Shown here piece by piece: positions 1 to 63,938 of a DNA stretch of 63,938 nt. The notes beneath the pieces are model-generated. The model ran no database searches and was not told the DNA's origin. It saw only the letters and a program-made list of their open reading frames with translations. The DNA is taken from IMG/VR virus record IMGVR_UViG_3300023174_000167, positions 1 through 63,938 of that record. One strand, given 5' to 3'. The DNA comes from a virus. A program made the translations under genes and the position numbers. Every line of letters starts with the position of its first letter. Within the stretch, counting starts at the first letter, position 1.

Positions 1-157
1 TAGACAAACTTTAGAATGTTATGGATACCAACCATTCCCATCTTGGACGGTAAATTTAGAAACTGCACAATATGAGCCACCTACCCCATATCCAACAGAT
101 GGTAAAATGTATATGTGGGTTGAAGATGATCTTAATTGGCAAGAAATAACTAATTAA
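1..157 (+). CDS. Tail-fibre accessory protein, 3' end only
   Basis: Open from the window edge (frame from base 2) to TAA at 155-157, leaving 51 residues. The tail PSW, then YPTDGK, then a Trp-rich acidic end matches the C-terminus of the protein at 21159-21473 (PSW, MPTEEGKG, EWNEETESW). This short-protein type sits behind fibre genes in many phages and may be a fibre chaperone or tip, which is inference. The 5' part lies outside the window. Confidence 0.7.
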   Translation, partial: RQTLECYGYQPFPSWTVNLETAQYEPPTPYPTDGKMYMWVEDDLNWQEITN

Positions 158-212
158 AGTCAAGCCGAAAAATGGTTTTAAGTTCGGCGGCGACAGGAGG
201 TTCCAAACCTCA

Positions 213-329
213 CTATGAGCCTACAGGCTCACTATCGGTCTCCATACTCTTGTCCCACAATATTAGACACTTAATACACTGGATACCTGGATCTCTCATA
301 TACCAAGTATGCTTACATTCTTTTGCCAC
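213..329 (-). CDS. Zinc-knuckle microprotein (GTG start)
   Basis: About 38 residues carrying CKH and, eleven residues further, CIKC: a CxH...CxxC zinc-knuckle pattern. The only ATG in frame (299) would lose CKH, so I prefer the GTG at 329, with another at 335. It overlaps the previous gene by 17 bases, as in a coupled chain. Function unknown. The start is uncertain and no ribosome-binding site is visible. Confidence 0.45.
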   Translation of the reverse strand: MAKECKHTWYMRDPGIQCIKCLILWDKSMETDSEPVGS

Positions 330-429
330 TGGCACACCAAATACTACCGTCTTGCATGGTTTGATGGGTTTCCCAAAATATGGGATCTTTGTGCGATAGC
401 TCACACTTTGGACATTCGTTCTTTTTCAT
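313..429 (-). CDS. Zinc-binding microprotein
   Basis: 38 residues starting MKKNECPKC, with a further Cys near the end (WCASG). CPKC suggests a metal site. Third gene of the chain 681 to 213, starting 31 bases after the previous stop. There is no clear Shine-Dalgarno. The family is not recognised. Confidence 0.5.
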   Translation of the reverse strand: MKKNECPKCELSHKDPIFWETHQTMQDGSIWCASGKRM

Positions 430-460
430 ATATCTATTGTCTCAAAAAGTTCGGGGCAAG

Positions 461-577
461 TCAAATGGATGAATCTTCAACCTGATCTACTGCATCATCT
501 ATAGTCCTAGTAAGAACAACGATGTCTCGTAATATGCCACCTTGGTCCCAGGATGAAGGTTTGATAATTTCACACAT
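461..577 (-). CDS. Small hypothetical protein
   Basis: 38 residues, acidic C-terminal half (DDAVDQVEDSS). Its ATG overlaps the TAA of the gene at 577-681 in a TAATG junction, the same translational coupling used throughout the early region. No motif recognised. Confidence 0.5.
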   Translation of the reverse strand: MCEIIKPSSWDQGGILRDIVVLTRTIDDAVDQVEDSSI

Positions 578-681
578 TATTTAAGGTTTGTGGCTATGGC
601 GATGCAGTTTGAACATGGGGTTTGGTCAGGCGATCCATGTTGGCATCTTTCAATAATCTCTATAGCCTGTTGTTTGCTCAT
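577..681 (-). CDS. Zinc-knuckle microprotein, leaderless
   Basis: 34 residues with CQH, then CSNC: the same CxH...CxxC pattern as the gene at 213-329. The ATG lies 6 bases after a -10 box (TATAAT), so transcription should begin at or next to the A of the ATG and the mRNA would have no leader. First gene of the chain 681-213. Function unknown; nucleic-acid binding is possible. Confidence 0.6.
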   Translation of the reverse strand: MSKQQAIEIIERCQHGSPDQTPCSNCIAIATNLK

Positions 682-687
682 AAAACC

Positions 688-716
688 ATTATATCAAATT
701 TTGCGGGGGATTGCAA
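688..716 (-). promoter_or_regulatory. Promoter for chain 681-213
   Basis: On the minus strand TTGCAA (711-716), 17-base spacer, TATAAT (688-693) with an extended TGA before it. The ATG at 681 is 6 bases downstream, predicting a leaderless transcript. Confidence 0.65.
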
Positions 717-740
717 AGAAATGCATAACTACCAGTATAA

Positions 741-908
741 CTAACTATGTTCCCTACATACAGGCATAGGTATAGTCTCAACAGGGGTAAAGGTATATCT
801 GATTTTACGACATATGTAGCATAGGTTCCATGCGTCTTTGTTGTTTGTTCTGATTTCCTGGAAATACTCTTTTTGGAGTATGCGCTTTTCATCCTTGGAT
901 AAAGACAT
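741..908 (-). CDS. Zinc-binding microprotein (CxxC...CxEH)
   Basis: 55 residues: basic, charged N-terminal half (SKDEKRIL), then CYIC and PVCREH. The CxIC-x13-CxEH layout is nearly the same as in the gene at 11036-11197 (CNIC...CAEH), so the two probably share a zinc fold. A longer TTG-start reading of the frame overlaps two better genes and is rejected. It starts 5 bases after the membrane peptide at 914-988. Function unknown. Confidence 0.6.
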   Translation of the reverse strand: MSLSKDEKRILQKEYFQEIRTNNKDAWNLCYICRKIRYTFTPVETIPMPVCREHS

Positions 909-913
909 ATATC

Positions 914-988
914 TTATATACGCCAGAGATATACGGTTAGAGCGGTTATGAGGATATATGGGATAGCGCAGAAAGCCAGAAAATCCAT
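914..988 (-). CDS. Single-span membrane micropeptide
   Basis: 24 residues, almost all hydrophobic (DFLAFCAIPYILITALTVYLW then basic RI), enough for one membrane helix. Its ATG overlaps the TAA of the zinc ribbon at 988-1095 (TAATG). Such peptides can be superinfection or membrane-active factors, but here that is speculation. The length makes the call tentative. Confidence 0.45.
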   Translation of the reverse strand: MDFLAFCAIPYILITALTVYLWRI

Positions 989-1095
989 TATTTATCCCCT
1001 GGAATTTTACACCTAGGACATGCCTTTGTAGGGTTTGGAGTCTCATAGGATACATCAAAAATTGATCCACAATCAAAGCATAATACTTTAGGCAT
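988..1095 (-). CDS. Zinc-ribbon microprotein, leaderless
   Basis: 35 residues with CFDC near the start and CPRC near the end, linked by FDVSYETPNPTKA: a complete small zinc ribbon. The ATG sits 6 bases after an extended -10 (TGT-TACAAT), so the transcript should be leaderless. It heads the chain 1095-741. Possible transcription-related or nucleic-acid-binding protein; the exact role is unknown. Confidence 0.65.
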   Translation of the reverse strand: MPKVLCFDCGSIFDVSYETPNPTKACPRCKIPGDK

Positions 1096-1101
1096 AGGCT
1101 A

Positions 1102-1110
1102 ATTGTAACA
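1102..1110 (-). promoter_or_regulatory. Extended -10 promoter for chain 1095-741
   Basis: TGT-TACAAT on the minus strand with no convincing -35. The ATG begins 6 bases further. Confidence 0.5.
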
Positions 1111-1220
1111 TGAAATTAGGCCATATATGTAGGTTGAAATGTCTGGTTTGGTACTATATGTAGTGGTTTGATAGCATAAAAATGCAATTTAAATGTTACT
1201 GATATTTTTTAGATTTACCT

Positions 1221-1250
1221 TGGAGTGGAGGAAAGTGGAGGATAGTGGGG
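1221..1250 (+). repeat. Polypurine GTGGAGGA direct repeats
   Basis: Two GTGGAGGA-like units and a third ending GTGGGG run in tandem (TGGAG, GTGGAGGA, GTGGGG). The G-pairs could form a two-tier quadruplex. It lies at the edge of the repeat-rich gene-free region 1096-1875. Confidence 0.5.
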
Positions 1251-1293
1251 ATTTATGCACTTTAGACAGATGGGGCCGTAATGTCTAACGGGC

Positions 1294-1804
1294 CAAACCT
1301 CCTATCACAAAACCTTTCTATTGTCAAACCTTCCAAACCTCATATCTCAATAGCGGATTATACCCCCAAACCTCCTATTTGTCAAACCTTTATAGCCCTA
1401 AAAACCCTATACAAAAACCTGCAAAATGTCCAATAAATATATAAAAAACCAGCAAAAAATATAAAAAGGTTTGGATATTTCTACAAAATCCAGCAAAAAG
1501 GTTTGAAGGTTTTATATGTACTTATACTGGGGGGATTTGGATACTCTTTCGTAATCCCCGCCTAGGAATGTATGCTTATCCTGGCAGTCACGCTGGGGCG
1601 GGGGATTTAAAATGATCTTCGTAATACCATTATAGCTATAGGTAATAGACAAACCATATAGTCTGGTTTGAAGGTTTGACGGATATAAGGTTTGGTGATA
1701 TACTTCCAGCGATTTTTTACAAACCATCGTAATGTTTTTTAGAAAAAATAGTTCAGGGGTTTCATATATGTCCTCGTAATGTCATTTGGGGAAAATAAGG
1801 TTTG
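1294..1804. repeat. Inverted arrays of CAAACCT / AGGTTTG; candidate origin
   Basis: Left of about 1420 the heptamer reads CAAACCT (1294, 1325, 1334, 1367, 1383). Right of about 1466 it reads AGGTTTG (1468, 1500, 1672, 1688, 1798), with extra GGTTTG and CAAACC copies. Between the arrays lies an A+T stretch (1430-1466). Oppositely oriented short repeats around an AT-rich core resemble iteron-type origins. The rest of 1096-1875 shows no supported gene. A further CAAACCT is at 204-210. Confidence 0.45.
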
Positions 1805-1810
1805 TACGAT

Positions 1811-1826
1811 ATGTCCGATTTGTCTG
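1811..1826 (+). promoter_or_regulatory. Tandem TGTCCG operator-like site
   Basis: TGTCCG-ATT-TGTCTG: two direct 6-base units at 9-base spacing, the same element seen at 12277-12291 and 25384-25399. Located downstream of the last early gene (stop at 1876). Confidence 0.45.
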
Positions 1827-1841
1827 AATGCCCGGCCCCAC

Positions 1842-1867
1842 CCCCGCCGCAGCTTTGCGGCAAGGGG
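1842..1867 (-). terminator. GC-rich hairpin after the 5761-1876 operon
   Basis: GCCGCA/TGCGGC stem with a four-base loop, extended by CCCC/GGGG across an AA bulge. It starts 9 bases past the last stop codon. No U-run follows, so it may be an mRNA 3' end structure rather than an intrinsic terminator. Confidence 0.45.
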
Positions 1868-1875
1868 CAGAGTAA

Positions 1876-2145
1876 TTATTCTAGGCTAGATGAAGCGGCA
1901 AAAATATCATCAAGTGTTTCAAACCCTGTATCCTCAATACCCAATGACTCAATAAATAGCAACCAAGTTTCCTCAATGTAACCTTCGCCCTCAGTTGTTA
2001 TAGAAGCCATACCTTCGCTGGCTAAATGTGCAAGTGGCAAACCTAAATCGTTATACTCAATGAAATCTACAAACTCTGGGTCGCTACCATAGTTTACAAA
2101 TAGATCAGCAAGTATTTCTACCTTATTTAAAAATGTCGTTTCCAT
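1876..2145 (-). CDS. Conserved early protein, acidic
   Basis: 89 residues, strongly acidic, with FLNKVEILADL, FIEYNDLGLPLA and GIEDTGFETLDD. I recognise this pattern as a small early protein family common in actinobacteriophages; no function is known to me. Last gene of the 16-gene chain from the promoter at 5793. Its start lies 23 bases inside the preceding gene, so translation is probably coupled. Confidence 0.8.
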   Translation of the reverse strand: METTFLNKVEILADLFVNYGSDPEFVDFIEYNDLGLPLAHLASEGMASITTEGEGYIEETWLLFIESLGIEDTGFETLDDIFAASSSLE

Positions 2146-2362
2146 AGTATTTTCCGATCTCTCTGTATTCTGCTACTTGTTTATTATACTCTGTTGCTTC
2201 TAATACTTCCAATGCCCTCGCATAAACGACATACGAGTTGCTGGTGGCTAGATATTTCCCAACTGCCTCTAGGTCAAGGCTATAGTCAGAAAGTAATTTG
2301 CCAATGGTTAGGGCAACCTTTTCTTCCTTGCTTGCTCGTAGGTGAAAGCCTCTAGTCATCAT
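2123..2362 (-). CDS. Small hypothetical early protein, leaderless start
   Basis: 79 residues starting MMTRGFHLRASKEEK; mixed charge, mostly helical by composition, no recognised domain. The first ATG lies 6 bases after a -10 box, so besides read-through from the upstream chain it can be made from its own leaderless mRNA. The second ATG is the alternative start. Confidence 0.7.
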   Translation of the reverse strand: MMTRGFHLRASKEEKVALTIGKLLSDYSLDLEAVGKYLATSNSYVVYARALEVLEATEYNKQVAEYREIGKYYGNDIFK

Positions 2363-2368
2363 CTCTCC

Positions 2369-2397
2369 ATTCTATCAAAAAGTATGAGCGGGGGCAA
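2369..2397 (-). promoter_or_regulatory. Internal promoter within the early operon
   Basis: TTGCCC (2392-2397), 17 bases, TGA-TAGAAT (-10 at 2369-2374). The -35 falls in a GGGGGCA/TGCCCCC inverted repeat (2390-2419) that may terminate or attenuate read-through from upstream. Confidence 0.5.
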
Positions 2398-2444
2398 GTC
2401 CCACCACAAGCCTGCCCCCGTCTCATTATGTGGACAAGGTGACC

Positions 2445-2795
2445 CTACCCCATCACACGCTCAGCCAAAAACGCTTGCTCAATAAATTCTGGGAATGGTG
2501 TGCTATCTACCTTTTTGTCAACTAGATCAATAATCACAGTCTCATCGTATAGTTCAGGGTTTGCTGGATTGATAGCAAATAGGCCATAACTATACTCATC
2601 CAAGATACTCTCAGACATAAGATAACTAATCATCATACGGGTACCGTAGGACGTATCATTAATATTAAGCCTTGGCGCAGCATGATTAATAGCATTAGCA
2701 ATGTCATACTGCCAAGTGGTGGCCCCCCAGTGAGAGTACAAAACCACGGCGTGGTCTGTTCCGTCCTTGAATACAAAGTTAATACGTGCTCCCAT
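2445..2795 (-). CDS. Conserved phage protein
   Basis: 116 residues: RINFVFKDGT, VVLYSHWG, then TRMMISYLMS. I recall this combination from hypothetical proteins of other actinobacteriophages. No catalytic motif can be named. AAGGAG lies upstream, inside the overlapping micro-ORF 2795-2869 whose TAA forms TAATG with this start. Confidence 0.75.
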   Translation of the reverse strand: MGARINFVFKDGTDHAVVLYSHWGATTWQYDIANAINHAAPRLNINDTSYGTRMMISYLMSESILDEYSYGLFAINPANPELYDETVIIDLVDKKVDSTPFPEFIEQAFLAERVMG

Positions 2796-2869
2796 TATTC
2801 TTGCTCCTTTAGGTCGTAGGTGTTTTCTTCAATTGTATCAAATAAAGAGGGCTGGGTCCAATTACTCAT
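2795..2869 (-). CDS. 24-residue linker microprotein
   Basis: MSNWTQPSLFD, then acidic residues, ending in TAATG with the next gene; its own ATG lies inside the GATGAG end of the previous gene. It fills the one gap in an otherwise gap-free gene chain, which supports translation. It also carries the Shine-Dalgarno of the next gene, so it could act as a coupling leader. Confidence 0.5.
   Translation of the reverse strand: MSNWTQPSLFDTIEENTYDLKEQE
2832..2861 (-). promoter_or_regulatory. Internal promoter for 2795-2445
   Basis: TTGGAC (2856-2861), 18 bases, TGA-TACAAT (2832-2837). The predicted leader is about 30 bases and contains AAGGAG. Confidence 0.45.
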
Positions 2870-3035
2870 CGCAGCCACAGCATTCAACGCAGATCTGCTC
2901 ATCGTCCTTGTAGCAGTTAGGACACATGTACTCTGACATATTCATCTCAGGGTCAAGGCACCATTCACAGATAGCAACTGATAGTTCGGCAAACGTATAT
3001 TCGCTTAGATGTTTCTCTAATCTATTAGTTTTCAT
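2862..3035 (-). CDS. Cys-rich zinc protein
   Basis: 57 residues; the C-terminal half holds CEWC, CPNC, CVEC and CGC, enough ligands for two zinc ions. Start chosen at the ATG (3035) 5-8 bases after GAGGTGG; a longer frame start at 3050 would lie deeper in the preceding gene. Overlaps the end of 3025-3366. One of many small Cys-rich proteins of this early region; role unknown. Confidence 0.7.
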   Translation of the reverse strand: MKTNRLEKHLSEYTFAELSVAICEWCLDPEMNMSEYMCPNCYKDDEQICVECCGCDE

Positions 3036-3366
3036 CTTCGTCCACCTCATAGATAATTTCCTTATCTGTCATCCAATCACGGATGTGGTCATATAGGCCC
3101 TCTGCCCCATACTCTAAAGAGAATCCATTCTTATCTGCATCTGTCCAGAACATCTCCCATACGTCCTCAATATCTTCGGTTACGCAGTACTCTTCTTCCT
3201 GCCCCTCCTGAATGCTTTTGTATAGATCCCTAGCAACATCCCAAGCATATACCCAAACCAAGGGTAGACCTACAGGAAGTTTACTAATCTTCTCAATGAT
3301 ATCTTCAATCTCAGTGTAGGTGTCAAGCATACGTGTACGTTCTTGTAGATCCATATCACTCTTCAT
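3025..3366 (-). CDS. Hypothetical acidic early protein
   Basis: 113 residues from the ATG at 3366, which follows GAGGGAG; the upstream in-frame stretch lies inside the previous gene and is not used. Trp- and acid-rich (VWVYAWDVARD, VWEMFWTDADK). No domain recognised. Overlaps its neighbours at both ends. Confidence 0.7.
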   Translation of the reverse strand: MKSDMDLQERTRMLDTYTEIEDIIEKISKLPVGLPLVWVYAWDVARDLYKSIQEGQEEEYCVTEDIEDVWEMFWTDADKNGFSLEYGAEGLYDHIRDWMTDKEIIYEVDEDEN

Positions 3367-3691
3367 TGAGTTCTCCCTCAAAGTCAATAACAACCATACC
3401 AACACGGCCATCATCATTTAACTTAACATACACAGGATAAACACCGTCTCCGTATCCTGTAGAGAAAGCAACTGCTTGGGCATAGCCAAGTTCTCCGTAG
3501 CCTTCCTTAAGGGTTACACCGCATGCACCAAGATAACTATACTTGCCTGCGTTTTCCTCGTGGTCAAATGGTGTACCTTCGGGCCAATTCTCAAACTCGT
3601 TTAGATAGCAGGGGTCGCCTACCATTGCTTGCCCAGAGTCAACTGAAAAAGACCCTGCGTAAGTTAATCCTGAGAGTAATGTGGTGGTCAT
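3356..3691 (-). CDS. Conserved early protein with VDSGQ/GDPCY motif
   Basis: 111 residues: FSVDSGQAMVGDPCYL near residues 14-29, GVTLKEGYGELGYAQAVA, then a VYVKLNDDGRVGMVVIDF end. This signature recurs in hypothetical proteins of many phages; function unknown to me. Joined to its neighbours by short overlaps (ATGA with 3688-4119). Confidence 0.8.
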   Translation of the reverse strand: MTTTLLSGLTYAGSFSVDSGQAMVGDPCYLNEFENWPEGTPFDHEENAGKYSYLGACGVTLKEGYGELGYAQAVAFSTGYGDGVYPVYVKLNDDGRVGMVVIDFEGELNEE

Positions 3692-4119
3692 TGCTTTGCT
3701 CCTTCGTTATTGTCTAGTTCCTCAAGTGTAGCGCAAGCGGCGCATTTTTGCAACTCCTGATATAAATCACTCATTAATTCAGCAGACTCATCTTTCCATA
3801 CAGCCTCACAGTTCGGGCATTCAAAGCCACCCTCACTGACTGTTACTTGAACATCAACGCCATTTGAAAAGGGGACCTCAGTAATAAAATAACCAATCCT
3901 ATTTACAAAGCCCCAACCATTCCAAATATAAGTACCATCATCATCGCCATCACCGTACATCCAGATATGATTATCATGAGCCTTCTTGACAAACTCATAC
4001 TCCTCTCCATATGTCTCAAACATATATCCATTAAATGATGAATCAGGGTTTATATTATTAGGGATTGGTTTGTAGGTATCAAACCATGTATCAAAGTCTA
4101 GTTCAAGGAAAGCGCTCAT
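3688..4119 (-). CDS. Hypothetical protein with CPNC...CAAC pair
   Basis: 143 residues. Aromatic N-terminal two thirds (MYGDGDDDGTYIWNGWGF) followed by CPNC and CAAC about 30 residues apart, a likely zinc ribbon. It starts in ATGA overlap with 4116-4295. Possibly a nucleic-acid-associated protein; not recognised further. Confidence 0.75.
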   Translation of the reverse strand: MSAFLELDFDTWFDTYKPIPNNINPDSSFNGYMFETYGEEYEFVKKAHDNHIWMYGDGDDDGTYIWNGWGFVNRIGYFITEVPFSNGVDVQVTVSEGGFECPNCEAVWKDESAELMSDLYQELQKCAACATLEELDNNEGAKQ

Positions 4120-4295
4120 AGTTTGCCCTCAATATTCTTAGAGCCACAAGGTTCGCACTCACCTTCTGTAACATCTTCCCATTGGTCAGTCTCTACATCT
4201 TCTAGAGTACCGTCAGCATTGTAGATACCAAGTTTGTATCCAGTCTCGGTATACCAGAAGCGCTCTGTCTGGCCACAGTCTAAACATTTAGGCAT
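4116..4295 (-). CDS. Zinc-ribbon protein
   Basis: 59 residues: MPKCLDC at the start and CEPC near the end, separated by a Trp/Tyr-rich acidic middle. Stop overlaps the next ATG (ATGA) and the start lies within the end of 4288-4542. A clear small zinc ribbon; partner unknown. Confidence 0.7.
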   Translation of the reverse strand: MPKCLDCGQTERFWYTETGYKLGIYNADGTLEDVETDQWEDVTEGECEPCGSKNIEGKL

Positions 4296-4542
4296 TTTGG
4301 GTCTCCTCTATACGTTTGCGGTCTATAGATAAATTATAGGTCATGGTGTATATATTTGTCAATGCCTGCATATATCCTTCTAATCTATCAGTCTCGTCCT
4401 GCTCGTGAGTCTCGTGTATAAGTTCTTCTGTTTCCAACATCTCAACTTTTAGGTATCCGTGGAGCACATCAATAAGCGGTATAGATGTGTCCTCTAATGG
4501 TTTAGTTAGATAGTCGGGGATGAAAGGATACTTCTCACTCAC
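4288..4542 (-). CDS. Helical acidic early protein
   Basis: 84 residues, predicted mainly helical (ELIHETHEQDETDRLEGYMQALTNIY). The pattern helix-EGYMQAL...Y resembles its upstream neighbour 4535-4780 (GELKATQHILSVAL), so the two may be distant duplicates or partners. Role unknown. Confidence 0.7.
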   Translation of the reverse strand: MSEKYPFIPDYLTKPLEDTSIPLIDVLHGYLKVEMLETEELIHETHEQDETDRLEGYMQALTNIYTMTYNLSIDRKRIEETQNA

Positions 4543-4780
4543 TGATTGCCCACTCTCCTTGTTCGCTTTGTTCCATTATATCTAGAGCCACTGACAAGAT
4601 GTGCTGGGTTGCCTTAAGTTCCCCAAGATTAATAATGTCCTCTATCTCCATTTGGCGGTATTCATCTGTATCAAAATCACCCTCATATGTATTAAAGAAA
4701 TTCTTAATCTCTTCTTTATCTTGTTCAAGACTAATTAGGTGTAACTTCATATATTCAATAAATCTACTTGATCTAGTCAT
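4535..4780 (-). CDS. Helical early protein
   Basis: 81 residues, probably a helical bundle or coiled coil (EYMKLHLISLEQDKEEIKN). Overlaps both neighbours by 8 bases. No recognised domain. It may pair with the product of 4288-4542. Confidence 0.7.
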   Translation of the reverse strand: MTRSSRFIEYMKLHLISLEQDKEEIKNFFNTYEGDFDTDEYRQMEIEDIINLGELKATQHILSVALDIMEQSEQGEWAISE

Positions 4781-4871
4781 TTAATGTTTCCATATCTTGT
4801 TCTTGATAGCATTTTTTACAAATCAGGGTAGACTCAAAGAAAGTTACATATACATTACAACATATACTCAT
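4773..4871 (-). CDS. Zinc-binding microprotein
   Basis: 32 residues with CC near the start and CKKC in the middle. Starts in TAATG overlap with 4871-5011 and ends inside the start of 4535-4780. Kept because it bridges two genes exactly and has paired cysteines. Confidence 0.55.
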   Translation of the reverse strand: MSICCNVYVTFFESTLICKKCYQEQDMETLND

Positions 4872-5011
4872 TAGTCAAAATACCCTTCTGCCCATAAACC
4901 GTCAAGAAAGTCTAATGCTTTATTAATTGCGGCTACATCTTCACCACTTGCCTCAATACCACAAAGACCGCTAATGATATCTTGAAACTGTTCTTTAGTA
5001 TAACCTAGCAT
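4871..5011 (-). CDS. Small hypothetical protein
   Basis: 46 residues: MLGYTKEQFQDI, GEDVAAINKALDFLDGLWAEG. Helical, acidic. TAATG overlaps on both sides. No family recognised. Confidence 0.65.
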   Translation of the reverse strand: MLGYTKEQFQDIISGLCGIEASGEDVAAINKALDFLDGLWAEGYFD

Positions 5012-5178
5012 TACTCACCTTCCTCAAATTCGTATCCAATAATATCAATGTGGTCAGGTTCTGTACCCTGAATTTCTTCAAGCATTAGGGTTTGGGCTTC
5101 AACCAAGGTATCAGCCTCAATCTCCCTATTCCAATAGTTATTTACTCTCTCATAGTAATCAATACTAAACTTAGGCAT
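5011..5178 (-). CDS. Small hypothetical protein
   Basis: 55 residues: MPKFSIDYYERVNNYW, then acidic (EADTLVEAQTLMLEEI). A G-rich stretch (GGGGGGA) precedes the ATG as ribosome-binding site. TAATG overlap with the next gene. It resembles the strand-helix-strand small proteins of phage early regions, but no name is available. Confidence 0.65.
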   Translation of the reverse strand: MPKFSIDYYERVNNYWNREIEADTLVEAQTLMLEEIQGTEPDHIDIIGYEFEEGE

Positions 5179-5339
5179 TATTCCCCCCAATATCTAATGA
5201 TAGTATTCATAGTCATGCATAGGTGGCAGTCACAGTCTCCATTGTTCATATTTTCTATGAAATCAAAGTGTGAATAGTTGTCCTCATAGATAGCCTCTAC
5301 GAGTTCTGAAATTGTGTAGGGTTTATATTGTGTGTTCAT
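5178..5339 (-). CDS. Conserved early protein with CDCHLC motif
   Basis: 53 residues from the ATG at 5339, in ATGA overlap with the preceding stop; upstream in-frame sequence belongs to the previous gene. SELVEAIYEDNYSHFDFIENM then GDCDCHLCMTMNTIIRYW is a pattern I recall from several actinobacteriophages. The CxCHxC cluster could bind a metal. Confidence 0.75.
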   Translation of the reverse strand: MNTQYKPYTISELVEAIYEDNYSHFDFIENMNNGDCDCHLCMTMNTIIRYWGE

Positions 5340-5761
5340 AATGCTATTGTAGCGGGAGCCACTGACATTTTGGACTGCCATAGGGAACAGTTATTATCTA
5401 GTCTGTCACCAAATACACGAATATAGTCAGCGATATCTGCCACGGTATCAGTCAAGCATTCCTTAACAGTATCTATAGATATAAACACACGTCCATTCCA
5501 TAGGCCCATTTGACCAATGTTTGTAGGTACTTCTAAACATCCATAGGTGTCTTGCTCCCAGCCAACACCTTCTGAGCATACAAGAGCATACTTAGGATCT
5601 CCGTAAACGTTCTTTTCTTCTAGTTCAATGAATAGTAGGTTATCTACTGTGCATTTAGAGAAATCATTGCTATATTGCAATGCATAAATACCGTTTGCAA
5701 TTTCTGCAAGTTTCTTGCCATCAACAATTTTTCCTTCATAGCCTTTTATTCTATCTCGCAT
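5336..5761 (-). CDS. Hypothetical early protein, first of the 16-gene chain
   Basis: 141 residues from the ATG at 5761, eight bases after AAAGGA; a longer frame runs into the promoter and is rejected. Features: IKGYEGKIVDGKKLAEIANGIYAL, FIELEEKNVYGDPKYALVC. No catalytic motif. It heads the chain 5761-1876 and follows a good promoter. Confidence 0.7.
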   Translation of the reverse strand: MRDRIKGYEGKIVDGKKLAEIANGIYALQYSNDFSKCTVDNLLFIELEEKNVYGDPKYALVCSEGVGWEQDTYGCLEVPTNIGQMGLWNGRVFISIDTVKECLTDTVADIADYIRVFGDRLDNNCSLWQSKMSVAPATIAL

Positions 5762-5792
5762 GGTGTATCCTTTGGTTAGTAGGTATATATTA

Positions 5793-5821
5793 ATTTTACA
5801 CGGTTTCGGGAAAAATAGCAA
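5793..5821 (-). promoter_or_regulatory. Promoter of operon 5761-1876
   Basis: TTGCTA (5816-5821), 17 bases, TAAAAT (5793-5798). Predicted leader about 25 bases with AAAGGA. It lies downstream of the tRNA, with a GC island (CCCCCGGCCCCGCC) at 5865-5878 between them. Confidence 0.55.
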
Positions 5822-5880
5822 GTCCTCTTAATAAGGTTTTTATGATTAATAGAATAATTAAAACCCCCGGCCCCGCCTTG

Positions 5881-5954
5881 CGATCCGTACGAGACTTGAA
5901 CTCGTGACCTCTACCGTGACAGGGTAGCGCTCTAACCAACTGAGCTAACGGACC
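5881..5954 (-). tRNA. tRNA-Asp (GTC)
   Basis: Complete cloverleaf on the minus strand: acceptor GGTCCGT/ACGGATC (one G-T pair), D stem GCTC/GAGC, anticodon stem CTACC/GGTAG with loop CTGTCAC giving anticodon GTC, T arm ACGAG/CTCGT with loop TTCAAGT, discriminator G73 as in Asp tRNAs. CCA is not encoded. It lies between the DUF932 gene and the next early operon. Confidence 0.95.
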
Positions 5955-5960
5955 AAGTGG

Positions 5961-5986
5961 TGAGCAGTTTTGATTCATGCTCAGGA
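5961..5986 (-). other. Covarying 23-nt hairpin, copy 1
   Basis: In the minus-strand transcript: CCT, then stem TGAGCA/TGCTCA around the 11-base loop TGAATCAAAAC. It lies 17 bases after the DUF932 stop and 6 bases before the tRNA 5' end. Same element as at 7831, 7202, 7287 and 11356. Confidence 0.65.
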
Positions 5987-6002
5987 ATTTTCTTTTGTTT
6001 GC

Positions 6003-7019
6003 TTATGCGATCTGCATAACGTCTTGTACAACTTTTAGCAAACGATTTTTTTCTGCGTTAATAGCAGGATCAAATCCGCTTGCACTTGCGAGAATAGACT
6101 CGTTATTAGAACCACGAGCAGAACGGTACCAATCAAGGCGCTCAGTTAGTGCATTGAAAGCACCCCAAGCATTGCCAGCGATCATACCATTAAATTCTCC
6201 AGTATAAATGTCGTTGATAACATCTACCTTGTTTTCCCACTTCTTGATTGAACCCTTAGCATCTTTTTCTGGCTTAGGATAAGCAGCGAGAATGATATCG
6301 TTAAATGACTTAGCGCTAACTTCTTTTTCAATCATAGCCTTAGCCATGATATCAAACTGATCCATGTAAGCATTAGCAAGACCAAGAGTCTCACGAGCAA
6401 TTTGGACTTTGCCATTAGCGGTCTGAGTGTGGCGAATTTTGAAAGATTGTTTTACGCCGTTCTTCTTTTTGATACGTCCTAACGCAAGGTTAAGAGTATT
6501 AGCGCAGACAACACGAACTGGGGTTATGCTTGCTTGAATAGCAATAGATCCATCGTGCGATGTGTTGATAAGCAAATAAGTTTTAACCTTATCTGCAACA
6601 CCGCTAGGGTCTAGGATTGTTTCACGCTCAAGAGCAAGAGCGCCAAATACTACACGCCCACCTTTAATTGAGCCAGCGGTTTCCCAACGACCCCCGCCGT
6701 CAAGAATGTTATCGCCAAATGAGAATAAATCTTCATTTTGCAATACATGATAGCGTTCACCAACTACACCAAGAACATCTGTCTGAGTGTTGTCGGTAGG
6801 ATTAGTACGTACGACATATTGGTATTCTTTGTCGCTTGTTAAGTGTGCAGGGATTGGCATATCTTCAAGACGAACGTTCCAACTATTAAGGCTTGCAGCC
6901 TCTAGCATTTCTGCAGTTGTTTTTTCTTCTGTGAATACGGTACCCAATCCATGCCAAGCAGGTTCACGAAAAGACGCAAAAGACGTTTTCCCGTTTTGTA
7001 TTTCTAGGTCATGTGCCAT
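6003..7019 (-). CDS. DUF932 phage/plasmid-like protein
   Basis: 338 residues of typical DUF932 (TIGR03299-type) layout: AHDLE then REPAWHGLGTVF at residues 18-29, YQYVVRTN and GVVGERYHVLQNEDLF in the middle, then RVVCANTLN at about 176-184. Known family of phages and plasmids, often highly expressed early; molecular function not established. Start supported by AAAGGAAAAACTC before the ATG. It has its own control region at 7053-7138. Largest protein of the early region, whose transcript may continue into the tRNA. Confidence 0.9.
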   Translation of the reverse strand: MAHDLEIQNGKTSFASFREPAWHGLGTVFTEEKTTAEMLEAASLNSWNVRLEDMPIPAHLTSDKEYQYVVRTNPTDNTQTDVLGVVGERYHVLQNEDLFSFGDNILDGGGRWETAGSIKGGRVVFGALALERETILDPSGVADKVKTYLLINTSHDGSIAIQASITPVRVVCANTLNLALGRIKKKNGVKQSFKIRHTQTANGKVQIARETLGLANAYMDQFDIMAKAMIEKEVSAKSFNDIILAAYPKPEKDAKGSIKKWENKVDVINDIYTGEFNGMIAGNAWGAFNALTERLDWYRSARGSNNESILASASGFDPAINAEKNRLLKVVQDVMQIA

Positions 7020-7052
7020 GAGTTTTTCCTTTTCTGTTTTGTTGTTAATCTA

Positions 7053-7138
7053 ATCATACACCCATCTAGCCAAAAAAGTCAAATAGGCTACGTAAACATG
7101 GGGCAAATCGGACATTTTTTCAGGTGATCTTAAACACA
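7053..7138 (-). promoter_or_regulatory. Control region of DUF932: CRP-like site, TGTCCG box, promoter
   Basis: -10 TATGAT (7053-7058), 18 bases, -35 TTGACT (7077-7082); TGTCCG box at 7109-7114; CRP-like palindrome GGTGATCTTAAACACA (7123-7138 as read on plus). The palindrome centre is at about -84.5 from the predicted start site. Confidence 0.65.
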
Positions 7139-7201
7139 CATCTTAAACTTGACAAGCATGGTAGGATGTGCCCGGCCCCCAAAACCTGCGGGAATTAAAA
7201 G

Positions 7202-7309
7202 TGATCAGTTTCAGTTCATGATCAGGAACTCTCACTACCATGTATATGGAACCAATATCCATGTGTATGGTTCTTGTGAAACTTGTTGAGCAGTTTTGCG
7301 ACTTACTCA
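7202..7309 (-). other. Covarying 23-nt hairpins, copies 2 and 3
   Basis: Minus-strand reading: at 7287-7309 stem TGAGTA/TGCTCA (one U-G pair) with loop AGTCGCAAAAC; at 7202-7224 stem TGATCA/TGATCA with loop TGAACTGAAAC. Both are preceded by CCT. Between them lies a looser GAACCA/TGGTTC repeat with two CCATGTRTATGG units (7238, 7259). This follows the stop of 7353-7772. Confidence 0.6.
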
Positions 7310-7352
7310 GGTCGTTAGGGTTCAGGACTTTAAGTTGCCCCCCTAAGTTTAG

Positions 7353-7772
7353 TTAGAGATACTGTGCGATTTGTCGCATAGTTGAGGCATTTACTGTTTC
7401 CTCATCTGTCATCTTTAAGATGTTGAGGGCATTTTTGATTTCCTCTTTCATAGTGCGATATTCGTGGTTATGTAGAACCTCAAAATCACGCTCTGGCTCT
7501 GTTGGCAGTTCTTTTTCATTGGCTACTACAATATCATAGTCAATGTTTAATTTGTTATTGTATGCACGATATGAGGTACGGAAGTTTTCAGCCTTCTTGA
7601 TATTTGCAATAGCAAAATCCTGAAGTGCCTTGTTGTACTTTTCTCTTGCCTTATCATACTTTGCTTCGTTGGCTTCTTGGCTTGACCAATCTTTTTCTAG
7701 TTTTTCTAGACGGGCTTCTAGTGCCTTGATTACCTTTGGTGTTGCTACTTTTACTGTAATTGCTCTTGACAT
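7353..7772 (-). CDS. Coiled-coil early protein
   Basis: 139 residues. N-terminal MSRAITVKVAT strand, then a long charged helix (KVIKALEARLEKLEKDW ... KYDKAREKYNKALQDFA) likely to form a coiled coil, and a helical end. A pattern I know from actinobacteriophage hypothetical proteins. Transcribed alone from the promoter at 7803. Confidence 0.8.
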   Translation of the reverse strand: MSRAITVKVATPKVIKALEARLEKLEKDWSSQEANEAKYDKAREKYNKALQDFAIANIKKAENFRTSYRAYNNKLNIDYDIVVANEKELPTEPERDFEVLHNHEYRTMKEEIKNALNILKMTDEETVNASTMRQIAQYL

Positions 7773-7802
7773 ATATTTCCTTTTCTTTGATGGTTTATTT
7801 AT

Positions 7803-7824
7803 ATTGTAGTGGTTGGGTCTGACA
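7803..7824 (-). promoter_or_regulatory. TGTC-type promoter of 7353-7772
   Basis: TGTCAG (7819-7824), exactly 10 bases, TACAAT (7803-7808); no standard -35. Same arrangement as at 9468, 11229, 13273, 13959 and 17651. Confidence 0.55.
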
Positions 7825-7830
7825 TTTAAG

Positions 7831-7853
7831 TGAGCAGTTTTATATCATGCTCA
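7831..7853 (-). other. Covarying 23-nt hairpin, copy 4
   Basis: Minus-strand stem TGAGCA/TGCTCA, loop TGATATAAAAC, preceded by TCCT. It begins 18 bases after the stop of 7872-8033. Confidence 0.65.
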
Positions 7854-7871
7854 GGATATTTTATTAGGCTA

Positions 7872-8033
7872 TTATGCCTTCCAAGTTGTCCAGCGTGTGT
7901 TGCCATTTACATCTAACTTAACACGAACTGTGTTCTTGTCTGTTGGCTTGATTTCCAAGATTTGACCTGTGACCTTTGACTTCTGTGTTGTAAAGAGATC
8001 GCCGACCTTGTATGTTGCTGTTGCTACTGTCAT
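7872..8033 (-). CDS. Small KOW-like beta protein
   Basis: 53 residues from the ATG at 8033 after AAAAGGA. YKVGDLFTTQKSKVTGQILEI ... VRVKLDVNG reads as a small beta barrel of the KOW/SH3 type (inference). Known to me as a hypothetical protein of actinobacteriophages. The frame extends upstream to 8159 but through the promoter, so the long form is rejected. Confidence 0.75.
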   Translation of the reverse strand: MTVATATYKVGDLFTTQKSKVTGQILEIKPTDKNTVRVKLDVNGNTRWTTWKA

Positions 8034-8075
8034 TTTTTTTCCTTTTCTATTAGGTGTTGTTTTCTTTATATTTCT

Positions 8076-8160
8076 AGTATATCTGAGATTTCCCAGAAAT
8101 ACAATTCCATTTCCTAAAAATCTCACTATTTGAGACATTTTCCTTGTGATATAGGTCACT
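8076..8160 (-). promoter_or_regulatory. Control region of 7872-8033
   Basis: TTGTAT (8099-8104), 17 bases, TATACT (8076-8081); TGTCTC box at 8132-8137; CRP-like site TGTGATATAGGTCACT at 8145-8160, centre about -83.5. Confidence 0.65.
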
Positions 8161-8232
8161 CATGCCCCAGCCCTGAGATTATGAACACGAGCAGGATTAT
8201 AGTTAGTATAGTTAGTGATAGCATTATTCCCC

Positions 8233-8955
8233 CTACTTTTTGGTTGCACTAAATACTATATCAGACTTCTCATAAATACACAACTTGCAGGTAGCGCAGG
8301 CAGACCCATTGCTTGAGATAAGTGGGATAGCCTTTTTATTCTCAGGACACTTAGCCCCTACCTTACCTGTTAATTCTTTCATGTCTGCTTGCCCTATAGC
8401 AAAATTTTTGGCAAGGTATGCAAGGGATATCCCATGTTCATTCTTAAGGTTAATCCCAATAGACTTATTCTCGCTATCTGTAGAATAGTATAGTGAGAGA
8501 TTAGGGATATCCTTTAGGATTACCGCTGCAGACTTGACTCTGGTATATACCCAGAATTGAATGGTAGGATTGTTTTTGATTACTTGCTTCCAAGCATGAG
8601 CATATTGATCGCTAAAAAAATCTCCGTCCCAGTGAATGCGGAATAGTAAAGGTGCTTCCTTCTTCTCGCAATCTTCAACAAACTCATCTATCATTTCAGA
8701 CAATAGCATGAGCATGGTTAGACCGTCTGCATTGCGTAGTAATTCCCAGTTATGGAGTAAATTCTTTTTTACTGTTGGGAATATCTTTTCCAATTTGCCA
8801 GCGTAGCAAACAGTTTCGCAGATAGACGTAGCGCCAGGGCATGAATAGGCTTTTCCTGCAGGTAGTCCGAATGTGTTGGCGATACTTGCTTGTTTTCCAT
8901 TAGGTGTGACGGCATTAGTTACTTTCCGATCTTTGCTTCTGAGTAATTTAGTCAT
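8233..8955 (-). CDS. GP88-family phage protein
   Basis: 240 residues of the Gene product 88 pattern: GKAYSCPGATSICETVCYAGKLE (residues about 34-56), LLFRIHWDGDFFSDQYAHAW, FWVYTRVKSA, LSLYYSTD and a C-terminal CATCKLC. The two Cys clusters suggest a metal or iron-sulphur site, and the WDGDFF block looks like an active-site region. Function is not known to me. Second gene after the basic protein 8962-9102. Confidence 0.85.
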   Translation of the reverse strand: MTKLLRSKDRKVTNAVTPNGKQASIANTFGLPAGKAYSCPGATSICETVCYAGKLEKIFPTVKKNLLHNWELLRNADGLTMLMLLSEMIDEFVEDCEKKEAPLLFRIHWDGDFFSDQYAHAWKQVIKNNPTIQFWVYTRVKSAAVILKDIPNLSLYYSTDSENKSIGINLKNEHGISLAYLAKNFAIGQADMKELTGKVGAKCPENKKAIPLISSNGSACATCKLCIYEKSDIVFSATKK

Positions 8956-8961
8956 GGTGGT

Positions 8962-9102
8962 TTACTCGCTTTCTTTCTTTAATTGTAGCAGCAGGGACTG
9001 ACTTTTCTTTCTGTTGTATTTCTTTTTGCTAGGCACCGATGAGGCAGCATTACTTCGGCGCAGCTCTAAGAGTCGCCTTAATTCCTCTGGTGTTTTTTTC
9101 AT
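8962..9102 (-). CDS. Very basic small protein
   Basis: 46 residues: MKKTPEELRRLLELRRSN then KKKYNRKKSQ. The charge suggests nucleic-acid binding. It sits 6 bases upstream of the GP88 gene. The ATG follows the promoter at 9113 by a few bases and has no clear Shine-Dalgarno, so it may be nearly leaderless. Confidence 0.6.
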   Translation of the reverse strand: MKKTPEELRRLLELRRSNAASSVPSKKKYNRKKSQSLLLQLKKESE

Positions 9103-9112
9103 ATAATAATCT

Positions 9113-9164
9113 TAGCAAACTTTGGGCAAAAATACAACTCATCTTAATTAGTACAATTCGGACA
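9113..9164 (-). promoter_or_regulatory. Promoter of 9102-8233 with TGTCCG box
   Basis: TTGTAT (9132-9137), 17 bases ending TGC, TAAGAT (about 9109-9114), TGTCCG at 9159-9164. Hexamers and spacing match the promoter at 14185-14213. No CRP-like site is visible here. Confidence 0.55.
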
Positions 9165-9179
9165 ATTTGCCCGGCCTTG

Positions 9180-9278
9180 CTAATCAGTATTAAACATTTT
9201 TAACAACTCATCAATTTGTTCATTAGTTAAATGATCAAGTTGAATTGCTTTTTCAAAACCAAATAAATCTTTTTCCAT
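9180..9278 (-). CDS. Small helical protein
   Basis: 32 residues from the ATG at 9278, starting right after the stop of 9280-9438: MEKDLFGFEKAIQLDHLTNEQIDELLKM. Probably one or two helices. A longer upstream frame overlaps the Cys-rich gene and is rejected. The GC island GCCCGGCC follows its stop. Confidence 0.55.
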   Translation of the reverse strand: MEKDLFGFEKAIQLDHLTNEQIDELLKMFNTD

Positions 9279-9279
9279 T

Positions 9280-9438
9280 TTACAAATCTCCCATCTCAGC
9301 ATCAGCCATGCGTGACCACATATAAAATTCAACGGGATCATGATTAGAATAAAAAACGGGATCAGCAGATGAATATCCTTTAGCACAAATAGTGCAGATA
9401 GAATAGTTAGTGCAGTAGCAGGAGTTAATATCGTTCAT
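9280..9438 (-). CDS. Cys-rich small protein
   Basis: 52 residues with CYC, CTIC and later Met/Trp-rich FYMWSRMADAEM. The Cys cluster CYC-x5-CTIC at residues 7-18 may bind zinc. First gene of the short operon 9438-9180 behind a CRP-like control region. Confidence 0.65.
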   Translation of the reverse strand: MNDINSCYCTNYSICTICAKGYSSADPVFYSNHDPVEFYMWSRMADAEMGDL

Positions 9439-9467
9439 TAGACGACCTTTCGTTTTGGATTATTCTA

Positions 9468-9543
9468 ATCCTAGCAGACTCAACTGACAAATGCAAGATT
9501 TGGGGGGGTTTTAATAGGGTACGTAATTGTGATCTTAGTCACA
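9468..9543 (-). promoter_or_regulatory. Control region of 9438-9180
   Basis: TGC-TAGGAT (-10 at 9468-9473), TGTCAG exactly 10 bases upstream (9484-9489), possible -35 TTGCAT at 17 bases. CRP-like site TGTGATCTTAGTCACA at 9528-9543, centre about -74.5. The repeat GGATTA-GAA-TAATCC overlaps the -10. Confidence 0.65.
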
Positions 9544-9562
9544 CAGCCCGGCCCCGCTCCAG

Positions 9563-9802
9563 CTATTCTGTTTCTATATAAACATATAGATCAACATATG
9601 TATCGTGACTTATTGTTGCTACGTCCCGCTCACCATATGCATCGGCATATTCAATAAAATAGTTATCGCCTGTCGCATCAGAGTCAATAGATATTACCTG
9701 AATGATATCTCCATCATATCCAATTAAATCATCAACCATTAAAGAACCAGGTGTTAACTTATCTGCCCAAACTAGATCCATGCTGTTTATTGTAGCAGTC
9801 AT
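9563..9802 (-). CDS. Small beta-rich early protein
   Basis: 79 residues: LTPGSLMVDDLIGYDGDIIQVISIDSD ... YFIEYADAYGERDVATISHD. This pattern (a value or valve-like beta barrel) is frequent in actinobacteriophages; no function assigned. Last gene of the 11197-9563 chain, overlapping the previous gene by 4 bases. Confidence 0.75.
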   Translation of the reverse strand: MTATINSMDLVWADKLTPGSLMVDDLIGYDGDIIQVISIDSDATGDNYFIEYADAYGERDVATISHDTYVDLYVYIETE

Positions 9803-9927
9803 TTTATAGCCTCCACAATTACATCATCATAGCCCATTTCAATCCATTCCTGCGCCCAGTACTCTGCATCTCGTCTAGTTAGATAGTTAGAATTAATTTC
9901 ACTACCGCCAACCCAAAGTGTATACAT
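9799..9927 (-). CDS. Conserved small early protein
   Basis: 42 residues: MYTLWVGGSEINSNYLTRRDAE, then WAQEWIEMGYDDVIVE. A family I recall from actinobacteriophages (strand-helix-strand). ATG at 9927 in TAATG overlap with 9927-10211; longer in-frame starts lie inside that gene. Confidence 0.75.
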   Translation of the reverse strand: MYTLWVGGSEINSNYLTRRDAEYWAQEWIEMGYDDVIVEAIK

Positions 9928-10211
9928 TAGTACTCTTCCTCTGGAAGCCAGAAAGATAGGTGGTGTTGTTCTACAATAGCCCAAGCAGGTGCAGTAGTTT
10001 TATTTTTATACAATATCTGAAAGTCGCCAACCATAGGCATAGCAATTTCACGATCATAGTCCTCTTCATAGTAAGCGTCAATCGCTTCTATGCAAGGCGT
10101 TACCATTTCTGCGGGGACAGGTGGATAGTGATTACCCTTAAGGTGATAAAGTATCTGAGTCTCTAAGTCTAATACTGTTTCCTGTATTCCTAACGCTGTT
10201 ACTGATCCCAT
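9927..10211 (-). CDS. Conserved early protein (NHYPPVP motif)
   Basis: 94 residues with HLKGNHYPPVPAEMV, AIDAYYEEDYD and a C-terminal HHLSFWLPEE. The NHYPPVP...EAI...HHL layout recurs in actinobacteriophage hypothetical proteins. Coupled by TAATG on both sides. Function unknown. Confidence 0.75.
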   Translation of the reverse strand: MGSVTALGIQETVLDLETQILYHLKGNHYPPVPAEMVTPCIEAIDAYYEEDYDREIAMPMVGDFQILYKNKTTAPAWAIVEQHHLSFWLPEEEY

Positions 10212-10333
10212 TACATTTTCCCTTCAATAAAGTCTAGTATTTCATTATAGGTGGTAATTTCTTCTTCTTCATCTGCTACTGAGCGCATGTCTATGATTAC
10301 ATCTATTAGATTATTTAGGTAGTGGTAGTTCAT
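10211..10333 (-). CDS. Small acidic protein
   Basis: 40 residues: MNYHYLNNLIDVIIDMRS then ADEEEEITTYNEILDFIEGK. One or two helices. TAATG overlap with the next gene; its start lies inside 10311-10412. No family recognised. Confidence 0.55.
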   Translation of the reverse strand: MNYHYLNNLIDVIIDMRSVADEEEEITTYNEILDFIEGKM

Positions 10334-10412
10334 TGTCCCCGTCCAATCCCATTAGTTCCATTTCTTCAGCGTAGTCTAACGCTTCCGATACTTCGGTATT
10401 TATGAATAGCAT
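10311..10412 (-). CDS. Small acidic protein
   Basis: 33 residues (MLFINTEVSEALDYAEEMELMG), overlapping 10211-10333 by 23 bases in another frame. It bridges the chain without a gap. Function unknown. Confidence 0.5.
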   Translation of the reverse strand: MLFINTEVSEALDYAEEMELMGLDGDNELPLPK

Positions 10413-10553
10413 TTAGTATTCCCCTTCTTCTATGTCTGGAGTCAAGTCTAGTGCAATAACGCACTCTTGGCAAACTGGTCGTTCAAAGCGATAGTCAAAC
10501 TTATCTTCATCTAAGTTTTCTAGGCAGTTCTCACAATAAGTTAATGTATCCAT
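10413..10553 (-). CDS. Zinc-ribbon protein
   Basis: 46 residues with YCENC at residues 6-10 and CQEC at 28-31, a small zinc ribbon, and an acidic tail. TAATG overlap with 10553-10690. Part of the set of tiny zinc proteins in this early region. Confidence 0.65.
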   Translation of the reverse strand: MDTLTYCENCLENLDEDKFDYRFERPVCQECVIALDLTPDIEEGEY

Positions 10554-10690
10554 TACTTAACTTCCCAATCTTCTATTACTCCGTCAATAGCGTCCTGTAT
10601 GTCTGTATTAAACACATCTAACTCATCTGCGTTTAGTTCTCTAATAAAATCATTAGTGGGGTTAGAATACCAAGTGATAGGGTTTTTCAT
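10553..10690 (-). CDS. Small hypothetical protein
   Basis: 45 residues: MKNPITWYSNPTNDFIREL, acidic end. Start in ATGA overlap with the stop of 10687-10896. No recognised motif. Confidence 0.6.
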   Translation of the reverse strand: MKNPITWYSNPTNDFIRELNADELDVFNTDIQDAIDGVIEDWEVK

Positions 10691-10896
10691 TTAACAGCCA
10701 CCTCTCCGTTACGATAGAAAGTCTTAGTGTACATCTTACCAATAGGGTCAGACAAGTTATAGGTAGCGTATTCTTTAGCATCTCCATAGTCCTTGCACAA
10801 TTCCCAAACTCTTACGGCTTCTAGCATATCGCTAAAACGGTAAGTATCGTGTAGTTTTCCGTCATAGGAAATAGTTAGTGAGTAAAAGTATTCCAT
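10687..10896 (-). CDS. Small early protein
   Basis: 69 residues from the ATG at 10896 (TAATG overlap): MEYFYSLTISYDGKLHDTYRFSDMLEAVRVWELC ... YTKTFYRNGEVAVK. A beta-helix-beta pattern. Its first half weakly resembles the product of 14571-14714. Function unknown. Confidence 0.7.
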   Translation of the reverse strand: MEYFYSLTISYDGKLHDTYRFSDMLEAVRVWELCKDYGDAKEYATYNLSDPIGKMYTKTFYRNGEVAVK

Positions 10897-11036
10897 TAGT
10901 CGTTCCAATCTAAGGTAAGGTTTAGTTCTGAGTCTAACACATCTGCAAAGTCATGGTCAAGTTGGCAAGACCAGCAACGCAATTCATTTACATCTACTTC
11001 ATTTTCGTTACAATCTAAGCAAGTATAAATATCCAT
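10896..11036 (-). CDS. Zinc-ribbon protein
   Basis: 46 residues with CLDC at 6-9 and CWSC at 20-23, then a helical acidic part (LDHDFADVLDSELNL). The upstream in-frame extension overlaps the next gene and is rejected. TAATG overlaps at both ends. Confidence 0.65.
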   Translation of the reverse strand: MDIYTCLDCNENEVDVNELRCWSCQLDHDFADVLDSELNLTLDWND

Positions 11037-11197
11037 TAGTAGTTTTCCCCCATATTCTTTTCTGCTTCCCACTCTTGACGGTGTTCTGCACACATAGTCG
11101 CAGGGCGAGATGATATTAAGTCTATCCCATATTCCTGAGCATAGCAAATATTGCAAGCCAGCCCTTGATCTGCAAGTACTTCCATTAAATTACCCAT
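11036..11197 (-). CDS. Zinc-binding small protein (CxxC...CxEH)
   Basis: 53 residues from the ATG at 11197 (or 49 from 11185): CNIC, then CAEH. Layout matches the gene at 741-908. A six-codon ORF (ATG at 11208) directly after AGAAAGGA may act as coupling leader for the 11185 start. First gene of the chain 11197-9563. Confidence 0.65.
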   Translation of the reverse strand: MGNLMEVLADQGLACNICYAQEYGIDLISSRPATMCAEHRQEWEAEKNMGENY

Positions 11198-11228
11198 TTA
11201 GGCATTTCCTTTCTGATTAACTAAGTTA

Positions 11229-11295
11229 ATCCTATCGTACTCCACCGACATTTTTGGGATCTTGGGGGGGGTTTTGCGGTGTGATCTTAACCACA
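11229..11295 (-). promoter_or_regulatory. Control region of chain 11197-9563
   Basis: TAGGAT (11229-11234), 10 bases, TGTCGG (11245-11250); CRP-like site TGTGATCTTAACCACA at 11280-11295, centre about -65.5. The repeat GATTAAC-TTA-GTTAATC (11215-11231) overlaps the -10 and the predicted start site. Confidence 0.65.
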
Positions 11296-11305
11296 CTTAA
11301 TAGCC

Positions 11306-11325
11306 TGTGGATAACCTGTGGACGA
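11306..11325. promoter_or_regulatory. DnaA-box-like pair
   Basis: TGTGGATAA (11306-11314), the complement of the DnaA box TTATCCACA, followed by the imperfect TGTGGACGA (11317-11325). Same 11-base spacing as the perfect pair at 13421-13440. CGACACGCCC overlaps the second box (11323-11332). Confidence 0.5.
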
Positions 11326-11355
11326 CACGCCCGGCTCAGCTTTTAGTTGAAACTT

Positions 11356-11378
11356 CAAGCAGTTTTAAAACTTGCTTA
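11356..11378 (-). other. Covarying 23-nt hairpin, copy 5
   Basis: Minus-strand stem TAAGCA/TGCTTG (outer U-G pair), loop AGTTTTAAAAC, preceded by CC. It lies 11 bases after the stop of 11390-11566. Confidence 0.6.
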
Positions 11379-11389
11379 GGTTTTTTTAT

Positions 11390-11566
11390 TTAGTAAGTGC
11401 TTATCATGCAAGCCTCAAAAAATTTATCTGCTTTGAAGTTTACATTATCCTCTGCAAAAAAAGCAGAGAAGTCATCAACTAAATCGTGATAAGTAAATTC
11501 ATCACCGATTAAATCTTTATAAGATGAAAGAATTTCTGCAACTGCTACATAGTCTTTGCGAGTCAT
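11390..11566 (-). CDS. Conserved phage protein (MTRKDY family)
   Basis: 58 residues: MTRKDYVAVAEIL, FTYHDLVDDFSAFFAEDNVNFKADKFFEAC. I recognise this small helical family from many phages of different hosts; its function is unknown. Two successive ATG codons (11569, 11566) follow the stop of 11570-11776; I use the second. Confidence 0.8.
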   Translation of the reverse strand: MTRKDYVAVAEILSSYKDLIGDEFTYHDLVDDFSAFFAEDNVNFKADKFFEACMISTY

Positions 11567-11569
11567 CAT

Positions 11570-11776
11570 TTATTCTGCCACCTTTAGAATTGCATAAGAA
11601 CCGTTTTCGTTAATTACATCTATTGCAGGCTGAATCATCGGCGCAAGCATTTCTTTTAGCATTGATTCAAGCATATCAATTTGATCAATTTCTGAAAGTG
11701 TAAAGAAGCGTTGCGCTACTGGGTGAGTCTCGTCAAACTCAGTTACGAATTTGAGCGTGTGTTCTACTTTTTTCAT
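11570..11776 (-). CDS. Small hypothetical protein
   Basis: 68 residues: MKKVEHTLKFVTEF, RFFTLSEIDQIDMLESMLKEML. Helical, with TAATG overlap to 11776-11958. No recognised family. Confidence 0.65.
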   Translation of the reverse strand: MKKVEHTLKFVTEFDETHPVAQRFFTLSEIDQIDMLESMLKEMLAPMIQPAIDVINENGSYAILKVAE

Positions 11777-11958
11777 TATAGTGTTACCTTTCCACGAAGT
11801 GTGCCTGAAACTCCCAATGAGTCACAGGAAATTTTTACTGATACGCCAACTGGCAGAGTGTTAGGGTAAGTTGAAATAAATTGTGCAACTGCACCCTTTG
11901 ACGGTAGTGAGATTACTTTAACAGTTCCGTTAAAGGTTTCTAGGTTTAATTTATACAT
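11776..11958 (-). CDS. Small beta protein, paralogue of 14718-14891
   Basis: 60 residues: LETFNGTVKVISLPSKGAVAQFISTYP ... VKISCDSLGVSGTLRG. The plus-strand protein at 14718-14891 has the same order (KDINLMSKKEVYDFIKLY ... VKITCDLLGIDGYLQG), so the two are duplicates. Function unknown. Confidence 0.75.
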   Translation of the reverse strand: MYKLNLETFNGTVKVISLPSKGAVAQFISTYPNTLPVGVSVKISCDSLGVSGTLRGKVTL

Positions 11959-11979
11959 AAGTTAGTTTCCTACTTTCTT

Positions 11980-12204
11980 TTAGTTGTTTACTTTTACTGC
12001 TACGGTAGCATAAAAATCTGCTTTAGGTAAATCACCTTTTACAAAATCAGGGCGCACTTTGATAGTGTAAGCCTCATAGTTTTCACCGTACCAAATCTCA
12101 GGGCGAGACTCTGCCCATACGATATTGCCCTCAGTATTACGAGAATCAGAGCGATAGCGTTTTCCGTCAAGCAGATCAACGATAGAGTATTTTTTAGTTG
12201 CCAT
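11980..12204 (-). CDS. Hypothetical early protein
   Basis: 74 residues from the ATG at 12204, about 10 bases after GGAAG: MATKKYSIVDLLDGKRYRSDSR, then ENYEAYTIKVRPDF and a beta-rich end. First gene of the operon 12204-11390, behind the control region 12239-12314. Confidence 0.7.
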   Translation of the reverse strand: MATKKYSIVDLLDGKRYRSDSRNTEGNIVWAESRPEIWYGENYEAYTIKVRPDFVKGDLPKADFYATVAVKVNN

Positions 12205-12238
12205 TAGTAGCACTTCCTTTTCTTTTCTTTATATAACT

Positions 12239-12314
12239 ATTTTACCAAACATACCTGATAAATACAAATCCAAATTCGGACATATCAGACAATTTAAATG
12301 TGAATTGCGTCACA
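12239..12314 (-). promoter_or_regulatory. Control region of operon 12204-11390
   Basis: TTGTAT (12262-12267), 17 bases, TAAAAT (12239-12244). Direct TGTCCG (12277-12282) and TGTCTG (12286-12291). CRP-type palindrome TGTGAATTGCGTCACA at 12299-12314, a perfect TGTGA-N6-TCACA, centre about -74.5. The whole gap 12205-12547 is regulatory; no gene is seen in it. Confidence 0.7.
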
Positions 12315-12378
12315 TCTTTTTGCTATTTATTTAATTGTATAGTAGCAATACTAGCAAACATAAACCAAAAAGTCAACA

Positions 12379-12434
12379 CGACACGCCGTAAATCAGGGGA
12401 ATTTTTTATGTGATCTTAACCACACGACACGCCC
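12379..12434. promoter_or_regulatory. Second CRP-like site flanked by CGACACGCC boxes
   Basis: TGTGATCTTAACCACA at 12409-12424, identical to the site at 11280. CGACACGCCG lies at 12379-12388 and CGACACGCCC at 12425-12434. It is 95 bases upstream of the site 12299-12314. Confidence 0.55.
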
Positions 12435-12500
12435 GACAGCGCCGGGCCGCCTTTCACTCTTTTGAAAATAAATAAATAGAAAATAAAAAACTAATTAGTG

Positions 12501-12526
12501 AAAAAAATAAAAGTGCATTACCACTT
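12501..12526 (-). terminator. Intrinsic terminator after 12548-12748
   Basis: Minus strand: AAGTG-GTAATG-CACTT hairpin (12511-12526) followed by a U-rich run (complement of 12501-12510). It lies 22 bases past the stop codon. Confidence 0.65.
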
Positions 12527-12547
12527 ACAAAAAAAGTTTGATAAAAG

Positions 12548-12748
12548 TTATTCATTCTCATCCTCCATTTTCATTAGACCATCTTCATAGTCCAGCAACC
12601 CTTGCTGATACATTACGGGATCGCAATTAAAAAGAATTTCTGAAGCGGTAAAAGTAGAGTAACCAATTTTAACGCTAGGGTAACACTCATCAAGTAGAGC
12701 GTCATAGCCTTCCTTCATTTCTATTTCTTTTTCTAATTCTGTTTTCAT
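12548..12748 (-). CDS. Conserved early protein (ELEKEIEM family)
   Basis: 66 residues: MKTELEKEIEMKEGYDALLDECY, VKIGYSTFTASEIL, DPVMYQQGLLDY. A small acidic protein I recall from actinobacteriophages of several clusters. Function unknown. Last gene of the operon 13220-12548, followed by a terminator. Confidence 0.8.
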   Translation of the reverse strand: MKTELEKEIEMKEGYDALLDECYPSVKIGYSTFTASEILFNCDPVMYQQGLLDYEDGLMKMEDENE

Positions 12749-12906
12749 TAGTTAGTTTCCTTTTCCTGAAAAATTTTATAGATTTCATTTTGTTTTTTAT
12801 CTGAGAGATTAGCCCAGATGTAGCCTAGCAAATAGTGTGAGCCAGTAATTTCGTTATTACCTTTTACATTATTTGATAGTGCAACTAGTTTTGATAGATC
12901 AGCCAT
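12748..12906 (-). CDS. Small hypothetical protein
   Basis: 52 residues: MADLSKLVALSNNVKGNNEITGSHYLLGYIWANLSDKKQNEIY. The second half is helical. TAATG overlaps at both ends. It resembles small proteins adjacent to the ELEKEIEM family in other phages only by position. Confidence 0.65.
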   Translation of the reverse strand: MADLSKLVALSNNVKGNNEITGSHYLLGYIWANLSDKKQNEIYKIFQEKETN

Positions 12907-13061
12907 TATTTAAACTCCTTTTTTAGTTTTTTTGCAACGATAGCATCTGGAGCGCAATACAATTTGCATTGGCAATTCTTTACTCCATTACGATTATTTA
13001 ACATTAAGTGGCGATTATATTGCTGAATATAACCTAAGTTATGAGTAAGCATATTAGTCAT
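12906..13061 (-). CDS. Small Cys-rich protein, paralogue of 13469-13615
   Basis: 51 residues: MTNMLTHNLGYIQQYNRHLM, then CQCKLYCAPDA and a lysine-rich tail. Nearly the same protein is encoded 0.5 kb away (13469-13615), a clear recent duplication. Cys pattern CxC-x3-C. Role unknown. Confidence 0.7.
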   Translation of the reverse strand: MTNMLTHNLGYIQQYNRHLMLNNRNGVKNCQCKLYCAPDAIVAKKLKKEFK

Positions 13062-13220
13062 TTATTTAACCTCTACTTCTAGGATAGTCCAACCGCTAGT
13101 AACGGCTGAGTCTAGCATATCATTTATTGCTAACTCACTTTTCATTGGAACTTTAGTAGTGATAGTCTCTACATTTCCGTAGCGACCAATTCTAGTCATT
13201 TTATATTTTAGTGAAAACAT
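13062..13220 (-). CDS. Small protein, paralogue of 14267-14452
   Basis: 52 residues from the ATG at 13220, after AGAAAGGAAAAC. Y-basic-G start, then SELAINDMLDSAVTSGWTILEVEVK; compare SEKAANDYLDEMVSKGWIVLEASIK in the plus-strand gene 14267-14452. Fold probably alpha/beta, function unknown. Heads the operon 13220-12548. Confidence 0.7.
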   Translation of the reverse strand: MFSLKYKMTRIGRYGNVETITTKVPMKSELAINDMLDSAVTSGWTILEVEVK

Positions 13221-13237
13221 TTTGTTTTCCTTTCTTT

Positions 13238-13350
13238 GTTGATAACCTTTATCAACTTTCCTTATACTAGAAAGTATAACAGGGGGGTACGACATCTTGA
13301 GGGGTATAAAACGGTCAATTCGGACATTTGGTACTGTGATCTAGCCCACA
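13238..13350 (-). promoter_or_regulatory. Control region of operon 13220-12548
   Basis: TGT-TATACT (-10 at 13273-13278), 10 bases, TGTCGT (13289-13294); second box TGTCCG at 13321-13326; CRP-like site TGTGATCTAGCCCACA at 13335-13350, centre about -76.5. The leader forms the hairpin GTTGATA/TATCAAC (13238-13256). TTATACT/AGTATAA repeats cover the -10. Confidence 0.65.
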
Positions 13351-13406
13351 TTTTTTAGAATAGGGGAATTAAGGCTCTGAGCAGGGCTTTTGTAGAGGGG
13401 GGTAAA

Positions 13407-13440
13407 TGTGATACGTATCATGTGGATAACCTGTGGATAA
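13407..13440. promoter_or_regulatory. Palindrome and two perfect DnaA boxes
   Basis: TGATACGTATCA (13409-13420) is a perfect palindrome, part of TGTGATACGTATCATG. It is followed by TGTGGATAA (13421-13429) and TGTGGATAA (13432-13440), each the complement of TTATCCACA. Candidate origin or DnaA-titration site. Confidence 0.6.
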
Positions 13441-13446
13441 ACCCGG

Positions 13447-13478
13447 AAAAAGTTAGTTGAAAGATCAACTACTTTTTT
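13447..13478. terminator. Bidirectional hairpin terminator at the end of 13469-13615
   Basis: AGTTGA/TCAACT stem (13455-13470) with an AAGA loop; T-rich runs lie on both sides (CTTTTTC on minus, ACTTTTTTATTTT on plus). The TAG of 13469-13615 is inside the stem. Confidence 0.6.
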
Positions 13479-13615
13479 ATTTTATCTATATATTTTGCAT
13501 CACTTGCACAATACAACTTGCATTGGCAATTAGTTAAACCGATACGGTTATTCCATAAGATATGGCGGTTATACTGTTGTATATAGCCTAAGTTATCAGT
13601 GAGTATGTTAGTCAT
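13469..13615 (-). CDS. Small Cys-rich protein, paralogue of 12906-13061
   Basis: 48 residues: MTNILTDNLGYIQQYNRH, then CQCKLYCASDA. Shares nearly all N-terminal and Cys-region residues with 12906-13061; only the tails differ. AAAGGA precedes the ATG. Second gene after the zinc ribbon 13631-13753. Confidence 0.7.
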   Translation of the reverse strand: MTNILTDNLGYIQQYNRHILWNNRIGLTNCQCKLYCASDAKYIDKIKK

Positions 13616-13630
13616 TTATTATCCTTTCTA

Positions 13631-13753
13631 TTACTTACACATTACGCAGATATCGCCTGCGATTAAACCTTGTTTGCAGATATCGCAAGGCTTGTAGCCC
13701 ATTAACTCTGCAAAGACTTTGCTTATTTCTTGTTCAAATATTCTGTTTGTCAT
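13631..13753 (-). CDS. Zinc-ribbon protein, paralogue of 14030-14152
   Basis: 40 residues: MTNRIFEQEISKVFAE, then CDIC and CVMCK at the very end. The plus-strand gene 14030-14152 encodes the same design (MTNRIYEQEVSPVFAE, CEKC, CVMCK). Two zinc ligand pairs. Heads the minus operon 13753-13469. Confidence 0.75.
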   Translation of the reverse strand: MTNRIFEQEISKVFAELMGYKPCDICKQGLIAGDICVMCK

Positions 13754-13771
13754 TTTATTAACCTTTCTAGT

Positions 13772-13869
13772 TTAAGGACTTTCCTTAACTTTCTAATACT
13801 GTAAGGATACATGACCAAGCCCCAAAAGTCAAGCCCAAACACGGCGTGTCTAGTGTGATTTACCCCACA
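13772..13869 (-). promoter_or_regulatory. Control region of operon 13753-13469
   Basis: TTGACT (13827-13832), 17 bases, TATCCT (13804-13809). CRP-like site TGTGATTTACCCCACA (13854-13869), centre about -64.5. Leader hairpin TTAAGGA/TCCTTAA at 13772-13788. GACACGCC box on minus at 13842-13850. Confidence 0.65.
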
Positions 13870-13958
13870 TGGCCCGGGTGCTCTCAGGAAACTCTCAGGA
13901 TAGATGTGGCAAGGATCACAAAAATAAATTCCGACACGCCCGAGAATAGGGGTCAAAA

Positions 13959-14011
13959 TGTCAGTGGGGGGTGTTATACTTTCCATATAGAAAGTTAGAG
14001 AAGGTCTCTAA
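13959..14011 (+). promoter_or_regulatory. TGTC-type promoter and leader hairpin of 14030-14152
   Basis: TGTCAG (13959-13964), exactly 10 bases, extended TGT-TATACT (-10 at 13975-13980). Leader hairpin TTAGAGA-AGG-TCTCTAA at 13995-14011. CGACACGCCC at 13932-13941. Confidence 0.6.
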
Positions 14012-14029
14012 ATAAGAAAGGGTCAAAAA

Positions 14030-14152
14030 ATGACTAACAGAATATACGAACAAGAAGTCTCTCCAGTATTTGCAGAGCATATGGGATATGTCTCATGTGA
14101 GAAGTGTGGGGGATACCCTATCGCTTCTAGCCCATGCGTTATGTGTAAGTGA
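14030..14152 (+). CDS. Zinc-ribbon protein, paralogue of 13631-13753
   Basis: 40 residues with CEKC and a terminal CVMCK; AGAAAGG lies 11 bases before the ATG. Its divergent twin on the minus strand differs mainly between the two Cys pairs. First gene of the plus-strand early module. Its stop codon lies within the CRP-like site that controls the genes behind it. Confidence 0.75.
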   Translation: MTNRIYEQEVSPVFAEHMGYVSCEKCGGYPIASSPCVMCK

Positions 14153-14213
14153 TCTAAATCACACACAGCCTACGGCGTGTCGCCTTGTATTTTAGCGGGG
14201 GATCTGCTAAGAT
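14148..14213 (+). promoter_or_regulatory. Control region of 14267-14891
   Basis: CRP-like site AGTGATCTAAATCACA (14148-14163) matches the GlxR consensus TGTGAnnTAnnTCACA at all but the first base; centre about -64.5. TTGTAT (14185-14190), 17 bases, TGC-TAAGAT (14208-14213). CGACACGCCG on minus at 14173-14182. Confidence 0.7.
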
Positions 14214-14266
14214 TACATCTATAAAATTAAATAAGAATTAAAACTACTAAAGAAAGGTGGTCTAAA

Positions 14267-14452
14267 ATGACTACACTAAATAAAACACAATATCAACTAA
14301 CTTGGGCAGGAGAAATGCCTAAGTATAACTACACTTCAGGATCTTTCCTAGGTGGTCTATTCAATTCCGAAAAGGCTGCTAACGATTACCTTGACGAAAT
14401 GGTTTCTAAAGGTTGGATAGTGCTAGAGGCTAGCATTAAGGAGATTAACTAA
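14267..14452 (+). CDS. Small protein, paralogue of 13062-13220
   Basis: 61 residues: LNKTQYQLTWAGEMPK, a Gly/Ser loop, then FNSEKAANDYLDEMVSKGWIVLEASIKE. Strong AAAGGTGG upstream. The C-terminal helix-strand part is shared with 13062-13220. Function unknown. Confidence 0.75.
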   Translation: MTTLNKTQYQLTWAGEMPKYNYTSGSFLGGLFNSEKAANDYLDEMVSKGWIVLEASIKEIN

Positions 14453-14453
14453 G

Positions 14454-14570
14454 ATGATACACCATGAACTTTTTCTATGCGATAACTGCGATACTCTCGC
14501 CATGATAACCTATACAGGTACAACAATTACAGTTAACCAATGTCTATGCGTTTCTAAGGAGAATAACTAA
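14454..14570 (+). CDS. Zinc-binding microprotein
   Basis: 38 residues: CDNC at 9-12 and CLC at 30-32. AAGGAG lies in the end of the previous gene, one base before this ATG's junction. A further member of the tiny Cys-rich set. Confidence 0.65.
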   Translation: MIHHELFLCDNCDTLAMITYTGTTITVNQCLCVSKENN

Positions 14571-14714
14571 ATGACGATACACTACTCAATCTGGCAAGGC
14601 TCATCGCTAATAGGTGTTCGCACCGCTACTAGTGTTAAAGAAATACTAGACACTATGAAAGAACTAAAGCAACTTGGTATGTTCACACACAACATCTTTA
14701 AAATTGAGGGGTAA
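14571..14714 (+). CDS. Small hypothetical protein
   Basis: 47 residues: MTIHYSIWQGSSLIGVRTATSVKEILDTMKELKQLG. Strand-helix pattern; AAGGAG lies 10 bases before the ATG, which abuts the previous stop. Not recognised. Confidence 0.65.
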   Translation: MTIHYSIWQGSSLIGVRTATSVKEILDTMKELKQLGMFTHNIFKIEG

Positions 14715-14717
14715 CAA

Positions 14718-14891
14718 ATGAAAGTAACACTAACATCTATGCAAGGTAACACAAAAGACATTAACCTCATGAGCAAGAAAGAGGTTTATGATTTCATTAA
14801 GTTGTATAAATTAACATTACTAAAAAACCAGAGAGTTAAGATTACTTGTGATCTGCTTGGCATTGACGGATACTTGCAGGGTGTCTCCTAG
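14718..14891 (+). CDS. Small beta protein, paralogue of 11776-11958
   Basis: 57 residues; GAGGGG precedes the ATG. MQGNTKDINLMSKKEVYDFIKLY and VKITCDLLGIDGYLQG align with 11776-11958 throughout. Last gene of the plus-strand early module; the stop codon is in the stem-loop boundary that follows. Confidence 0.75.
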   Translation: MKVTLTSMQGNTKDINLMSKKEVYDFIKLYKLTLLKNQRVKITCDLLGIDGYLQGVS

Positions 14892-14901
14892 AAATAGGAG
14901 A
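14884..14901 (+). terminator. GAAA-tetraloop hairpin ending the plus module
   Basis: TCTCCTA-GAAA-TAGGAGA, a seven-pair stem with a stable loop directly on the stop of 14718-14891. No immediate U-run; a T-rich stretch begins 24 bases later. Confidence 0.5.
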
Positions 14902-15020
14902 TCCCCCTAGATACGTGCACACTATTTTTTATGGTTATTTTATTTTAAATCACGTATCATACATCTGATAAAAATATTCAGATTTTGTGAAAAGTGAATT
15001 TTTATAATTTTTCAGATTTG

Positions 15021-15029
15021 TGCTATACT
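15021..15029 (+). promoter_or_regulatory. Extended -10 promoter of 15046-15780
   Basis: TGC-TATACT, followed by a short leader with AAAGGGG. No clear -35. Confidence 0.55.
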
Positions 15030-15045
15030 GAATTAAAGGGGTATC

Positions 15046-15780
15046 ATGATAAATCAAGGTAAAAATGTTCCAGATAACACAATAGCTGTATTCTGTGAAA
15101 ACCAAAACATTGATAAAGACAGACTATCCAACATAGTCTTAAAACCTAAAAAACAAAGAGCATGGTTTACCCCACACTTCTATAACTGCCTTCCACTAAC
15201 AATTGGCAACCAATATGGTTTTATAATAAAAAGCGAATTTACATTTTCTGCAATTTGGAACGGTGGAGACAATCCTGAAGATACTGTATTTAAATTTGAT
15301 CAAGATGTCTCTGATTTCTATCCAAGAGTAGATAGTCATTTTGGCAAGGGAATAATAACAATAAACCCACCATACATATTCAGAACTCCTCCTGGGGTTA
15401 ACCTTATGACCATAAATCCACCTAATGTAGTTTTACCTAATATAACAGTAATGACAGGTGTTGTAGAGTCTGATCACCTAAGACGTAATTTTACCTTTAA
15501 CCTAAAGATACAGCAACCAAATATAGAAATAGTTTTTCCAGCAGGCATACCAATTGCAGCCTTTATACCTATTCCTAAGAACTTTGGGGATGGTTTTAAT
15601 ATGGTTTGGGCAGATGAAATTTTTGATGAAGAAACGGTACTTGAAGAATTACAAGCAAGTATAGATCATGATATTTATAGAGAACACATAGAGCCAACCC
15701 TACCAAATAACATAGGAAGACTTTACTTTAAAGGTTTAGACGTATATGGAAACAAACTTCCAGATCATCAAAAACCATAA
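15046..15780 (+). CDS. DUF6065-like protein
   Basis: 244 residues. WFTPHFYNCLPLTIGNQYGF, FSAIWNGGD, HFGKGIITINPPYIFRTPPGVNLMTINPPN, GVVESDHLRRNFTFNL and IVFPAGIPIAAFIPIPK follow the order I know from DUF6065, a family of unknown function. The gene at 37989-38675 shows a related pattern. Convergent with 15782-16534, one base apart. Expressed from an extended -10 promoter. Confidence 0.75.
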   Translation: MINQGKNVPDNTIAVFCENQNIDKDRLSNIVLKPKKQRAWFTPHFYNCLPLTIGNQYGFIIKSEFTFSAIWNGGDNPEDTVFKFDQDVSDFYPRVDSHFGKGIITINPPYIFRTPPGVNLMTINPPNVVLPNITVMTGVVESDHLRRNFTFNLKIQQPNIEIVFPAGIPIAAFIPIPKNFGDGFNMVWADEIFDEETVLEELQASIDHDIYREHIEPTLPNNIGRLYFKGLDVYGNKLPDHQKP

Positions 15781-15781
15781 A

Positions 15782-16534
15782 CTACATATTAAGATATTCT
15801 TCTTCGTATACGTTTTTATTAATTTCGTGTAAAACCTTTTCACGTAATCCAACAGACTTAAATCGTTCATATCTAGATTTTAAGGTTTTGCTAAGTTTAA
15901 AGATATCCGAAGTGGCCATACTTGCATGAGAGTATTTTGTCAATAGCTCTGTTTGTCTATATCTTTTTACTATGATTGGTCTATCTGTCTTAAACTCAGC
16001 ATAGAATAGTGGCTCACCTTCAACAAAGTTTATCTTTCCTTTATCTGACCATGCTTGAATCTCAAAACTATACGGTCTATACCAAGATCCTATGTTAAAA
16101 TTTCCAGGAATAGTGGAACAAGACTCCATATATTTTACTTTATGAAAAAATGGGGAAGTAAAAGAAACTTCTAAACTCTCATCAGCAAAGAAACTATATC
16201 CTAATCCAAGCTTAAAGTTTGGTCCAATAGTAAGCATACGATCTCTGGCGTTATACATCATAATTCCATCACTGTCTTTTAATATTAACTCTTTATTATC
16301 ACCAGAATAGTCATAAGAATATTCAAAACTCATAGGGCAATTAAACACTAAGGTTTTTCTAAATTTTGATAAAGAGGCAGGGCATTGAAAGAGATGATTC
16401 TTACTTTCTTTATCTTTATATTGAAAATAATCGCTAAACAAAGTAGTTGGTTTTGGGTATAAAAAAGACCAGTCTGGAGCAGAGTGATCATCTATATAAG
16501 GAGACCAATATACTGTTATAGGATTTTTATTCAT
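15782..16534 (-). CDS. Hypothetical protein of a cyanophage-like family
   Basis: 250 residues: ITVYWSPY, DWSFLYPKPTTLFSDY, FQCPASLSKFRKTLVFNCPMS, then YSFFADESLEVSFTSPFF, SWYRPYSFEIQAW and IVKRYRQTELL. I recall proteins with YW.P / DW..LY.EP / CPA from marine phages, of unknown role. Possibly related to the DUF6065-like neighbours by fold. Last gene of the operon 17325-15782. Confidence 0.6.
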   Translation of the reverse strand: MNKNPITVYWSPYIDDHSAPDWSFLYPKPTTLFSDYFQYKDKESKNHLFQCPASLSKFRKTLVFNCPMSFEYSYDYSGDNKELILKDSDGIMMYNARDRMLTIGPNFKLGLGYSFFADESLEVSFTSPFFHKVKYMESCSTIPGNFNIGSWYRPYSFEIQAWSDKGKINFVEGEPLFYAEFKTDRPIIVKRYRQTELLTKYSHASMATSDIFKLSKTLKSRYERFKSVGLREKVLHEINKNVYEEEYLNM

Positions 16535-16537
16535 GTT

Positions 16538-16732
16538 TCACCATTTCTGTATCGGACATCTAGCATGTTCTAATTCGGTTTTAAGCTTCATAAAGCAACT
16601 ACATTTCTTACAGCGTTTTGTTTTAGAAAAGAACTCACAACCTTGACATATTTTCAAACGGTATTGAGCCAATTCCTCACTGGCTCTGGGCGAAGAAGGA
16701 TTAAGCCAATCACCAATAGTTACATCCTTCAT
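16538..16732 (-). CDS. Zinc-binding small protein
   Basis: 64 residues; ICQGC, CKKCSCFMKLKTEL and a terminal CPIQKW form a rubredoxin-like set of five to six Cys. SASRASEEL-type helix before it. ATGA overlap with 16729-17325. Small phage proteins with this CxxC..CxxCxCFM..K..CP.KW pattern are widespread; role unknown. Confidence 0.7.
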   Translation of the reverse strand: MKDVTIGDWLNPSSPRASEELAQYRLKICQGCEFFSKTKRCKKCSCFMKLKTELEHARCPIQKW

Positions 16733-17325
16733 ACAATCAACTTCTCTGGATCGCCAATAATAGCGGTATCCACAGTAGTCCAGAGTTGATATGACATTGA
16801 CGGACTTATCTTTGCATGAAAACCAGGTTTGTCAATCACGTATTTAAATCCACCCTTCTTAGACTCTTTTACACCCCATGTTCCATTATAGTCCAATTTG
16901 GAGGCTTCAAAGACAAATAAGTAGTAGGTCTTAGGATCAACCTTTTCTGGGATGCTAGACCAGTCTTCTGAGGCTTTTGCAAGGCATATGTAGAAATCTG
17001 CATGAGTATCTCCTATTGCTTCTACCATAGCTTCTATTGTGTCGTGCTTGCCTAATCTACTCCCCGAAAATTTTAGGGTTTTCTTTTTTGGATCATAAAT
17101 ACCCGATTTAATTGAGAATGAGTATCCTTCTTCCAGCGACAAGTCTTTTGATACCGTATGTGAGCGATTTGGCTTCCAGTCATTGGGATAACCATTTTCC
17201 TGCAAGGCTTCGGCTATAAGTTCTTCCAAAAATTCAGAAATCGCAGGTAGACGGTATATCATATGATGAAGCCGTAGCTTGCTCAAAAGAAAAAGCCTGA
17301 GCGTGTCTTTGATCTTTTCTACCAT
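16729..17325 (-). CDS. Hypothetical protein, possibly endonuclease-like, leaderless
   Basis: 198 residues. SFSIKSGIYDPKKKTLKFSGSRL (about residues 71-93) resembles the core SxKSG...SGSR of some type II restriction-enzyme-like proteins, with conserved aromatic YYLFVFEAS later and HAKISPSMSYQLWTT at the end. Acidic partners for a PD-(D/E)xK site are not certain. A consensus promoter lies so close (6 bases) that the mRNA should be leaderless. Confidence 0.5.
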   Translation of the reverse strand: MVEKIKDTLRLFLLSKLRLHHMIYRLPAISEFLEELIAEALQENGYPNDWKPNRSHTVSKDLSLEEGYSFSIKSGIYDPKKKTLKFSGSRLGKHDTIEAMVEAIGDTHADFYICLAKASEDWSSIPEKVDPKTYYLFVFEASKLDYNGTWGVKESKKGGFKYVIDKPGFHAKISPSMSYQLWTTVDTAIIGDPEKLIV

Positions 17326-17331
17326 ACATCA

Positions 17332-17360
17332 ATTCTAGCGCATCAGGCTAAATCTGTCAA
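17332..17360 (-). promoter_or_regulatory. Consensus promoter of operon 17325-15782
   Basis: TTGACA (17355-17360), 17 bases, TAGAAT (17332-17337), then 6 bases to the ATG. The strongest -35 in the window. Confidence 0.7.
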
Positions 17361-17374
17361 ACTATAACGTTTTG

Positions 17375-17611
17375 TTATTCAGATATTGCTGCTTCAACTA
17401 CAGGTTCTTCTTTAGGAATTTCAACATATAAACCAACAAAGAATACTGCAAGGGTTTGTGCTTCCTTTTCAATTCTTCGTCTATTTAATGTTACAGTTGC
17501 TTCAACTTCATCAGCAGGTAACTTTTGTGCCATTGCATTTTCTGCAATATTTTTTAGCATCTGTACTTTAATTTTTTCCAGAATTGTATCTGTATCTACT
17601 TCAAATTTCAT
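17375..17611 (-). CDS. Small hypothetical protein
   Basis: 78 residues from the ATG at 17611, after AAAGGTGG; the longer frame upstream runs into the promoter. MKFEVDTDTILEKIKVQMLKNIAENAMAQ then NRRRIEKEAQTLAVFFVGLYVEI. Helical, acidic ends. Family not recognised. Confidence 0.7.
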   Translation of the reverse strand: MKFEVDTDTILEKIKVQMLKNIAENAMAQKLPADEVEATVTLNRRRIEKEAQTLAVFFVGLYVEIPKEEPVVEAAISE

Positions 17612-17650
17612 ATTTCCACCTTTGATTGTTTTCCCATTTGGGTATACTTC

Positions 17651-17672
17651 ATTATACACCAATACCCCGACA
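17651..17672 (-). promoter_or_regulatory. TGTC-type promoter of 17375-17611
   Basis: TGTCGG (17667-17672), exactly 10 bases, TATAAT (17651-17656). Confidence 0.55.
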
Positions 17673-17785
17673 TAGGGCTTCGTAAGAAGCATGGTTTGTC
17701 GTTATGTGGTTTGATAGCCTCTATTTCGGCGGACTTTTAGGCGGCGACTTATATCGGGCGAACTTTAATTATTTAAGTAGAATGA

Positions 17786-17794
17786 TGATATAAT
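17786..17794 (+). promoter_or_regulatory. Late extended -10 promoter
   Basis: TGA-TATAAT; ATG at 17801 follows after 6 bases (leaderless). Confidence 0.65.
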
Positions 17795-17800
17795 CTAAGC

Positions 17801-18082
17801 ATGACTCAACATTCCCTTACCACGCTTAGCAGTTCTTCTGCTACCCGCTTGACTCCAATCGGACTTCACAGCGGATTAGATATTACTATTCAAAATACTG
17901 ATGGATCTGCTTATGTTTATATTGGTGGAGAAGGAGTTACTACCACTAATTATGGATACCGACTTGCCCCAGGTGCTGCTTGGTCAATTGAGCTTTCAGG
18001 GCATGATGCACTTTATGCTATTACAGACACTAATGGATCAAAAGTAGCAGTTCTCAAGACAAGCCTAGAGTCAGGAAACTAA
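17801..18082 (+). CDS. Virion-associated beta protein, leaderless
   Basis: 93 residues, Ser/Thr-rich and beta in character: GLDITIQNTDGSAYVYIGGEGVTTTNYGYRLAPGAAWSIEL. Resembles small structural proteins placed before fibres in other phages. No charged catalytic residues. First gene of the adhesin region and paired with the collagen-like gene two bases on. Confidence 0.65.
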   Translation: MTQHSLTTLSSSSATRLTPIGLHSGLDITIQNTDGSAYVYIGGEGVTTTNYGYRLAPGAAWSIELSGHDALYAITDTNGSKVAVLKTSLESGN

Positions 18083-18084
18083 TA

Positions 18085-19368
18085 ATGGCACGGTTTACTA
18101 CCGCAGGTGGAGAAGGTTCTGGAGCACCTGGACCACAGGGACCAGCAGGATCTAATGGTGCAAACGGAGCGGATGCTCTTTGGAATTATACTGGAGAATA
18201 CAACGGTGGTTCATCATATGCCGTTGGAGATCTTGCAACATACGATGGACAACTTTGGTACCGTGCTAATGCAAACGGTGGAAATGTTGGAGATACACCA
18301 TCACAAGGATTTATTTGGAATTTGATTGCAGCAAAAGGTGCAGATGGTGCACAGGGAGATCCTGGAACACAAGGTTCTCCAGGACTTGTTTATTTAGGTG
18401 ATTTTATTGCAGGTAATGGATATGTTTCAAACCTTGCTGTTGTAAAAGGAAGCGATAACAATCTTTACATTGCAACATCAAGTGGTGGATTAGGAGATCC
18501 AGTTGGAAATAGTGCAGAGTGGAGCATATTCCTTCCAAAGGGTGTTGATGGAGAAGATGCAGTTCTTCCACAGGATTTAGGAACAACAGACAGCCCAACA
18601 TTTAGCAAGATTACACTTACAAGTAACGGGGCAATAGATAACATCACAATTGGTGATGATGTACTTATTGGTGATGGAAATATTGCAAACCACTTAGTAA
18701 TTGTTGGAAATCAAGATTCAACACAAGGTGGAATTGTTCTTGGTGACAATAAAACTGAACAAGTTTCATCAGATGGATCAAATCTTTCTTTAGATGCAAA
18801 CAATGACATTATTCTTAATCCAGGAAGCACATATGCCTATATTGGTACACCAACTATCGGTGGAGAAACAAGAATTGCTACTTGGGACTATGTGACAACA
18901 TCTGTTGGAACTGGTAGCAATGGAGAAGTCACAAGATGGACTCCAAACTTTACAGCAACTGGTTTAACATTTACTGGATCAGGTGCTACACATCCAACAT
19001 ATAATTCACATTATGTTAAGAATGGTCGTATGGTAAGTTTCTGGATTGCAATTGATCTTGCTACCGTTACAAATTTTGGTACTGGACAATATAAAACAGA
19101 ACTTCCATTTTCTCCACTAACTGGAACAATGAATCACTTCCAAGCATGGGCAAATGTTGATCCAGCAATTAATCCAGATATCGCAGGACACGTTGTTTTG
19201 CAAGCAGATCATTTAGCAGATACAGATGTTCTTGATTTACATTACTTAAAGCAAGCAGGTGGAGCAAATTCTCCATTAATGGAAGCACTTTTTGTTCAGG
19301 GTACTCCAGCAACTTTAACTACATCAAGCAAGATTTATATCAACGGTACTTACATAACTGCTGAGTAG
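18085..19368 (+). CDS. Collagen-like tail fibre
   Basis: 427 residues. Gly-X-Y stretches at about residues 8-31 (APGPQGPAGSNGANG) and 93-112 (GADGAQGDPGTQGSPG) flank YAVGDLATYDGQLWYRANANG, a carbohydrate-binding-module-like Trp/Tyr segment (CBM5/12 type). A beta-rich body with a jelly-roll-like end follows. Probably a trimeric receptor-binding fibre. AGGAAA precedes the ATG. Confidence 0.8.
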   Translation: MARFTTAGGEGSGAPGPQGPAGSNGANGADALWNYTGEYNGGSSYAVGDLATYDGQLWYRANANGGNVGDTPSQGFIWNLIAAKGADGAQGDPGTQGSPGLVYLGDFIAGNGYVSNLAVVKGSDNNLYIATSSGGLGDPVGNSAEWSIFLPKGVDGEDAVLPQDLGTTDSPTFSKITLTSNGAIDNITIGDDVLIGDGNIANHLVIVGNQDSTQGGIVLGDNKTEQVSSDGSNLSLDANNDIILNPGSTYAYIGTPTIGGETRIATWDYVTTSVGTGSNGEVTRWTPNFTATGLTFTGSGATHPTYNSHYVKNGRMVSFWIAIDLATVTNFGTGQYKTELPFSPLTGTMNHFQAWANVDPAINPDIAGHVVLQADHLADTDVLDLHYLKQAGGANSPLMEALFVQGTPATLTTSSKIYINGTYITAE

Positions 19369-19378
19369 TCTCAAATAA

Positions 19379-19387
19379 TGGTATAAT
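19379..19387 (+). promoter_or_regulatory. Late extended -10 promoter
   Basis: TGG-TATAAT; ATG at 19395 follows after 7 bases (leaderless). Confidence 0.65.
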
Positions 19388-19394
19388 AAATCTT

Positions 19395-19607
19395 ATGACT
19401 CCACAAGACTGGGCTGCATTTATTCTTACAGTACTCACCATAGGTGGAGTTCTAGTAGGCGTTATTAAATTTCTTATTAAACACTACCTTAGCGAACTTA
19501 AGCCAAATTCTGGATCATCGCTAAAAGACTCTGTTAATCGCTTAGAAGAAAAAACTGACAAGATGTTTGATCTTTTGATTGAACATATCAAAGATCATAA
19601 TAAATAA
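19395..19607 (+). CDS. Small membrane protein, holin candidate
   Basis: 70 residues: a short N-terminus, one membrane helix (FILTVLTIGGVLVGVIKFLI, about residues 10-29), then a charged helix ending in coiled-coil-like RLEEKTDKMFDLLIEHIKDH. The topology fits single-span holins or membrane anchors of actinobacteriophages. It lies 5 kb from the lysin, so a holin role is inference. Confidence 0.6.
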   Translation: MTPQDWAAFILTVLTIGGVLVGVIKFLIKHYLSELKPNSGSSLKDSVNRLEEKTDKMFDLLIEHIKDHNK

Positions 19608-19821
19608 CTACTATATATAATATATAAGATATCTTAAAAACCTTATTAGTTAGTTATTCTTTTCTTTATATATTTTAAGTATACACTATCAATACCCTGG
19701 CCTATTAGGATAAATCGGACATTTAGGAATATTACTACTATAACAATTTTGTAACAATTAAATATATAACAAAAGTTTATATACTCTGGGTATTTTTAAT
19801 AATATAATGTATAATCATACT

Positions 19822-19873
19822 GATTGGCCTCTAGGTTGCTCTCTACCCACCCCACTGCCCCTAGAGGTCAATC
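19822..19873 (+). other. Long stem-loop in the 19608-19899 gap
   Basis: Arms GATTGGCCTCTAGG (19822-19835) and CCTAGAGGTCAATC (19860-19873) pair over 14 bases with one G-U; the 24-base loop is pyrimidine-rich. A TATAAT lies at 19803-19808 and a late promoter directly after, so a short RNA or an insulating structure is possible. The rest of the gap is AT-rich with one TCGGACATTT box at 19714. Confidence 0.5.
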
Positions 19874-19883
19874 CCATTTATTA

Positions 19884-19892
19884 TGGTATAAT
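19884..19892 (+). promoter_or_regulatory. Late extended -10 promoter
   Basis: TGG-TATAAT; ATG at 19900 follows after 7 bases (leaderless). Confidence 0.65.
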
Positions 19893-19899
19893 CAATCAT

Positions 19900-20295
19900 A
19901 TGTGCTCACCTACAATAGAAAAATTTGGGGCCACCCCAGCAAATATACAATGGACTGTTGTTCGTGGTGATTCTGCTTCATTCACCGTATCTCTTCTTGA
20001 AAATGATGAAGTTACAGAGTTTGATACAGAAGGATGGACATACTCTGCAACAGCCTATGATCCAACCTCAGACGTTTTAGATGACCTTCCAGTAACAATA
20101 GATGGAAGTGTTATTACTGTTACAGCTCCCGCAGAAGTTACAGCAAACTGGGGAACAAAATACAAGTCAGTAGTTGCAGAACTTTCATTTGACTTACAAG
20201 CAAAAGTTCCAGATGGTGGTTCAACAATAACCTGGACTCCAGTAATCGGAACCATATGTGTTCTTGGAGACATTACTCCAGTAGGTAGTTTATGA
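19900..20295 (+). CDS. BppU-like N-domain protein
   Basis: 131 residues from the ATG at 19900; an earlier in-frame start (19807) would read through the hairpin and promoter and is rejected. IQWTVVRGDSASFTVSLLEND...TEGWTYSATAYDP resembles the beta-sandwich N-domain of upper-baseplate/fibre proteins (BppU type). Paralogue of 25463-25867 (WTVVRGDTAAFRV). Confidence 0.7.
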   Translation: MCSPTIEKFGATPANIQWTVVRGDSASFTVSLLENDEVTEFDTEGWTYSATAYDPTSDVLDDLPVTIDGSVITVTAPAEVTANWGTKYKSVVAELSFDLQAKVPDGGSTITWTPVIGTICVLGDITPVGSL

Positions 20296-20375
20296 TAATT
20301 AAAATTAAAGACACTAACCCTAAACTGCCTCCAATTATTAAAATAAATGGTACAGTATTTAAAGTAAAGAAGTAG
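20292..20375 (+). CDS. 27-residue basic microprotein
   Basis: MIIKIKDTNPKLPPIIKING, then TVFKVKK. Starts in ATGA overlap with the BppU-like gene, so translation is probably coupled. Lysine-rich short beta hairpin. Function unknown. Confidence 0.5.
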   Translation: MIIKIKDTNPKLPPIIKINGTVFKVKK

Positions 20376-20382
20376 CAATCTA

Positions 20383-21096
20383 ATGGCTGTGTCTAAAAAC
20401 ATGGATTCGCCAATCAAAAAATCTAATTATGCTTCTAAAGTAGAACAATCACAAGAATCAACTTTATCTTTTCTTCCAGTTCCTGGGCCACAAGGTGAAA
20501 AAGGACCTAAAGGAGAAACTGGACCACAAGGATTGCAAGGTATCCAAGGTGAAAAAGGTGACAAAGGAGATCCTGGCAAAAATGGAAAAAATGGTTTAGA
20601 TGGAAAAAGTATTTTATCTCCTTCAGAACAGATGATTGGTTGGGGGTATTATGAAAATGATAATTTTAAAGAACAAAGAACTGGAATAGATAAAGGCGAA
20701 GACGGATGGGTAAATCTTGTGCTAAGGGGTATTTCTAATAATTCCAATGAAAAATATTTACCAAAAGGAAATGTATCTTTATGGAATAAAACAACCCAAA
20801 AATTAAATCTTAAAACTCTTAACACTGGTTCTATTGTAACAATTTGTTATAATATATCTTTAACAACTTATATGACAAATACTGAGGTTTGGTTTAAAAC
20901 ATTTTTAAATGATGACAATATTTCTCCGATATCTTATGTTGGTAATTTAAAATACCAGTATGATTATGATTTTTCTGTTCAGCAAACTATTTTTGTCGGG
21001 GATGAAAAAATACAATATTTTGGAGCAATACCCCAAATAAGAACAGATAATCCTTGTGAGGCAATACTTAAATCCCTATATGTTTATGTATCTTAA
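20383..21096 (+). CDS. Collagen-like fibre protein
   Basis: 237 residues: lysine-rich N-terminus, a Gly-X-Y run at about 34-73 (PGPQGEKGPKGETGPQG...), then a globular beta domain (GWGYYENDNFKEQ ... LKSLYVYVS). Probably a trimeric adhesin or fibre tip. Eight bases after the 27-residue ORF. Confidence 0.75.
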   Translation: MAVSKNMDSPIKKSNYASKVEQSQESTLSFLPVPGPQGEKGPKGETGPQGLQGIQGEKGDKGDPGKNGKNGLDGKSILSPSEQMIGWGYYENDNFKEQRTGIDKGEDGWVNLVLRGISNNSNEKYLPKGNVSLWNKTTQKLNLKTLNTGSIVTICYNISLTTYMTNTEVWFKTFLNDDNISPISYVGNLKYQYDYDFSVQQTIFVGDEKIQYFGAIPQIRTDNPCEAILKSLYVYVS

Positions 21097-21100
21097 TATA

Positions 21101-21109
21101 TGCTATAAT
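21101..21109 (+). promoter_or_regulatory. Late extended -10 promoter
   Basis: TGC-TATAAT, 50 bases before the ATG at 21159; the leader has AAGGAG. Confidence 0.6.
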
Positions 21110-21158
21110 ACATTAATAGGGCTAACCACCCTTAATATTACCAAACAAGGAGTAATTT

Positions 21159-21473
21159 ATGGCAAATTATGCGGTAATTGATAACGGAACAGTTATTAAT
21201 GCAATTGTGGCAGACTCAAAAGAGATCGCCGAAGAAATTACAGGCAAGACCTGTCTTGAATATACAGAAAAAAATCCAATGGGTATTAATTGGTTTTGGC
21301 ACAATGAAGCAAATGCTTATATCCCACCAGCTAACTACCCGTCATGGATATATAATGTAACAGTAAAAGCTTGGGAAGCTCCAGTACCTATGCCAACAGA
21401 AGAAGGCAAGGGTTTTGAATGGAATGAAGAAACCGAATCTTGGGACTCATTTAATCTACCTCTAGAAGAGTAA
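21159..21473 (+). CDS. Tail-fibre accessory protein
   Basis: 104 residues: MANYAVIDNGTVINAIVADSKE, WFWHNEANAYIPP, PSWIYNVTVKAWEAPVPMP, EWNEETESW. This arrangement (VIDNGTVxNxIVADS...PSW...W.EE...W) is common to small proteins next to fibre genes in marine and freshwater phages; role unproven. Related to the fragment at 1-157. Confidence 0.75.
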   Translation: MANYAVIDNGTVINAIVADSKEIAEEITGKTCLEYTEKNPMGINWFWHNEANAYIPPANYPSWIYNVTVKAWEAPVPMPTEEGKGFEWNEETESWDSFNLPLEE

Positions 21474-21477
21474 TTAA

Positions 21478-22440
21478 ATGGCAACCACAATATTTCCAGA
21501 AGTAACTACTAGTTCACAAAGTACTGTAGCAAATTCAATTACAGCAGCAGCTGCAAATACAATATACGTTGGAACAGTTTCTTTATCTGCGGGTATATAC
21601 ACAATAACCTGTATTAGTTCAACAATTGCAGTATTATCATTTTTTGACTCAAGTGATAATTATATTGGCCAAACTAAAACATCATCTGGAACTGTAACAT
21701 ATAATCTTGCTACTGCTGCATCAAAAATTAGATATTCTATAGATACTGGAACAAATATTATTATTTCAGTTCAGCTAACAGGAAACTCTGTTGTTTCAAA
21801 TAGCACAAGCGGAACACTTGACACAATTACTTCATCGCAAACATATAATCAAACAGGAAGGTTTTATGTTGTTGCTATCGGCGGAGGTGGAGGAGGAGCT
21901 TCTGGGCGAGGTCCATCAGGAGCTAACTATGGTGGTGGCGGTGGATTTGCGGGAACAATAACTGAAAAATGGACAAATACAAATACAGCAACATCCATAA
22001 CAATTGGTGCAGCAGGAAATGGTGGAGGACCAAGTTTAACAAATAACTCTGGTGGTTTTGTTGGTAATGCTGGAGGACAAACATCTTTTGGGAATGCAGT
22101 AGTTGCTTCTGGTGGTGCTGGAGGTTTAATTGCACAAACTACACCATCAAATCCTGGAGCAGATGGAAATGCTGTAAGTTTATATTCTAATATTGTAATT
22201 AATCAGGGAAGTACTGGAAATGGCGGGGCTGGACACGCAGGAAACTTTGCTGGAGCAGGAGGCGGAAGTGGAACTCCTGGAAAAGGCGGAGGTGGTGGTA
22301 GCCCTAATACTCATAATGGCTCTGCTGCTACAGGATACGGTTCTGGCGGTGGTGGCGGTGGTGGAAATGTTAATGGTATTTCTGTAACTGGCGGTGCAGG
22401 ATCTGCTGGAATAGTTTATGTATTAAGAGGAGCATCATAA
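21478..22440 (+). CDS. Glycine-rich adhesin
   Basis: 320 residues. N-terminal TTIFPEVTTSS anchor, a beta domain (AAANTIYVGTVSLSAGIYTITC) shared with 23725-24699, then from about residue 130 a Gly-rich domain (YVVAIGGGGGG ... SGGGGGGG) ending in AGIVYVLRG. Gly-rich domains of this kind occur on phage tail adhesins and bind receptors (S16/CBA120-type, inference). Confidence 0.75.
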   Translation: MATTIFPEVTTSSQSTVANSITAAAANTIYVGTVSLSAGIYTITCISSTIAVLSFFDSSDNYIGQTKTSSGTVTYNLATAASKIRYSIDTGTNIIISVQLTGNSVVSNSTSGTLDTITSSQTYNQTGRFYVVAIGGGGGGASGRGPSGANYGGGGGFAGTITEKWTNTNTATSITIGAAGNGGGPSLTNNSGGFVGNAGGQTSFGNAVVASGGAGGLIAQTTPSNPGADGNAVSLYSNIVINQGSTGNGGAGHAGNFAGAGGGSGTPGKGGGGGSPNTHNGSAATGYGSGGGGGGGNVNGISVTGGAGSAGIVYVLRGAS

Positions 22441-22441
22441 A

Positions 22442-23167
22442 ATGGCCACAACAGTTTTTCCAGTAGCGGGATCATCATCAATTCCACAACTTAGACATAC
22501 AGTAACTAATAGCCAAACCATAACAACAAATAATAGTGGTGGTTTTACTGGGTATGCAGTTGTTATTGGCGCAGGTGGCGGCGGTGCAGGTGGAGGTGGA
22601 AATACAGGTGGCGGCGGCGGAGGCGGCGGTCAAGGGTATATGTATCCTATAGCAAGTCTTGATGCAAATATTGTTGTAGTTATTGGAGCAGGTGGCGCTG
22701 CTGGAACTTATAATGGAAGTAATGGAAATGCGGGCAGTGCAGGAGGATTTTCAAGTGCTGCAGGAATGATTTCAAACGGTGGTAATGGTGGTAATGGAGG
22801 TGGCAATACTGCAGGTAATACAACAGGTGGAAATGGTGGATCTGGCGGTTCAGGAGGAGGCTCTGGAGGTGGTAGCAATAATAGTGGCTATGCAGGTGGA
22901 AATTCTGGACGTGATGGATATCCTATAGCAGGTGGTGGTGGTAGCGGAACAGTAGGAGCACATCTTTCAGGTGGCGGCGGTGGTGGTGGAAGAGGATACT
23001 CTGGCGCTGGTGGTGGTACTGCAGGAGCAGCAAATACTTTTGGTGGAGCAGGTGGTAATGGTGGTGGAGTAGGCGCAGCAGGAACTTTAGGTGGCGGTGG
23101 CGGTGGCGGCGAACGTGCTGCCGCTGGCGGCGCTGGCGCATCAGGAATTGTTTATATTTATTATTAA
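22442..23167 (+). CDS. Glycine-rich adhesin
   Basis: 241 residues. N-terminal TTVFPVAGSSS, short linker, then almost entirely Gly/Ser/Asn repeats and a GIVYIYY end. Lacks the beta domain of 21478-22440 but keeps both termini, so it is a shortened paralogue. Follows the previous stop by one base. Confidence 0.75.
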   Translation: MATTVFPVAGSSSIPQLRHTVTNSQTITTNNSGGFTGYAVVIGAGGGGAGGGGNTGGGGGGGGQGYMYPIASLDANIVVVIGAGGAAGTYNGSNGNAGSAGGFSSAAGMISNGGNGGNGGGNTAGNTTGGNGGSGGSGGGSGGGSNNSGYAGGNSGRDGYPIAGGGGSGTVGAHLSGGGGGGGRGYSGAGGGTAGAANTFGGAGGNGGGVGAAGTLGGGGGGGERAAAGGAGASGIVYIYY

Positions 23168-23170
23168 AAA

Positions 23171-23338
23171 ATGAAATTATTTGCAATTATAAAAGATGAC
23201 ATTGTAACGGATGGTTGGTTTGCAGAATCTTATGAAGAAGCTGTAAGTGATAATCCAGAATCAACGGTAGTTGAAGTTACACTAGAAAGTGGAACTTGGA
23301 CTATTGGGGATAAGTATAATAAAAAAATTAGTGTATAA
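23171..23338 (+). CDS. Small tail accessory protein
   Basis: 55 residues: MKLFAIIKDDIVTDGWFAESYEEAVSDNPESTVVEVT ... GTWTIGDKYN. I recall such short proteins behind Gly-rich adhesins in other phages. The stop overlaps the next promoter. No ribosome-binding site beyond the adjoining gene, so probably coupled. Confidence 0.65.
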   Translation: MKLFAIIKDDIVTDGWFAESYEEAVSDNPESTVVEVTLESGTWTIGDKYNKKISV

Positions 23339-23339
23339 T
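23332..23339 (+). promoter_or_regulatory. Late -10 promoter
   Basis: TG-TATAAT (one base short of the TGn form) overlapping the stop of 23171-23338; leader to 23400. Confidence 0.45.
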
Positions 23340-23399
23340 AGCACTATAAGTGATCCACGATAAAAGCGGGGACACGACTAATAGAAAAGGTAGAAATAA

Positions 23400-23702
23400 A
23401 TGGCTACAACAACTAAGGCGCTTGCTCGTGCAGCAGCAGCAACAACCTCAACAACACTTTATACAGTTCCAGCTTCAACAACTGCGGTAGTTACAAATAT
23501 CGTAGTTACAAATACAGCAGCCTCATCAGCAACATTTACAATTAAGCTTGATGGAGTAGACCTAGTTTCAGGTTCAACTCTTGCTGCTAACTCATCAGCA
23601 TTTTTTGACCTAAAACAGGTACTTGCTACAACTAAAATTATTGCGGGATTCGCATCAGCTACAACTGTAAACTTTCATATTTCAGGCGTAGAAATAGCAT
23701 AA
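23400..23702 (+). CDS. Small beta structural protein
   Basis: 100 residues: LYTVPASTTAVVTNIVVTNTAASSATFTIKLDGVDL ... FHISGVEIA, an immunoglobulin-like sandwich. The C-terminal domain of the beta-propeller protein 26137-27639 has the same pattern (YTVPPTKTTNIDQITIKNNSA). Probable virion or fibre component. Confidence 0.7.
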   Translation: MATTTKALARAAAATTSTTLYTVPASTTAVVTNIVVTNTAASSATFTIKLDGVDLVSGSTLAANSSAFFDLKQVLATTKIIAGFASATTVNFHISGVEIA

Positions 23703-23724
23703 TAGTAAGATAAAGGAGTAAATA

Positions 23725-24699
23725 ATGGCTCTAAATGTGTTTCCAGTAGCAAGCTCATCTTCATCATCAAGCACAATTGCTAAAACTGTTATTGCCGCAA
23801 GCGCAAATACAATATATGGCGCTAGTGCATCTCTTGCTGCTGGAACTTATACAGTTACATGTGTAAGTTCTACTAATACAGAAATTACATTTTGGTCAGG
23901 TTCCTCAAAAATAACTACAGCAACTACCGTTTCAGGATCAGTATCAGTTAATCTTGCAAGCGCTGCAACTAGAGTTACTTATTGGACAAATACAGGTTCT
24001 TCTATTGTTATCAATATTCAGTTAACTGGAGAGCCATTGACTTATGCTGCAAGTGGAACACTTGATACAATTACAACATCAAGATCTCCGTATACAAGAA
24101 CAGGTACTGCATATGTTGTGGTAGTTGGAGGTGGAGGTGGAGGTGGTCCATCTTGGGCTAACGCAAGAGGACCTGGCGGTGGTGGTTCAGGTGGAGTGGC
24201 ATCTGGTGTAGTTTATCTTAATGGCACAGACAATATTGTTATTGGCGCAGGTGGTAATGGTGGAATTTTTAATGCTAGCAACACTCAGGGAGCTACCCAA
24301 GGAAATTCTGGTGGAACTTCTTCAATAGGAAATATTTCTGCTACTGGCGGAGGTGCTGGAGGAGGTTCTTGGAATACTTCAGCAGGTGGTGGTGGTGGAG
24401 GTGGAACACCTGGTGGTGGAGCAGGAGGAAATGGTTCAGCAAATACAGGTGGTGCATATAGCGCAGGTGGAAATGCTGGCACAGCAAGTAGTGCTCCAAC
24501 ATATACATTTGTTAAAAGTGGAACTACTGGCGGTGGCGGCGGTGGCGGAACTGGTGCAGGTGGAGGTTCAGGTATAGGAACTGGCGGTTCTGGCTCTGGA
24601 GGAGGAACAGGTTATGGATCTGGTGGAGGTGCTCACGGATGGGATACCTATAGTGGTGCAGGAGCACAAGGCGTAGTTTATGTTTTATATGATGTTTGA
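23725..24699 (+). CDS. Glycine-rich adhesin
   Basis: 324 residues: LNVFPVASSSS anchor, beta domain (ASANTIYGASASLAAGTYTVTC) shared with 21478-22440, Gly-rich domain from about residue 133, and GVVYVLYDV end. AAAGGAG precedes the ATG. Convergent with the lysin across a shared terminator. Confidence 0.75.
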   Translation: MALNVFPVASSSSSSSTIAKTVIAASANTIYGASASLAAGTYTVTCVSSTNTEITFWSGSSKITTATTVSGSVSVNLASAATRVTYWTNTGSSIVINIQLTGEPLTYAASGTLDTITTSRSPYTRTGTAYVVVVGGGGGGGPSWANARGPGGGGSGGVASGVVYLNGTDNIVIGAGGNGGIFNASNTQGATQGNSGGTSSIGNISATGGGAGGGSWNTSAGGGGGGGTPGGGAGGNGSANTGGAYSAGGNAGTASSAPTYTFVKSGTTGGGGGGGTGAGGGSGIGTGGSGSGGGTGYGSGGGAHGWDTYSGAGAQGVVYVLYDV

Positions 24700-24704
24700 T
24701 TAAT

Positions 24705-24746
24705 AAAAAAAATACCCCCAAGGCATATAGCCAAGGGGGATTTTTT
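24705..24746. terminator. Bidirectional terminator
   Basis: CCCCC-AA-GGC-ATATA-GCC-AA-GGGGG hairpin (24715-24739), T-run on plus (24741-24746) and A-run on the left (24705-24712) that is a U-run for the lysin transcript. Confidence 0.85.
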
Positions 24747-24754
24747 ATTTGTAT

Positions 24755-25300
24755 TTAAATGTTATGTGGGAACTTCTTCATCCACATCTTGGTTTTGGCT
24801 GTTATGCCGTGCCAAGCAGACCAGTTCTTACCACCGTTGCTCATATGGTATGCAATTTTTGCATTAATGACTGGATTCAATAGATCAGAATTTGTTCTAA
24901 GGTTAAACTTATCACGACGTTCTGGACCTAGATCACTAATCATATTAATCTGAAATAACCCATAAGAGTTATCTCCTGTTTTTTTGTTTCCATTAAATCT
25001 AATTGGTTGTCCATTAGATTCTTTTTTTGCTACTGCCCAGGCCTCTTGCAAGTCCCGTCCTTTAAACCCTACTGCCTTTAGAACTAACACCAAATCCTTG
25101 TCTGAAAGAGTTGCTGCATTTTCATACTTTTTTAGTATTTTTGCCTTAGAAACCAAAAAAACCGCTTTAGGGGCGGTAGATTCTTTTAAGACAGACTTAC
25201 TTAGTAAATTATTCTTGGTAGATGCATTTGCATTATTTGCAAAAATAGCAGATGTAACCACCAACAACATTACCCCAAACCACACTTTTGTTTCTCTCAT
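24755..25300 (-). CDS. Secreted lytic transglycosylase / lysozyme-like endolysin
   Basis: 181 residues. Sec signal: KVWFGVMLLVVTSAIFA and a likely cut after ANA (residue 26). C-terminal SLT-like domain: AWAVAKKESNG with putative catalytic Glu94, then YGLFQINM (113-120), later NAKIAYHMSNGGKNWSAW. It should cleave peptidoglycan from outside the membrane, so export would be Sec- rather than holin-dependent. GGAGG 9 bases upstream. Only minus-strand gene in the late region, with its own promoter. Confidence 0.85.
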   Translation of the reverse strand: MRETKVWFGVMLLVVTSAIFANNANASTKNNLLSKSVLKESTAPKAVFLVSKAKILKKYENAATLSDKDLVLVLKAVGFKGRDLQEAWAVAKKESNGQPIRFNGNKKTGDNSYGLFQINMISDLGPERRDKFNLRTNSDLLNPVINAKIAYHMSNGGKNWSAWHGITAKTKMWMKKFPHNI

Positions 25301-25324
25301 AGTTTTTACCTCCTAAGAAACGAA

Positions 25325-25399
25325 TGAGACCTTTTTGGTCTCATAATCTAGTATAACACAATCTACTACCCAGTACAACTTTAATGTCCGAATTGTCCG
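25325..25399 (-). promoter_or_regulatory. Lysin promoter with leader hairpin and TGTCCG tandem site
   Basis: TTGTAC (25373-25378), 17 bases, TGT-TATACT (-10 at 25350-25355). Leader hairpin TGAGACC/GGTCTCA at 25325-25343 starts at the predicted first base. On plus, TGTCCG-AAT-TGTCCG at 25385-25399 lies just upstream of the -35. Confidence 0.7.
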
Positions 25400-25444
25400 T
25401 TATAATTATAACTTTTTTATAACAAAATATATTATTACTTATTA

Positions 25445-25453
25445 TGATATAAT
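25445..25453 (+). promoter_or_regulatory. Late extended -10 promoter
   Basis: TGA-TATAAT, 9 bases before the ATG at 25463 (leader of about 3 bases). Confidence 0.6.
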
Positions 25454-25462
25454 AAAAGAACT

Positions 25463-25867
25463 ATGGCTACATATAGAGGGCAAGAAATCAAAGATGCTTA
25501 TGATGTTGGTTTAAGACCACCAATCGTTAGTTGGACTGTTGTTAGAGGCGATACCGCTGCATTTAGAGTTTATACAACAGATGATAATAAAGATCCATTA
25601 ACTATTGCTGACTGGAATATTCTTTGTGAATTCCGCCGTCCAGATAAAGCAGGAGATTTTACACAAGATTCAGCAGGAACTATTTTTACTATTGTTCCTG
25701 CTCCAACAGTAAATGACGGTGTAGGAGAATTTACAGTTTCTTTAACTGCTGCACAAACAGTTCAACTTCAAACAGGAGATGTTTTTGATGTTGAATTAAG
25801 TGATGCAGATAGAGTCTGGACAGTTTGCCAGGGTAAAATGATAATTATTGAGGATGTAACTGACTAA
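25463..25867 (+). CDS. BppU-like N-domain protein
   Basis: 134 residues: VSWTVVRGDTAAFRVYTTDDN, CEFRRPDKAGDF, VFDVELSDADRVWTVCQGKMIIIEDV. Beta-sandwich domain of the upper-baseplate type, paralogue of 19900-20295. The TAA forms TAATG with the next gene. Confidence 0.7.
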   Translation: MATYRGQEIKDAYDVGLRPPIVSWTVVRGDTAAFRVYTTDDNKDPLTIADWNILCEFRRPDKAGDFTQDSAGTIFTIVPAPTVNDGVGEFTVSLTAAQTVQLQTGDVFDVELSDADRVWTVCQGKMIIIEDVTD

Positions 25868-26091
25868 TGGCAACTGCTGTAATTATTGATGATTACAGAA
25901 ATAGAACTACAATACCAACTGCCGTAAATCATCCAATAACACAAATAAAATATTCTGCACCTTTAACGGTAATTAACTCAATACTTCCGTTTAGAGTCAG
26001 ATTTACTACTATTGGGATTGAAGGATATTCTCCTAATAATCCCCCAGGAATTGGTATCCAGGTTATTGGATATTCTAACTGGATTATCTAA
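25867..26091 (+). CDS. Conserved small phage protein
   Basis: 74 residues: ITQIKYSAPLTVINSILPFRVRFTTIGIEGYSPNNPPGIGIQVIGYSNW. The PFRVRFTTIGIEGY.PNNP..IGI motif is familiar from actinobacteriophages. Function unknown, probably virion-linked by position. Confidence 0.7.
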   Translation: MATAVIIDDYRNRTTIPTAVNHPITQIKYSAPLTVINSILPFRVRFTTIGIEGYSPNNPPGIGIQVIGYSNWII

Positions 26092-26096
26092 TAATC

Positions 26097-26105
26097 TGAT
26101 ATAAT
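26097..26105 (+). promoter_or_regulatory. Late extended -10 promoter
   Basis: TGA-TATAAT; leader with AAAAGGAG to the ATG at 26137. Confidence 0.6.
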
Positions 26106-26136
26106 TCATTTATAAACCCGAAAAGGAGCAAATCAA

Positions 26137-27639
26137 ATGGGCGTAAATATATCTGGAAAAGGTGTCCTATCGGGACTTGCATCTCTGGTAGCAGGAGCAT
26201 TTAATTTATTAGCAACAAAGATAATTGGATATACAAAAGTTGGTGGTGGTGGAAGTTCTTATTATACAACACGGGTAGAGTCAACCGTAGATGCTGTAGT
26301 TGGCTCAGCAGATTATGCTTTATGGAGATCTTTAGATAAAGGGAAAAACTGGGAAGTTCTTCCAAGCAATACATATTTTAGCAGATTTGCGTATTTTAAG
26401 GGTAAATATTATGCAATACAGCCTTATAATTCACCTGGATTTGCATTTACTAGTAACCTTTCTGGAATAAGTTCTGATTGGTCAAGTGTAATTCTTCCAA
26501 ATGATGAAGGATATTTATCTACATCAGTTGATCTAGATAACATGTTTACCTATTTTGATCAAGGATTAGAAACATTGGCAATTCATAAATCTAAGAATTT
26601 AGGAAACAACGTTTATGAGACTAAGTTATGGACAACTACAAACGGATCTTCTTGGACTGAAGAAATAATTCCAACAGCGTCAAGTGTAGCTGTTATAGCA
26701 AAAAATGATCGTATATTTTACATAGATTCATTTTCTAAAACTATTCATAGTAAGTATAATGGCACATGGTATTCTGAAACATATTCTCCAAACTTCGGCC
26801 CATATGATATTAGTCCAGATAATGTATTTGGATCTAACCTTTATCTTTTGGCAGAATCTGGTGGACAATATTCAATTGTAAAATATGGTCCAAATTGTGA
26901 ACTAGTTGGTACAGACTCTATTCAACTTGTAAGTGAGTATGGACAGCAAGGAAATATAGCAACATTCTTAATAGATCCTATTTCTGGTCAATTAGTTATT
27001 ATAAGTATAATTTCAGAGGGATCAAATAATCATTTTTATAGAACAACAAACTATGGACAAAATTGGACAAAAACAGCAACCATTGCATATAATAATCAAT
27101 TTGGACAACTTTCTATTGATGGCTATTTTGAATATATTGATTCACTTAACACAATTATTGTAACAAGATCTGGTAATGGTAATAATATATGTGCTTCTTC
27201 ATCAGATTCTGGGCAGACTTGGACAGTTGGAAATGTTAACAGTAACTTTTCCTTTTATTCAGCACCACAAGATTTTAGAGTTGTACCAATTAAAACTCTT
27301 GTTGAAACACAAATATCTATTGGCGACCAAGGATCAGACGGAGCAGAAATTCTTGCTCCAATAGATGTATATACTGTTCCACCAACTAAGACAACTAATA
27401 TTGATCAGATAACAATTAAAAATAATTCTGCTAATACAATTACTTATGACCTTGCAGTTCTTGATGCGGGTATTCAATTAACTGATCAAAATTCTATTAT
27501 AAACGATCAAGTAATTCTTGCTGGAGAAACAGCAACTATTACAAGCATAACAACACCGATGACTCTTGGACAAAGAATTGTTGTTTTTCCTTCAGCAGTT
27601 GATGTTGTTGAAGTTAAAGTTTACGGCACTGAGTCATAA
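26137..27639 (+). CDS. Beta-propeller adhesin with Asp-box repeats
   Basis: 500 residues. Hydrophobic Ala/Leu-rich N-terminus (GLASLVAGAFNLLATKIIGY) as virion anchor; then repeats of the Asp-box type: SLDKGKNW (about 65), TTNYGQNW (304), SSDSGQTW (354), as in sialidase-like six-bladed propellers. The C-terminal Ig-like domain matches 23400-23702. No obvious catalytic Arg triad can be shown, so receptor binding is more likely than sialidase activity. Confidence 0.65.
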   Translation: MGVNISGKGVLSGLASLVAGAFNLLATKIIGYTKVGGGGSSYYTTRVESTVDAVVGSADYALWRSLDKGKNWEVLPSNTYFSRFAYFKGKYYAIQPYNSPGFAFTSNLSGISSDWSSVILPNDEGYLSTSVDLDNMFTYFDQGLETLAIHKSKNLGNNVYETKLWTTTNGSSWTEEIIPTASSVAVIAKNDRIFYIDSFSKTIHSKYNGTWYSETYSPNFGPYDISPDNVFGSNLYLLAESGGQYSIVKYGPNCELVGTDSIQLVSEYGQQGNIATFLIDPISGQLVIISIISEGSNNHFYRTTNYGQNWTKTATIAYNNQFGQLSIDGYFEYIDSLNTIIVTRSGNGNNICASSSDSGQTWTVGNVNSNFSFYSAPQDFRVVPIKTLVETQISIGDQGSDGAEILAPIDVYTVPPTKTTNIDQITIKNNSANTITYDLAVLDAGIQLTDQNSIINDQVILAGETATITSITTPMTLGQRIVVFPSAVDVVEVKVYGTES

Positions 27640-27670
27640 ACACAATCTATAATTTAAATTTAGGATATAT

Positions 27671-28726
27671 ATGTTTAGAATGTCGCTATATGCTCATCCG
27701 CATGTAAGGCGGTCAGAATCTTATTTTGGGTATGCATACGCATACAATGAAATAAATAAACACTTAAGAAAATATGAACATGACGGAAAAACACTTAATA
27801 TTGACATAAACTCTCCAAAATCAAAAACACAACTATATTTTGGATCGCCTGATGGATTTTTTTATGAGCATCAATACAAAATACAAATGACTCAATGGGA
27901 ATCAACTCTTGTTCCTCCACATTGGGTAGATCACGCAAAGCATTATGACGAGTGGTGGACCGCTAATAAATTTGGTGCAGATGCTTTTATTAATGCTGGA
28001 ATTCCTGCGGAAAAAATACATGTATTTGAACATGGAGTAGATTCATCGCTATGGACCCCTAAAAAAAGGGGCACAAGAGATACAATAAGATTCCTACATA
28101 TAGACTCAGGATCACCTAGAAAACGTGGCAGCTTGGCTGTAGAAGCCTTTAAAAAGGCATTTGGGGATAATCCAGACTATGAAATTACCTTAAAATATAG
28201 TCATCATGCAGCATCAGAGCAAGACTGGTTTGACGAAAAAATATTAGCTAATTACGGAGAATGGCAAGACATTAATGTTCGCCATATTAAAGAAAATTTA
28301 ACTTTAGAACATCTAATAAGTTTATTTCATTTTCACGATGTTTTAATTTATCCATCAGAAGGAGAAGGTTTTGGACTTATTCCTCTTCAAGCCCTTGCTA
28401 CTGGTATGCCAGTGATATCCACCTCTGATTGGTGTTCATATGACAAATATTTTCAAGGGAATATAATTGAGTCACACAGAGGAATATCTGATGTAGTAGA
28501 GACATACACAAGATATGGAGATGTGATCCTTCCGCATTTAGATTCTATGGTTGATTTAATGAAACATGCAGTCAATAATTTTGAAAACCAAGCCAATATG
28601 TTTTATAATCAGATATCAACCGTAGCAAAAGATTATGACTGGCAACATAGAACAAATATGGCTATTGACTCTTTAGTAGATAGAATAGGTATAGATATGT
28701 TTGAAAATTCAGGACGTTTTCAATGA
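27671..28726 (+). CDS. Glycosyltransferase family 4-like
   Basis: 351 residues. Donor-side motif: VFEHGVDSSLWTP, IRFLHIDSGSPRKRG (phosphate-binding Arg/Lys), then YPSEGEGFGLIPLQALATGMPVI at about residues 227-249 with EGEGFG as in the GT-B E-x7-E region. Transfers sugar from a nucleotide donor; acceptor unknown. First of four sugar genes joined by ATGA junctions. Confidence 0.8.
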   Translation: MFRMSLYAHPHVRRSESYFGYAYAYNEINKHLRKYEHDGKTLNIDINSPKSKTQLYFGSPDGFFYEHQYKIQMTQWESTLVPPHWVDHAKHYDEWWTANKFGADAFINAGIPAEKIHVFEHGVDSSLWTPKKRGTRDTIRFLHIDSGSPRKRGSLAVEAFKKAFGDNPDYEITLKYSHHAASEQDWFDEKILANYGEWQDINVRHIKENLTLEHLISLFHFHDVLIYPSEGEGFGLIPLQALATGMPVISTSDWCSYDKYFQGNIIESHRGISDVVETYTRYGDVILPHLDSMVDLMKHAVNNFENQANMFYNQISTVAKDYDWQHRTNMAIDSLVDRIGIDMFENSGRFQ

Positions 28727-29412
28727 AATATACAATCATGCATGTAGATAATCGTGCACAAAAAAATATGGATCACAATAAAAAAATACTTAAAGATTTT
28801 GAATATCTTGATGGTATAGATTTTGTGAATGGTAATAAGGTTGATGCTTGGAAAATTCTTGAAGATAATGATGTAAATGTTTATGCATGGAACCCTTATG
28901 ATGGCAGAACTTCCGAAGCTCTACCAGGTGAGTATGGCGTTATGGCTAGTACACTTAATTTGTGGAAGTATATAGTTAACAACAAAATAGATAGGATACT
29001 AGTCCTAGAAGATGACATTATCTTACAAAGCGATTTTATTGAAAAATTTAATAAATGTTTAAATGATTTACCAGAAAACTTTGATCTACTTTCTTTGTAT
29101 TATTTTTCAAATCAAAACTGGGTAGACAAAGATACAGAAATTGGTTCTGGATATATACATAAATCTAACAATCAATACTCTGCAGCTCAAGCAATGGTTT
29201 ACTCTTATGCAGGTGCAAAAAAACTAATAAAGATTTTAAAAAGAAAAGGCTATGAATATACAAATGATTGTTTTATATACAGGCAAGCTCATGAAGGATT
29301 AATTAATTCTTATTCAATTAAAAAAGAAAATGATTATTTTTTAAAGCATGACCATAAAAATATTAAATCTTTAATTGATCCAGATAACTTCAGAAACACA
29401 GAGAGTATGTAA
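28723..29412 (+). CDS. Glycosyltransferase family 25-like
   Basis: 229 residues: LPGEYGVMASTLNLWKYIVNN, then ILVLEDDI with the acidic metal-binding residues Glu96-Asp97-Asp98; later QAMVYSYAGAKKLI and DCFIYRQ. This is the GT25 (LPS/collagen glucosyl- or galactosyltransferase) layout. ATGA overlap with the previous gene. Acceptor unknown. Confidence 0.8.
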   Translation: MKYTIMHVDNRAQKNMDHNKKILKDFEYLDGIDFVNGNKVDAWKILEDNDVNVYAWNPYDGRTSEALPGEYGVMASTLNLWKYIVNNKIDRILVLEDDIILQSDFIEKFNKCLNDLPENFDLLSLYYFSNQNWVDKDTEIGSGYIHKSNNQYSAAQAMVYSYAGAKKLIKILKRKGYEYTNDCFIYRQAHEGLINSYSIKKENDYFLKHDHKNIKSLIDPDNFRNTESM

Positions 29413-29414
29413 TA

Positions 29415-30095
29415 ATGAAAATAGCCTACGACTTTGGAGCAAATAACGGAAGCAATATTCCATACTATTTATTAAAATTTGATAAGGTTGTTGCTGTTGA
29501 AGCAAATCCCAAATTAACAGAACACATTAGTAAAGAGTATTCTAAATACATTCAAGAAGGAAGGCTATTTGTAGAAAACTGTGCTGTTTCTAATAAAAAT
29601 GAGATAATTAATTTTTATATCCATAAATATAACAATGTTTTAAGTCAGCTTCCAAAGCCAGATAGTATTGATGATTTTAATGTAGTCAGCATTACCTCTG
29701 TAAAACCTTCGGAAATAATAAAAAAATATGGAAATCCAGAATATGTTAAAATAGACCTGGAGCACTCAGATGCAGAAATTCTTTCAGAGATTTTTAATTC
29801 AGGAATTTTTCCAAATTATATTTCAGCAGAAGTTCATGATATATCTGTATTTAGTTTATTAACTTATACAGACACATACGGTTCTTTTAAAATACTTGAT
29901 GGACAAAGCGTTTCAGATATATATAAAAACGTAGATATAAATGGAGTTTTGTACAGCTTTCCGTTCCACTCCGCTGGACCAATGTTTGAAGACATTAATC
30001 AAAAATCTTTAAATAAAATAGAACTTTTTAATGAGCTATCAAGGGTAGGCTTAGGATGGAAAGATATTCATGCAAAAAGGAACATATTTATATGA
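29415..30095 (+). CDS. FkbM-family SAM methyltransferase
   Basis: 226 residues: AYDFGANNG (SAM-binding motif I, residues 4-12), VVAVEANP, then YVKIDLEHSDAEIL and YISAEVHD, the FkbM order. Likely O-methylates a sugar. Its TGA overlaps the ATG of the epimerase gene. Confidence 0.85.
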   Translation: MKIAYDFGANNGSNIPYYLLKFDKVVAVEANPKLTEHISKEYSKYIQEGRLFVENCAVSNKNEIINFYIHKYNNVLSQLPKPDSIDDFNVVSITSVKPSEIIKKYGNPEYVKIDLEHSDAEILSEIFNSGIFPNYISAEVHDISVFSLLTYTDTYGSFKILDGQSVSDIYKNVDINGVLYSFPFHSAGPMFEDINQKSLNKIELFNELSRVGLGWKDIHAKRNIFI

Positions 30096-31000
30096 AATCA
30101 ATAGTAACTGGTGGAGCTGGTTTTATAGGGTCAAACCTTGTAGATCAACTTTTAGATCTAGGCCATGATGTAGTAGTTATAGATAACGAATACTCTGAGG
30201 CTCATGATCATTTTTATTGGAACAGTAAAGCAAAAAACTATAAACTAGACATCAGAGACTATAAAAATACAAGATCACTGTATGATGGAGTGGACTATGT
30301 TTTTCACATTGCTGCAGAATCAAGAATTCAACCAGCCATATTAAATCCAATTGAAGCAGTAAGCATTAACTCTGTTGGAACGGCTACCGTTTTGCAGTGT
30401 GCTCGTGAAGCGGGAGTTAAAAAAGTTATATATTCATCTACATCTTCGGCCTACGGGCGTAACCCTATTCCAAACATAGAAACGCAGGCAGATGATTGCC
30501 TTAATCCATACTCTGTTTCTAAGGTAAACGGAGAAAAACTTTGTTTAATGTATACAGAATTATTTGATCTTAAAACTGTTATTTTTAGATATTTTAATGT
30601 GTACGGAGAAAGACAACCAACAAAAGGTCAATATGCACCAGTAATTGGGTTATTTTTAAAACAAGCAAAAAATAACGAGCCGCTAACAATTGTTGGAGAC
30701 GGAGAACAAAAAAGAGACTTTACCCATGTATCTGACGTAGTTAATGCAAACATTATAGCAGCAACAACTGAGGCAGATGGTTCTGTTTTTGGTCAGGTAT
30801 ACAATATTGGAAATGGCATTAACTACTCTGTTAACGAGATAGCCAGTATGATATCTGCCAACCAAGTTAATATACCACCAAGACTTGGTGAAGCAAGAGA
30901 AACACTTTCAGATACTACCAAATTTAGATCCATTTTTGGCTGGAGTCCAAACATTAATCTTGCTGATTGGATTAAAATCAATAATAGTTTAAATTCATGA
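30092..31000 (+). CDS. NAD-dependent sugar epimerase/dehydratase (extended SDR)
   Basis: 302 residues from the ATG at 30092 (ATGA). Nucleotide-binding TGGAGFIGS at 6-14, VVIDNEYS acidic end of beta2, STSSAYG, and catalytic Tyr140-x3-Lys144 in PYSVSK; YFNVYGERQ. UDP-glucose-4-epimerase-like. It may make or modify the donor sugar for the two transferases. The TGA overlaps the next promoter. Confidence 0.85.
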   Translation: MKSIVTGGAGFIGSNLVDQLLDLGHDVVVIDNEYSEAHDHFYWNSKAKNYKLDIRDYKNTRSLYDGVDYVFHIAAESRIQPAILNPIEAVSINSVGTATVLQCAREAGVKKVIYSSTSSAYGRNPIPNIETQADDCLNPYSVSKVNGEKLCLMYTELFDLKTVIFRYFNVYGERQPTKGQYAPVIGLFLKQAKNNEPLTIVGDGEQKRDFTHVSDVVNANIIAATTEADGSVFGQVYNIGNGINYSVNEIASMISANQVNIPPRLGEARETLSDTTKFRSIFGWSPNINLADWIKINNSLNS

Positions 31001-31006
31001 TATAAT
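30998..31006 (+). promoter_or_regulatory. Late extended -10 promoter
   Basis: TGA-TATAAT beginning in the epimerase stop; ATG at 31013 after 6 bases (leaderless). Confidence 0.65.
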
Positions 31007-31012
31007 TCAGAT

Positions 31013-31459
31013 ATGACCCAAGTATCCCTATCTACGGTAAAAACCAAGTTTGAGACTGGGGATCGTCCATCCCAGCAGGACTATGAAGACTTAATTGACA
31101 CTACCGCTGGGCAGGCCACAAACCTTGGATCTTTCGGTAATAACGAAAATACAATCAACGGTATTGAGAGCATTACTGTAATAGATAATTTTGATGCCAC
31201 ACAATGGAGAATGGTAAAATATCTAGTATCCATAAAGAAGACTTCTGGTGGCGATAATAAATTTTACGCCACAGAAATGACCATATTAGTTGACGGTACA
31301 AATGTATCTGTTAGTGAATATGGAACTATAGACACCGATGGGAATATTGGCACCATTAGCGTCTCCAGGGTTAGTAACACAGTTGCCCTCAGTGTTACTC
31401 CAACCCCAGGAATCACCCCTATAACCGTACGTTATGCACGTATTGGTTTGAAGGCTTAA
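31013..31459 (+). CDS. Fibre-associated beta protein, leaderless
   Basis: 148 residues: STVKTKFETGDRPSQQDYEDLIDT (a pattern seen in phage fibre heads), then MVKYLVSIKKTSGG ... ATEMTILVDGTNVSVSEYGTI, a domain repeated at the C-terminus of 31476-33869. Probably a fibre subunit or tip. Confidence 0.7.
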   Translation: MTQVSLSTVKTKFETGDRPSQQDYEDLIDTTAGQATNLGSFGNNENTINGIESITVIDNFDATQWRMVKYLVSIKKTSGGDNKFYATEMTILVDGTNVSVSEYGTIDTDGNIGTISVSRVSNTVALSVTPTPGITPITVRYARIGLKA

Positions 31460-31475
31460 TTTAAGGAGATAAAAA

Positions 31476-33869
31476 ATGGCAACAATTAATAAAGATTTTA
31501 AAATTAAAAATGGCTTGGTAGTTGGAGGCTCAACAGCAACTGTAAATGGAAACCAAATCCTTACAGAAAATGCAAGTGATCAATACATTATTAACCTTAT
31601 TGGCGGAGAAGCCTTTATCAAATCAGTAGATACAAATACTTTTGATGTAGATGGTGCAGGCAATCTTACAGTTAAGGCAAATGTATTTGATGCATACGGA
31701 TCAGCTTCAACAGCAGAAACAAATGCAAATACATATACTGATACAGCTCTAAACTACTATACTCCAACAGCAAGCCTTGATACAGCAATCACTGGCTATG
31801 GATATCTTAAGTCAGCAGACCTTATGGGATATGCTACAGAGTCATTCGTTACATCTCAAGGCTATTTGGTTTCATCAGATCTGACTGGTTATGCAACAGA
31901 GACTTATGTTGGAAACCAAGGATTTATTACTTCTGCAGCTCTTACAGGTTATGCAACAGAATCATACGTAGGTTCACAAGGTTTTGCAACAGAGTCATTT
32001 GTAACAAGCCAAGGATACTTAATTTCATCTGATCTTATAGGGTATGCAACAGAAACATATGTTGGAACAGAAATTTCTACTCATGCAGGATTAACATCAA
32101 CACACGGTGTAAGTGGAAATATTGTTGGAACAACAGATACTCAAGATCTTTCAAATAAGAGAATCATTGATACACTTTACTTTACAGATGGTGTAACGGT
32201 TGCCAATGAAGGTGAAATTGCTGTTCGTGCAGTCAGCCATGACTTTAATATTCAGGCTAACTACGGAGACCTTCACCTTAAAACAGTAGCAACAGGTTCA
32301 GATGTTCAAATTACATCACAAGATGGAGACATTCTGCTTAATGCGGATGGAAAAGCATATTACGGTACTGCTTCAGCAGAAAACGAAATTGCTACCCATG
32401 GATATGTTGATAACGCAATATCTGGTCTTGATTGGAAGCAATCAGTAAATGTTCTTGCAAATGCAAACGTAGCACTAACTGGCTCTATACCGCTATCAAT
32501 TGATTCACACGAACTTACTGATGGCTACCGTGTTCTTTTAACAGCACAATCAAATACTTCACAAAATGGTATTTATGATTTCTCAGTTTCTGGTAGCTCA
32601 TATACACTTTCTCGTTCAACAGATGCAGATGCATATTCTGAACTTGTTGGTGCAGCAGTTTATGTTATGGAAGGAACTCAGTATGGGTCAACTTCTTGGG
32701 TACAAGGAAACCATTACCTATCTGACTTCACAGGACAAACATGGACACAGTTCTCAGGTCAAGGTTCTGTAACAGCAGGCTCAGGTATTATAGTAAACGG
32801 TCTTGAAGTTTCAATTGATCGTACAACTGTTGATGACTGGTATGATGCTTATGGTTCAGCAGCAGCAATTACCCCAGCATCACTTGGTCTTGGAAATGTT
32901 GATAACACATCAGATGCTAATAAGCCAGTTTCAACTGCTACACAAACAGCACTTAATCTAAAAGCAAACGCAGCAAATCCAACACTTACTGGCTCACTAA
33001 CTCTTGACGGTACTGGTGATTTTACGGTAAATGCTGATGCTGGTATTATTCTTCAGCCAGGGACATTTGCATACCTTACTTCTGCAACTGCAGCTAATAA
33101 AATTGCAACAGAAGGATATGTTGATGATGCAATCGCTGGAGTAACAGTTGACTATGCAGCAATGGCTGGAACATACCTTGATTGGTCTGGAACTCAGTTT
33201 GATGTAAATGCAACAGATCTTATATCTGGTGCTGGAATTGCAACTGAAACATTCGTTACTACTCAAGGATATCTATTACCAGTAGATCTTACAGGATATG
33301 CTACAGAGTCATTTGTTACAACTCAGGGATACCTGACATCAGCAGATCTTACAGGATACGCTACAGAAACATACGTTTCAACAAATTATGTTGCATCGGT
33401 AGATCTTGATACAAACGTAGCAGCACTTGGTTATGCTAAGACTGTAGATCTTCCTACACAGTATACTGATCAAGATGCACTAAATGCAATTAATGGATCA
33501 ACAATTACACCACTTAGTGTTGAGATTAATGGATGGCGTAAAGAAGAAGCAGCACGTATTACTATTGCAAATGCTTCAACTGCAAACCTTCATTCATTCT
33601 CATATCCATACGAGTCAGCAAAATACCTTGTTCGTGTAGTTGGCTGGGATGCTGGAGTTAAGCACTCACAAATCACAGAAATCCTTATGACAGTTGATGG
33701 AAATAACAATATTGCTATCACAGAATATGGAAATGTTTATACATCAACAGATCCACTTGCATCATTCTCAGCAACGTATGATTTAGGTAACTATATTCTA
33801 ACTACAACAACTGCAGTAGCAGGCTGTGAAGTAATTGCAGCAGCAACAATGCTCTCTTGGGCAGACTAA
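31476..33869 (+). CDS. Long tail fibre with GYATE repeats
   Basis: 797 residues. N-terminal anchor TINKDFKIKNGLVV; two blocks of 12-16-residue repeats GYATE(S/T)(F/Y)VxxQGYL at about residues 118-200 and 585-640, as in beta-helical or triple-spiral cyanophage fibres. The middle carries a WKQSVNVLANANV/GIYDF domain. The C-terminal domain is shared with 31013-31459. GGAG precedes the ATG. Confidence 0.8.
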   Translation: MATINKDFKIKNGLVVGGSTATVNGNQILTENASDQYIINLIGGEAFIKSVDTNTFDVDGAGNLTVKANVFDAYGSASTAETNANTYTDTALNYYTPTASLDTAITGYGYLKSADLMGYATESFVTSQGYLVSSDLTGYATETYVGNQGFITSAALTGYATESYVGSQGFATESFVTSQGYLISSDLIGYATETYVGTEISTHAGLTSTHGVSGNIVGTTDTQDLSNKRIIDTLYFTDGVTVANEGEIAVRAVSHDFNIQANYGDLHLKTVATGSDVQITSQDGDILLNADGKAYYGTASAENEIATHGYVDNAISGLDWKQSVNVLANANVALTGSIPLSIDSHELTDGYRVLLTAQSNTSQNGIYDFSVSGSSYTLSRSTDADAYSELVGAAVYVMEGTQYGSTSWVQGNHYLSDFTGQTWTQFSGQGSVTAGSGIIVNGLEVSIDRTTVDDWYDAYGSAAAITPASLGLGNVDNTSDANKPVSTATQTALNLKANAANPTLTGSLTLDGTGDFTVNADAGIILQPGTFAYLTSATAANKIATEGYVDDAIAGVTVDYAAMAGTYLDWSGTQFDVNATDLISGAGIATETFVTTQGYLLPVDLTGYATESFVTTQGYLTSADLTGYATETYVSTNYVASVDLDTNVAALGYAKTVDLPTQYTDQDALNAINGSTITPLSVEINGWRKEEAARITIANASTANLHSFSYPYESAKYLVRVVGWDAGVKHSQITEILMTVDGNNNIAITEYGNVYTSTDPLASFSATYDLGNYILTTTTAVAGCEVIAAATMLSWAD

Positions 33870-33888
33870 TTAATTAAGGGGACACTAA

Positions 33889-34356
33889 GTGGCAACGATT
33901 GACAAAGACTTTAAAGTAAAAAATGGGTTGGTCGTTGCCCTTGGTGGATCTTTTGGCGGTACTGTAACAGTAGGGACTCCTACCCTTGGAACTCATGCAG
34001 CAACAAAAGAATACGTAGATGGTAAATTTACCAGTGTAGTAATACCTACAGAGTCAGAAGCTCCTGCAAATCCAGTTGATGGACAGTTCTATTTTAATAT
34101 AACTACTCGCCACTTATCCGTATATTCTACAGATGCTGATGAGTGGATAATGATCGCTACTTTTGATGACACATATAATCTTAGACAGCATATTCACGAT
34201 ACCGCAATTGACGGCACTGGACTTATTGTTACAGTATTCCAAGATGCAGGGTTTTATGATGCTATTTTTTCTGCCACAGTAGATGGTGGATCTTACAATA
34301 CAGAGGTCTTTGATCAGACTTTTGATGGCGGAACACCAATAGATAACTTTAACTAA
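33889..34356 (+). CDS. Short tail-fibre protein (GTG start)
   Basis: 155 residues starting GTG after AAGGGGAC. N-terminus TIDKDFKVKNGLVV is the same anchor as in 31476-33869. Then HAATKEYVDGKF and PVDGQFYFNITTRHLSVYSTDADEWI, a fibre-shaft element known in marine phages. Ends in a Gly/Asp-rich beta domain. Confidence 0.75.
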   Translation: MATIDKDFKVKNGLVVALGGSFGGTVTVGTPTLGTHAATKEYVDGKFTSVVIPTESEAPANPVDGQFYFNITTRHLSVYSTDADEWIMIATFDDTYNLRQHIHDTAIDGTGLIVTVFQDAGFYDAIFSATVDGGSYNTEVFDQTFDGGTPIDNFN

Positions 34357-34361
34357 TTATC

Positions 34362-34370
34362 TGATATAAT
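34362..34370 (+). promoter_or_regulatory. Late extended -10 promoter
   Basis: TGA-TATAAT; leader with GGAGG to the ATG at 34398. Confidence 0.6.
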
Positions 34371-34397
34371 ACTATAAGACACCACTGGAGGATATAA

Positions 34398-37166
34398 ATG
34401 GCAACAAGAATGCAACAGCGTAGAGGTACCGCTAATCAGTGGATATCTACAAATTCAGGAAATGGCCCTATCCTTTCCGCTGGAGAAATTGGCTTTGAAT
34501 CAGATACAAATAAGTTTAAAATTGGCGATGGTGTAAATCACTGGGTAGACCTTACATACTTTACCGATGCTGCAGAACTTGCAAATATTATTGATGGTGC
34601 ACCAGCACTTCTTGATACACTTAATGAATTAGCAGCAGCAATTGGTGATGATCCAGCCTTTATGACAACTGTTGCAACAAATCTTTCTAACCACCAATCA
34701 GACACCACAAATATTCACGGTATTACAGATACAGCAGAACTAGCAACTAAGACATTTGCAGCAGAACTCCTCACAAATGCTACAAAGTCTAATATTACAA
34801 TTACAGGCGATAAAAATGGTCTTACCATTACCGCTGAAAATGGAGTTGCAGACTCTACAACTGATAACCTTACAGAAGGCTCAACAAATAAATATTTCAC
34901 TGACGAAAGAGCACAAGATGCAGTTGGAAATGCTGTAGGAACTGGTCTTACTTACACAGATTTAACTGGTGAGATTAAGGTTGATACAACTACAATTGCA
35001 ACACAAGAATATGTTGATAGTGCGGTAAGTGGAGCAGAAGTAGATCAGTCAACTCTTGCTGGAGCAGGTATTGATTGGACTGGAACCCAGTTTGCAGTAG
35101 ATACAACAACAATTCAGGCGGTTGTTACTGGTGTTTCAAACACAGAAATTGGATACCTTGATGGAGTTACATCAGCAATCCAAACTCAGATTGATGGAAA
35201 ATCTGCAACTGGTCATGGACATACAGCATCAGATGTTTCAGATTTTAATGAAGCAGCACAAGATGCAGTTGGTAATAGTTTAGGTAATGGTCTTTCTTAT
35301 AATGATTCAACAGGTGCAATTTCTGTTAATACAACTACAATTCAAGAAAGAGTTTCTGGAGTTTCAGATACTGAAATCGGATACCTTGATGGTGTAACAT
35401 CTGCAATTCAAACCCAATTAGATGCTAAATTGCCAAAATCTGGCGGAACTATGACTGGCGCTATTGCTATGGGTTCAAGCAAAATTACTGGCCTTGGAAC
35501 ACCAACTGCAGATACAGATGCAGCAACTAAACTTTATGTTGATAACGTAACTGCTGGAATTAACTTCCACCAAGCAGTACATGTTGCAACAACTGCTAAC
35601 CTTTCAGCAAACTATAATAATGGAACAGACGGAGTAGGAGCAACACTTACTGCATCAGCAAATGCTGCTTGGCCAACAATTGATGGACATAGTTCATTTA
35701 CTCAATATGACAGAATTCTTGTTAAGGATCAAACAGATGCCAAACAAAATGGTATTTATATTCTTTCAGATCTTGGAAGCGGATCATCTAAGTGGATCTT
35801 GACTCGTGCAACAGATGCAGATAATAATCCATCAGGAGAAATGAAAAATGGAGATTTTGTCTTTGTTTTAAATGGTACAACAAATGCATCATATGGATTT
35901 GTTAATAATTCAGCAACAAACCCAATTGTAATTGGCACAGATAATATTACCTATACAACATTTAATGCTGCAAAAACAATTGTTGCTGGAAATGGTTTAC
36001 AAGAAGCAACACCAGGAACATTATCAATTGATACTGCTATAACCGCAGATATTTCAACAGCACAAACTCTTACAAATAAAACAATTTCAGGTGCAAGCAA
36101 TACTCTTACAGTTCGCCTTGCAAATGATGTTACAGGAACTCTTCCAGTAGCAAATGGTGGTACAGGAATTACAGCATTAGGAACAGGCGTTGCAACATTC
36201 CTTGGTACTCCTTCAGCAGCTAATCTTGCAGCAGCAGTTACTGATGAGACAGGCTCTGGAGCACTTGTATTTGCTACTTCTCCAACACTCGTAACTCCAA
36301 TTCTTGGAACACCACAATCTATAACTCTTACAAATGCAACTGGCCTTCCTCTTACAACTGGTGTAACTGGAACTCTTCCAATAGCAAATGGTGGTACAGG
36401 TGCTACAACTGCTATGACCGCAGCAACTGCATTACTTCCTTCACAAACATCTAATTCAGGGAAATACCTTACAAATGATGGTGCAGGAACTCTTTCTTGG
36501 GCTGCTGTATCAGGTTATTCAGCCCCAACACTTGGTTCAACATCCATTGCATCAGGTGCAACTGTTACAACAATTGCGGGACTAACACTTTCAGGTGCAA
36601 CTCTTACTGGAACTTCTACAATTACTGGAACTGGTGATTTTCTTATCAGTGGTGATACAAATGTTAGAATTGTTCCAGCATCAGGAAGCAATGCTTATGT
36701 TGGAGCAGCATCATCAGCTAACATAATTACAACTGCTGGAAATACTCAAACCCTTACAAATAAAACACTTACAAGTCCAACACTGACTACTCCAGCTCTT
36801 GGAACACCAGCATCTGGTGTTATGACAAATGTAACTGGATTGCCATTAACATCTGGTGTAACTGGAACTCTTCCAATTGCTAACGGTGGTACTGGAGCAA
36901 CAACACAGGCAGGAGCAGCAAATGCAGTTCTTCCTTCACAGACTTCAGCAAGTGGTAAGTACCTAACATCTGATGGAACTAACGTATCATGGGCAACAGT
37001 ATCTTCATACTCAGCCCCAACACTTGGTTCAACATCAATTGCATCAGGTTCAACTGTCACAACAATTGCGGGACTTACAAAACTAACATCTGCAGCATAT
37101 ACATCACTTGATGCAAGTGGATATGAACAAGATGTAACGCTAATGAATATAATGGGAGCTTGGTAA
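34398..37166 (+). CDS. Large tail fibre with Mtd-N-like head
   Basis: 922 residues. N-terminus [12 protein letters not shown] ... [18 protein letters not shown] matches the Mtd N-terminal (virion-anchoring) domain. The shaft has [15 protein letters not shown], repeated ATKLYVD-type elements and several GTLPxANGGTG repeats, as in cyanophage fibres. Two near-identical segments ([13 protein letters not shown]) occur at about residues 710 and 872. No variable C-lectin end and no reverse transcriptase nearby. Confidence 0.8.
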
Positions 37167-37172
37167 TCTGCC

Positions 37173-37309
37173 ATGGCACCAAATTCATTTAGTGGGGTAG
37201 GGTTCTTAGCAGGCTATTAAAAGTGACTGAAAACGGTATTGAAGCAATTGAGTAACCTGTTACAAAAACAGAAATAGAAAACTCTTTACCAACAGATATA
37301 CTAAAATAA
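37173..37309 (+). pseudogene. Broken small ORF after the fibre gene
   Basis: ATG at 37173 gives MAPNSFSGVGFLAGY, then stops. Restoring one T at about 37218 reads on as LKVTENGIEAIE, then an in-frame TAA, then PVTKTEIENSLPTDILK to TAA at 37309. One indel plus one nonsense codon in an otherwise sensible 45-residue protein looks like decay, or two sequencing errors. Confidence 0.45.
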
Positions 37310-37327
37310 AGGTTTTCAAGTAAACAA

Positions 37328-37336
37328 TGGTATAAT
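37328..37336 (+). promoter_or_regulatory. Late extended -10 promoter
   Basis: TGG-TATAAT; leader with AGGAGG to the ATG at 37366. Confidence 0.6.
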
Positions 37337-37365
37337 TACCTTAGTTTACATATCTAGGAGGATAA

Positions 37366-37950
37366 ATGGGTCAGTCAATATTTCCAGAAGTATTTTCGGT
37401 ATCTAGTCCTTCATTAAAGCATACAGTAACATCCACTACTGCTTCTATAGGAATTTCAAGTTCAGCAAGTTTTGTTTATGCATTGGTTTATGGTGCAGGC
37501 GGCGGTGGAGGTGGTGGTGGCGGTACTGGTGGTGGTACTGCTGGTACAGGCGGTGGCGGCGGCGCAGGCGGAGTAAGTTTTGGTTATGTTCCAGCAGTTC
37601 AAGCAGCAACAATTGGAGCAGGTGGAAATGGTGGAGCAGGTGGTTCTGGCGCAAATGGTGGTCAAGGTGGCACTGGTGGAACAACTCAATATGGTTCTTT
37701 AGTTTCAACTGGTGGTGGAGGAGGAACTGGTGGTATAGTGCCTACTGGTGGTTCAGGAACTGGTGGAACTGCAGGAACTCCTTCAGGTGTTGCTGGATCA
37801 GGAACTACTCCTGGAACAGCATATAAAGCTTTAGAAAATTTTTCAGCAGCAAGTTATGCTTCAGGTTCAGCAGGTGGCGCAGGATCAGTAGGTGGTACTG
37901 GTGGCGCAGGAACTGCAGGAAAGCCTGGAATTGTTTATATTTTTTATTAA
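37366..37950 (+). CDS. Glycine-rich adhesin
   Basis: 194 residues: SIFPEVFSVSS anchor, LKHTVTS linker as in 22442-23167, Gly/Thr-rich repeats from about residue 43, and GIVYIFY end. Fourth member of the Gly-rich family, 13 kb away from the others. Confidence 0.75.
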   Translation: MGQSIFPEVFSVSSPSLKHTVTSTTASIGISSSASFVYALVYGAGGGGGGGGGTGGGTAGTGGGGGAGGVSFGYVPAVQAATIGAGGNGGAGGSGANGGQGGTGGTTQYGSLVSTGGGGGTGGIVPTGGSGTGGTAGTPSGVAGSGTTPGTAYKALENFSAASYASGSAGGAGSVGGTGGAGTAGKPGIVYIFY

Positions 37951-37973
37951 AATAGACAAAACAAAACAGTAGA

Positions 37974-37982
37974 TGCTATACT
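37974..37982 (+). promoter_or_regulatory. Late extended -10 promoter
   Basis: TGC-TATACT; ATG at 37989 after 6 bases (leaderless). Confidence 0.6.
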
Positions 37983-37988
37983 GTAACT

Positions 37989-38675
37989 ATGGTAAATATA
38001 GTCTTTACAAATACTAGTAATTTTGATGATATTGAAAAACCACAACCTGCAAGTAAATTTGTACCAGAGTGGTATAAAAATGCAGATTCATATATAGGTG
38101 GAAAGAAAAGACCAGATGGACAAGGTGGAGCAACTTCTACCATTAAACGCTGTATGCCAGTATTTGATGCAATAAATGCAGGATATATTATAGTATCCCC
38201 TGCAGATATTTATGTTTCAATTAAAGAAGGAATTCAATTCTTTGAATGGTCATCTCTTGATTTAATTAAATTTCATCCTATTGAGCAAGCCTCAAACCAT
38301 CCATTACGTAAACCACACGCCTATCCTAAATGGACAAATCCTTGGGCCATTAAGACACCTAAAGGATATTCAACAATGTTTGTTCAACCAATGCATAGAG
38401 ATTCAGTTTTTACTATTCTGCCTGGAATTGTGGATACTGATGAATACTATGCCCCAGTGAATTTTCCATTTGTTATTAATGACCCAGAATTTGAAGGGCT
38501 TATTCCAAAAGGAACTCCTATTGCACAGGTAATCCCATTCAAAAGAGACTCCTGGAAAATTGAATATGGCAAAGAAAAAGATTTAATAGAGCAAAATAAA
38601 ATATCTACAAAACTTCAAACAAGATTTTTTGATAGATATAAAACTATGTTTAGACAAAATAAAGAATATAAATAA
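37989..38675 (+). CDS. Conserved phage protein related to DUF6065-like 15046-15780, leaderless
   Basis: 228 residues: PQPASKFVPEWYKNADSYI, TIKRCMPVFDAINAGYII, then TPKGYSTMFVQP, GIVDTDEYYAPVNFPF and KGTPIAQVIPFKRDSW. The order Cys-x-Pro / TPxGxS / GIVDTD / KGxPIAxxIPF mirrors 15046-15780. Known to me from cyanophage hypothetical proteins; function unknown. It sits between adhesins and the reductase. Confidence 0.7.
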   Translation: MVNIVFTNTSNFDDIEKPQPASKFVPEWYKNADSYIGGKKRPDGQGGATSTIKRCMPVFDAINAGYIIVSPADIYVSIKEGIQFFEWSSLDLIKFHPIEQASNHPLRKPHAYPKWTNPWAIKTPKGYSTMFVQPMHRDSVFTILPGIVDTDEYYAPVNFPFVINDPEFEGLIPKGTPIAQVIPFKRDSWKIEYGKEKDLIEQNKISTKLQTRFFDRYKTMFRQNKEYK

Positions 38676-38728
38676 AGTTTATGCGGTACTTTTGTTTGTA
38701 TAAAGTACTAACTATAAAGTAAAGATTT

Positions 38729-38759
38729 ACACGTTCTTATTGAGCGTGTTTTTCTTTTT
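38729..38759 (+). terminator. Intrinsic terminator before the reductase
   Basis: ACACGTTC/GAGCGTGT stem (38729-38749, one T-G), loop TTATT, followed by TTTTCTTTTT. It ends transcription of 37989-38675. Confidence 0.85.
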
Positions 38760-38765
38760 AAAGTG

Positions 38766-38802
38766 TGTTATACTTAGGTACTACTTCAGAAATCATGAAG
38801 TA
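38766..38802 (+). promoter_or_regulatory. Reductase promoter and leader hairpin
   Basis: TGT-TATACT (-10 at 38769-38774). The leader forms TACTTCA/TGAAGTA (38782-38802). GTACT palindromes surround it (38686, 38705, 38778, 38799). Confidence 0.6.
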
Positions 38803-38833
38803 CTCAATTAATTTTACTTTGAAAGGTACATAA

Positions 38834-40867
38834 ATGTCAGAAAGCGTTTTTTCATTCCGTCTATCAGAAGATTTTGTAAATAAATATTCTACAGTTCCAG
38901 CTCCATTTGGTTTTTCAGATGCAGGCTCCAACTCGTTAGGAGAGATTACATTTATTCGCACATATTCTCGTGTTAAAGAAGACGGAACAAAGGAACGCTG
39001 GCATGAAGTATGCCGTCGTGTAATTGAGGGTATGTACTCAGTTCAGAAGAATCATGCTAAAGATAATCGTCTACCATGGAATGATAATAAAGCTCAAAAG
39101 TCTGCTCAGGAAGCTTTTCAAAGAATGTTTGAATTAAAGTGGACTCCACCAGGCCGTGGTCTATGGGCATTTGGAACACCTATGACTATGGAAAAGCGCA
39201 ACTCTGCTTCCCTTCAAAACTGTGCAATGGTTTCTACCCGTGATATTGATCGTAATGATCCAGGTGCATTATTTGCTTGGGTAATGGATGCATTAATGTT
39301 GGGCATTGGTGTTGGTTTTGATACCCTTGGACAAGATAAACAAATGCCTATTTATGCTCCAACCGAACCAGCATCTATTTATGAAATTCCAGATACTCGT
39401 GAAGGATGGGTGGAATCGGTTCGTCTTTTGATTAATTCTTTCCTTCGCCAGAACCAACCTATCCAAGAGTTTAACTATGATCTGATCCGTCCTCTAGGAG
39501 CACCTATTAAAGGCTTTGGTGGGGTAGCCAGCGGTCCAGCACCACTTATTGATCTACACACACGCATCCGCAATGTAATCGGTTCTAGAGCGGGAGAAAC
39601 ACTTGATAGTCGTGCAATTGTAGATATTGTAAATCTTATTGGTACTTGTGTAGTTTCAGGAAATGTTCGCCGTTCTGCTACCCTTGCACTTGGCGTTCCA
39701 CAGGATGAAGATTTTATTAATCTTAAAAATCCAGAGGTATTTGCAGAAAGAAATTCATATGATCCTAAGAAACCAGGTTGGGCATGGATGAGTAATAACT
39801 CTATTGCTGCTGAAGTAGGAACAAAGTATGAAGACTATGTTGATTTAATTGCAGATAATGGAGAGCCAGGTTTTATATGGCTTGACGTTGCTCGTAATTA
39901 TGGTCGCCTTGCTGATGCACCAGATTATAAAGATTCTAGAATTATGGGATTTAATCCATGTGCAGAACAACCACTTGAGTCATATGAACTATGTACTCTT
40001 GTAGAAGTTCATCTTAATCGTCATGAGTCTAAAGAAGATTTCTTAAAGACATTAAAGTTTGCATATTTGTATGGTAAGACTGTTACTCTTATGCCAACAC
40101 ATTGGCAACAGACAAACGGTATTATGCAACGTAATCGCCGTATTGGTACATCACTTACAGGTATTGCTGCATTTGCTGATGAACATGGTCTTCCAACTAC
40201 CCGTGAATGGATGGATGAAGGATATAACACAATCCGTAAATATGATCACCAGTATTCAGAATGGCTATGTGTTCGTGAATCAGTTCGTGTAACAACAGTT
40301 AAGCCATCAGGATCTGTGTCGCTTCTTTCTGGGGCTACTCCTGGAGTTCACTGGGGACCTGGTGGAGAATTCTATCTCCGTGCTATTCGCTTTGGCGATC
40401 AAGATCCAATGCTTCATTTGTTTAAAGCAGCGGGATATAAAGTTGAACCAGATCTAGTATCAGCAAATACACAGGTAGTATATTTCCCAGTAGCATCAGG
40501 ACACAAGCGTTCTGAAAAGCAGGTAAGCCTATTTGAAAAGATTGGTTTGGCAGCAACTGCTCAGAAGTATTGGTCAGATAATGGTGTTTCTGTAACACTC
40601 TCATTTGATAAGGAAGAAGAAAAGAAATTCGTTGCTCCAGCACTAAATATGTATGAGGGTCAGCTAAAGGCAGTTTCATTCCTTCCAATGGGAAATAAAA
40701 CCTACCCACAACAGCCATATACAGAAATCACAAGAGAAGAATATAACGCATATGTTGGAACAATTGGCAAAATTGACTGGTCTGCTATCTATGATGGCAA
40801 AGATAATCTTGATGCTGAGTCTGAGAAATATTGTTCAACCGATGCCTGTGAAATCAAGTTGTACTAA
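38834..40867 (+). CDS. nrdJ: Adenosylcobalamin-dependent (class II) ribonucleoside-triphosphate reductase
   Basis: 677 residues, monomeric RTPR type (Lactobacillus enzyme about 739). All key residues are present: Cys130 in LQNCAM, FNPCAEQ with Asn374, thiyl Cys376 and Glu378, partner Cys387, and C-terminal reducing pair Cys667/Cys672 (CSTDAC). It reduces NTPs to dNTPs with vitamin B12, which the host must supply or make. GAAAGG lies before the ATG. It has its own promoter and stands between adhesin and head genes, without thioredoxin nearby. Confidence 0.92.
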   Translation: MSESVFSFRLSEDFVNKYSTVPAPFGFSDAGSNSLGEITFIRTYSRVKEDGTKERWHEVCRRVIEGMYSVQKNHAKDNRLPWNDNKAQKSAQEAFQRMFELKWTPPGRGLWAFGTPMTMEKRNSASLQNCAMVSTRDIDRNDPGALFAWVMDALMLGIGVGFDTLGQDKQMPIYAPTEPASIYEIPDTREGWVESVRLLINSFLRQNQPIQEFNYDLIRPLGAPIKGFGGVASGPAPLIDLHTRIRNVIGSRAGETLDSRAIVDIVNLIGTCVVSGNVRRSATLALGVPQDEDFINLKNPEVFAERNSYDPKKPGWAWMSNNSIAAEVGTKYEDYVDLIADNGEPGFIWLDVARNYGRLADAPDYKDSRIMGFNPCAEQPLESYELCTLVEVHLNRHESKEDFLKTLKFAYLYGKTVTLMPTHWQQTNGIMQRNRRIGTSLTGIAAFADEHGLPTTREWMDEGYNTIRKYDHQYSEWLCVRESVRVTTVKPSGSVSLLSGATPGVHWGPGGEFYLRAIRFGDQDPMLHLFKAAGYKVEPDLVSANTQVVYFPVASGHKRSEKQVSLFEKIGLAATAQKYWSDNGVSVTLSFDKEEEKKFVAPALNMYEGQLKAVSFLPMGNKTYPQQPYTEITREEYNAYVGTIGKIDWSAIYDGKDNLDAESEKYCSTDACEIKLY

Positions 40868-40903
40868 AATACTGGTTATTTAAGTACTTATATAATAGGA
40901 ATA

Positions 40904-40912
40904 TGGTATACT
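40904..40912 (+). promoter_or_regulatory. Late extended -10 promoter
   Basis: TGG-TATACT; ATG at 40920 after 7 bases (leaderless). Confidence 0.6.
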
Positions 40913-40919
40913 GATGGTT

Positions 40920-41315
40920 ATGGATTCTTTAATCAACCCCGAAACTGGCGAACCAATTGTCAAAAATGTACGTAGACAGGTTATAGAAAAGAAGTATAAC
41001 TGGGGTCTTTATGTATATAAGAAGGCAAATGGAAAATGGTTTACAGATGGAAATGGCAATGTGCTGAACATAGAGTCAGTACGCAATGATCTTTCAAAAA
41101 TAACAGAACTTAAAAATGCAGCAAAGCATTATGGGGATGAAGGCGATGGAGAAGCAGTATTTGTTCCAGGCCTAACCAGAATTACTGAAGAAGAGCATTC
41201 TGAGCAAATGGATCGTATGAAGCAGGGTCTTATTCCTTCAATGAACGATCTTGGTGCATGGCATGCAGCACAACAAACCCTTAACAAGGCAGGCAAGGAC
41301 GCATTTAATGAGTAA
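40920..41315 (+). CDS. Conserved pre-portal protein, leaderless
   Basis: 131 residues from the second ATG (40920); the ATG at 40914 is only one base from the -10 and so is unlikely. MDSLINPETGEPIVKNVRRQVIEKKYNWGLYVYKKANGKWFTDGNGNVLNI, helical end. Found to my memory before the portal in related phages; function unknown. Overlaps the portal start by 8 bases. Confidence 0.7.
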   Translation: MDSLINPETGEPIVKNVRRQVIEKKYNWGLYVYKKANGKWFTDGNGNVLNIESVRNDLSKITELKNAAKHYGDEGDGEAVFVPGLTRITEEEHSEQMDRMKQGLIPSMNDLGAWHAAQQTLNKAGKDAFNE

Positions 41316-42942
41316 TAGTGATTACATAGAGGCCAGACTTGGCACTACAGAAAAACCAGATAGCCAATTTAAAAATAGCGATCCATTTAATAAGTCATGG
41401 GATGAACTAAAATCTTTGGGCGGTATTGAAGAAAACTTTAAACGTCGTATGACAAGACAAGTAAACAAAGCAATGACACAAGAAGGCTACCTTGCTACTA
41501 ATGCAAACATTAATCTTCTTAGTCCGCAATATCTTGATTCAGCAAACGCAGATCCAAAAGGTCTTAAGGATTCTGGGTCTAAAGCAATCAATCCTGGTTT
41601 GGTTTACCGAAATGGCTATGGTCTTTTTGATGTAATTACCCCGCCGTACAATATGTACGAACTTGCTAATTTTTATGATACATCTTTTGCTAACCATGCT
41701 GCCATTGATGCAAAGGTAGAAAACGTTGTTGGTCTTGGATATCGTTTTGATGTAACAGATAGAACAATGATGAGTCTTGAAAATAATGCAGACCAAGCAG
41801 CAACTGCTCGTGCTCGTAATCGTATTGAAAGAGCAAAACTTGAAATTCGTGATTGGCTTGAATCGTTAAATGATGATGATAGCTTTACACGCACAATGGA
41901 AAAAATTTATACAGACCTTCAGGCAACTGGAAATGGTTACATGGAAATTGGTAGAACTGTAAGTGGAGAGATTGGATATGTTGGCCATATTCCATCAACA
42001 ACAGTTCGTGTTCGCCGTATTCGTGATGGCTTTGTTCAAATCATTGGACCAAAAGTTGTTTACTTCCGTAACTTTGGTGCTAAAAATCAAAACCCATTAA
42101 CAGCAGATAATCGTCCAAATGAAATTATTCATTTTAAAGATTATTCACCTTTAAATACTTATTACGGTGTTCCTGATATTATTGCAGCATTGCCATCATT
42201 AATTGGCGATCAACTTGCTTCACAATACAACATTGATTATTTTGAAAATAAAGCGGTACCAAGATATGTTATTACTCTTAAGGGTGCAAAGCTATCTGCA
42301 GACGCTGAAGATAAGATGTTCCGATTCTTGCAGACAGGCCTAAAGTCTCAGTCTCATAGAACCCTTTACATTCCACTTCCTGGAGATAACGATCATTCTA
42401 AGGTTGAGTTTGACATGAAGCCAATTGAAAACGGTATTCAAGATGGATCATTTAAAGAGTACCGCAAACAAAATCGTGATGATATTTTAATTGCTCATCA
42501 GGTTCCAATATCTAAACTTGGTGGTTCAGACTCTGGCGCTATTGCAGCAGCACTTGCCCAAGATCGTACTTTTAAAGAGCAGGTTTCTCGCCCAGAGCAA
42601 CAGCACCTTGAAAAGGTAATCAGCAAGATTATCAAGGAAAGAACAGATATTCTTCAGTTCAAGTTTAATGAACTTACCCTTACAGATGAAATTGCACAAT
42701 CACAAATTCTTGAGCGTTATGTTAAGAATCAGATCATGCTTCCTAACGAAGCCCGTGAAATTCTAGATCTTCCTCAAGCAGATCATGGCGATTCACCGCT
42801 TGAACTTAGCCCAAGACAGGCTGCAGATTCAAGAGCAAATGGAAATCGTTCTAGAGATGCTGAACGAACAAATAACCAATCCGATGGCTCTGCAACCATA
42901 TCTGGACGTAATCCGAAGGGTGAAGGTAGAGCATCTCAATAA
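41308..42942 (+). CDS. Portal protein (PBSX/HK97 type)
   Basis: 544 residues from the ATG at 41308. FYDTSFANHAAIDAKVENVVGLGY, ATGNGYMEIGR, VYFRNFGAKN..., NEIIHFKDYSPLNTYYGVPDIIAAL, YFENKAVPRYVI, ISKLGG and a C-terminal LPNEAREILDLPQ: the full phage-portal signature. Forms the dodecameric DNA gate at the capsid vertex. No terminase gene precedes it in this window, which is unusual. Confidence 0.93.
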   Translation: MSNSDYIEARLGTTEKPDSQFKNSDPFNKSWDELKSLGGIEENFKRRMTRQVNKAMTQEGYLATNANINLLSPQYLDSANADPKGLKDSGSKAINPGLVYRNGYGLFDVITPPYNMYELANFYDTSFANHAAIDAKVENVVGLGYRFDVTDRTMMSLENNADQAATARARNRIERAKLEIRDWLESLNDDDSFTRTMEKIYTDLQATGNGYMEIGRTVSGEIGYVGHIPSTTVRVRRIRDGFVQIIGPKVVYFRNFGAKNQNPLTADNRPNEIIHFKDYSPLNTYYGVPDIIAALPSLIGDQLASQYNIDYFENKAVPRYVITLKGAKLSADAEDKMFRFLQTGLKSQSHRTLYIPLPGDNDHSKVEFDMKPIENGIQDGSFKEYRKQNRDDILIAHQVPISKLGGSDSGAIAAALAQDRTFKEQVSRPEQQHLEKVISKIIKERTDILQFKFNELTLTDEIAQSQILERYVKNQIMLPNEAREILDLPQADHGDSPLELSPRQAADSRANGNRSRDAERTNNQSDGSATISGRNPKGEGRASQ

Positions 42943-42964
42943 TTGAGAAAACTCTATAAATATT

Positions 42965-42973
42965 TGGTATAAT
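42965..42973 (+). promoter_or_regulatory. Late extended -10 promoter
   Basis: TGG-TATAAT, 10 bases before the ATG at 42984. Confidence 0.6.
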
Positions 42974-42983
42974 GGATTACGAT

Positions 42984-44297
42984 ATGAACATAAATAAGGC
43001 TTTTTGGACCACTGAAGGCGACAACGTTCGTCTTTCAATGCCCTTTGGCAAGGTAGATGTTGAAAAGAGAATTGTCTCTGGTTTTGCATCTCTTGACAAT
43101 GTTGACAAGCAATATGACATCGTTACAACAGAAGCATCAATGAGTGCTTTTGCAAAGTTCCGTGGAAACATTCGTGAAATGCATCAGCCATCAGCAGTTG
43201 GCAAAATGCTTAATTTTAAAGAAGAAAAATATTTTGATCCAGAGACAAAGAAATTCTATAAAGGAGTTTATGTCTCTACATACATTTCCAAGGGTGCACA
43301 AGATGCATGGGAAAAAGTTCTTGATGGAACATACACTGGTTTTTCAATCGGGGGACGAATGAACAAGTGGGACGATGCATATAATGAAGAACTTGATAAA
43401 ACAATTAGAATTATTAAAGACTATGATCTAGTAGAACTATCTCTAGTAGATTCACCAGCAAATCAATTTGCAAGCATCATGTCAGTTGAAAAAGTTGACG
43501 GCGTAGATGTTATTAAAGGTGAATTTGCTGATGTAGTTGTAGAAAATGTTTTTTATGATGAAGAAACAGGAATTGTTCTAACTTCTGATGAAGAAACATA
43601 CGTTAGCCCAGTAAGCGGTAACGAAATGAAAAACATTGGTTTTGTAGAAAAGAATGACTCAGAAAAAGCAAACATGATAAAGTTCTTAGTTGATAGTGCT
43701 AAAGGCATTAATACATCTAAGATTACAAAGGAGGTAAGTCCTATGACAGAAGATACAACCGCAGTTGTTGATGCACCAGTTGCAGAAGCAGAAGCAGTAT
43801 CAGCAGAGGTCACTCCAGAGGCACAACCAACAGAAGCAGTAGAACCAGCCGCAGAAGCAGAAGCACCAGTTGCTGATGCAGAAAAGTCTGATTCAATTGC
43901 TGATGATAGTGCTACATCTTCAACAGAAGATGCAATTCAGGCTCCAGAAGCTCCAGCAGCAGATGATGTTGCAAAGGCTGATGACGTAATTGCAGAAGCA
44001 ATTACAGAAATCAAGGAATCTGTTACTAATGCCTTTGGCGATCTAGCAGCAACAATTAAATCACTTAGTGATGAAGTTGCTAATATGAAGAAGTCTCTTG
44101 ATGCCACAACAACTGATGTAAATCAGATCAAGGGTACTTTTAACGAAATTGGAAAGCGAGTTGATTCCGTAGAAAAGGACACAGCTTTCCGCAAGTCTGG
44201 CGATCTAGGCGAGATCGTGCAGGAAATGGATGAAAGTCCAGTTCAAAAATCCCTATGGGGCGGACGTTTCCTCAAATTCTCCGACCTATATAACTAA
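42984..44297 (+). CDS. Prohead protease (XkdF/S78 type) fused to scaffold
   Basis: 437 residues from the ATG at 42984; the ATG at 42972 overlaps the -10. Protease domain 1-160: VEKRIVSGFASLD, His67 in EMHQPS, Ser121 in GFSIGG, and VELSLVDSPAN. Then, from about residue 250, an Ala/Glu-rich scaffold region (AEAEAVSAEVTPEAQPTEAVEP) and a C-terminal coiled coil. The protease matures the prohead. The scaffold half can also start internally at 43743. Confidence 0.88.
   Translation: MNINKAFWTTEGDNVRLSMPFGKVDVEKRIVSGFASLDNVDKQYDIVTTEASMSAFAKFRGNIREMHQPSAVGKMLNFKEEKYFDPETKKFYKGVYVSTYISKGAQDAWEKVLDGTYTGFSIGGRMNKWDDAYNEELDKTIRIIKDYDLVELSLVDSPANQFASIMSVEKVDGVDVIKGEFADVVVENVFYDEETGIVLTSDEETYVSPVSGNEMKNIGFVEKNDSEKANMIKFLVDSAKGINTSKITKEVSPMTEDTTAVVDAPVAEAEAVSAEVTPEAQPTEAVEPAAEAEAPVADAEKSDSIADDSATSSTEDAIQAPEAPAADDVAKADDVIAEAITEIKESVTNAFGDLAATIKSLSDEVANMKKSLDATTTDVNQIKGTFNEIGKRVDSVEKDTAFRKSGDLGEIVQEMDESPVQKSLWGGRFLKFSDLYN
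43743..44297 (+). CDS. Nested scaffold protein, internal in-frame start
   Basis: 184 residues, the C-terminal part of 42984-44297. AAAGGAGGT (43727-43735) sits 7 bases before an in-frame ATG exactly at the protease/scaffold border, a better ribosome site than that of the full-length gene. It would give free scaffold in excess, as for lambda Nu3 within C (known precedent). Confidence 0.7.
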   Translation: MTEDTTAVVDAPVAEAEAVSAEVTPEAQPTEAVEPAAEAEAPVADAEKSDSIADDSATSSTEDAIQAPEAPAADDVAKADDVIAEAITEIKESVTNAFGDLAATIKSLSDEVANMKKSLDATTTDVNQIKGTFNEIGKRVDSVEKDTAFRKSGDLGEIVQEMDESPVQKSLWGGRFLKFSDLYN

Positions 44298-44324
44298 CAT
44301 AAAAATCACTAGGAGGTGAACAAT

Positions 44325-45437
44325 ATGTCAGAAGATATCGTAAAAAACTATCCAGGTACTAGCGAAGGCCACACCCATACAGGTGAAGGTTCAGTAGCAT
44401 CTGGTTCTACCGCAGACGCAGCAGCCATTGTTAATGGTCGTGTTGGCGTTATGGGTAACATTGATGGTGCAAATTACGGAACATCAGGTGCTAATGGAGT
44501 AAATCCAGTAGGTACACCTGGCGGTATCCTATTGCCTGAACAAGCTCGTCGCTTCATTGATTATGTGTGGGATGCTACAGTTCTCGCTAAGGATGGACGT
44601 AGAGTTACTATGAGAGCCAACACAATGGAACTTGAAAAAGTTAACGTTGGTGAGCGTGTAATTCGTGCAGCAGCACAAGCAGACCCTACATTCACAAATG
44701 CAGGCGCAACTTTCTCAAAGGTTGAATTGACTACAAAGAAGATTCGTCTTGACTGGGAAGTATCAACAGAAGCACTAGAAGATAACGTAGAAGGTGGCGC
44801 TCTTGAAGACCATCTCGTTCGTTTGATGACAACTGCTTTTGCAAACGACATTGAAGATCTTGCGATCAACGGTGACGGTTCAACAGGAAACTTCCTTTCA
44901 ATCATGGAAGGCTTCGTTTCAAAGGCACAGGGCGGAGACTCACACGAGTCACTCGTAACTGTTGCTGATAACAACTGGACAACTCCAGTTCTTCAGGATA
45001 TCATCCTTGCAATGCCACGTAAGTACCGTGCAATCAAGAACAATCTTAAGTTCTATGCTGGTACAGACGCATTCCAAGGTATTGTCAAGAACAACGGTAC
45101 ACTTGCTGATGCAATTGCAGAAGCATTTACACCACGTCTTGGTGGTACTGAGGCTAACCGTCAAGCATACTACGATGGTGGCGCACAGACATTTGGTGGA
45201 GCACGTACAACTCGTGTTCTCGGTGTTGAAGTTCAGGAAGTTCCTTACTACCCTGCAGGTTATGTAGATCTTACATTCCCTCAGAACCGTGTATGGGGAT
45301 TCCAGCGTGATATCACTGTAAACCGTTTCTACCAGCCAAAGAAGGACACAATTGAATACACAGTATTCGTCCGCTTTGGTATCCAGTGGGAAGAACTTGA
45401 CGCAGTTGCATTTGCAACAGCAGCAAACAATTCATAA
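44325..45437 (+). CDS. Major capsid protein (HK97 fold)
   Basis: 370 residues from the ATG after AGGAGGTGAAC; the GTG nine bases earlier is part of the ribosome site. N-arm YPGTSEGHTHTGEG ... NPVGTPGGILLP, then EQARRFIDYVWDATVL, VIRAAAQADPTF, LDWEVSTEALEDNVEGGALEDHLVRLMTTAFANDIEDLAINGD (E-loop/spine helix) and a C-terminal FVRFGIQWEEL. Forms the shell. A small gene behind it repeats the N-arm. A terminator follows. Confidence 0.93.
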   Translation: MSEDIVKNYPGTSEGHTHTGEGSVASGSTADAAAIVNGRVGVMGNIDGANYGTSGANGVNPVGTPGGILLPEQARRFIDYVWDATVLAKDGRRVTMRANTMELEKVNVGERVIRAAAQADPTFTNAGATFSKVELTTKKIRLDWEVSTEALEDNVEGGALEDHLVRLMTTAFANDIEDLAINGDGSTGNFLSIMEGFVSKAQGGDSHESLVTVADNNWTTPVLQDIILAMPRKYRAIKNNLKFYAGTDAFQGIVKNNGTLADAIAEAFTPRLGGTEANRQAYYDGGAQTFGGARTTRVLGVEVQEVPYYPAGYVDLTFPQNRVWGFQRDITVNRFYQPKKDTIEYTVFVRFGIQWEELDAVAFATAANNS

Positions 45438-45456
45438 TCACTGAAATACTTAATAG

Positions 45457-45488
45457 GGAGGGTAGCGTAAAAACTACCCTCCTTATTC
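45457..45488 (+). terminator. Terminator after the capsid gene
   Basis: GGAGGGTAG/CTACCCTCC stem of nine pairs (45457-45482), loop CGTAAAAA, then TTATTCT. Confidence 0.8.
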
Positions 45489-45503
45489 TATTATAGGAGT
45501 AAT

Positions 45504-45743
45504 ATGTCATATCCAGGATCAGAGCAAGGACACACACACGTTTCTGAAGGTGCAATTGTTACACTCGGAAACCCAGGAGTAATTATTATGGGTCCAGGAG
45601 GATTACAAGTTAATACTATGGGCACTCTTGGAGAAGCAAATATGGGTGATACATCAGGCCCAAATGCAGTTAATCCATCTGGAACACCAAACGGAATTCG
45701 TCTACCAATGCAAAATAATTTTGGCATAAGAAGACGACGCTAA
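45504..45743 (+). CDS. Capsid N-arm paralogue
   Basis: 79 residues: YPGSEQGHTHVSEG ... MGTLGEANMGDTSGPNAVNPSGTPNGIRLP, then an Arg tail (RRRR). Residues 3-70 align with the N-arm of the capsid protein (YPGTSEGHTHTGEG ... GANYGTSGANGVNPVGTPGGILLP). AGGAG 4 bases upstream of the ATG. Could be a minor shell component, cement or assembly modulator (inference). Confidence 0.7.
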   Translation: MSYPGSEQGHTHVSEGAIVTLGNPGVIIMGPGGLQVNTMGTLGEANMGDTSGPNAVNPSGTPNGIRLPMQNNFGIRRRR

Positions 45744-45746
45744 TTC

Positions 45747-45755
45747 TGGTATAAT
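45747..45755 (+). promoter_or_regulatory. Late extended -10 promoter
   Basis: TGG-TATAAT; leader with AGGAGG to the ATG at 45772. Confidence 0.6.
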
Positions 45756-45771
45756 GACATAGGAGGAATTA

Positions 45772-46113
45772 ATGTCTATTATTGAAGATTTATCTAAAAA
45801 GACTGTTATGGAAATAAAGTCTTATGCAAAGAAAAATAACATTGATTTATTTGGGGTAAAAACAAAGATTCACATGCTTGAAGTAATTGCTAGCTGGACT
45901 CCAAAAGAAGAATCAGTAGCAGAGCCAAAAGTAGAAAAACCAGTTAGTGAAAAAGTAGCACTTTTTTCAGAGCGTAATATTTTCTGGAATGGTGTTGGAG
46001 AAGTCGTAAAAGGCTATAACATTGTAACCAAGGAGGTTTCCGAAAAGTGGCTTACCCACAGCAAGGTTCGCATAGCGACACCTCAAGAGGTAGCAAAACA
46101 CTACGGTAAATAA
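45772..46113 (+). CDS. SAP/Rho-N-like small head protein
   Basis: 113 residues. N-terminal helical SAP/HeH-like motif (MEIKSYAKKNNIDLFGVKTKIHMLEVI), charged linker (EPKVEKPVSEKV), and a beta C-terminus (LFSERNIFWNGVGEVVKGYNIV ... KVRIATPQEVAKHYG). Typical of short proteins between capsid and connector genes; may touch DNA or the connector. Confidence 0.65.
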   Translation: MSIIEDLSKKTVMEIKSYAKKNNIDLFGVKTKIHMLEVIASWTPKEESVAEPKVEKPVSEKVALFSERNIFWNGVGEVVKGYNIVTKEVSEKWLTHSKVRIATPQEVAKHYGK

Positions 46114-46115
46114 TC

Positions 46116-47096
46116 ATGATAATTCTAAGACTCCCACCATACCCTATTGACGTAAAATATGATGTTCCAGAACCTAATACAGAATATCTGTTTACTATTG
46201 AGAATGCCCCCAAAACTATTGAGGCATCTGAAGTTTTGACATCTGATGCAAATTCACAAATTACTTTTACTCTAACAGGAGATTTTGTAACCTATGATCA
46301 TGACTATGCTGTAGCTATTTATGAGATAATTGATGGGGTTGCAGAACATATTTTTGTTGAAGATATCCTTAGTATTGTTCGTCCTTATGTTGATCCTAGA
46401 ACTCTTGGGACAACAGCAACAGAAATTGCAGAAGCACAATATAATGAACGTATTGCTAGAGCAATTATTGATTCTTTAATTAGTCGTGGTTTTACATTTG
46501 AAAAGAAAGTTCTTGAGGTTGTTGGCCAAGGAAATGACTATATGCCAGTATGGGAAACAATTTACAAGATTGATAAAGTATACGAGAATGGTGTTTTAGT
46601 TTATGATTATCAAGCAGAAACACCAGCACTTGCAGGATTTAACTATGTAATTACTCAAGATAGAACAGCAATAGTAAAAGTTCCAACTGATTCAAGTCAA
46701 TATGAGCCACAAAATCGTAATGAGAGAAAGCCTTTAAAATATAGAGACGCAGGATCTGACTCATTCTATACTTATGCTCCTTATGAAAATTTTGATAACA
46801 TGTGGACAAATACTAGAAATCCTGCTGTTTCATTTCCTGAAGGGTTTGACTATATCTTTATTTATGAAGCGGGATATAAAGTTATTCCAAATGATGTACG
46901 TGATGCTGTAAATATGCTTATTAATGATATTAAGTGTGGAAAAATAGATCATTATAAATCATATATAAGCGAATACGAGACAGATCAGTTTAAACTTAAA
47001 TATGATCCATCAAAGTTTTTTGGTACTGGAAATATTTTAGTTGATATTATTCTTGACAAATATGTAACAGACTTGCGTACTCCAGGGATATTATAA
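46116..47096 (+). CDS. Head-tail connector (adaptor)
   Basis: 326 residues. N-terminal beta domain (TEYLFTIENAPKTIEASE), helix AEAQYNERIARAIIDSLISRG in the middle and VIPNDVRDAVNMLINDIKCG with a C-terminal helix, as in gp6-like adaptors fused to an extra domain. Position after the capsid genes supports the role. TAATG junction with 47096. Confidence 0.7.
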   Translation: MIILRLPPYPIDVKYDVPEPNTEYLFTIENAPKTIEASEVLTSDANSQITFTLTGDFVTYDHDYAVAIYEIIDGVAEHIFVEDILSIVRPYVDPRTLGTTATEIAEAQYNERIARAIIDSLISRGFTFEKKVLEVVGQGNDYMPVWETIYKIDKVYENGVLVYDYQAETPALAGFNYVITQDRTAIVKVPTDSSQYEPQNRNERKPLKYRDAGSDSFYTYAPYENFDNMWTNTRNPAVSFPEGFDYIFIYEAGYKVIPNDVRDAVNMLINDIKCGKIDHYKSYISEYETDQFKLKYDPSKFFGTGNILVDIILDKYVTDLRTPGIL

Positions 47097-47560
47097 TGCA
47101 TGGCGTATCATCAAGTTCATGCGATACAACGGATTTTTTGTATCCAATGCTTGCTGATGTCTACTATGCAATAATCAAACAAAATGAATACGGCAAGGCA
47201 GTAAAAGACTGGGTATTTGATAAAACAATTACATGCAATGCACAGCCAATTACAAGAAGAACACAAGAAGAAATGACTCCTGCTGTATTCCTTCAAACAG
47301 ATGGCAAACTAATAGCAAGATCTAGAACTGATATAAGAACTTCTTCTAACTATGAAAATAATGCAATAACAAACATATTAATTACAAACATAAGACTTCC
47401 AGGAGATAACCTTGTTTACAGAGAAACTGCTGGCCCAAGAAGTGGTAGAGGAACAATTTATGAACTTGCTACAATTGAGCCTTTTGTTGGAGGCCTTCAA
47501 AGTGTTGAATATTATTACATGATGTGGCGTAGATCCGAAAATCAGACAGTTGGTGACTAA
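47096..47560 (+). CDS. Head-closure (stopper) protein
   Basis: 154 residues, beta-rich: DVYYAIIKQNEYGKAVKDW, ITRRTQEEMTPAVFLQTDGKLIARSRTDIR, LPGDNLVYRETAGPRSGRGTIYEL. Position and length fit a stopper. TAATG overlap with the next gene. Not a strong family match by eye. Confidence 0.6.
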   Translation: MHGVSSSSCDTTDFLYPMLADVYYAIIKQNEYGKAVKDWVFDKTITCNAQPITRRTQEEMTPAVFLQTDGKLIARSRTDIRTSSNYENNAITNILITNIRLPGDNLVYRETAGPRSGRGTIYELATIEPFVGGLQSVEYYYMMWRRSENQTVGD

Positions 47561-48237
47561 TGAGAGTTTCTCTTGACGCTAAAGAGTTTGAAAAGTCTAT
47601 CATGAATGTAGCAAAATATTCTATTGGATTTTTAGACGGTGCACAAAAAGGTAAGAATGTTTTTTTAAGAAATCTTGGTAAGGGAACAATATTGGCACTA
47701 AAACAATATGTTGACGCTGAAGCAAGATCAAACCCAAAAGCTTTACATCATATTTATGAATGGCAAAAAACTGGAAGTCCAAGCGCTAGACTATTTGATT
47801 TTGACTATACTGTAAGCAATTTAGGTCTATCAATTAAGTCAACATTTAGACAATCAAAATCACTTTCTCAAGGTTCATCAACACCATTTTATAATAAAGC
47901 AAAAATAATGGAAGAAGGAATACCAGTAAAAATTTCTCCCAAGAAATCAAAAGTTTTAGTTTTTGAAGTTAATGGCGATACAGTATTTACAAGTAATGAT
48001 GTCACAGTTAATAATCCAGGTGGTGACTATGTTGCGGGATCTTTTGAAAAAGTAGTTGATGAATTCTTTAATATTTATTTTAGACAGTCATTCTTATCAT
48101 CATCTGGATTAAAGTCTTACATAAATAATCCAACCCTCTATAAGAAAAATATTCAAAAGGGGTCAAAGTCTGGCAGGTCTGCTGGAATTGATACTGGATT
48201 TAAATGGATAGCAAATGCATACATTGGAGTAGAATAA
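47560..48237 (+). CDS. HK97 gp10-like neck protein
   Basis: 225 residues: MRVSLDAKEFEKSI, NVFLRNLGKGTILALKQYVDAEARSNPKALHHIYEWQKTGSP, later FNIYFRQSFL. Order and pattern resemble gp10-type neck or minor capsid proteins, with a longer C-terminus. Role at the head-tail joint. Confidence 0.65.
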   Translation: MRVSLDAKEFEKSIMNVAKYSIGFLDGAQKGKNVFLRNLGKGTILALKQYVDAEARSNPKALHHIYEWQKTGSPSARLFDFDYTVSNLGLSIKSTFRQSKSLSQGSSTPFYNKAKIMEEGIPVKISPKKSKVLVFEVNGDTVFTSNDVTVNNPGGDYVAGSFEKVVDEFFNIYFRQSFLSSSGLKSYINNPTLYKKNIQKGSKSGRSAGIDTGFKWIANAYIGVE

Positions 48238-48241
48238 AACT

Positions 48242-48775
48242 ATGACTTATAACGCAGCCAACGAAACAGGGTTTCCACCTCTTTTCATTAATAAATATAT
48301 TATTGCCCAGTTAAAAGATTTTGGGATAGTTACGGGTATTGAAGGAATAGATCCAATAGTCCCAGTACAGTCAACAAACCTAGATGATCTATTTGGGGAA
48401 ATCACAGTCACTGGCGATGCATTTTTAATAGCATATGATAGATTAGCTAGATATAGACAAGATACCATGTACAGACATAAAAGAGAGCAATTGGTTTATA
48501 CCATTCACTCTTCGGATGACGCTCAGGGATTTAATATAGCAAGAATAATTGCAGAAGCCCTAGATAGAGAAGATGCCGCTGCAGAAGATGTTAATCTGTG
48601 GCTTATTCAAAATCCAGATAAGATACCTCCTCTAAATGTATTTTTTCACCGTTTTAAGGTTTTCCAAGTGGATGAGACCAGGGACCTAGTTGAGCTAGGA
48701 TCTGTCAAGTTTAACTGGCGGGGCAAGTTGATTATTGAGTATGACTACCATACAAAAGACTCCCTGTATACTTAA
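48242..48775 (+). CDS. Tail terminator/completion protein
   Basis: 177 residues: FGIVTGIEGIDPIVPVQSTNLDDLF, RHKREQLVYTIHSSDDAQGFNIARIIAEALDREDAAAEDVN, then RDLVELGSVKFNWRGKLIIEYDYH. The alpha/beta order and place before the tube gene fit a tail terminator. Confidence 0.65.
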   Translation: MTYNAANETGFPPLFINKYIIAQLKDFGIVTGIEGIDPIVPVQSTNLDDLFGEITVTGDAFLIAYDRLARYRQDTMYRHKREQLVYTIHSSDDAQGFNIARIIAEALDREDAAAEDVNLWLIQNPDKIPPLNVFFHRFKVFQVDETRDLVELGSVKFNWRGKLIIEYDYHTKDSLYT

Positions 48776-48781
48776 AAATGC

Positions 48782-48790
48782 TGTTATAAT
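48782..48790 (+). promoter_or_regulatory. Late extended -10 promoter
   Basis: TGT-TATAAT; leader of about 57 bases with AGAGGTG to the ATG at 48854. Confidence 0.6.
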
Positions 48791-48853
48791 TAATTTTGAG
48801 GAAACAAGCGCCAAACAACTTAATAAACCTATTTAGAAAAAGAGGTGAAAAAT

Positions 48854-49495
48854 ATGGCATATAGTCGTGGCACATCCACCAATATTATCGTTGGTGCAGC
48901 AGCACTTTTTGTTGCAGACACAACTCTTGATGCAGACGTATTTACCGATTATGCACTTGTAGGATCTGAATCATATAAGACAACTTTGTCAGCTGATACA
49001 GACTTTACAAATGTTGGCTACACAATGAATGGTCTTGAACTACAGTTCCAGCCAGACTTTGGTGAAGTACAGGTAGATCAAATTCTTGACGTTGCAAAAC
49101 TTTACAAGCAGGGAATGCAAGTTAATCTAGCTACTGCTTTCGCTGAAGCTACATTAGAAAATCTTCTTTTGGCTTTGGCATATTCAGACTCTAAGCTTTC
49201 AGGCACAAAGTCAACTTCAAATGGTCGTACACTTGACCTTTCTGCAGGAGACATTGGCGAATGCCCAGTAGAGCGTGGAATCGTTGCAGTTGGTCCTGGT
49301 ACAGGTAACTGTGCTACATCTGCTTACGTAGAGCGTGTTTACACTGCATACCGTGCACTTTCAATTGAAAATGTAACAGTATCTGCAAAGCGTGATGAGG
49401 CTTCTATGTTTGAAGTATCATTCCGTCTTCTACCAGAAGACGTATCAGGTTCATATGGTAAGATCGTAGATCGCACTTGGGCACCTGCTTCATAA
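48854..49495 (+). CDS. Major tail tube protein
   Basis: 213 residues from the ATG after AGAGGTGAAAAAT: NIIVGAAALFVADTTL, GYTMNGLELQFQPDFGEVQVDQILDVAKLY, ENLLLALAYSDSKL, DEASMFEVSFRLLPED. A beta tube protein that precedes the chaperones. Own promoter and terminator, as expected for a high-copy protein. Confidence 0.8.
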   Translation: MAYSRGTSTNIIVGAAALFVADTTLDADVFTDYALVGSESYKTTLSADTDFTNVGYTMNGLELQFQPDFGEVQVDQILDVAKLYKQGMQVNLATAFAEATLENLLLALAYSDSKLSGTKSTSNGRTLDLSAGDIGECPVERGIVAVGPGTGNCATSAYVERVYTAYRALSIENVTVSAKRDEASMFEVSFRLLPEDVSGSYGKIVDRTWAPAS

Positions 49496-49519
49496 TTTAA
49501 TATAAATTATACGACTTAG

Positions 49520-49549
49520 CCCACTATGAAAATAGTGGGTTTTGTTGTT
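49520..49549 (+). terminator. Terminator after the tube gene
   Basis: CCCACTAT-GAAA-ATAGTGGG hairpin (49520-49539), then TTTTGTTGTTT. Confidence 0.85.
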
Positions 49550-49551
49550 TC

Positions 49552-49559
49552 TGTATGAT
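49552..49559 (+). promoter_or_regulatory. Late -10 promoter
   Basis: TG-TATGAT directly behind the terminator, 13 bases before the ATG at 49573. Confidence 0.45.
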
Positions 49560-49572
49560 AAAATTGAAGTAT

Positions 49573-50277
49573 ATGGCTACAAAAATATATAATAATAAAA
49601 TAATTAAGCTTATTGACGGTACAGAAATTGAGGCAATGCCTTTAAAGATAAAATACCTTCGTGAGTTTATGGATGCTTTTCAAGTAGTCCACACTGCTAA
49701 AAATGATGATGAGGCAATTGGTCTATTGGCAGAATGTGCAAGAATAGCCATGAAACAATATTATCCTCCTATATCTAAAAGTATTGAAGATCTTGAAGAC
49801 AATCTTGATTTGCCAAATATATATGCAGTGCTGGATATTGCTGGCGGTATAAAAATAAATAATAAATCAGAAGAAACCGTAAAAGATCAAGCAGTAGAAA
49901 GTAATATAACCTGGGATACCCTAGATCTTGCCAGTTTAGAATCAGAAGTTTTTTTGCTGGGTATATGGAAAGACTATTACGAACTAGAGATATCCCTATC
50001 AATGCCAGAATTGCTGGCAACCATAGAAAGCAAAAGAGAACTAGACTATGAAGAAAAGAAATTTTTAGCAGCAATTCAAGGAGTTGATCTTGAAGGTGAA
50101 CAAGATAGAGGACAAAAGGAATGGGAAGACATGAAGGCTAGAGTATTTAGCCAAGGTGCAACTTCTGATAGTAACGATATACTTTCTTTTCAAGGTCCTA
50201 AAGCAACCGCTGCAGGGTTTGGAATTAATATGGGTCTTGATTATGAAGACGCTAGAGACCCCTCCGTTATGCTATAA
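49573..50277 (+). CDS. Tail assembly chaperone, long form
   Basis: 234 residues from MATKIY. Residues 1-100 (LIDGTEIEAMPLKIKYLREFMDAF ... LLAECARIAMKQY ... LEDNLDLPNIYAVLDIAGGI) match the short chaperone 50305-50625. A C-terminal half follows (LESEVFLLGIWKDYYELE, MPELLATIESKRELDYEEKKFLAAIQG) of the kind usually added by ribosomal frameshifting. Helps polymerise the tube on the tape measure. Confidence 0.8.
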   Translation: MATKIYNNKIIKLIDGTEIEAMPLKIKYLREFMDAFQVVHTAKNDDEAIGLLAECARIAMKQYYPPISKSIEDLEDNLDLPNIYAVLDIAGGIKINNKSEETVKDQAVESNITWDTLDLASLESEVFLLGIWKDYYELEISLSMPELLATIESKRELDYEEKKFLAAIQGVDLEGEQDRGQKEWEDMKARVFSQGATSDSNDILSFQGPKATAAGFGINMGLDYEDARDPSVML

Positions 50278-50278
50278 T
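50270..50278 (+). promoter_or_regulatory. Late extended -10 promoter
   Basis: TGC-TATAAT overlapping the previous stop; leader with AGGAGG to the ATG at 50305. Confidence 0.6.
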
Positions 50279-50304
50279 TAACTAAGCCTATATAGGAGGA
50301 ATTA

Positions 50305-50625
50305 ATGGCAACAAAAGTACACGAGGGGAACGAACTTACTCTCATTGATGGGACAAAGATTGAGGTTAGACCTCTTAAAATTTCTTTGCTTCGCCCATTT
50401 ATGAAGAAGTTTGAAGGAGTAGCAGCGGTGGCAGATAACAATGAAAAGTCAATGACTCTTCTTGTTGAGTGTGTTCAGATTGCTATGCAGCAGTATAAGC
50501 CAGAATTGGCAAAAGACTTAGAAGCACTTGAAGAAATTCTTGATCTTCCTACTGTCTATAAGATTGTTGAAGCAGCATCAGGAATTGAACTTGGCTCTGT
50601 ATCAAACACTCTTGCATTTGAATAA
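50305..50625 (+). CDS. Tail assembly chaperone, short form
   Basis: 106 residues: LIDGTKIEVRPLKISLLRPFMKKF ... LLVECVQIAMQQYKPELAKDLEALEEILDLPTVYKIVEAASGIEL. Paralogue of the N-terminal half of 49573-50277. No long ORF continues from its end, so there is no frameshift product. Own promoter and a strong GGAGG suggest higher expression than the long form, matching the G:GT ratio of other phages. Confidence 0.8.
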   Translation: MATKVHEGNELTLIDGTKIEVRPLKISLLRPFMKKFEGVAAVADNNEKSMTLLVECVQIAMQQYKPELAKDLEALEEILDLPTVYKIVEAASGIELGSVSNTLAFE

Positions 50626-50647
50626 CAAAACTTAAAAGAGGTGATGC

Positions 50648-53600
50648 ATGGCTGATGTAAATGCTAATATTGGCGTAAATATTGATACGTCTGCAGCATT
50701 GGCCCAACTTAAGGACCTACAACGTCAGATATCGCAGTTTCACTCTTCAATCGCTAAATCAAGCGAAACAGCTTCACTTGCACAAAGGGATCTGCAGAGA
50801 AATTTTCTTAATAGCGTAAATGCTATTGGGTCTTTCTCTGCAGAACTCCGCAATGTAAAAACAACTTCAGAGTCATTTACTGATTCACTTGAAAAGAACA
50901 AGTTCTCAATGCGAGAATACTTCCGTTATGCGGGAGCATCTACAAAAACATTTGGTAAGTTATTTAAATCAGAATATGACACAATTGGCAAGGTAGCCGA
51001 AGATCGGGTAAAGAAACTTCAAACCCAATATATTAAGATGGGCAGAGATGCTTCTGGAGCAATGAAAGCCATTGCTATTATTCCTAATGAATTGGACATG
51101 GGTAATTTTGCAACACAAACCCAAATGGCTGCCCAGAAACAAGCGCTATTTAATCAATTAATGAAACAAGGTTCAACAAATCTTTTGAACTTTGGTAAAA
51201 ATACACAATGGGCTGGTCGTCAGTTGATGGTTGGTTTTACATTGCCACTTATGGCTGCGGGATCTGCAGCATCTCAGTCTTTCATGAAAATGGAAGCCCA
51301 AGCACTTAAATTTAAAAAGGTATATGGAGATTTATTTACTCCACAAGAAGAAACACAGCAGGCCTTAAAGGATATACAGGCCCTTGCAGGCGAATTTACT
51401 AAATATGGTATAGCAGTTGCAGATACTGTTGGTTTGGCTGCTGATGCGGCTGCTGCTGGCTTTAAAGGCCTAGATCTGCAGCGTCAAACAACAGAAGCAA
51501 CAAGACTTTCTGTTCTGGGACAAATTGATAGCCAGCAAGCACTTCAAACTACAATTTCTTTGCAAAATGCATTTGGAATATCTAGTGCAGATCTTGCTGA
51601 TAATATTAACTTCCTTAACGCAGTAGAAAACCAAACAGTATTATCTCTTGATGACGTAACAACTGCTATTCCAAAGGTTGCACCAGTTATTCAGCAACTT
51701 GGTGGAAATGTTAAAGACTTAGCATTCTTCCTTACTGCCATGAAAGAAGGCGGAGTAAATGCATCTGAAGGTGCTAACGCACTCAAGTCTGGTCTTGCAT
51801 CATTAATTAATCCAAGCACAAAAGCAAGGGCAATGTTGCAAGGATTAGGTATTGATATTAATGGAATTGTAGAAAAAAATAAAGGTGATCTAAAAGCAAC
51901 TGTTGTTGGTTTTGCACAAGCACTTGATACTCTTGCACCATTGCAAAGAGCAAGAGCTATTGAGCAAATGTTTGGCAAATTCCAGTTTGCTCGTTTGTCT
52001 GCTCTTTTCCAGAATGTAACTAAAGATGGTACACAGGCTGCCAGAGTTCTTGATTTAGCGGGATCATCTGTACAAGAACTTTCTTCTCTATCAGAAAAAG
52101 AATTAGGTATTACTTCTAGTTCTGCAATGAATAAATTTAAAAAATCTGTTGAAGATCTTAAGGCTGCAATAGTCCCAGTAGGACAAGCATTTTTAGAAGC
52201 AGTAACTCCTGTTCTTGAATTTGTTTCAAAGATTGCAAATAAATTTGCAGGCCTTTCTGACGGAACCAAAAAAGCAATAACATTAATGATTACAGTTATT
52301 GGTGGATTAGGTCCAGTATTACTAATGACTTTTGGTTTGCTTGCTAACGGTGTTGCAAATATAATTAAATTATTTTTAACACTGCGTACTGGATATCAAA
52401 AATTAACTGGGCAGTCACAAAACCTTGGTGAACAAACCCAGTACATGACAAGTGAACAGCTTGATGCAGCAGCAGCAGCACATTCGCTTAATCAATCACA
52501 CGCAAGACTTACTCAACAATTTACAGTTGAGACAACAGAATTAAATAAACTTATTACTGCATATAATGCTGCAGCAGCAGCAGGTTCAAGGTTTGCAGCA
52601 ATCAACCCTGGGATGATGAGAATTCCAAGAAAGTTTGCAGATGGAGGAATAATCGCTGGTCCTGGAAGCGGTACTTCAGATTCTATTCCAGTTATGGCTT
52701 CAAATGGTGAAGCAATTATTCCAGCAAAAAATGTAGAAAAATATCCAGCTTTAACTGCAGGCCTTGTTGCTGGAAATATCCCAGGATTTGCAAATGGAAC
52801 TTCAAGAATAAGAGCAAGACAAAGCTCACAAAATATTCCAATTTATCAAGATTTTGCTGTAAGAATGCAAAATGCATTACAGAATCAATCACAACAGTCA
52901 GGTGCAGAATCACCAGTTAATATTCTTGCTCCACTTATTGCACGTATTGGAGAAGCAAGGGGAATTGCCCCTTCAAAGAAATCTGCAGAAAGTGGACAAT
53001 ATACTTCTATTATTGGAGAATATCAAGGTTTAGTAGAAAAGTTTACAGCAGAACTTAATGCTCAATTTGAAAAAACAACATCTCAAATTTCTGATGAAAG
53101 TGAAAGATTTGCTAAAGCTTGGCAACATGCAGGAAAAACTGTAGAATCAGAAGTTAACTCAATAAGTTCAGATGCTGAAAAAGGTGCAATAAGAAAAACA
53201 TTTGGACTAGATCCAGATCAATATGGAACAGTTGCAACAGATTTATCCCTTAAGCATGGATTTAGAGGAAGAAAAGCAAGATTTGCTGGTGGAGCAAAAT
53301 CATATACTGATCCAGGTTTTAAAGCTGCAACACGAGGAATTTTTAAAGAAATAAGTGGTCAATCAGCAGAAGGAATGGATATTGGTCACGTATTTGATGT
53401 TAAGACTCGTAAAAAAATGGGTATGCCAACATCAATTACAATGCAACAACTTGCAAAAGATAATGCAACATCTCAAGCATCTTTAAATGCACTAAAAACT
53501 TCTATTGGAAAATATCATAAAGAATATAATGCATATCTTGCAGACATTCAAAATAAAGTAAAGGCTGGATCTGCAAAAACACAAAGATCTGCAGCACAAG

Positions 53601-55867
53601 TTGCTAAGTCAGCAATTGATGCAACAGCAAGAGCAGCAGGTACAGCATCTCCTTCTAAGAAAACAATTTCAATTGGTGAAGATGTTGCTCGTGGTCTTGA
53701 AGTTGGAATGAATAAGCGTACAAGGAATGTTAGATCGCAAGCAGAAAAACTTGGATCAACAGCAGTAAGTGGAACTAGAGCTGGAGTAAGAAGAGCAGCA
53801 AAGCGTCCACAAGGACCAGCAAATATTGGTCCAGTAATTCCTGCGGGAGCACAAGAACTACCTTTAGTTTCTAGACCAGCAGCACCAAGACAAACTGTAG
53901 CAGGAAGACTGCGTGGTGGAGTAGGTAAAGTCGGCAGACTTGGTGGAGGAGTAGGAGTTCTTGGTGCTAGCATGGCGCTTGGAGCAGTACCAGATTTTGC
54001 AGGTAAAGGAATTATTCAGTCAACTATGACTGGAGCAAGTATGGGTATGTTGTTTGGCCCATGGGGAGCTGCAGCGGGATCAGCAATAGGATTAGTTACA
54101 GCAGCACTTACAACTCTTATGTCAAAAGAAAGAGAACATGAGGCAACTGTAAAGGCAACATTTACTGCAAGTTCTGATCTCATTAAAATGTTTGGTGATA
54201 CCGCTTTAGATACCAGTCTAAAAATAACAAATATTACTGACTCATCAACAAATCTTAAACAAGCATTTGGCAATCTTTCTCCAGAAATTCAGGGCATGGT
54301 TGATTCAATTAAAGCACTTCCAGAAGATAACCCAATAGCTAAGTTTGTTAAAAATATATCATCAAGTAAGTCTGACCTAAAAAGTGTAACTGGATCAATT
54401 AGATCACAAGTTACTTCTGCCATTGCTACTGGCGGATTAGATCCTAAAAATGCTGAAAAATATGTTCAGGTATTGTTAGCTGCTGCAGGTAGAACAAAAG
54501 ACTTTGGAGCAGTATGGGGTGCAGTTTCTAAAGATGTTGTTGATGCACAAACCGCAACTACTGCAAGTCTAAATAAACTTGATTCCATGGTAAAACAAAG
54601 TGGTGCATCGTGGCATGAAAATACAAATGCTGCTGCTATTGCTGCACATAAATATAAAGATTTTACAACAATACAAAAAGCTTTTGCAGATCAAATGTTA
54701 AATGTTTTCAGTATAACAAGCAATGGATCATTAAACTTTGATCAAATGAAGCAAAGAATAGATGGCGTTGCTGCTTCATCAGTGAGCGCAAAGGTTGGAG
54801 TCATTGCCCTTACTGCTGCTATTAATAATAGTGGAAATGCTGATGCAATAGCAAGAATTAACAAAATTAAAGAAATGTATAAAGCAACAGGAATGCAAGC
54901 AGAGCTTAGTGCTGGACAAATATTGTTGGCCAATGCAGTAATGCAATTTGCAAGTCCTGAAGATGTTTCAAACTATGCAAAGAAAAAGGGTAGTATGGCA
55001 TCAAAGGTGCCATCCAACCTAACAGGCCTGGGGGCAACCTATTTTGATAAAGTATTAGACTATGCAAATTCACCTGAATTTAAAAAACAATATTCTGAAA
55101 TTCAAAAAGCAATTGCTGCAGCATCAGGAAAAATTACAGGTCCTGGTGCTGGAACTGGTACAGATGTTCTTACTAAAGAATCAAAACTTGCAATTGCTAG
55201 ACTACAAAAAGAACTTGACGCACTAAAAACAAAAAGAGATACTATTAATGAAACAAACGATGCACTTAAGAGACAATATGACTACCAGCAAAAATTAATG
55301 CAATTGCAGCAAGAAGCAACTCAAGCAAAAATTTCTGGAAACTATATTGGTGCTGCTATTATTGAACAGCAAAAATCATTCCAAGTATCTGAATTTAACA
55401 AAGAAACAGAATCAATTGCATTAAATAAAAAAATAACAGATTTAGAAAATAGAATTTCCGCTATGACGGCTGATGTTAAGATTACTAATGCACAAACAGC
55501 ACTAGATAAAGCCAAAGCAAAAGGTAAAGCAATGGGAGGACTTATTAAAGGTCCAGGCACAGGAACATCTGACTCTATTGCTGCTAGGTTTGAACAGGGT
55601 GGACTTCCACAACTTAAAGTATCTAATGGTGAATATATAGTAAAGGCAGCATCAGTAAAAACTTACGGTGTTGGATTTATGGATGCAATTAATAATCAAA
55701 AGATAGGAACTTCAAGTTCTAGCACTTCTACAGGCGGTACAGTGTATAATATTGATATGACTATAAATGGTGGTAATTCAAACCCAAGTGAAATAGCAAA
55801 CCAAGTAATTAAAAGGCTTAAACTTGAAACTTCAAAAAATAATAAATCAAATGCGGTGATGATGTAA
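50648..55867 (+). CDS. Tape measure protein
   Basis: 1739 residues, the longest gene. N-terminal helices (AALAQLKDLQRQISQFHSSI), TIGR01760-type region (LADNINFLNAVENQ..., GGVNASEGANALKSGLASLINP), membrane-like segment at about 545-575, a second hydrophobic Gly/Ala segment at about 1118-1158, and coiled coils at about 1520-1620. GGxIxGPGxGTSDSI-SNGE motif occurs twice (about 666 and 1630). GAGGTG precedes the ATG. Sets tail length and probably helps DNA entry. Confidence 0.92.
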   Translation: MADVNANIGVNIDTSAALAQLKDLQRQISQFHSSIAKSSETASLAQRDLQRNFLNSVNAIGSFSAELRNVKTTSESFTDSLEKNKFSMREYFRYAGASTKTFGKLFKSEYDTIGKVAEDRVKKLQTQYIKMGRDASGAMKAIAIIPNELDMGNFATQTQMAAQKQALFNQLMKQGSTNLLNFGKNTQWAGRQLMVGFTLPLMAAGSAASQSFMKMEAQALKFKKVYGDLFTPQEETQQALKDIQALAGEFTKYGIAVADTVGLAADAAAAGFKGLDLQRQTTEATRLSVLGQIDSQQALQTTISLQNAFGISSADLADNINFLNAVENQTVLSLDDVTTAIPKVAPVIQQLGGNVKDLAFFLTAMKEGGVNASEGANALKSGLASLINPSTKARAMLQGLGIDINGIVEKNKGDLKATVVGFAQALDTLAPLQRARAIEQMFGKFQFARLSALFQNVTKDGTQAARVLDLAGSSVQELSSLSEKELGITSSSAMNKFKKSVEDLKAAIVPVGQAFLEAVTPVLEFVSKIANKFAGLSDGTKKAITLMITVIGGLGPVLLMTFGLLANGVANIIKLFLTLRTGYQKLTGQSQNLGEQTQYMTSEQLDAAAAAHSLNQSHARLTQQFTVETTELNKLITAYNAAAAAGSRFAAINPGMMRIPRKFADGGIIAGPGSGTSDSIPVMASNGEAIIPAKNVEKYPALTAGLVAGNIPGFANGTSRIRARQSSQNIPIYQDFAVRMQNALQNQSQQSGAESPVNILAPLIARIGEARGIAPSKKSAESGQYTSIIGEYQGLVEKFTAELNAQFEKTTSQISDESERFAKAWQHAGKTVESEVNSISSDAEKGAIRKTFGLDPDQYGTVATDLSLKHGFRGRKARFAGGAKSYTDPGFKAATRGIFKEISGQSAEGMDIGHVFDVKTRKKMGMPTSITMQQLAKDNATSQASLNALKTSIGKYHKEYNAYLADIQNKVKAGSAKTQRSAAQVAKSAIDATARAAGTASPSKKTISIGEDVARGLEVGMNKRTRNVRSQAEKLGSTAVSGTRAGVRRAAKRPQGPANIGPVIPAGAQELPLVSRPAAPRQTVAGRLRGGVGKVGRLGGGVGVLGASMALGAVPDFAGKGIIQSTMTGASMGMLFGPWGAAAGSAIGLVTAALTTLMSKEREHEATVKATFTASSDLIKMFGDTALDTSLKITNITDSSTNLKQAFGNLSPEIQGMVDSIKALPEDNPIAKFVKNISSSKSDLKSVTGSIRSQVTSAIATGGLDPKNAEKYVQVLLAAAGRTKDFGAVWGAVSKDVVDAQTATTASLNKLDSMVKQSGASWHENTNAAAIAAHKYKDFTTIQKAFADQMLNVFSITSNGSLNFDQMKQRIDGVAASSVSAKVGVIALTAAINNSGNADAIARINKIKEMYKATGMQAELSAGQILLANAVMQFASPEDVSNYAKKKGSMASKVPSNLTGLGATYFDKVLDYANSPEFKKQYSEIQKAIAAASGKITGPGAGTGTDVLTKESKLAIARLQKELDALKTKRDTINETNDALKRQYDYQQKLMQLQQEATQAKISGNYIGAAIIEQQKSFQVSEFNKETESIALNKKITDLENRISAMTADVKITNAQTALDKAKAKGKAMGGLIKGPGTGTSDSIAARFEQGGLPQLKVSNGEYIVKAASVKTYGVGFMDAINNQKIGTSSSSTSTGGTVYNIDMTINGGNSNPSEIANQVIKRLKLETSKNNKSNAVMM

Positions 55868-56595
55868 TGGCATATTTATTAGGTGCAGGAATTCAAGTAT
55901 CGCTTGATAACTCTACATGGTATAAACTAACAGATCACAATAGAGAACCTATTGAGATAAATCCAGAACTTATTGAAAACCAGTCCCGTATGGCTAATGG
56001 AAAAATGAGAAAATATGTAATTGCTAAAAAAAATACTATCTCAACGTCTTGGAGTTTTCTTCCATCTAATGATTCTAGCACAACTACTGCAACATTATTT
56101 AGTGGTGGCGCACAAGGTACAAGCCAAATAGTAATAACCCAACCTGGTAAATCTGTTGCATTTCCAAACTATAAGGTTGAAGTTGGACAAAGAATAACTG
56201 GTACAGGGTTTGATACGGATACATTTGTTACTGCAATATCTAAAGATTACCCTGGCGTAATTACTTTTAGCAAACCAACAGTATCCCAAGTTTCAGGCAC
56301 GATTACATTTACAATTTCTAATCTTTTAGTTGATGGAGAAAGTGGAACAAAGGGTGCATCTTGGCTGACAGCATTTTATAATGCTAATAATAATATTCCA
56401 ATTTATCTAAAAATTATTGAGTCAAAACATACAACCCCAGCATCTGGGCAGGTTCCATCAGATTCTACCTTTGTGTCTGCAAAATCTGGAGAAAATGTTT
56501 ATCAAGTATTTATGACTAATTTTTCTAAAACAATACTTAAGAGAACGCAGACTACCGATTTTGTAGATATGAATATTGAGTTTACGGAGATCTAA
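55867..56595 (+). CDS. Distal tail/minor tail protein
   Basis: 242 residues starting in TAATG overlap with the tape measure: AGIQVSLDNSTWYKLTDHNREPIEI, IAKKNTISTSWSFLPS, a Thr/Gly-rich insert (GQRITGTGFDTDTFVTAISKDYPGVITF), WLTAFYNANNNIPIYLKI. The place directly behind the tape measure fits a distal-tail or hub-adaptor protein. Confidence 0.7.
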   Translation: MAYLLGAGIQVSLDNSTWYKLTDHNREPIEINPELIENQSRMANGKMRKYVIAKKNTISTSWSFLPSNDSSTTTATLFSGGAQGTSQIVITQPGKSVAFPNYKVEVGQRITGTGFDTDTFVTAISKDYPGVITFSKPTVSQVSGTITFTISNLLVDGESGTKGASWLTAFYNANNNIPIYLKIIESKHTTPASGQVPSDSTFVSAKSGENVYQVFMTNFSKTILKRTQTTDFVDMNIEFTEI

Positions 56596-59500
56596 TGCTT
56601 AGCAATGTAAGCTCATCTATTTTCTCTAATTCTGAATCAGTTACAATGTCTCCAGTTGTTTCTGCAGAGTGGAATCATAATTTATTTAACCCACCATATT
56701 TAACAGTTGCTGGAACTGGAACTGGACTTTCAAAAACTTTAACTTCTGGAACAGTATCTGATGTTACAGTTGGAGCAAAGACTAATTTTACAACAAAAAG
56801 TTTTGCAATGTTTGGCGGTAAAGGATCAGTAAAATATACAGCAGCATCAGCAAATAGTCCAGCATATAAAATAATAACATACGTAAAAACAAATGATCCC
56901 ACCCCAATAACAATAACTGCATCTGGTAAAGGAACAGGCCTTCAGTACGGCTCAGAGACGGTAGAGGCAGACTCTCTTGGCTGGACCAAGGTAATCACCT
57001 ACGTAGGATCTAATAGTACCGCAAATCCTATTACGTCCCTTGTTTATACCCTTTCTGCAAACTCATTAAGTTTTGATGAAATAAATGCTACAGTGTATTT
57101 TACTGAGCCAGAAATATATCCAACAACATTTTTTGATTATCAGAATCATTCTTTATTTCCTACAGAATCTATTTTTACATATTTTAGATCAGGCGAGTCA
57201 TACGTACAATCTGGAGATAGTAAATTTTCTTTTCCATCTTCATATAGAAAAATTAATTCATCACTTTTAAATGGATACTCTGCTGCAACTTATTCTCCAA
57301 TAAATCCAATTATTCAAAATCCAAAATTCTTTTTAGCATCTCCACCAATACCAGTATTAAAAAATGCACTTCCAACAGATATAGCACCATATAAATATTT
57401 TGTTTCTGATGAAACTAGCAAAAGCGTAACAGCTATTTATGAAAAAAGTATAACAACAAACAAGATTGTTATTAAATTTAATACATTAATGACTATTCCT
57501 TCTGTTAATATATCTTTGAATGGTTCTATGTTAACGGTTGATGGATCTCAAACAATAACTCCACCAAGCAATGTTGATGGAAAGTGTGTAGGAATTCTTA
57601 CACTATATTGGAATGGTTCTGCTTGGACTAAAACTAAATGGTCAACAATGCCTAAATTTAATGATGCAGGAGCACTATCTTTAACAACGTCATTTTCTAA
57701 AATAACAGTAACTCAAGTCTCCAAAACTATAAATCAAGAATTTTCTTCATATACAAGTGATGACGTATTGTCAGATTTAGGAAGAATGCATGTCATAGAA
57801 ATTTCTCCTAGACTTGAAATTGACTTAACTGATTTTGTTGAAGATGTATCTATTAATAAATCTTTAGACGGAAATAATACCGTATTGCCCATATCCTCAT
57901 TAAACACAAACGATGCTAATATAACATTGTCTGGTATTCCAGCAATGAGTGGTTCTACTATTGTGCCAATTTTTTCTAGTCAAAGTGATCAAGCATCAAC
58001 AGTTCTTGCAAATATGCTAAGAAAAAATATTAAATTTTATATTAATTTTAATGTTATTAATTATACTTCTATAGGATCTGCCCCTGTAACATCAAATACC
58101 TATGTGCCTGGAGGAGTTTTTTATTCTGACTCTTGGAATGAAAATGATATACAGAGTATCTCAGTTCAATGTTTTGATGTTTCTAGATATTTACAATCAA
58201 CTCCAGTACCAGATTATGTTGCAAATCTAAAAAGTGTTTTTGAGATTATTACAAATATTCTTGATCTATCTGGATTTACAGATTACGATTATGATTCTTT
58301 ATACTCAATATGCAATAATAAAAATGCCCCATTAGATTTTTCCTATTATTATTGTAACTCAAAAGACTCTACAATTGTTGATTCATTAAATCAAATTTTT
58401 GTTGCTTATCAAATTGGAGCATATATTAATGAATATGGAGTTATGAAATTTTTAAGTTTACAAAATATTTTATCTTCTTCAACATCTAATATTTCTATAT
58501 CAGATTCTAATATTGTTCAGGGTGGATTATCGGTATCAAATAACGCTAAACCAGGCAAAATATCTTTAAGATATCAATCTCCAAAAATAAAACAATCTCC
58601 ATCATTGCAAAATATCACAGATTTAGAAATAAAAAATTCTCCATCTTTTATTTATACAACAGCAAACTCTGTTGTCTGGTCTCAAGAGTCAGTTGATTCT
58701 GTTGGATTTAATTATTTAGATATTGATATGGGCAGTGATGATAATTCATTTACCATTAATGTTAATGATCTTTTAGATATTTTCCATACTTTTAATTTAA
58801 ATAATTCAGGTTATGCTTTTATTGATAATGAAATAGTTTCTTTTGTATATAAAGAATATTTACTTTCTAAAGTAGATGACTCATCCCCTATTTTGGTTTC
58901 TGTAAAAAATAACATTGAGCTTGCATCAGAAATTAATAAGTATATAAAGAAATATAGTGTTGGGTTAAAAACCTCTGATGGAACTACTAAAGAAGATTAT
59001 GACTATGATGTAAAGATAGAGCCAACAGGATCTATTACAAATGTTGAACGTGGACTATTTGGTACTGCTCCAATAGAACATAAAAAAATATCTACATTAG
59101 AAAGTAAAAATCTTACAAATTTAACACTTACTTCATCATTTGAAATAATTCAAAATCCTGGAAACTATAGTGTTGTTGATAATAATGATGTTGACTCTTC
59201 TCTTCCATCACTTAAAAAAATTGCTTTAGGTTCAGTTGGTTCAGATAAAACAATAATAGTTCCATCAACAGAAATAGACACAGGATATAAAACATATTCT
59301 GTAAAATTTGATATGATAGATCAAGATGTTTGTGCTGCAGGTTTATTTTTTAATATGGAAAGTACTTTATCTTCTGCAGGAACACATTTTATTGAGCTTG
59401 TTAGATATAATAAAACAGATCCACAAACTACTTTGCCTTATAGCCCTGCACGATACAAATATTTACTTATAATCCATGATGTAGATCAAAATTGCCATGC

Positions 59501-60722
59501 CTGGGCAGATGTTACTGGGCAATGTCAAAATATTGTTAATAATTTCTCTAAAATTATTAAAAAAACAATAGTAAATGATAAGCCTGAATATTCTTACGTT
59601 ACAGACAATGCATTTAATCTAAAGATGGTGCATTGGACATCAGATGGTACAGATGGAGAAAATGCAACAGAGATTCTTCCTAGAACAGTTATTTCTGTTT
59701 TCCTTAATAATGTAGAGGTAACTGGTTGGCAAGTTCCTGGAGAATTTTATGATGAGCAAACAAATCCTTCAGGATCTGGGTGGAAGGCAACTGAAACAAA
59801 CCCAACAACTGGTATGAGACAAAAACCAACAATCGTTGATATTGATCCTACAGGTACAAAATTTGGTTTTTATGCAACTTTATCTCCTGCTACAATCTTA
59901 GGACTTCATCCACAAATAATTTATCCAACAACAACATCAGATTATCCAGCATCATTAAGAGAAATTCATGCAACCAAAAAACCACTAAAGGATAGAAGCG
60001 TAAATTATTTTTATCAGGATACAGAATTTTTAAATGGCATTATTCAGTCTCAACCACTGTATACTAATTCACCAACCTACTTAATGCAAACAACACCAGA
60101 AGTTTCGGGAATTAATTATTATGATGTTCAGTATTCAACTCCAGCAGCAGTATCAGTTGATGTTTTTCCAATTGAATATATGATGCGATATTTTCCAGGC
60201 AATGAAAAAGAAGACCAAGAAAACTATCAAAAGAAATTAGTAGACGAATACTCTTTGTCATACTCAACCCCAATTAATACAGGATTTAGGGCTAGAATGG
60301 CTATAGCTAATAACTCACCACATATGGTATTTTTAACAAGAGAAGCAGATGAACTAAACAACACAACCGTTAGTCTTAATCTCTGGACACACGAAATTAT
60401 TGCCCCATCAGAGCCAGAAATTATTGAAAGGATCATAGATCCAGCAAACTCATCTGAGGTAGTACAATTAGACTCAGAGTGGATACAGTCAAAACAAGCT
60501 GCTCAAAAAATGCTAAAAGTCATTCAGACGGGGCTTGAAGGTTTTTCTAAGAGTATCTCTTTAAATATTTTTGGCAACCCATTAATTCAAATTGGAGACA
60601 TAGTATCTCTCTCCTATTCTTTAAATGGGATTAGCCAACAAAAATACCTTGTTCACTCTGTTGCCCATAATTTTAAAGATGGCCTAGAAACATCTTTACA
60701 GCTTAAAAGAATACAAGAGTAA
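56595..60722 (+). CDS. Large baseplate/tail-tip protein
   Basis: 1375 residues. N-terminal beta domains (SVTMSPVVSAEWNHNLFNPP), about 400-700 a hub-like domain (EISPRLEIDLTDFVEDVSINKSLDG, SWNENDIQSISVQCFDVSRYL), a concanavalin-like middle and a C-terminus with GNPLIQIGDIVSLSYSLNGISQQKYLVHSVAHNFKDGLETSLQLKRI typical of phage tail hub proteins. TAA/ATG are adjacent to the previous gene. Confidence 0.75.
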   Translation: MLSNVSSSIFSNSESVTMSPVVSAEWNHNLFNPPYLTVAGTGTGLSKTLTSGTVSDVTVGAKTNFTTKSFAMFGGKGSVKYTAASANSPAYKIITYVKTNDPTPITITASGKGTGLQYGSETVEADSLGWTKVITYVGSNSTANPITSLVYTLSANSLSFDEINATVYFTEPEIYPTTFFDYQNHSLFPTESIFTYFRSGESYVQSGDSKFSFPSSYRKINSSLLNGYSAATYSPINPIIQNPKFFLASPPIPVLKNALPTDIAPYKYFVSDETSKSVTAIYEKSITTNKIVIKFNTLMTIPSVNISLNGSMLTVDGSQTITPPSNVDGKCVGILTLYWNGSAWTKTKWSTMPKFNDAGALSLTTSFSKITVTQVSKTINQEFSSYTSDDVLSDLGRMHVIEISPRLEIDLTDFVEDVSINKSLDGNNTVLPISSLNTNDANITLSGIPAMSGSTIVPIFSSQSDQASTVLANMLRKNIKFYINFNVINYTSIGSAPVTSNTYVPGGVFYSDSWNENDIQSISVQCFDVSRYLQSTPVPDYVANLKSVFEIITNILDLSGFTDYDYDSLYSICNNKNAPLDFSYYYCNSKDSTIVDSLNQIFVAYQIGAYINEYGVMKFLSLQNILSSSTSNISISDSNIVQGGLSVSNNAKPGKISLRYQSPKIKQSPSLQNITDLEIKNSPSFIYTTANSVVWSQESVDSVGFNYLDIDMGSDDNSFTINVNDLLDIFHTFNLNNSGYAFIDNEIVSFVYKEYLLSKVDDSSPILVSVKNNIELASEINKYIKKYSVGLKTSDGTTKEDYDYDVKIEPTGSITNVERGLFGTAPIEHKKISTLESKNLTNLTLTSSFEIIQNPGNYSVVDNNDVDSSLPSLKKIALGSVGSDKTIIVPSTEIDTGYKTYSVKFDMIDQDVCAAGLFFNMESTLSSAGTHFIELVRYNKTDPQTTLPYSPARYKYLLIIHDVDQNCHAWADVTGQCQNIVNNFSKIIKKTIVNDKPEYSYVTDNAFNLKMVHWTSDGTDGENATEILPRTVISVFLNNVEVTGWQVPGEFYDEQTNPSGSGWKATETNPTTGMRQKPTIVDIDPTGTKFGFYATLSPATILGLHPQIIYPTTTSDYPASLREIHATKKPLKDRSVNYFYQDTEFLNGIIQSQPLYTNSPTYLMQTTPEVSGINYYDVQYSTPAAVSVDVFPIEYMMRYFPGNEKEDQENYQKKLVDEYSLSYSTPINTGFRARMAIANNSPHMVFLTREADELNNTTVSLNLWTHEIIAPSEPEIIERIIDPANSSEVVQLDSEWIQSKQAAQKMLKVIQTGLEGFSKSISLNIFGNPLIQIGDIVSLSYSLNGISQQKYLVHSVAHNFKDGLETSLQLKRIQE

Positions 60723-60737
60723 AAGATTTAGCCAGCA

Positions 60738-60746
60738 TGGTATAAT
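60738..60746 (+). promoter_or_regulatory. Late extended -10 promoter
   Basis: TGG-TATAAT; leader with CGGGAG to the ATG at 60767. Confidence 0.6.
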
Positions 60747-60766
60747 TAACAGACGGGAGAACATAA

Positions 60767-61279
60767 ATGCCATATATCAAGATATCAGATCCAAACATTA
60801 TAGACCTAGCTGCATGGCATCAGGTTATCAATGTTGTAAACCAACATAGTGACAGCATCACGTCAATAACAAATAATTTTGGAGCACAAGGATTAACATT
60901 AACTGACTGGAATGGCTCAAGTGATATTGCTCACGAGTATAACCCAGGATCACAAAAGATTATTTATGGAAAAACCAAAATTGATACTACTAATGCTTCC
61001 AGCACTGCTGGCGATCACATGTATTATCTGACCATTGATTTAACAGAAAATGGAGCAACTGCTTTTAGTGCAAAGCCAATAATTACAGCAACAGCTACAT
61101 TTGGAAGCCAAGATGAAAATCCACCATCAACTACTAATGCAAATGTTGTTTGTACAATAATTGCAGTAAATGAAGATAGATTTACAGTTAGATTAGTAAA
61201 TGCAAGAAGTACAACCTCAAGTCCAGTTCCTCTTACAGGATATTTTTATATAAGCTGGACGGCTATAGGGCCTAAGTAA
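60767..61279 (+). CDS. Tail-tip/fibre attachment protein
   Basis: 170 residues: ISDPNIIDLAAWHQVINVVNQHSDSITSITNNFG (helical attachment head known from actinobacteriophage tails), then a beta domain (YGKTKIDTTNASSTAGDHMYYLTIDL ... GYFYISWTAIG). Probably links the tip to the fibre gene that follows. Confidence 0.7.
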   Translation: MPYIKISDPNIIDLAAWHQVINVVNQHSDSITSITNNFGAQGLTLTDWNGSSDIAHEYNPGSQKIIYGKTKIDTTNASSTAGDHMYYLTIDLTENGATAFSAKPIITATATFGSQDENPPSTTNANVVCTIIAVNEDRFTVRLVNARSTTSSPVPLTGYFYISWTAIGPK

Positions 61280-61293
61280 TTCTGGGCATACCC

Positions 61294-63938
61294 ATGAAAT
61301 CAAAATATAAAAGTGCTAAATCGGTTGCTAAAAATCAAACAGTACCAATAAGTGCTGATGATCCAAGAGTAGCATGGGATAAAATAGGAAGAACAAAGGC
61401 ACGTATTGGTGCAGAAATTGACATTGTTGGCATTGATGGAAAATCATTAATTTCTGGAGGAAAAACACCAAACAATCCAACAGGTGGAACAGACCCTAAT
61501 ACAAATACAAATGAAAAACCATTAACAACTGTTAAAACAGATGGAACAGTTCAATATGTAGATCTGTATAATATTAATCCTACAGAGCCAACAAACGTTG
61601 AAGCAGTTTGGTCTGGGGATGACTTAATTATTTCTTTTGACTGGGATTATTCTAATGCACAAAATTCTTTAGTCTCAGAGTTTATTATTAAATTAACTAG
61701 TAATGGAGTAACAAAACAAAATCAATACGGATTATTTAAACCTAATAAGACACAAACAGCCCAAACAATAACAATTACAAAAGCCATAAATACTCAGATG
61801 TTTAATATTTTTACTCCACAAATTAGTGCAATTTGTGTATTTTCTATTGATCCATTCTATAATGTTAGTGATTCGGTTTGTGCAGCCACCGTTCCAACTT
61901 ATGTTTTAGATTTGCCAGTTCCAACAATTACAGTTACTGCAATAACAAATGGTTATAGTGTTGCATATACAACACCAACAAGTACATCATATGATGCAAT
62001 CCAGATTGTTGAGTATGAATCAACATCTTCAACAGAGCCAACTGGAGTAACCTATAGTGCTACATACTTTGATACAATAAATCCTGCTACTGTTATTACT
62101 TCAAATACAAATGCTAGATGGGTTAAAGCAAGATTTTCTTCAGGCGGTGGAATTTTTACGGATTATTCTGCTGCTCAAAAGGTCACACCAACAAGCCCAG
62201 TTTCTGTTGACCTAACTCCTCCAAATGAAGTAACGCAAACCTCAGCAGTTTGGTCGGGGGATAATATTATAGTAAGTTATAAATTACCAGCACAGGATCA
62301 AGGTGTAAGAGTTCAGATACAATTAACTGCACCTAATAACCTTGTAGGATATTTTTATAGATTCCCTGATGGTAGCGGAAGAGATCAAACAACAACAATT
62401 ACTAAAAAAGATTTATTTGATCAATTTGGAGAACATTATAGTTCATTCTCTGGAATATTAAGAAGCATAGATGCAAATGATAATAGAAGTTCTGGAGTGT
62501 CATTTTCTGTACCAACAAGAACAAATCCATTATCAGGGATAACCCCAACTTTTACAACTGTAGCTTTATCTAATGCTTACTCAATTACTTTTACTTTGCC
62601 AACAGGAGCCGTTGCTGCACAAATTTATGCTAAGCACACTACCTGGTCTGGAAATCCTACAGATGATACATATCTTGTTTATTCAGGAATAAGTCCAGCG
62701 GTTATTTTAGATACAAACTATACAACTGTATACATTAAAGTTCGTTATTATGACGATTTTGGAAATACATCTAATTTTTCTGCACAAGCAACAGTTACAC
62801 CACTAAACCCTGGAGAAATAACTTCATTTGAAAATCCAATTTCATTTGGTACAAATGCTGTAATATATGCTGGAAATAGTGCAACTTCAGGAACAAGAAC
62901 TTTATTTAAGACTGGAGGCATTTTTGCATATGATGCAACTAATACTTCTCCATCAACACAAATAGTATCCAATGCATCTGCTGGAACTCCAACCTTTATA
63001 ACTACACAAGCACAGATAGCTGACTGGCAAATAACAAGTACAAAAATTGAAAATACTTTATCGGGAACTCCAACAAAATATACAGGATTATCTGCAACAG
63101 GAACATATTCATTTTGGGCGGGTAGTGATACATCAGGTGGAGACTCATCAGCAAACTTTACAGTAACTCCATTAGGAGCAGTAACAGCAAGAAATATTTC
63201 TATTGTAGGAAATGGTAGTGGCTCAAGCAATCTTATTAGTGCAGGTGGAGTATTTACAGTAAAAAATGATGGAACTGTAACGGCGACTTCGGCAACAATA
63301 ACAGGAGCAATTACAGCATCTTCTGGATCATTTACTGGAAATGTATCAATAGGATCTTCAGGTTCTTTATATTCTGGAACCTTATCGGGGGGTAATTTAT
63401 CTGGAGCTGGTTATATTTTAAATACCACTGGATTAACCTTTAATTCTTCTACAACAAATGGAATTACAACAATTAATGGTTCAACAGGTATTTTTACCAC
63501 AAAATCTGCTTCTATAGGTGGCTGGAATGTAGATACTTCAAAAATTTCAAAAGTAAATACTGGTCAAGGAAAAATTGTACTTGATTCAACAGCAGGTCAA
63601 ATATATATAACTGGAGATTCAGTTGAAAACTATTATGCTGGAATAAATGCAGGATCAGGAACAACAGATACGGTTTTTTGGGCGGGAACCAATTCAACAC
63701 CAAGCAATACTGCTAATGCATTTAGAGTTACAATGGGTGGAAAACTTTATGCATCAGATGTAGATATAACTGGAAAAGTAAGTGCAACAGATGGATACAT
63801 AGGAACATCTACAAATGGTTGGACAATTAGTTCTGAAAGAATTGTAGCAACTGGTACTGGAAGCATTCAAGTTGGTAATTTTAAAATACAAAGCCAATCA
63901 ACAACAGACTTTGCCATTGTTGATGTCACAGATACACA
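61294..63938 (+). CDS. Tail fibre with FN3-like repeats, 3' end missing
   Basis: ATG at 61294, open to the window end (881 complete codons). Basic N-terminus, then FN3-like domains opened by AVWSGDDLIISFDWD (about 107-121) and AVWSGDNIIVSYKLP (about 316), later Ser/Thr/Gly-rich beta-helix shaft segments (SIGGWNVDTSKISK ... TDGYIGTSTNGWTISS) as in long fibres. The C-terminal receptor-binding part lies beyond the window. Confidence 0.75.
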   Translation, partial: MKSKYKSAKSVAKNQTVPISADDPRVAWDKIGRTKARIGAEIDIVGIDGKSLISGGKTPNNPTGGTDPNTNTNEKPLTTVKTDGTVQYVDLYNINPTEPTNVEAVWSGDDLIISFDWDYSNAQNSLVSEFIIKLTSNGVTKQNQYGLFKPNKTQTAQTITITKAINTQMFNIFTPQISAICVFSIDPFYNVSDSVCAATVPTYVLDLPVPTITVTAITNGYSVAYTTPTSTSYDAIQIVEYESTSSTEPTGVTYSATYFDTINPATVITSNTNARWVKARFSSGGGIFTDYSAAQKVTPTSPVSVDLTPPNEVTQTSAVWSGDNIIVSYKLPAQDQGVRVQIQLTAPNNLVGYFYRFPDGSGRDQTTTITKKDLFDQFGEHYSSFSGILRSIDANDNRSSGVSFSVPTRTNPLSGITPTFTTVALSNAYSITFTLPTGAVAAQIYAKHTTWSGNPTDDTYLVYSGISPAVILDTNYTTVYIKVRYYDDFGNTSNFSAQATVTPLNPGEITSFENPISFGTNAVIYAGNSATSGTRTLFKTGGIFAYDATNTSPSTQIVSNASAGTPTFITTQAQIADWQITSTKIENTLSGTPTKYTGLSATGTYSFWAGSDTSGGDSSANFTVTPLGAVTARNISIVGNGSGSSNLISAGGVFTVKNDGTVTATSATITGAITASSGSFTGNVSIGSSGSLYSGTLSGGNLSGAGYILNTTGLTFNSSTTNGITTINGSTGIFTTKSASIGGWNVDTSKISKVNTGQGKIVLDSTAGQIYITGDSVENYYAGINAGSGTTDTVFWAGTNSTPSNTANAFRVTMGGKLYASDVDITGKVSATDGYIGTSTNGWTISSERIVATGTGSIQVGNFKIQSQSTTDFAIVDVTDT

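Follow-up and report, generated by a model that had tools for sequence, protein, structure and literature searches.

Genes and Box Promoters of the Window

The DNA analysed here (the window) is a 64-kb IMG/VR virus contig with a GC content of 37%, whose tape measure protein has matches in Streptomyces and Gordonia phages. Among the many small genes of its leftward block (1-18 kb) are one for GP88 and one for a DUF932 protein. The latter shares 54% identity with its counterparts in Streptomyces phages including Riptide and Samisti12, and in phages of this type a comparable GP88/DUF932 block sits at the genome end; because of this synteny we call the 1-18 kb region the 'early block', and, by analogy, the block carrying the promoters described below is probably expressed early.

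A first-pass annotation of the window had described six promoters in which a TGTC-containing box precedes the -10 hexamer at a constant distance and a good -35 is lacking. All six are present at the positions and on the strands reported, with identical box-to--10 spacing. Most do lack a good -35, the promoter at 9468 having TTGCAT with a spacer of 17, and the site at 13273 is a weaker match, departing from the box consensus TGTCRG in its sixth base. Two further box promoters (the first two below) sit at the 3' ends of the genes before them. These sites, designated PafBC-type on grounds set out below, and the DUF932 promoter are:

4575-4596, minus strand: PafBC-type promoter TGTCAGTG-N8-TATAAT, before the gene at 4288-4542
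5346-5367, minus strand: PafBC-type promoter TGTCAGTG-N8-TACAAT, the -10 ending 7 bases before the ATG at 5339
7053-7082, minus strand: DUF932 promoter TTGACT-N18-TATGAT, without a box; most relatives have box TGTCRG at the same promoter
7803-7824, minus strand: PafBC-type promoter TGTCAG-N10-TACAAT, before a conserved 139-aa gene (7353-7772)
9468-9489, minus strand: PafBC-type promoter TGTCAG-N10-TAGGAT, start codon at 9438; TTGCAT at -35 with a spacer of 17
11229-11250, minus strand: PafBC-type promoter TGTCGG-N10-TAGGAT
13273-13294, minus strand: weaker PafBC-type promoter TGTCGT-N10-TATACT, extended -10
13959-13980, plus strand: PafBC-type promoter TGTCAGTG-N8-TATACT, extended -10, divergent
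17651-17672, minus strand: PafBC-type promoter TGTCGG-N10-TATAAT, extended -10, upstream of the start at 17611 (ORF 17375-17692)

The pattern TGTC(A/G)(G/T)-N10-TAnnnT occurs 11 times in the window, against a mean of 3.0 and a maximum of 7 in 100 dinucleotide shuffles, none of which reached 11. The narrower TGTC(A/G)G-N10-TAnnnT occurs seven times, always within 1-18000, where 0.27 are expected (maximum 2 in 300 Markov shuffles). The gene at 5339 may have a leaderless transcript, given how closely the -10 precedes its ATG, and members of the family of the 4288-4542 gene are preceded in relatives by 22 non-redundant TGTC promoters.

Other sequences also recur. One is TGTCCGA(A/T)TT, of which 3.4 Mb of phage loci contain 472 copies; several promoters, especially that of DUF932, have it upstream. 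Its copies in the window are at:

7108, 9158, 12276, 13320 and 19715, minus strand: TGTCCGA(A/T)TT
1812 and 25385, plus strand: TGTCCGA(A/T)TT

In TGTCCGAATTGTCCGTTATAAT, at 25385-25406 on the plus strand, TGTCCG likewise stands exactly 10 bases before TATAAT. GCGTGTCG words, often near GGCCGGGC, follow gene ends at 11323, 12379, 12425, 13932 (-) and 14175 (+), and are possibly terminators with a second role; similar TGTCGGGCCCGGACA palindromes occur in Samisti12.

Fixed Register and Exchange with the -35 in Related Phages

Using the DUF932 protein as query, we collected 80 close contigs, in which TGTC(A/G)G combined with a -10 of the form TA[TC]A[AC]T is found 373 times at N10 and 0-10 times at any other spacing; removal of near duplicates left 386 non-redundant box sites. 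Box promoters typically number 5-15 per genome and lie in the early-gene block, and across whole contigs almost all good box sites fall inside one block of roughly 10 kb. A viral scan free of lineage bias gave, among the matches listed, many-site loci nearly all from this lineage, and rarer users may exist elsewhere. A sister group around contigs L083 and L406 has few boxes and more TTGAC promoters.

The first-pass annotation would have been contradicted had the spaced motif not been enriched before genes in related phages. It is enriched there: a Shine-Dalgarno sequence, a start codon and an open frame follow 345 of 410 non-redundant sites, which span about 103 gene families (by a crude family threshold) and mostly have 5' leaders of 15-35 nt. 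The phage box matrix reads A-W-W-TGTCAG-W-S-S and, further on, TAtAaT, which is preceded by the TGn of an extended -10 at roughly half to two thirds of sites; just 16-24% of box promoters have a -35 with at least 5/6 matches. A reading of the box as part of a divergent promoter (CTGACA as a reverse -35) was rejected, as the matrix contains no conserved reverse -10.

Comparison of orthologous genes shows what takes the place of the -35. The GP88 promoter has the box in 37 loci, TTGAC in 25 and both in none; that of the 139-aa gene has TGTC in 54, TTGAC in 6 and both in none; that of DUF932 has TGTC in 95, TTGAC in 22 and both in 25, other loci matching neither in each of the three sets. Because box and TTGACA -35 exchange in this way, the box behaves as a -35 substitute.

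These data bear on the suggestion, also made in the first-pass annotation, that the box might be an operator. A phage repressor acting on it, as at the stoperators of L5-type mycobacteriophages, would explain the many copies of an asymmetric TGTC-containing site, and a promoter spacer is a usual place for an operator. Repression, however, needs no exact 10-bp spacing, the box replaces the -35 rather than accompanying it at two of the orthologous promoter sets, and the dispersed copies of L5-type phages have almost no counterpart here: 1292 of 1855 WTGTCAG words in phage loci are in promoter register, the remainder occurring at about the background rate given by counts of scrambled words, with no clear excess outside the register. 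We consider an operator very improbable.

Correspondence to RecA-Independent DNA-Damage Promoters

The published consensus of actinobacterial RecA-independent DNA-damage promoters (RecA-NDp, or P1) is quoted in PMC5656591 as tTGTCRgtg-8 nt-TannnT. Since tTGTCRgtg-N8-TAnnnT equals TGTCRG-N10-TAnnnT, the phage class matches these promoters. In phage loci, TGTCRGTS-N8-TAnnnT is found 798 times at N8 and 0-29 times at N4-N7 and N9-N12, and the TGTCRG core is enriched in the same register. Sites selected by TGTCRG alone have A or T at position -1 and mostly A at -3 upstream of it, but the published trailing 'gtg' is kept only in part, the phage box often being followed by CC or GG. As in PafBC promoters, the -35 appears dispensable in the phage class, in which good -35s are few and TTGACA can be exchanged for the box.

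At RecA-NDp promoters, PafBC is activated by single-stranded DNA (ssDNA), PafB contacting the -26 motif and PafC lying between the DNA and domain 4 of sigma-A (PMC11804915); a second study places the PafB motif at -24 (PMC12340889). On this basis we judge, with a probability of about 88%, that the phage box is the -26 element of PafBC, and that the early-block genes are preceded by sigma-A RecA-independent DNA-damage promoters that would be read with the host's PafBC and often its CRP. The first-pass annotation had proposed 'an unusual sigma or activator': the box, its spacing, its position and the missing -35 fit the activator PafBC, whereas an unusual sigma is disfavoured, Sigma70 region 2 being absent from all 16 of the long relatives searched. 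PafBC itself was not found in the phage sequence searched. A report that ClgR recognises P1 in mycobacteria, cited in PMC5656591, would allow ClgR to read the box in place of PafBC, but the structural work in PMC11804915 and PMC12340889 puts PafB on the -26/-24 motif, and we consider ClgR a very improbable reader.

The Same Motif in a Candidate Host

A candidate host order was suggested by a single relative, the contig L083 (83% DUF932 identity), which was binned in a metagenome-assembled genome (MAG); the assignment is uncertain, as it depends on one bin and binning can err. We scanned the intergenic DNA of a complete 1.34-Mb genome from this order (G022) with a loose -10 and found TGTCnG-N10-TAnnnT nine times, against 0-2 times at every other spacing. 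Three of its sites each adjoin a GAAC-N4-GTTC box: one precedes recA, another a DUF6504-dnaE2 operon, and the third lies in the intergenic region of lexA and a LysM gene (gene names read from translations). With the same regulon and the same motif, we identify these sites with the mycobacterial RecA-independent DNA-damage promoter. G022 also encodes PafB and PafC, adjoining tatC; PafC matches HTH_PafC (3.6e-24) and WYL, PafB matches WYL and WCX, and both match the PafBC structures 7p5x, 9fnd/9fne and 6sj9.

Stricter -10 patterns, applied to 61, 296 and 396 actinobacterial genomes, gave no clear enrichment of box promoters. Such patterns pass over poor -10s like those of the host PafBC promoters found here; the class had at first seemed phage-specific and absent from the host order, a view overturned by the loose scan of G022. 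A carD promoter with a box was set aside as conserved in only part of the order. At two further host-order loci, L087 (G036) and L088 (G044), RecA-NDp-like sites are followed by a short leader ORF and by CTACACGCAAGGCCGCCAAACCAGGCC, a conserved stretch.

The phage class is thus not a new kind of promoter, while its use before phage early genes appears to be new: the literature searched yielded no account of PafBC promoters being used by a phage, which is no proof that none exists. Phage promoters have stronger -10s than the PafBC-type promoters of the candidate host, and some may fire partly without PafBC.

Phage-Encoded Candidates

The box could also be read by a phage-encoded factor that takes over sigma-A in the manner of MotA/AsiA of T4. 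Promoters with an upstream box, an extended -10 and no -35 resemble the middle promoters of T4, and two candidates, a WhiB protein and a helix-turn-helix (HTH) protein of about 50 aa, are each encoded in 16/16 relatives. Both, however, are also present in Streptomyces phage Samisti12, whose early block has no box class, so that neither was retained as the box factor in spite of its universality, and in the candidate host this very motif already serves DNA-damage genes. A MotA/AsiA pair was not seen among the families listed, up to 25 per list, many small phage proteins being without a family. We regard a phage-encoded reader as unlikely, if less so than an operator or ClgR, and favour host PafBC.

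The small HTH protein (L157:9990-10157, minus strand, with orthologues in 16 relatives) has weak similarity to sigma region 4; it is a conserved member of the replication block and occurs in Samisti12 too. Two other proteins were considered and rejected: the conserved 139-aa early protein as a box binder, its predicted fold having no informative match, and a 53-aa phage protein as CarD-like, for which there was no profile match. Paralogous proteins of 53-56 aa (YKVGDxxTxxKSKVTG; window 7872-8033, minus strand, and L155:13465-13635) occur in nearly all relatives and matched no known family.

CRP-Like Palindromes Upstream of Box Promoters

A CRP-like palindrome, TGTGAtnTanATCACA, is present with a score of at least 9 of 10 upstream of 41% of box promoters; at the same threshold it is found at 15% and 5% (TTGACA-N17) in two -35 classes and at 2% in the control. 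Preferred palindrome starts, relative to the -10, are -60, -70 and -80, a helical phase of about 10 bp, and the association with the box is seen across 54 gene families. In the window, a phased palindrome accompanies four of the six promoters first described:

9528-9543, minus strand: CRP-like palindrome TGTGACTAAGATCACA, starting 70 bases upstream of the -10 at 9473
11280-11295, minus strand: CRP-like palindrome TGTGGTTAAGATCACA, starting 61 bases upstream of the -10 at 11234
13335-13350, minus strand: CRP-like palindrome TGTGGGCTAGATCACA, starting 72 bases upstream of the -10 at 13278
13905-13920, plus strand: CRP-like palindrome TGTGGCAAGGATCACA, starting 70 bases upstream of the -10 at 13975

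Because these palindromes lie upstream in helical phase, host CRP probably adds activation in those ~41% of cases. The cyclic-nucleotide-binding domain (PF00027) was found in none of 16 phage records, and G022 has a CRP close to that of M. tuberculosis, with a match of 6.5e-77 to M. tuberculosis-type CRP/FNR-family structures. The candidate host order shows no enrichment of perfect TGTGA-N6-TCACA, though a CRP gene is present. We infer that CRP for the phage promoters would be supplied by the host, whose assignment is uncertain, and not by the phage.

A Model for Early Expression

In the mechanism that we propose, host PafBC, activated by ssDNA made during infection, would bind the phage box through PafB, while PafC would engage domain 4 of sigma-A ('sigma adaptation'). 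With PafB on the box and PafC on sigma-A, a -35 would not be needed and the distance from box to -10 would be fixed. At ~41% of box promoters, host CRP would add activation from the phased palindrome upstream. The action of both proteins on phage promoters, and infection ssDNA as the trigger, are inferred. On this reading, the phage may be responding to the alarm that damage raises in its host.

More tentatively, and with the balance somewhat against it, the early block could be wired to two host sensors, PafBC for ssDNA and CRP for cAMP. The DNA damage or replication state of the infected cell, together with its nutrient state, would then gate early expression, and ssDNA of the phage itself could give positive feedback. 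Should PafBC drive the early genes, an abundant group of freshwater phages would depend on a regulator of bacterial DNA repair; cells could then become resistant by losing pafBC, and damage could alter infection. These phages also offer hundreds of naturally varied PafBC-type promoters for the study of sigma adaptation, including exchange with the -35 and pairing with CRP.

Comparison with Known Systems

The phage promoters share with RecA-NDp / P1 promoters of Mycobacterium and other actinobacteria the TGTCRG box, the exact N10 (equivalent to gtg-N8) to TAnnnT and a dispensable -35, and the motif is carried by recA/lexA/dnaE2-type genes of the candidate host. They differ in preceding early-block genes, in their strong and often extended -10s, in the frequent phased CRP site, and in the absence of adjacent LexA boxes (0 of 1686 phage sites). 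Like class I CRP promoters (the E. coli lac type, and those of actinobacterial GlxR/Crp), they have an upstream TGTGAtnTanATCACA palindrome in ~10-bp phase; unlike them, they carry a PafBC-type box alongside, and their CRP centres lie near -64, -74 and -84, about 2-3 bp off the E. coli class I positions.

T4 middle promoters likewise have a box (the MotA box) instead of a -35, at a fixed distance from a good -10, but the phage box has another sequence and lies a few bp nearer the -10, and no MotA-type protein was identified among the families listed. The Stanwilliamsviridae phages of Streptomyces (Samisti12, Riptide) have a similar early block, with GP88-like and DUF932 genes and many small genes with promoters of their own; these promoters, however, combine a TTGAC/CTTGC-type -35 with a TAGACT-like -10, and have neither the TGTC box class nor CRP sites.
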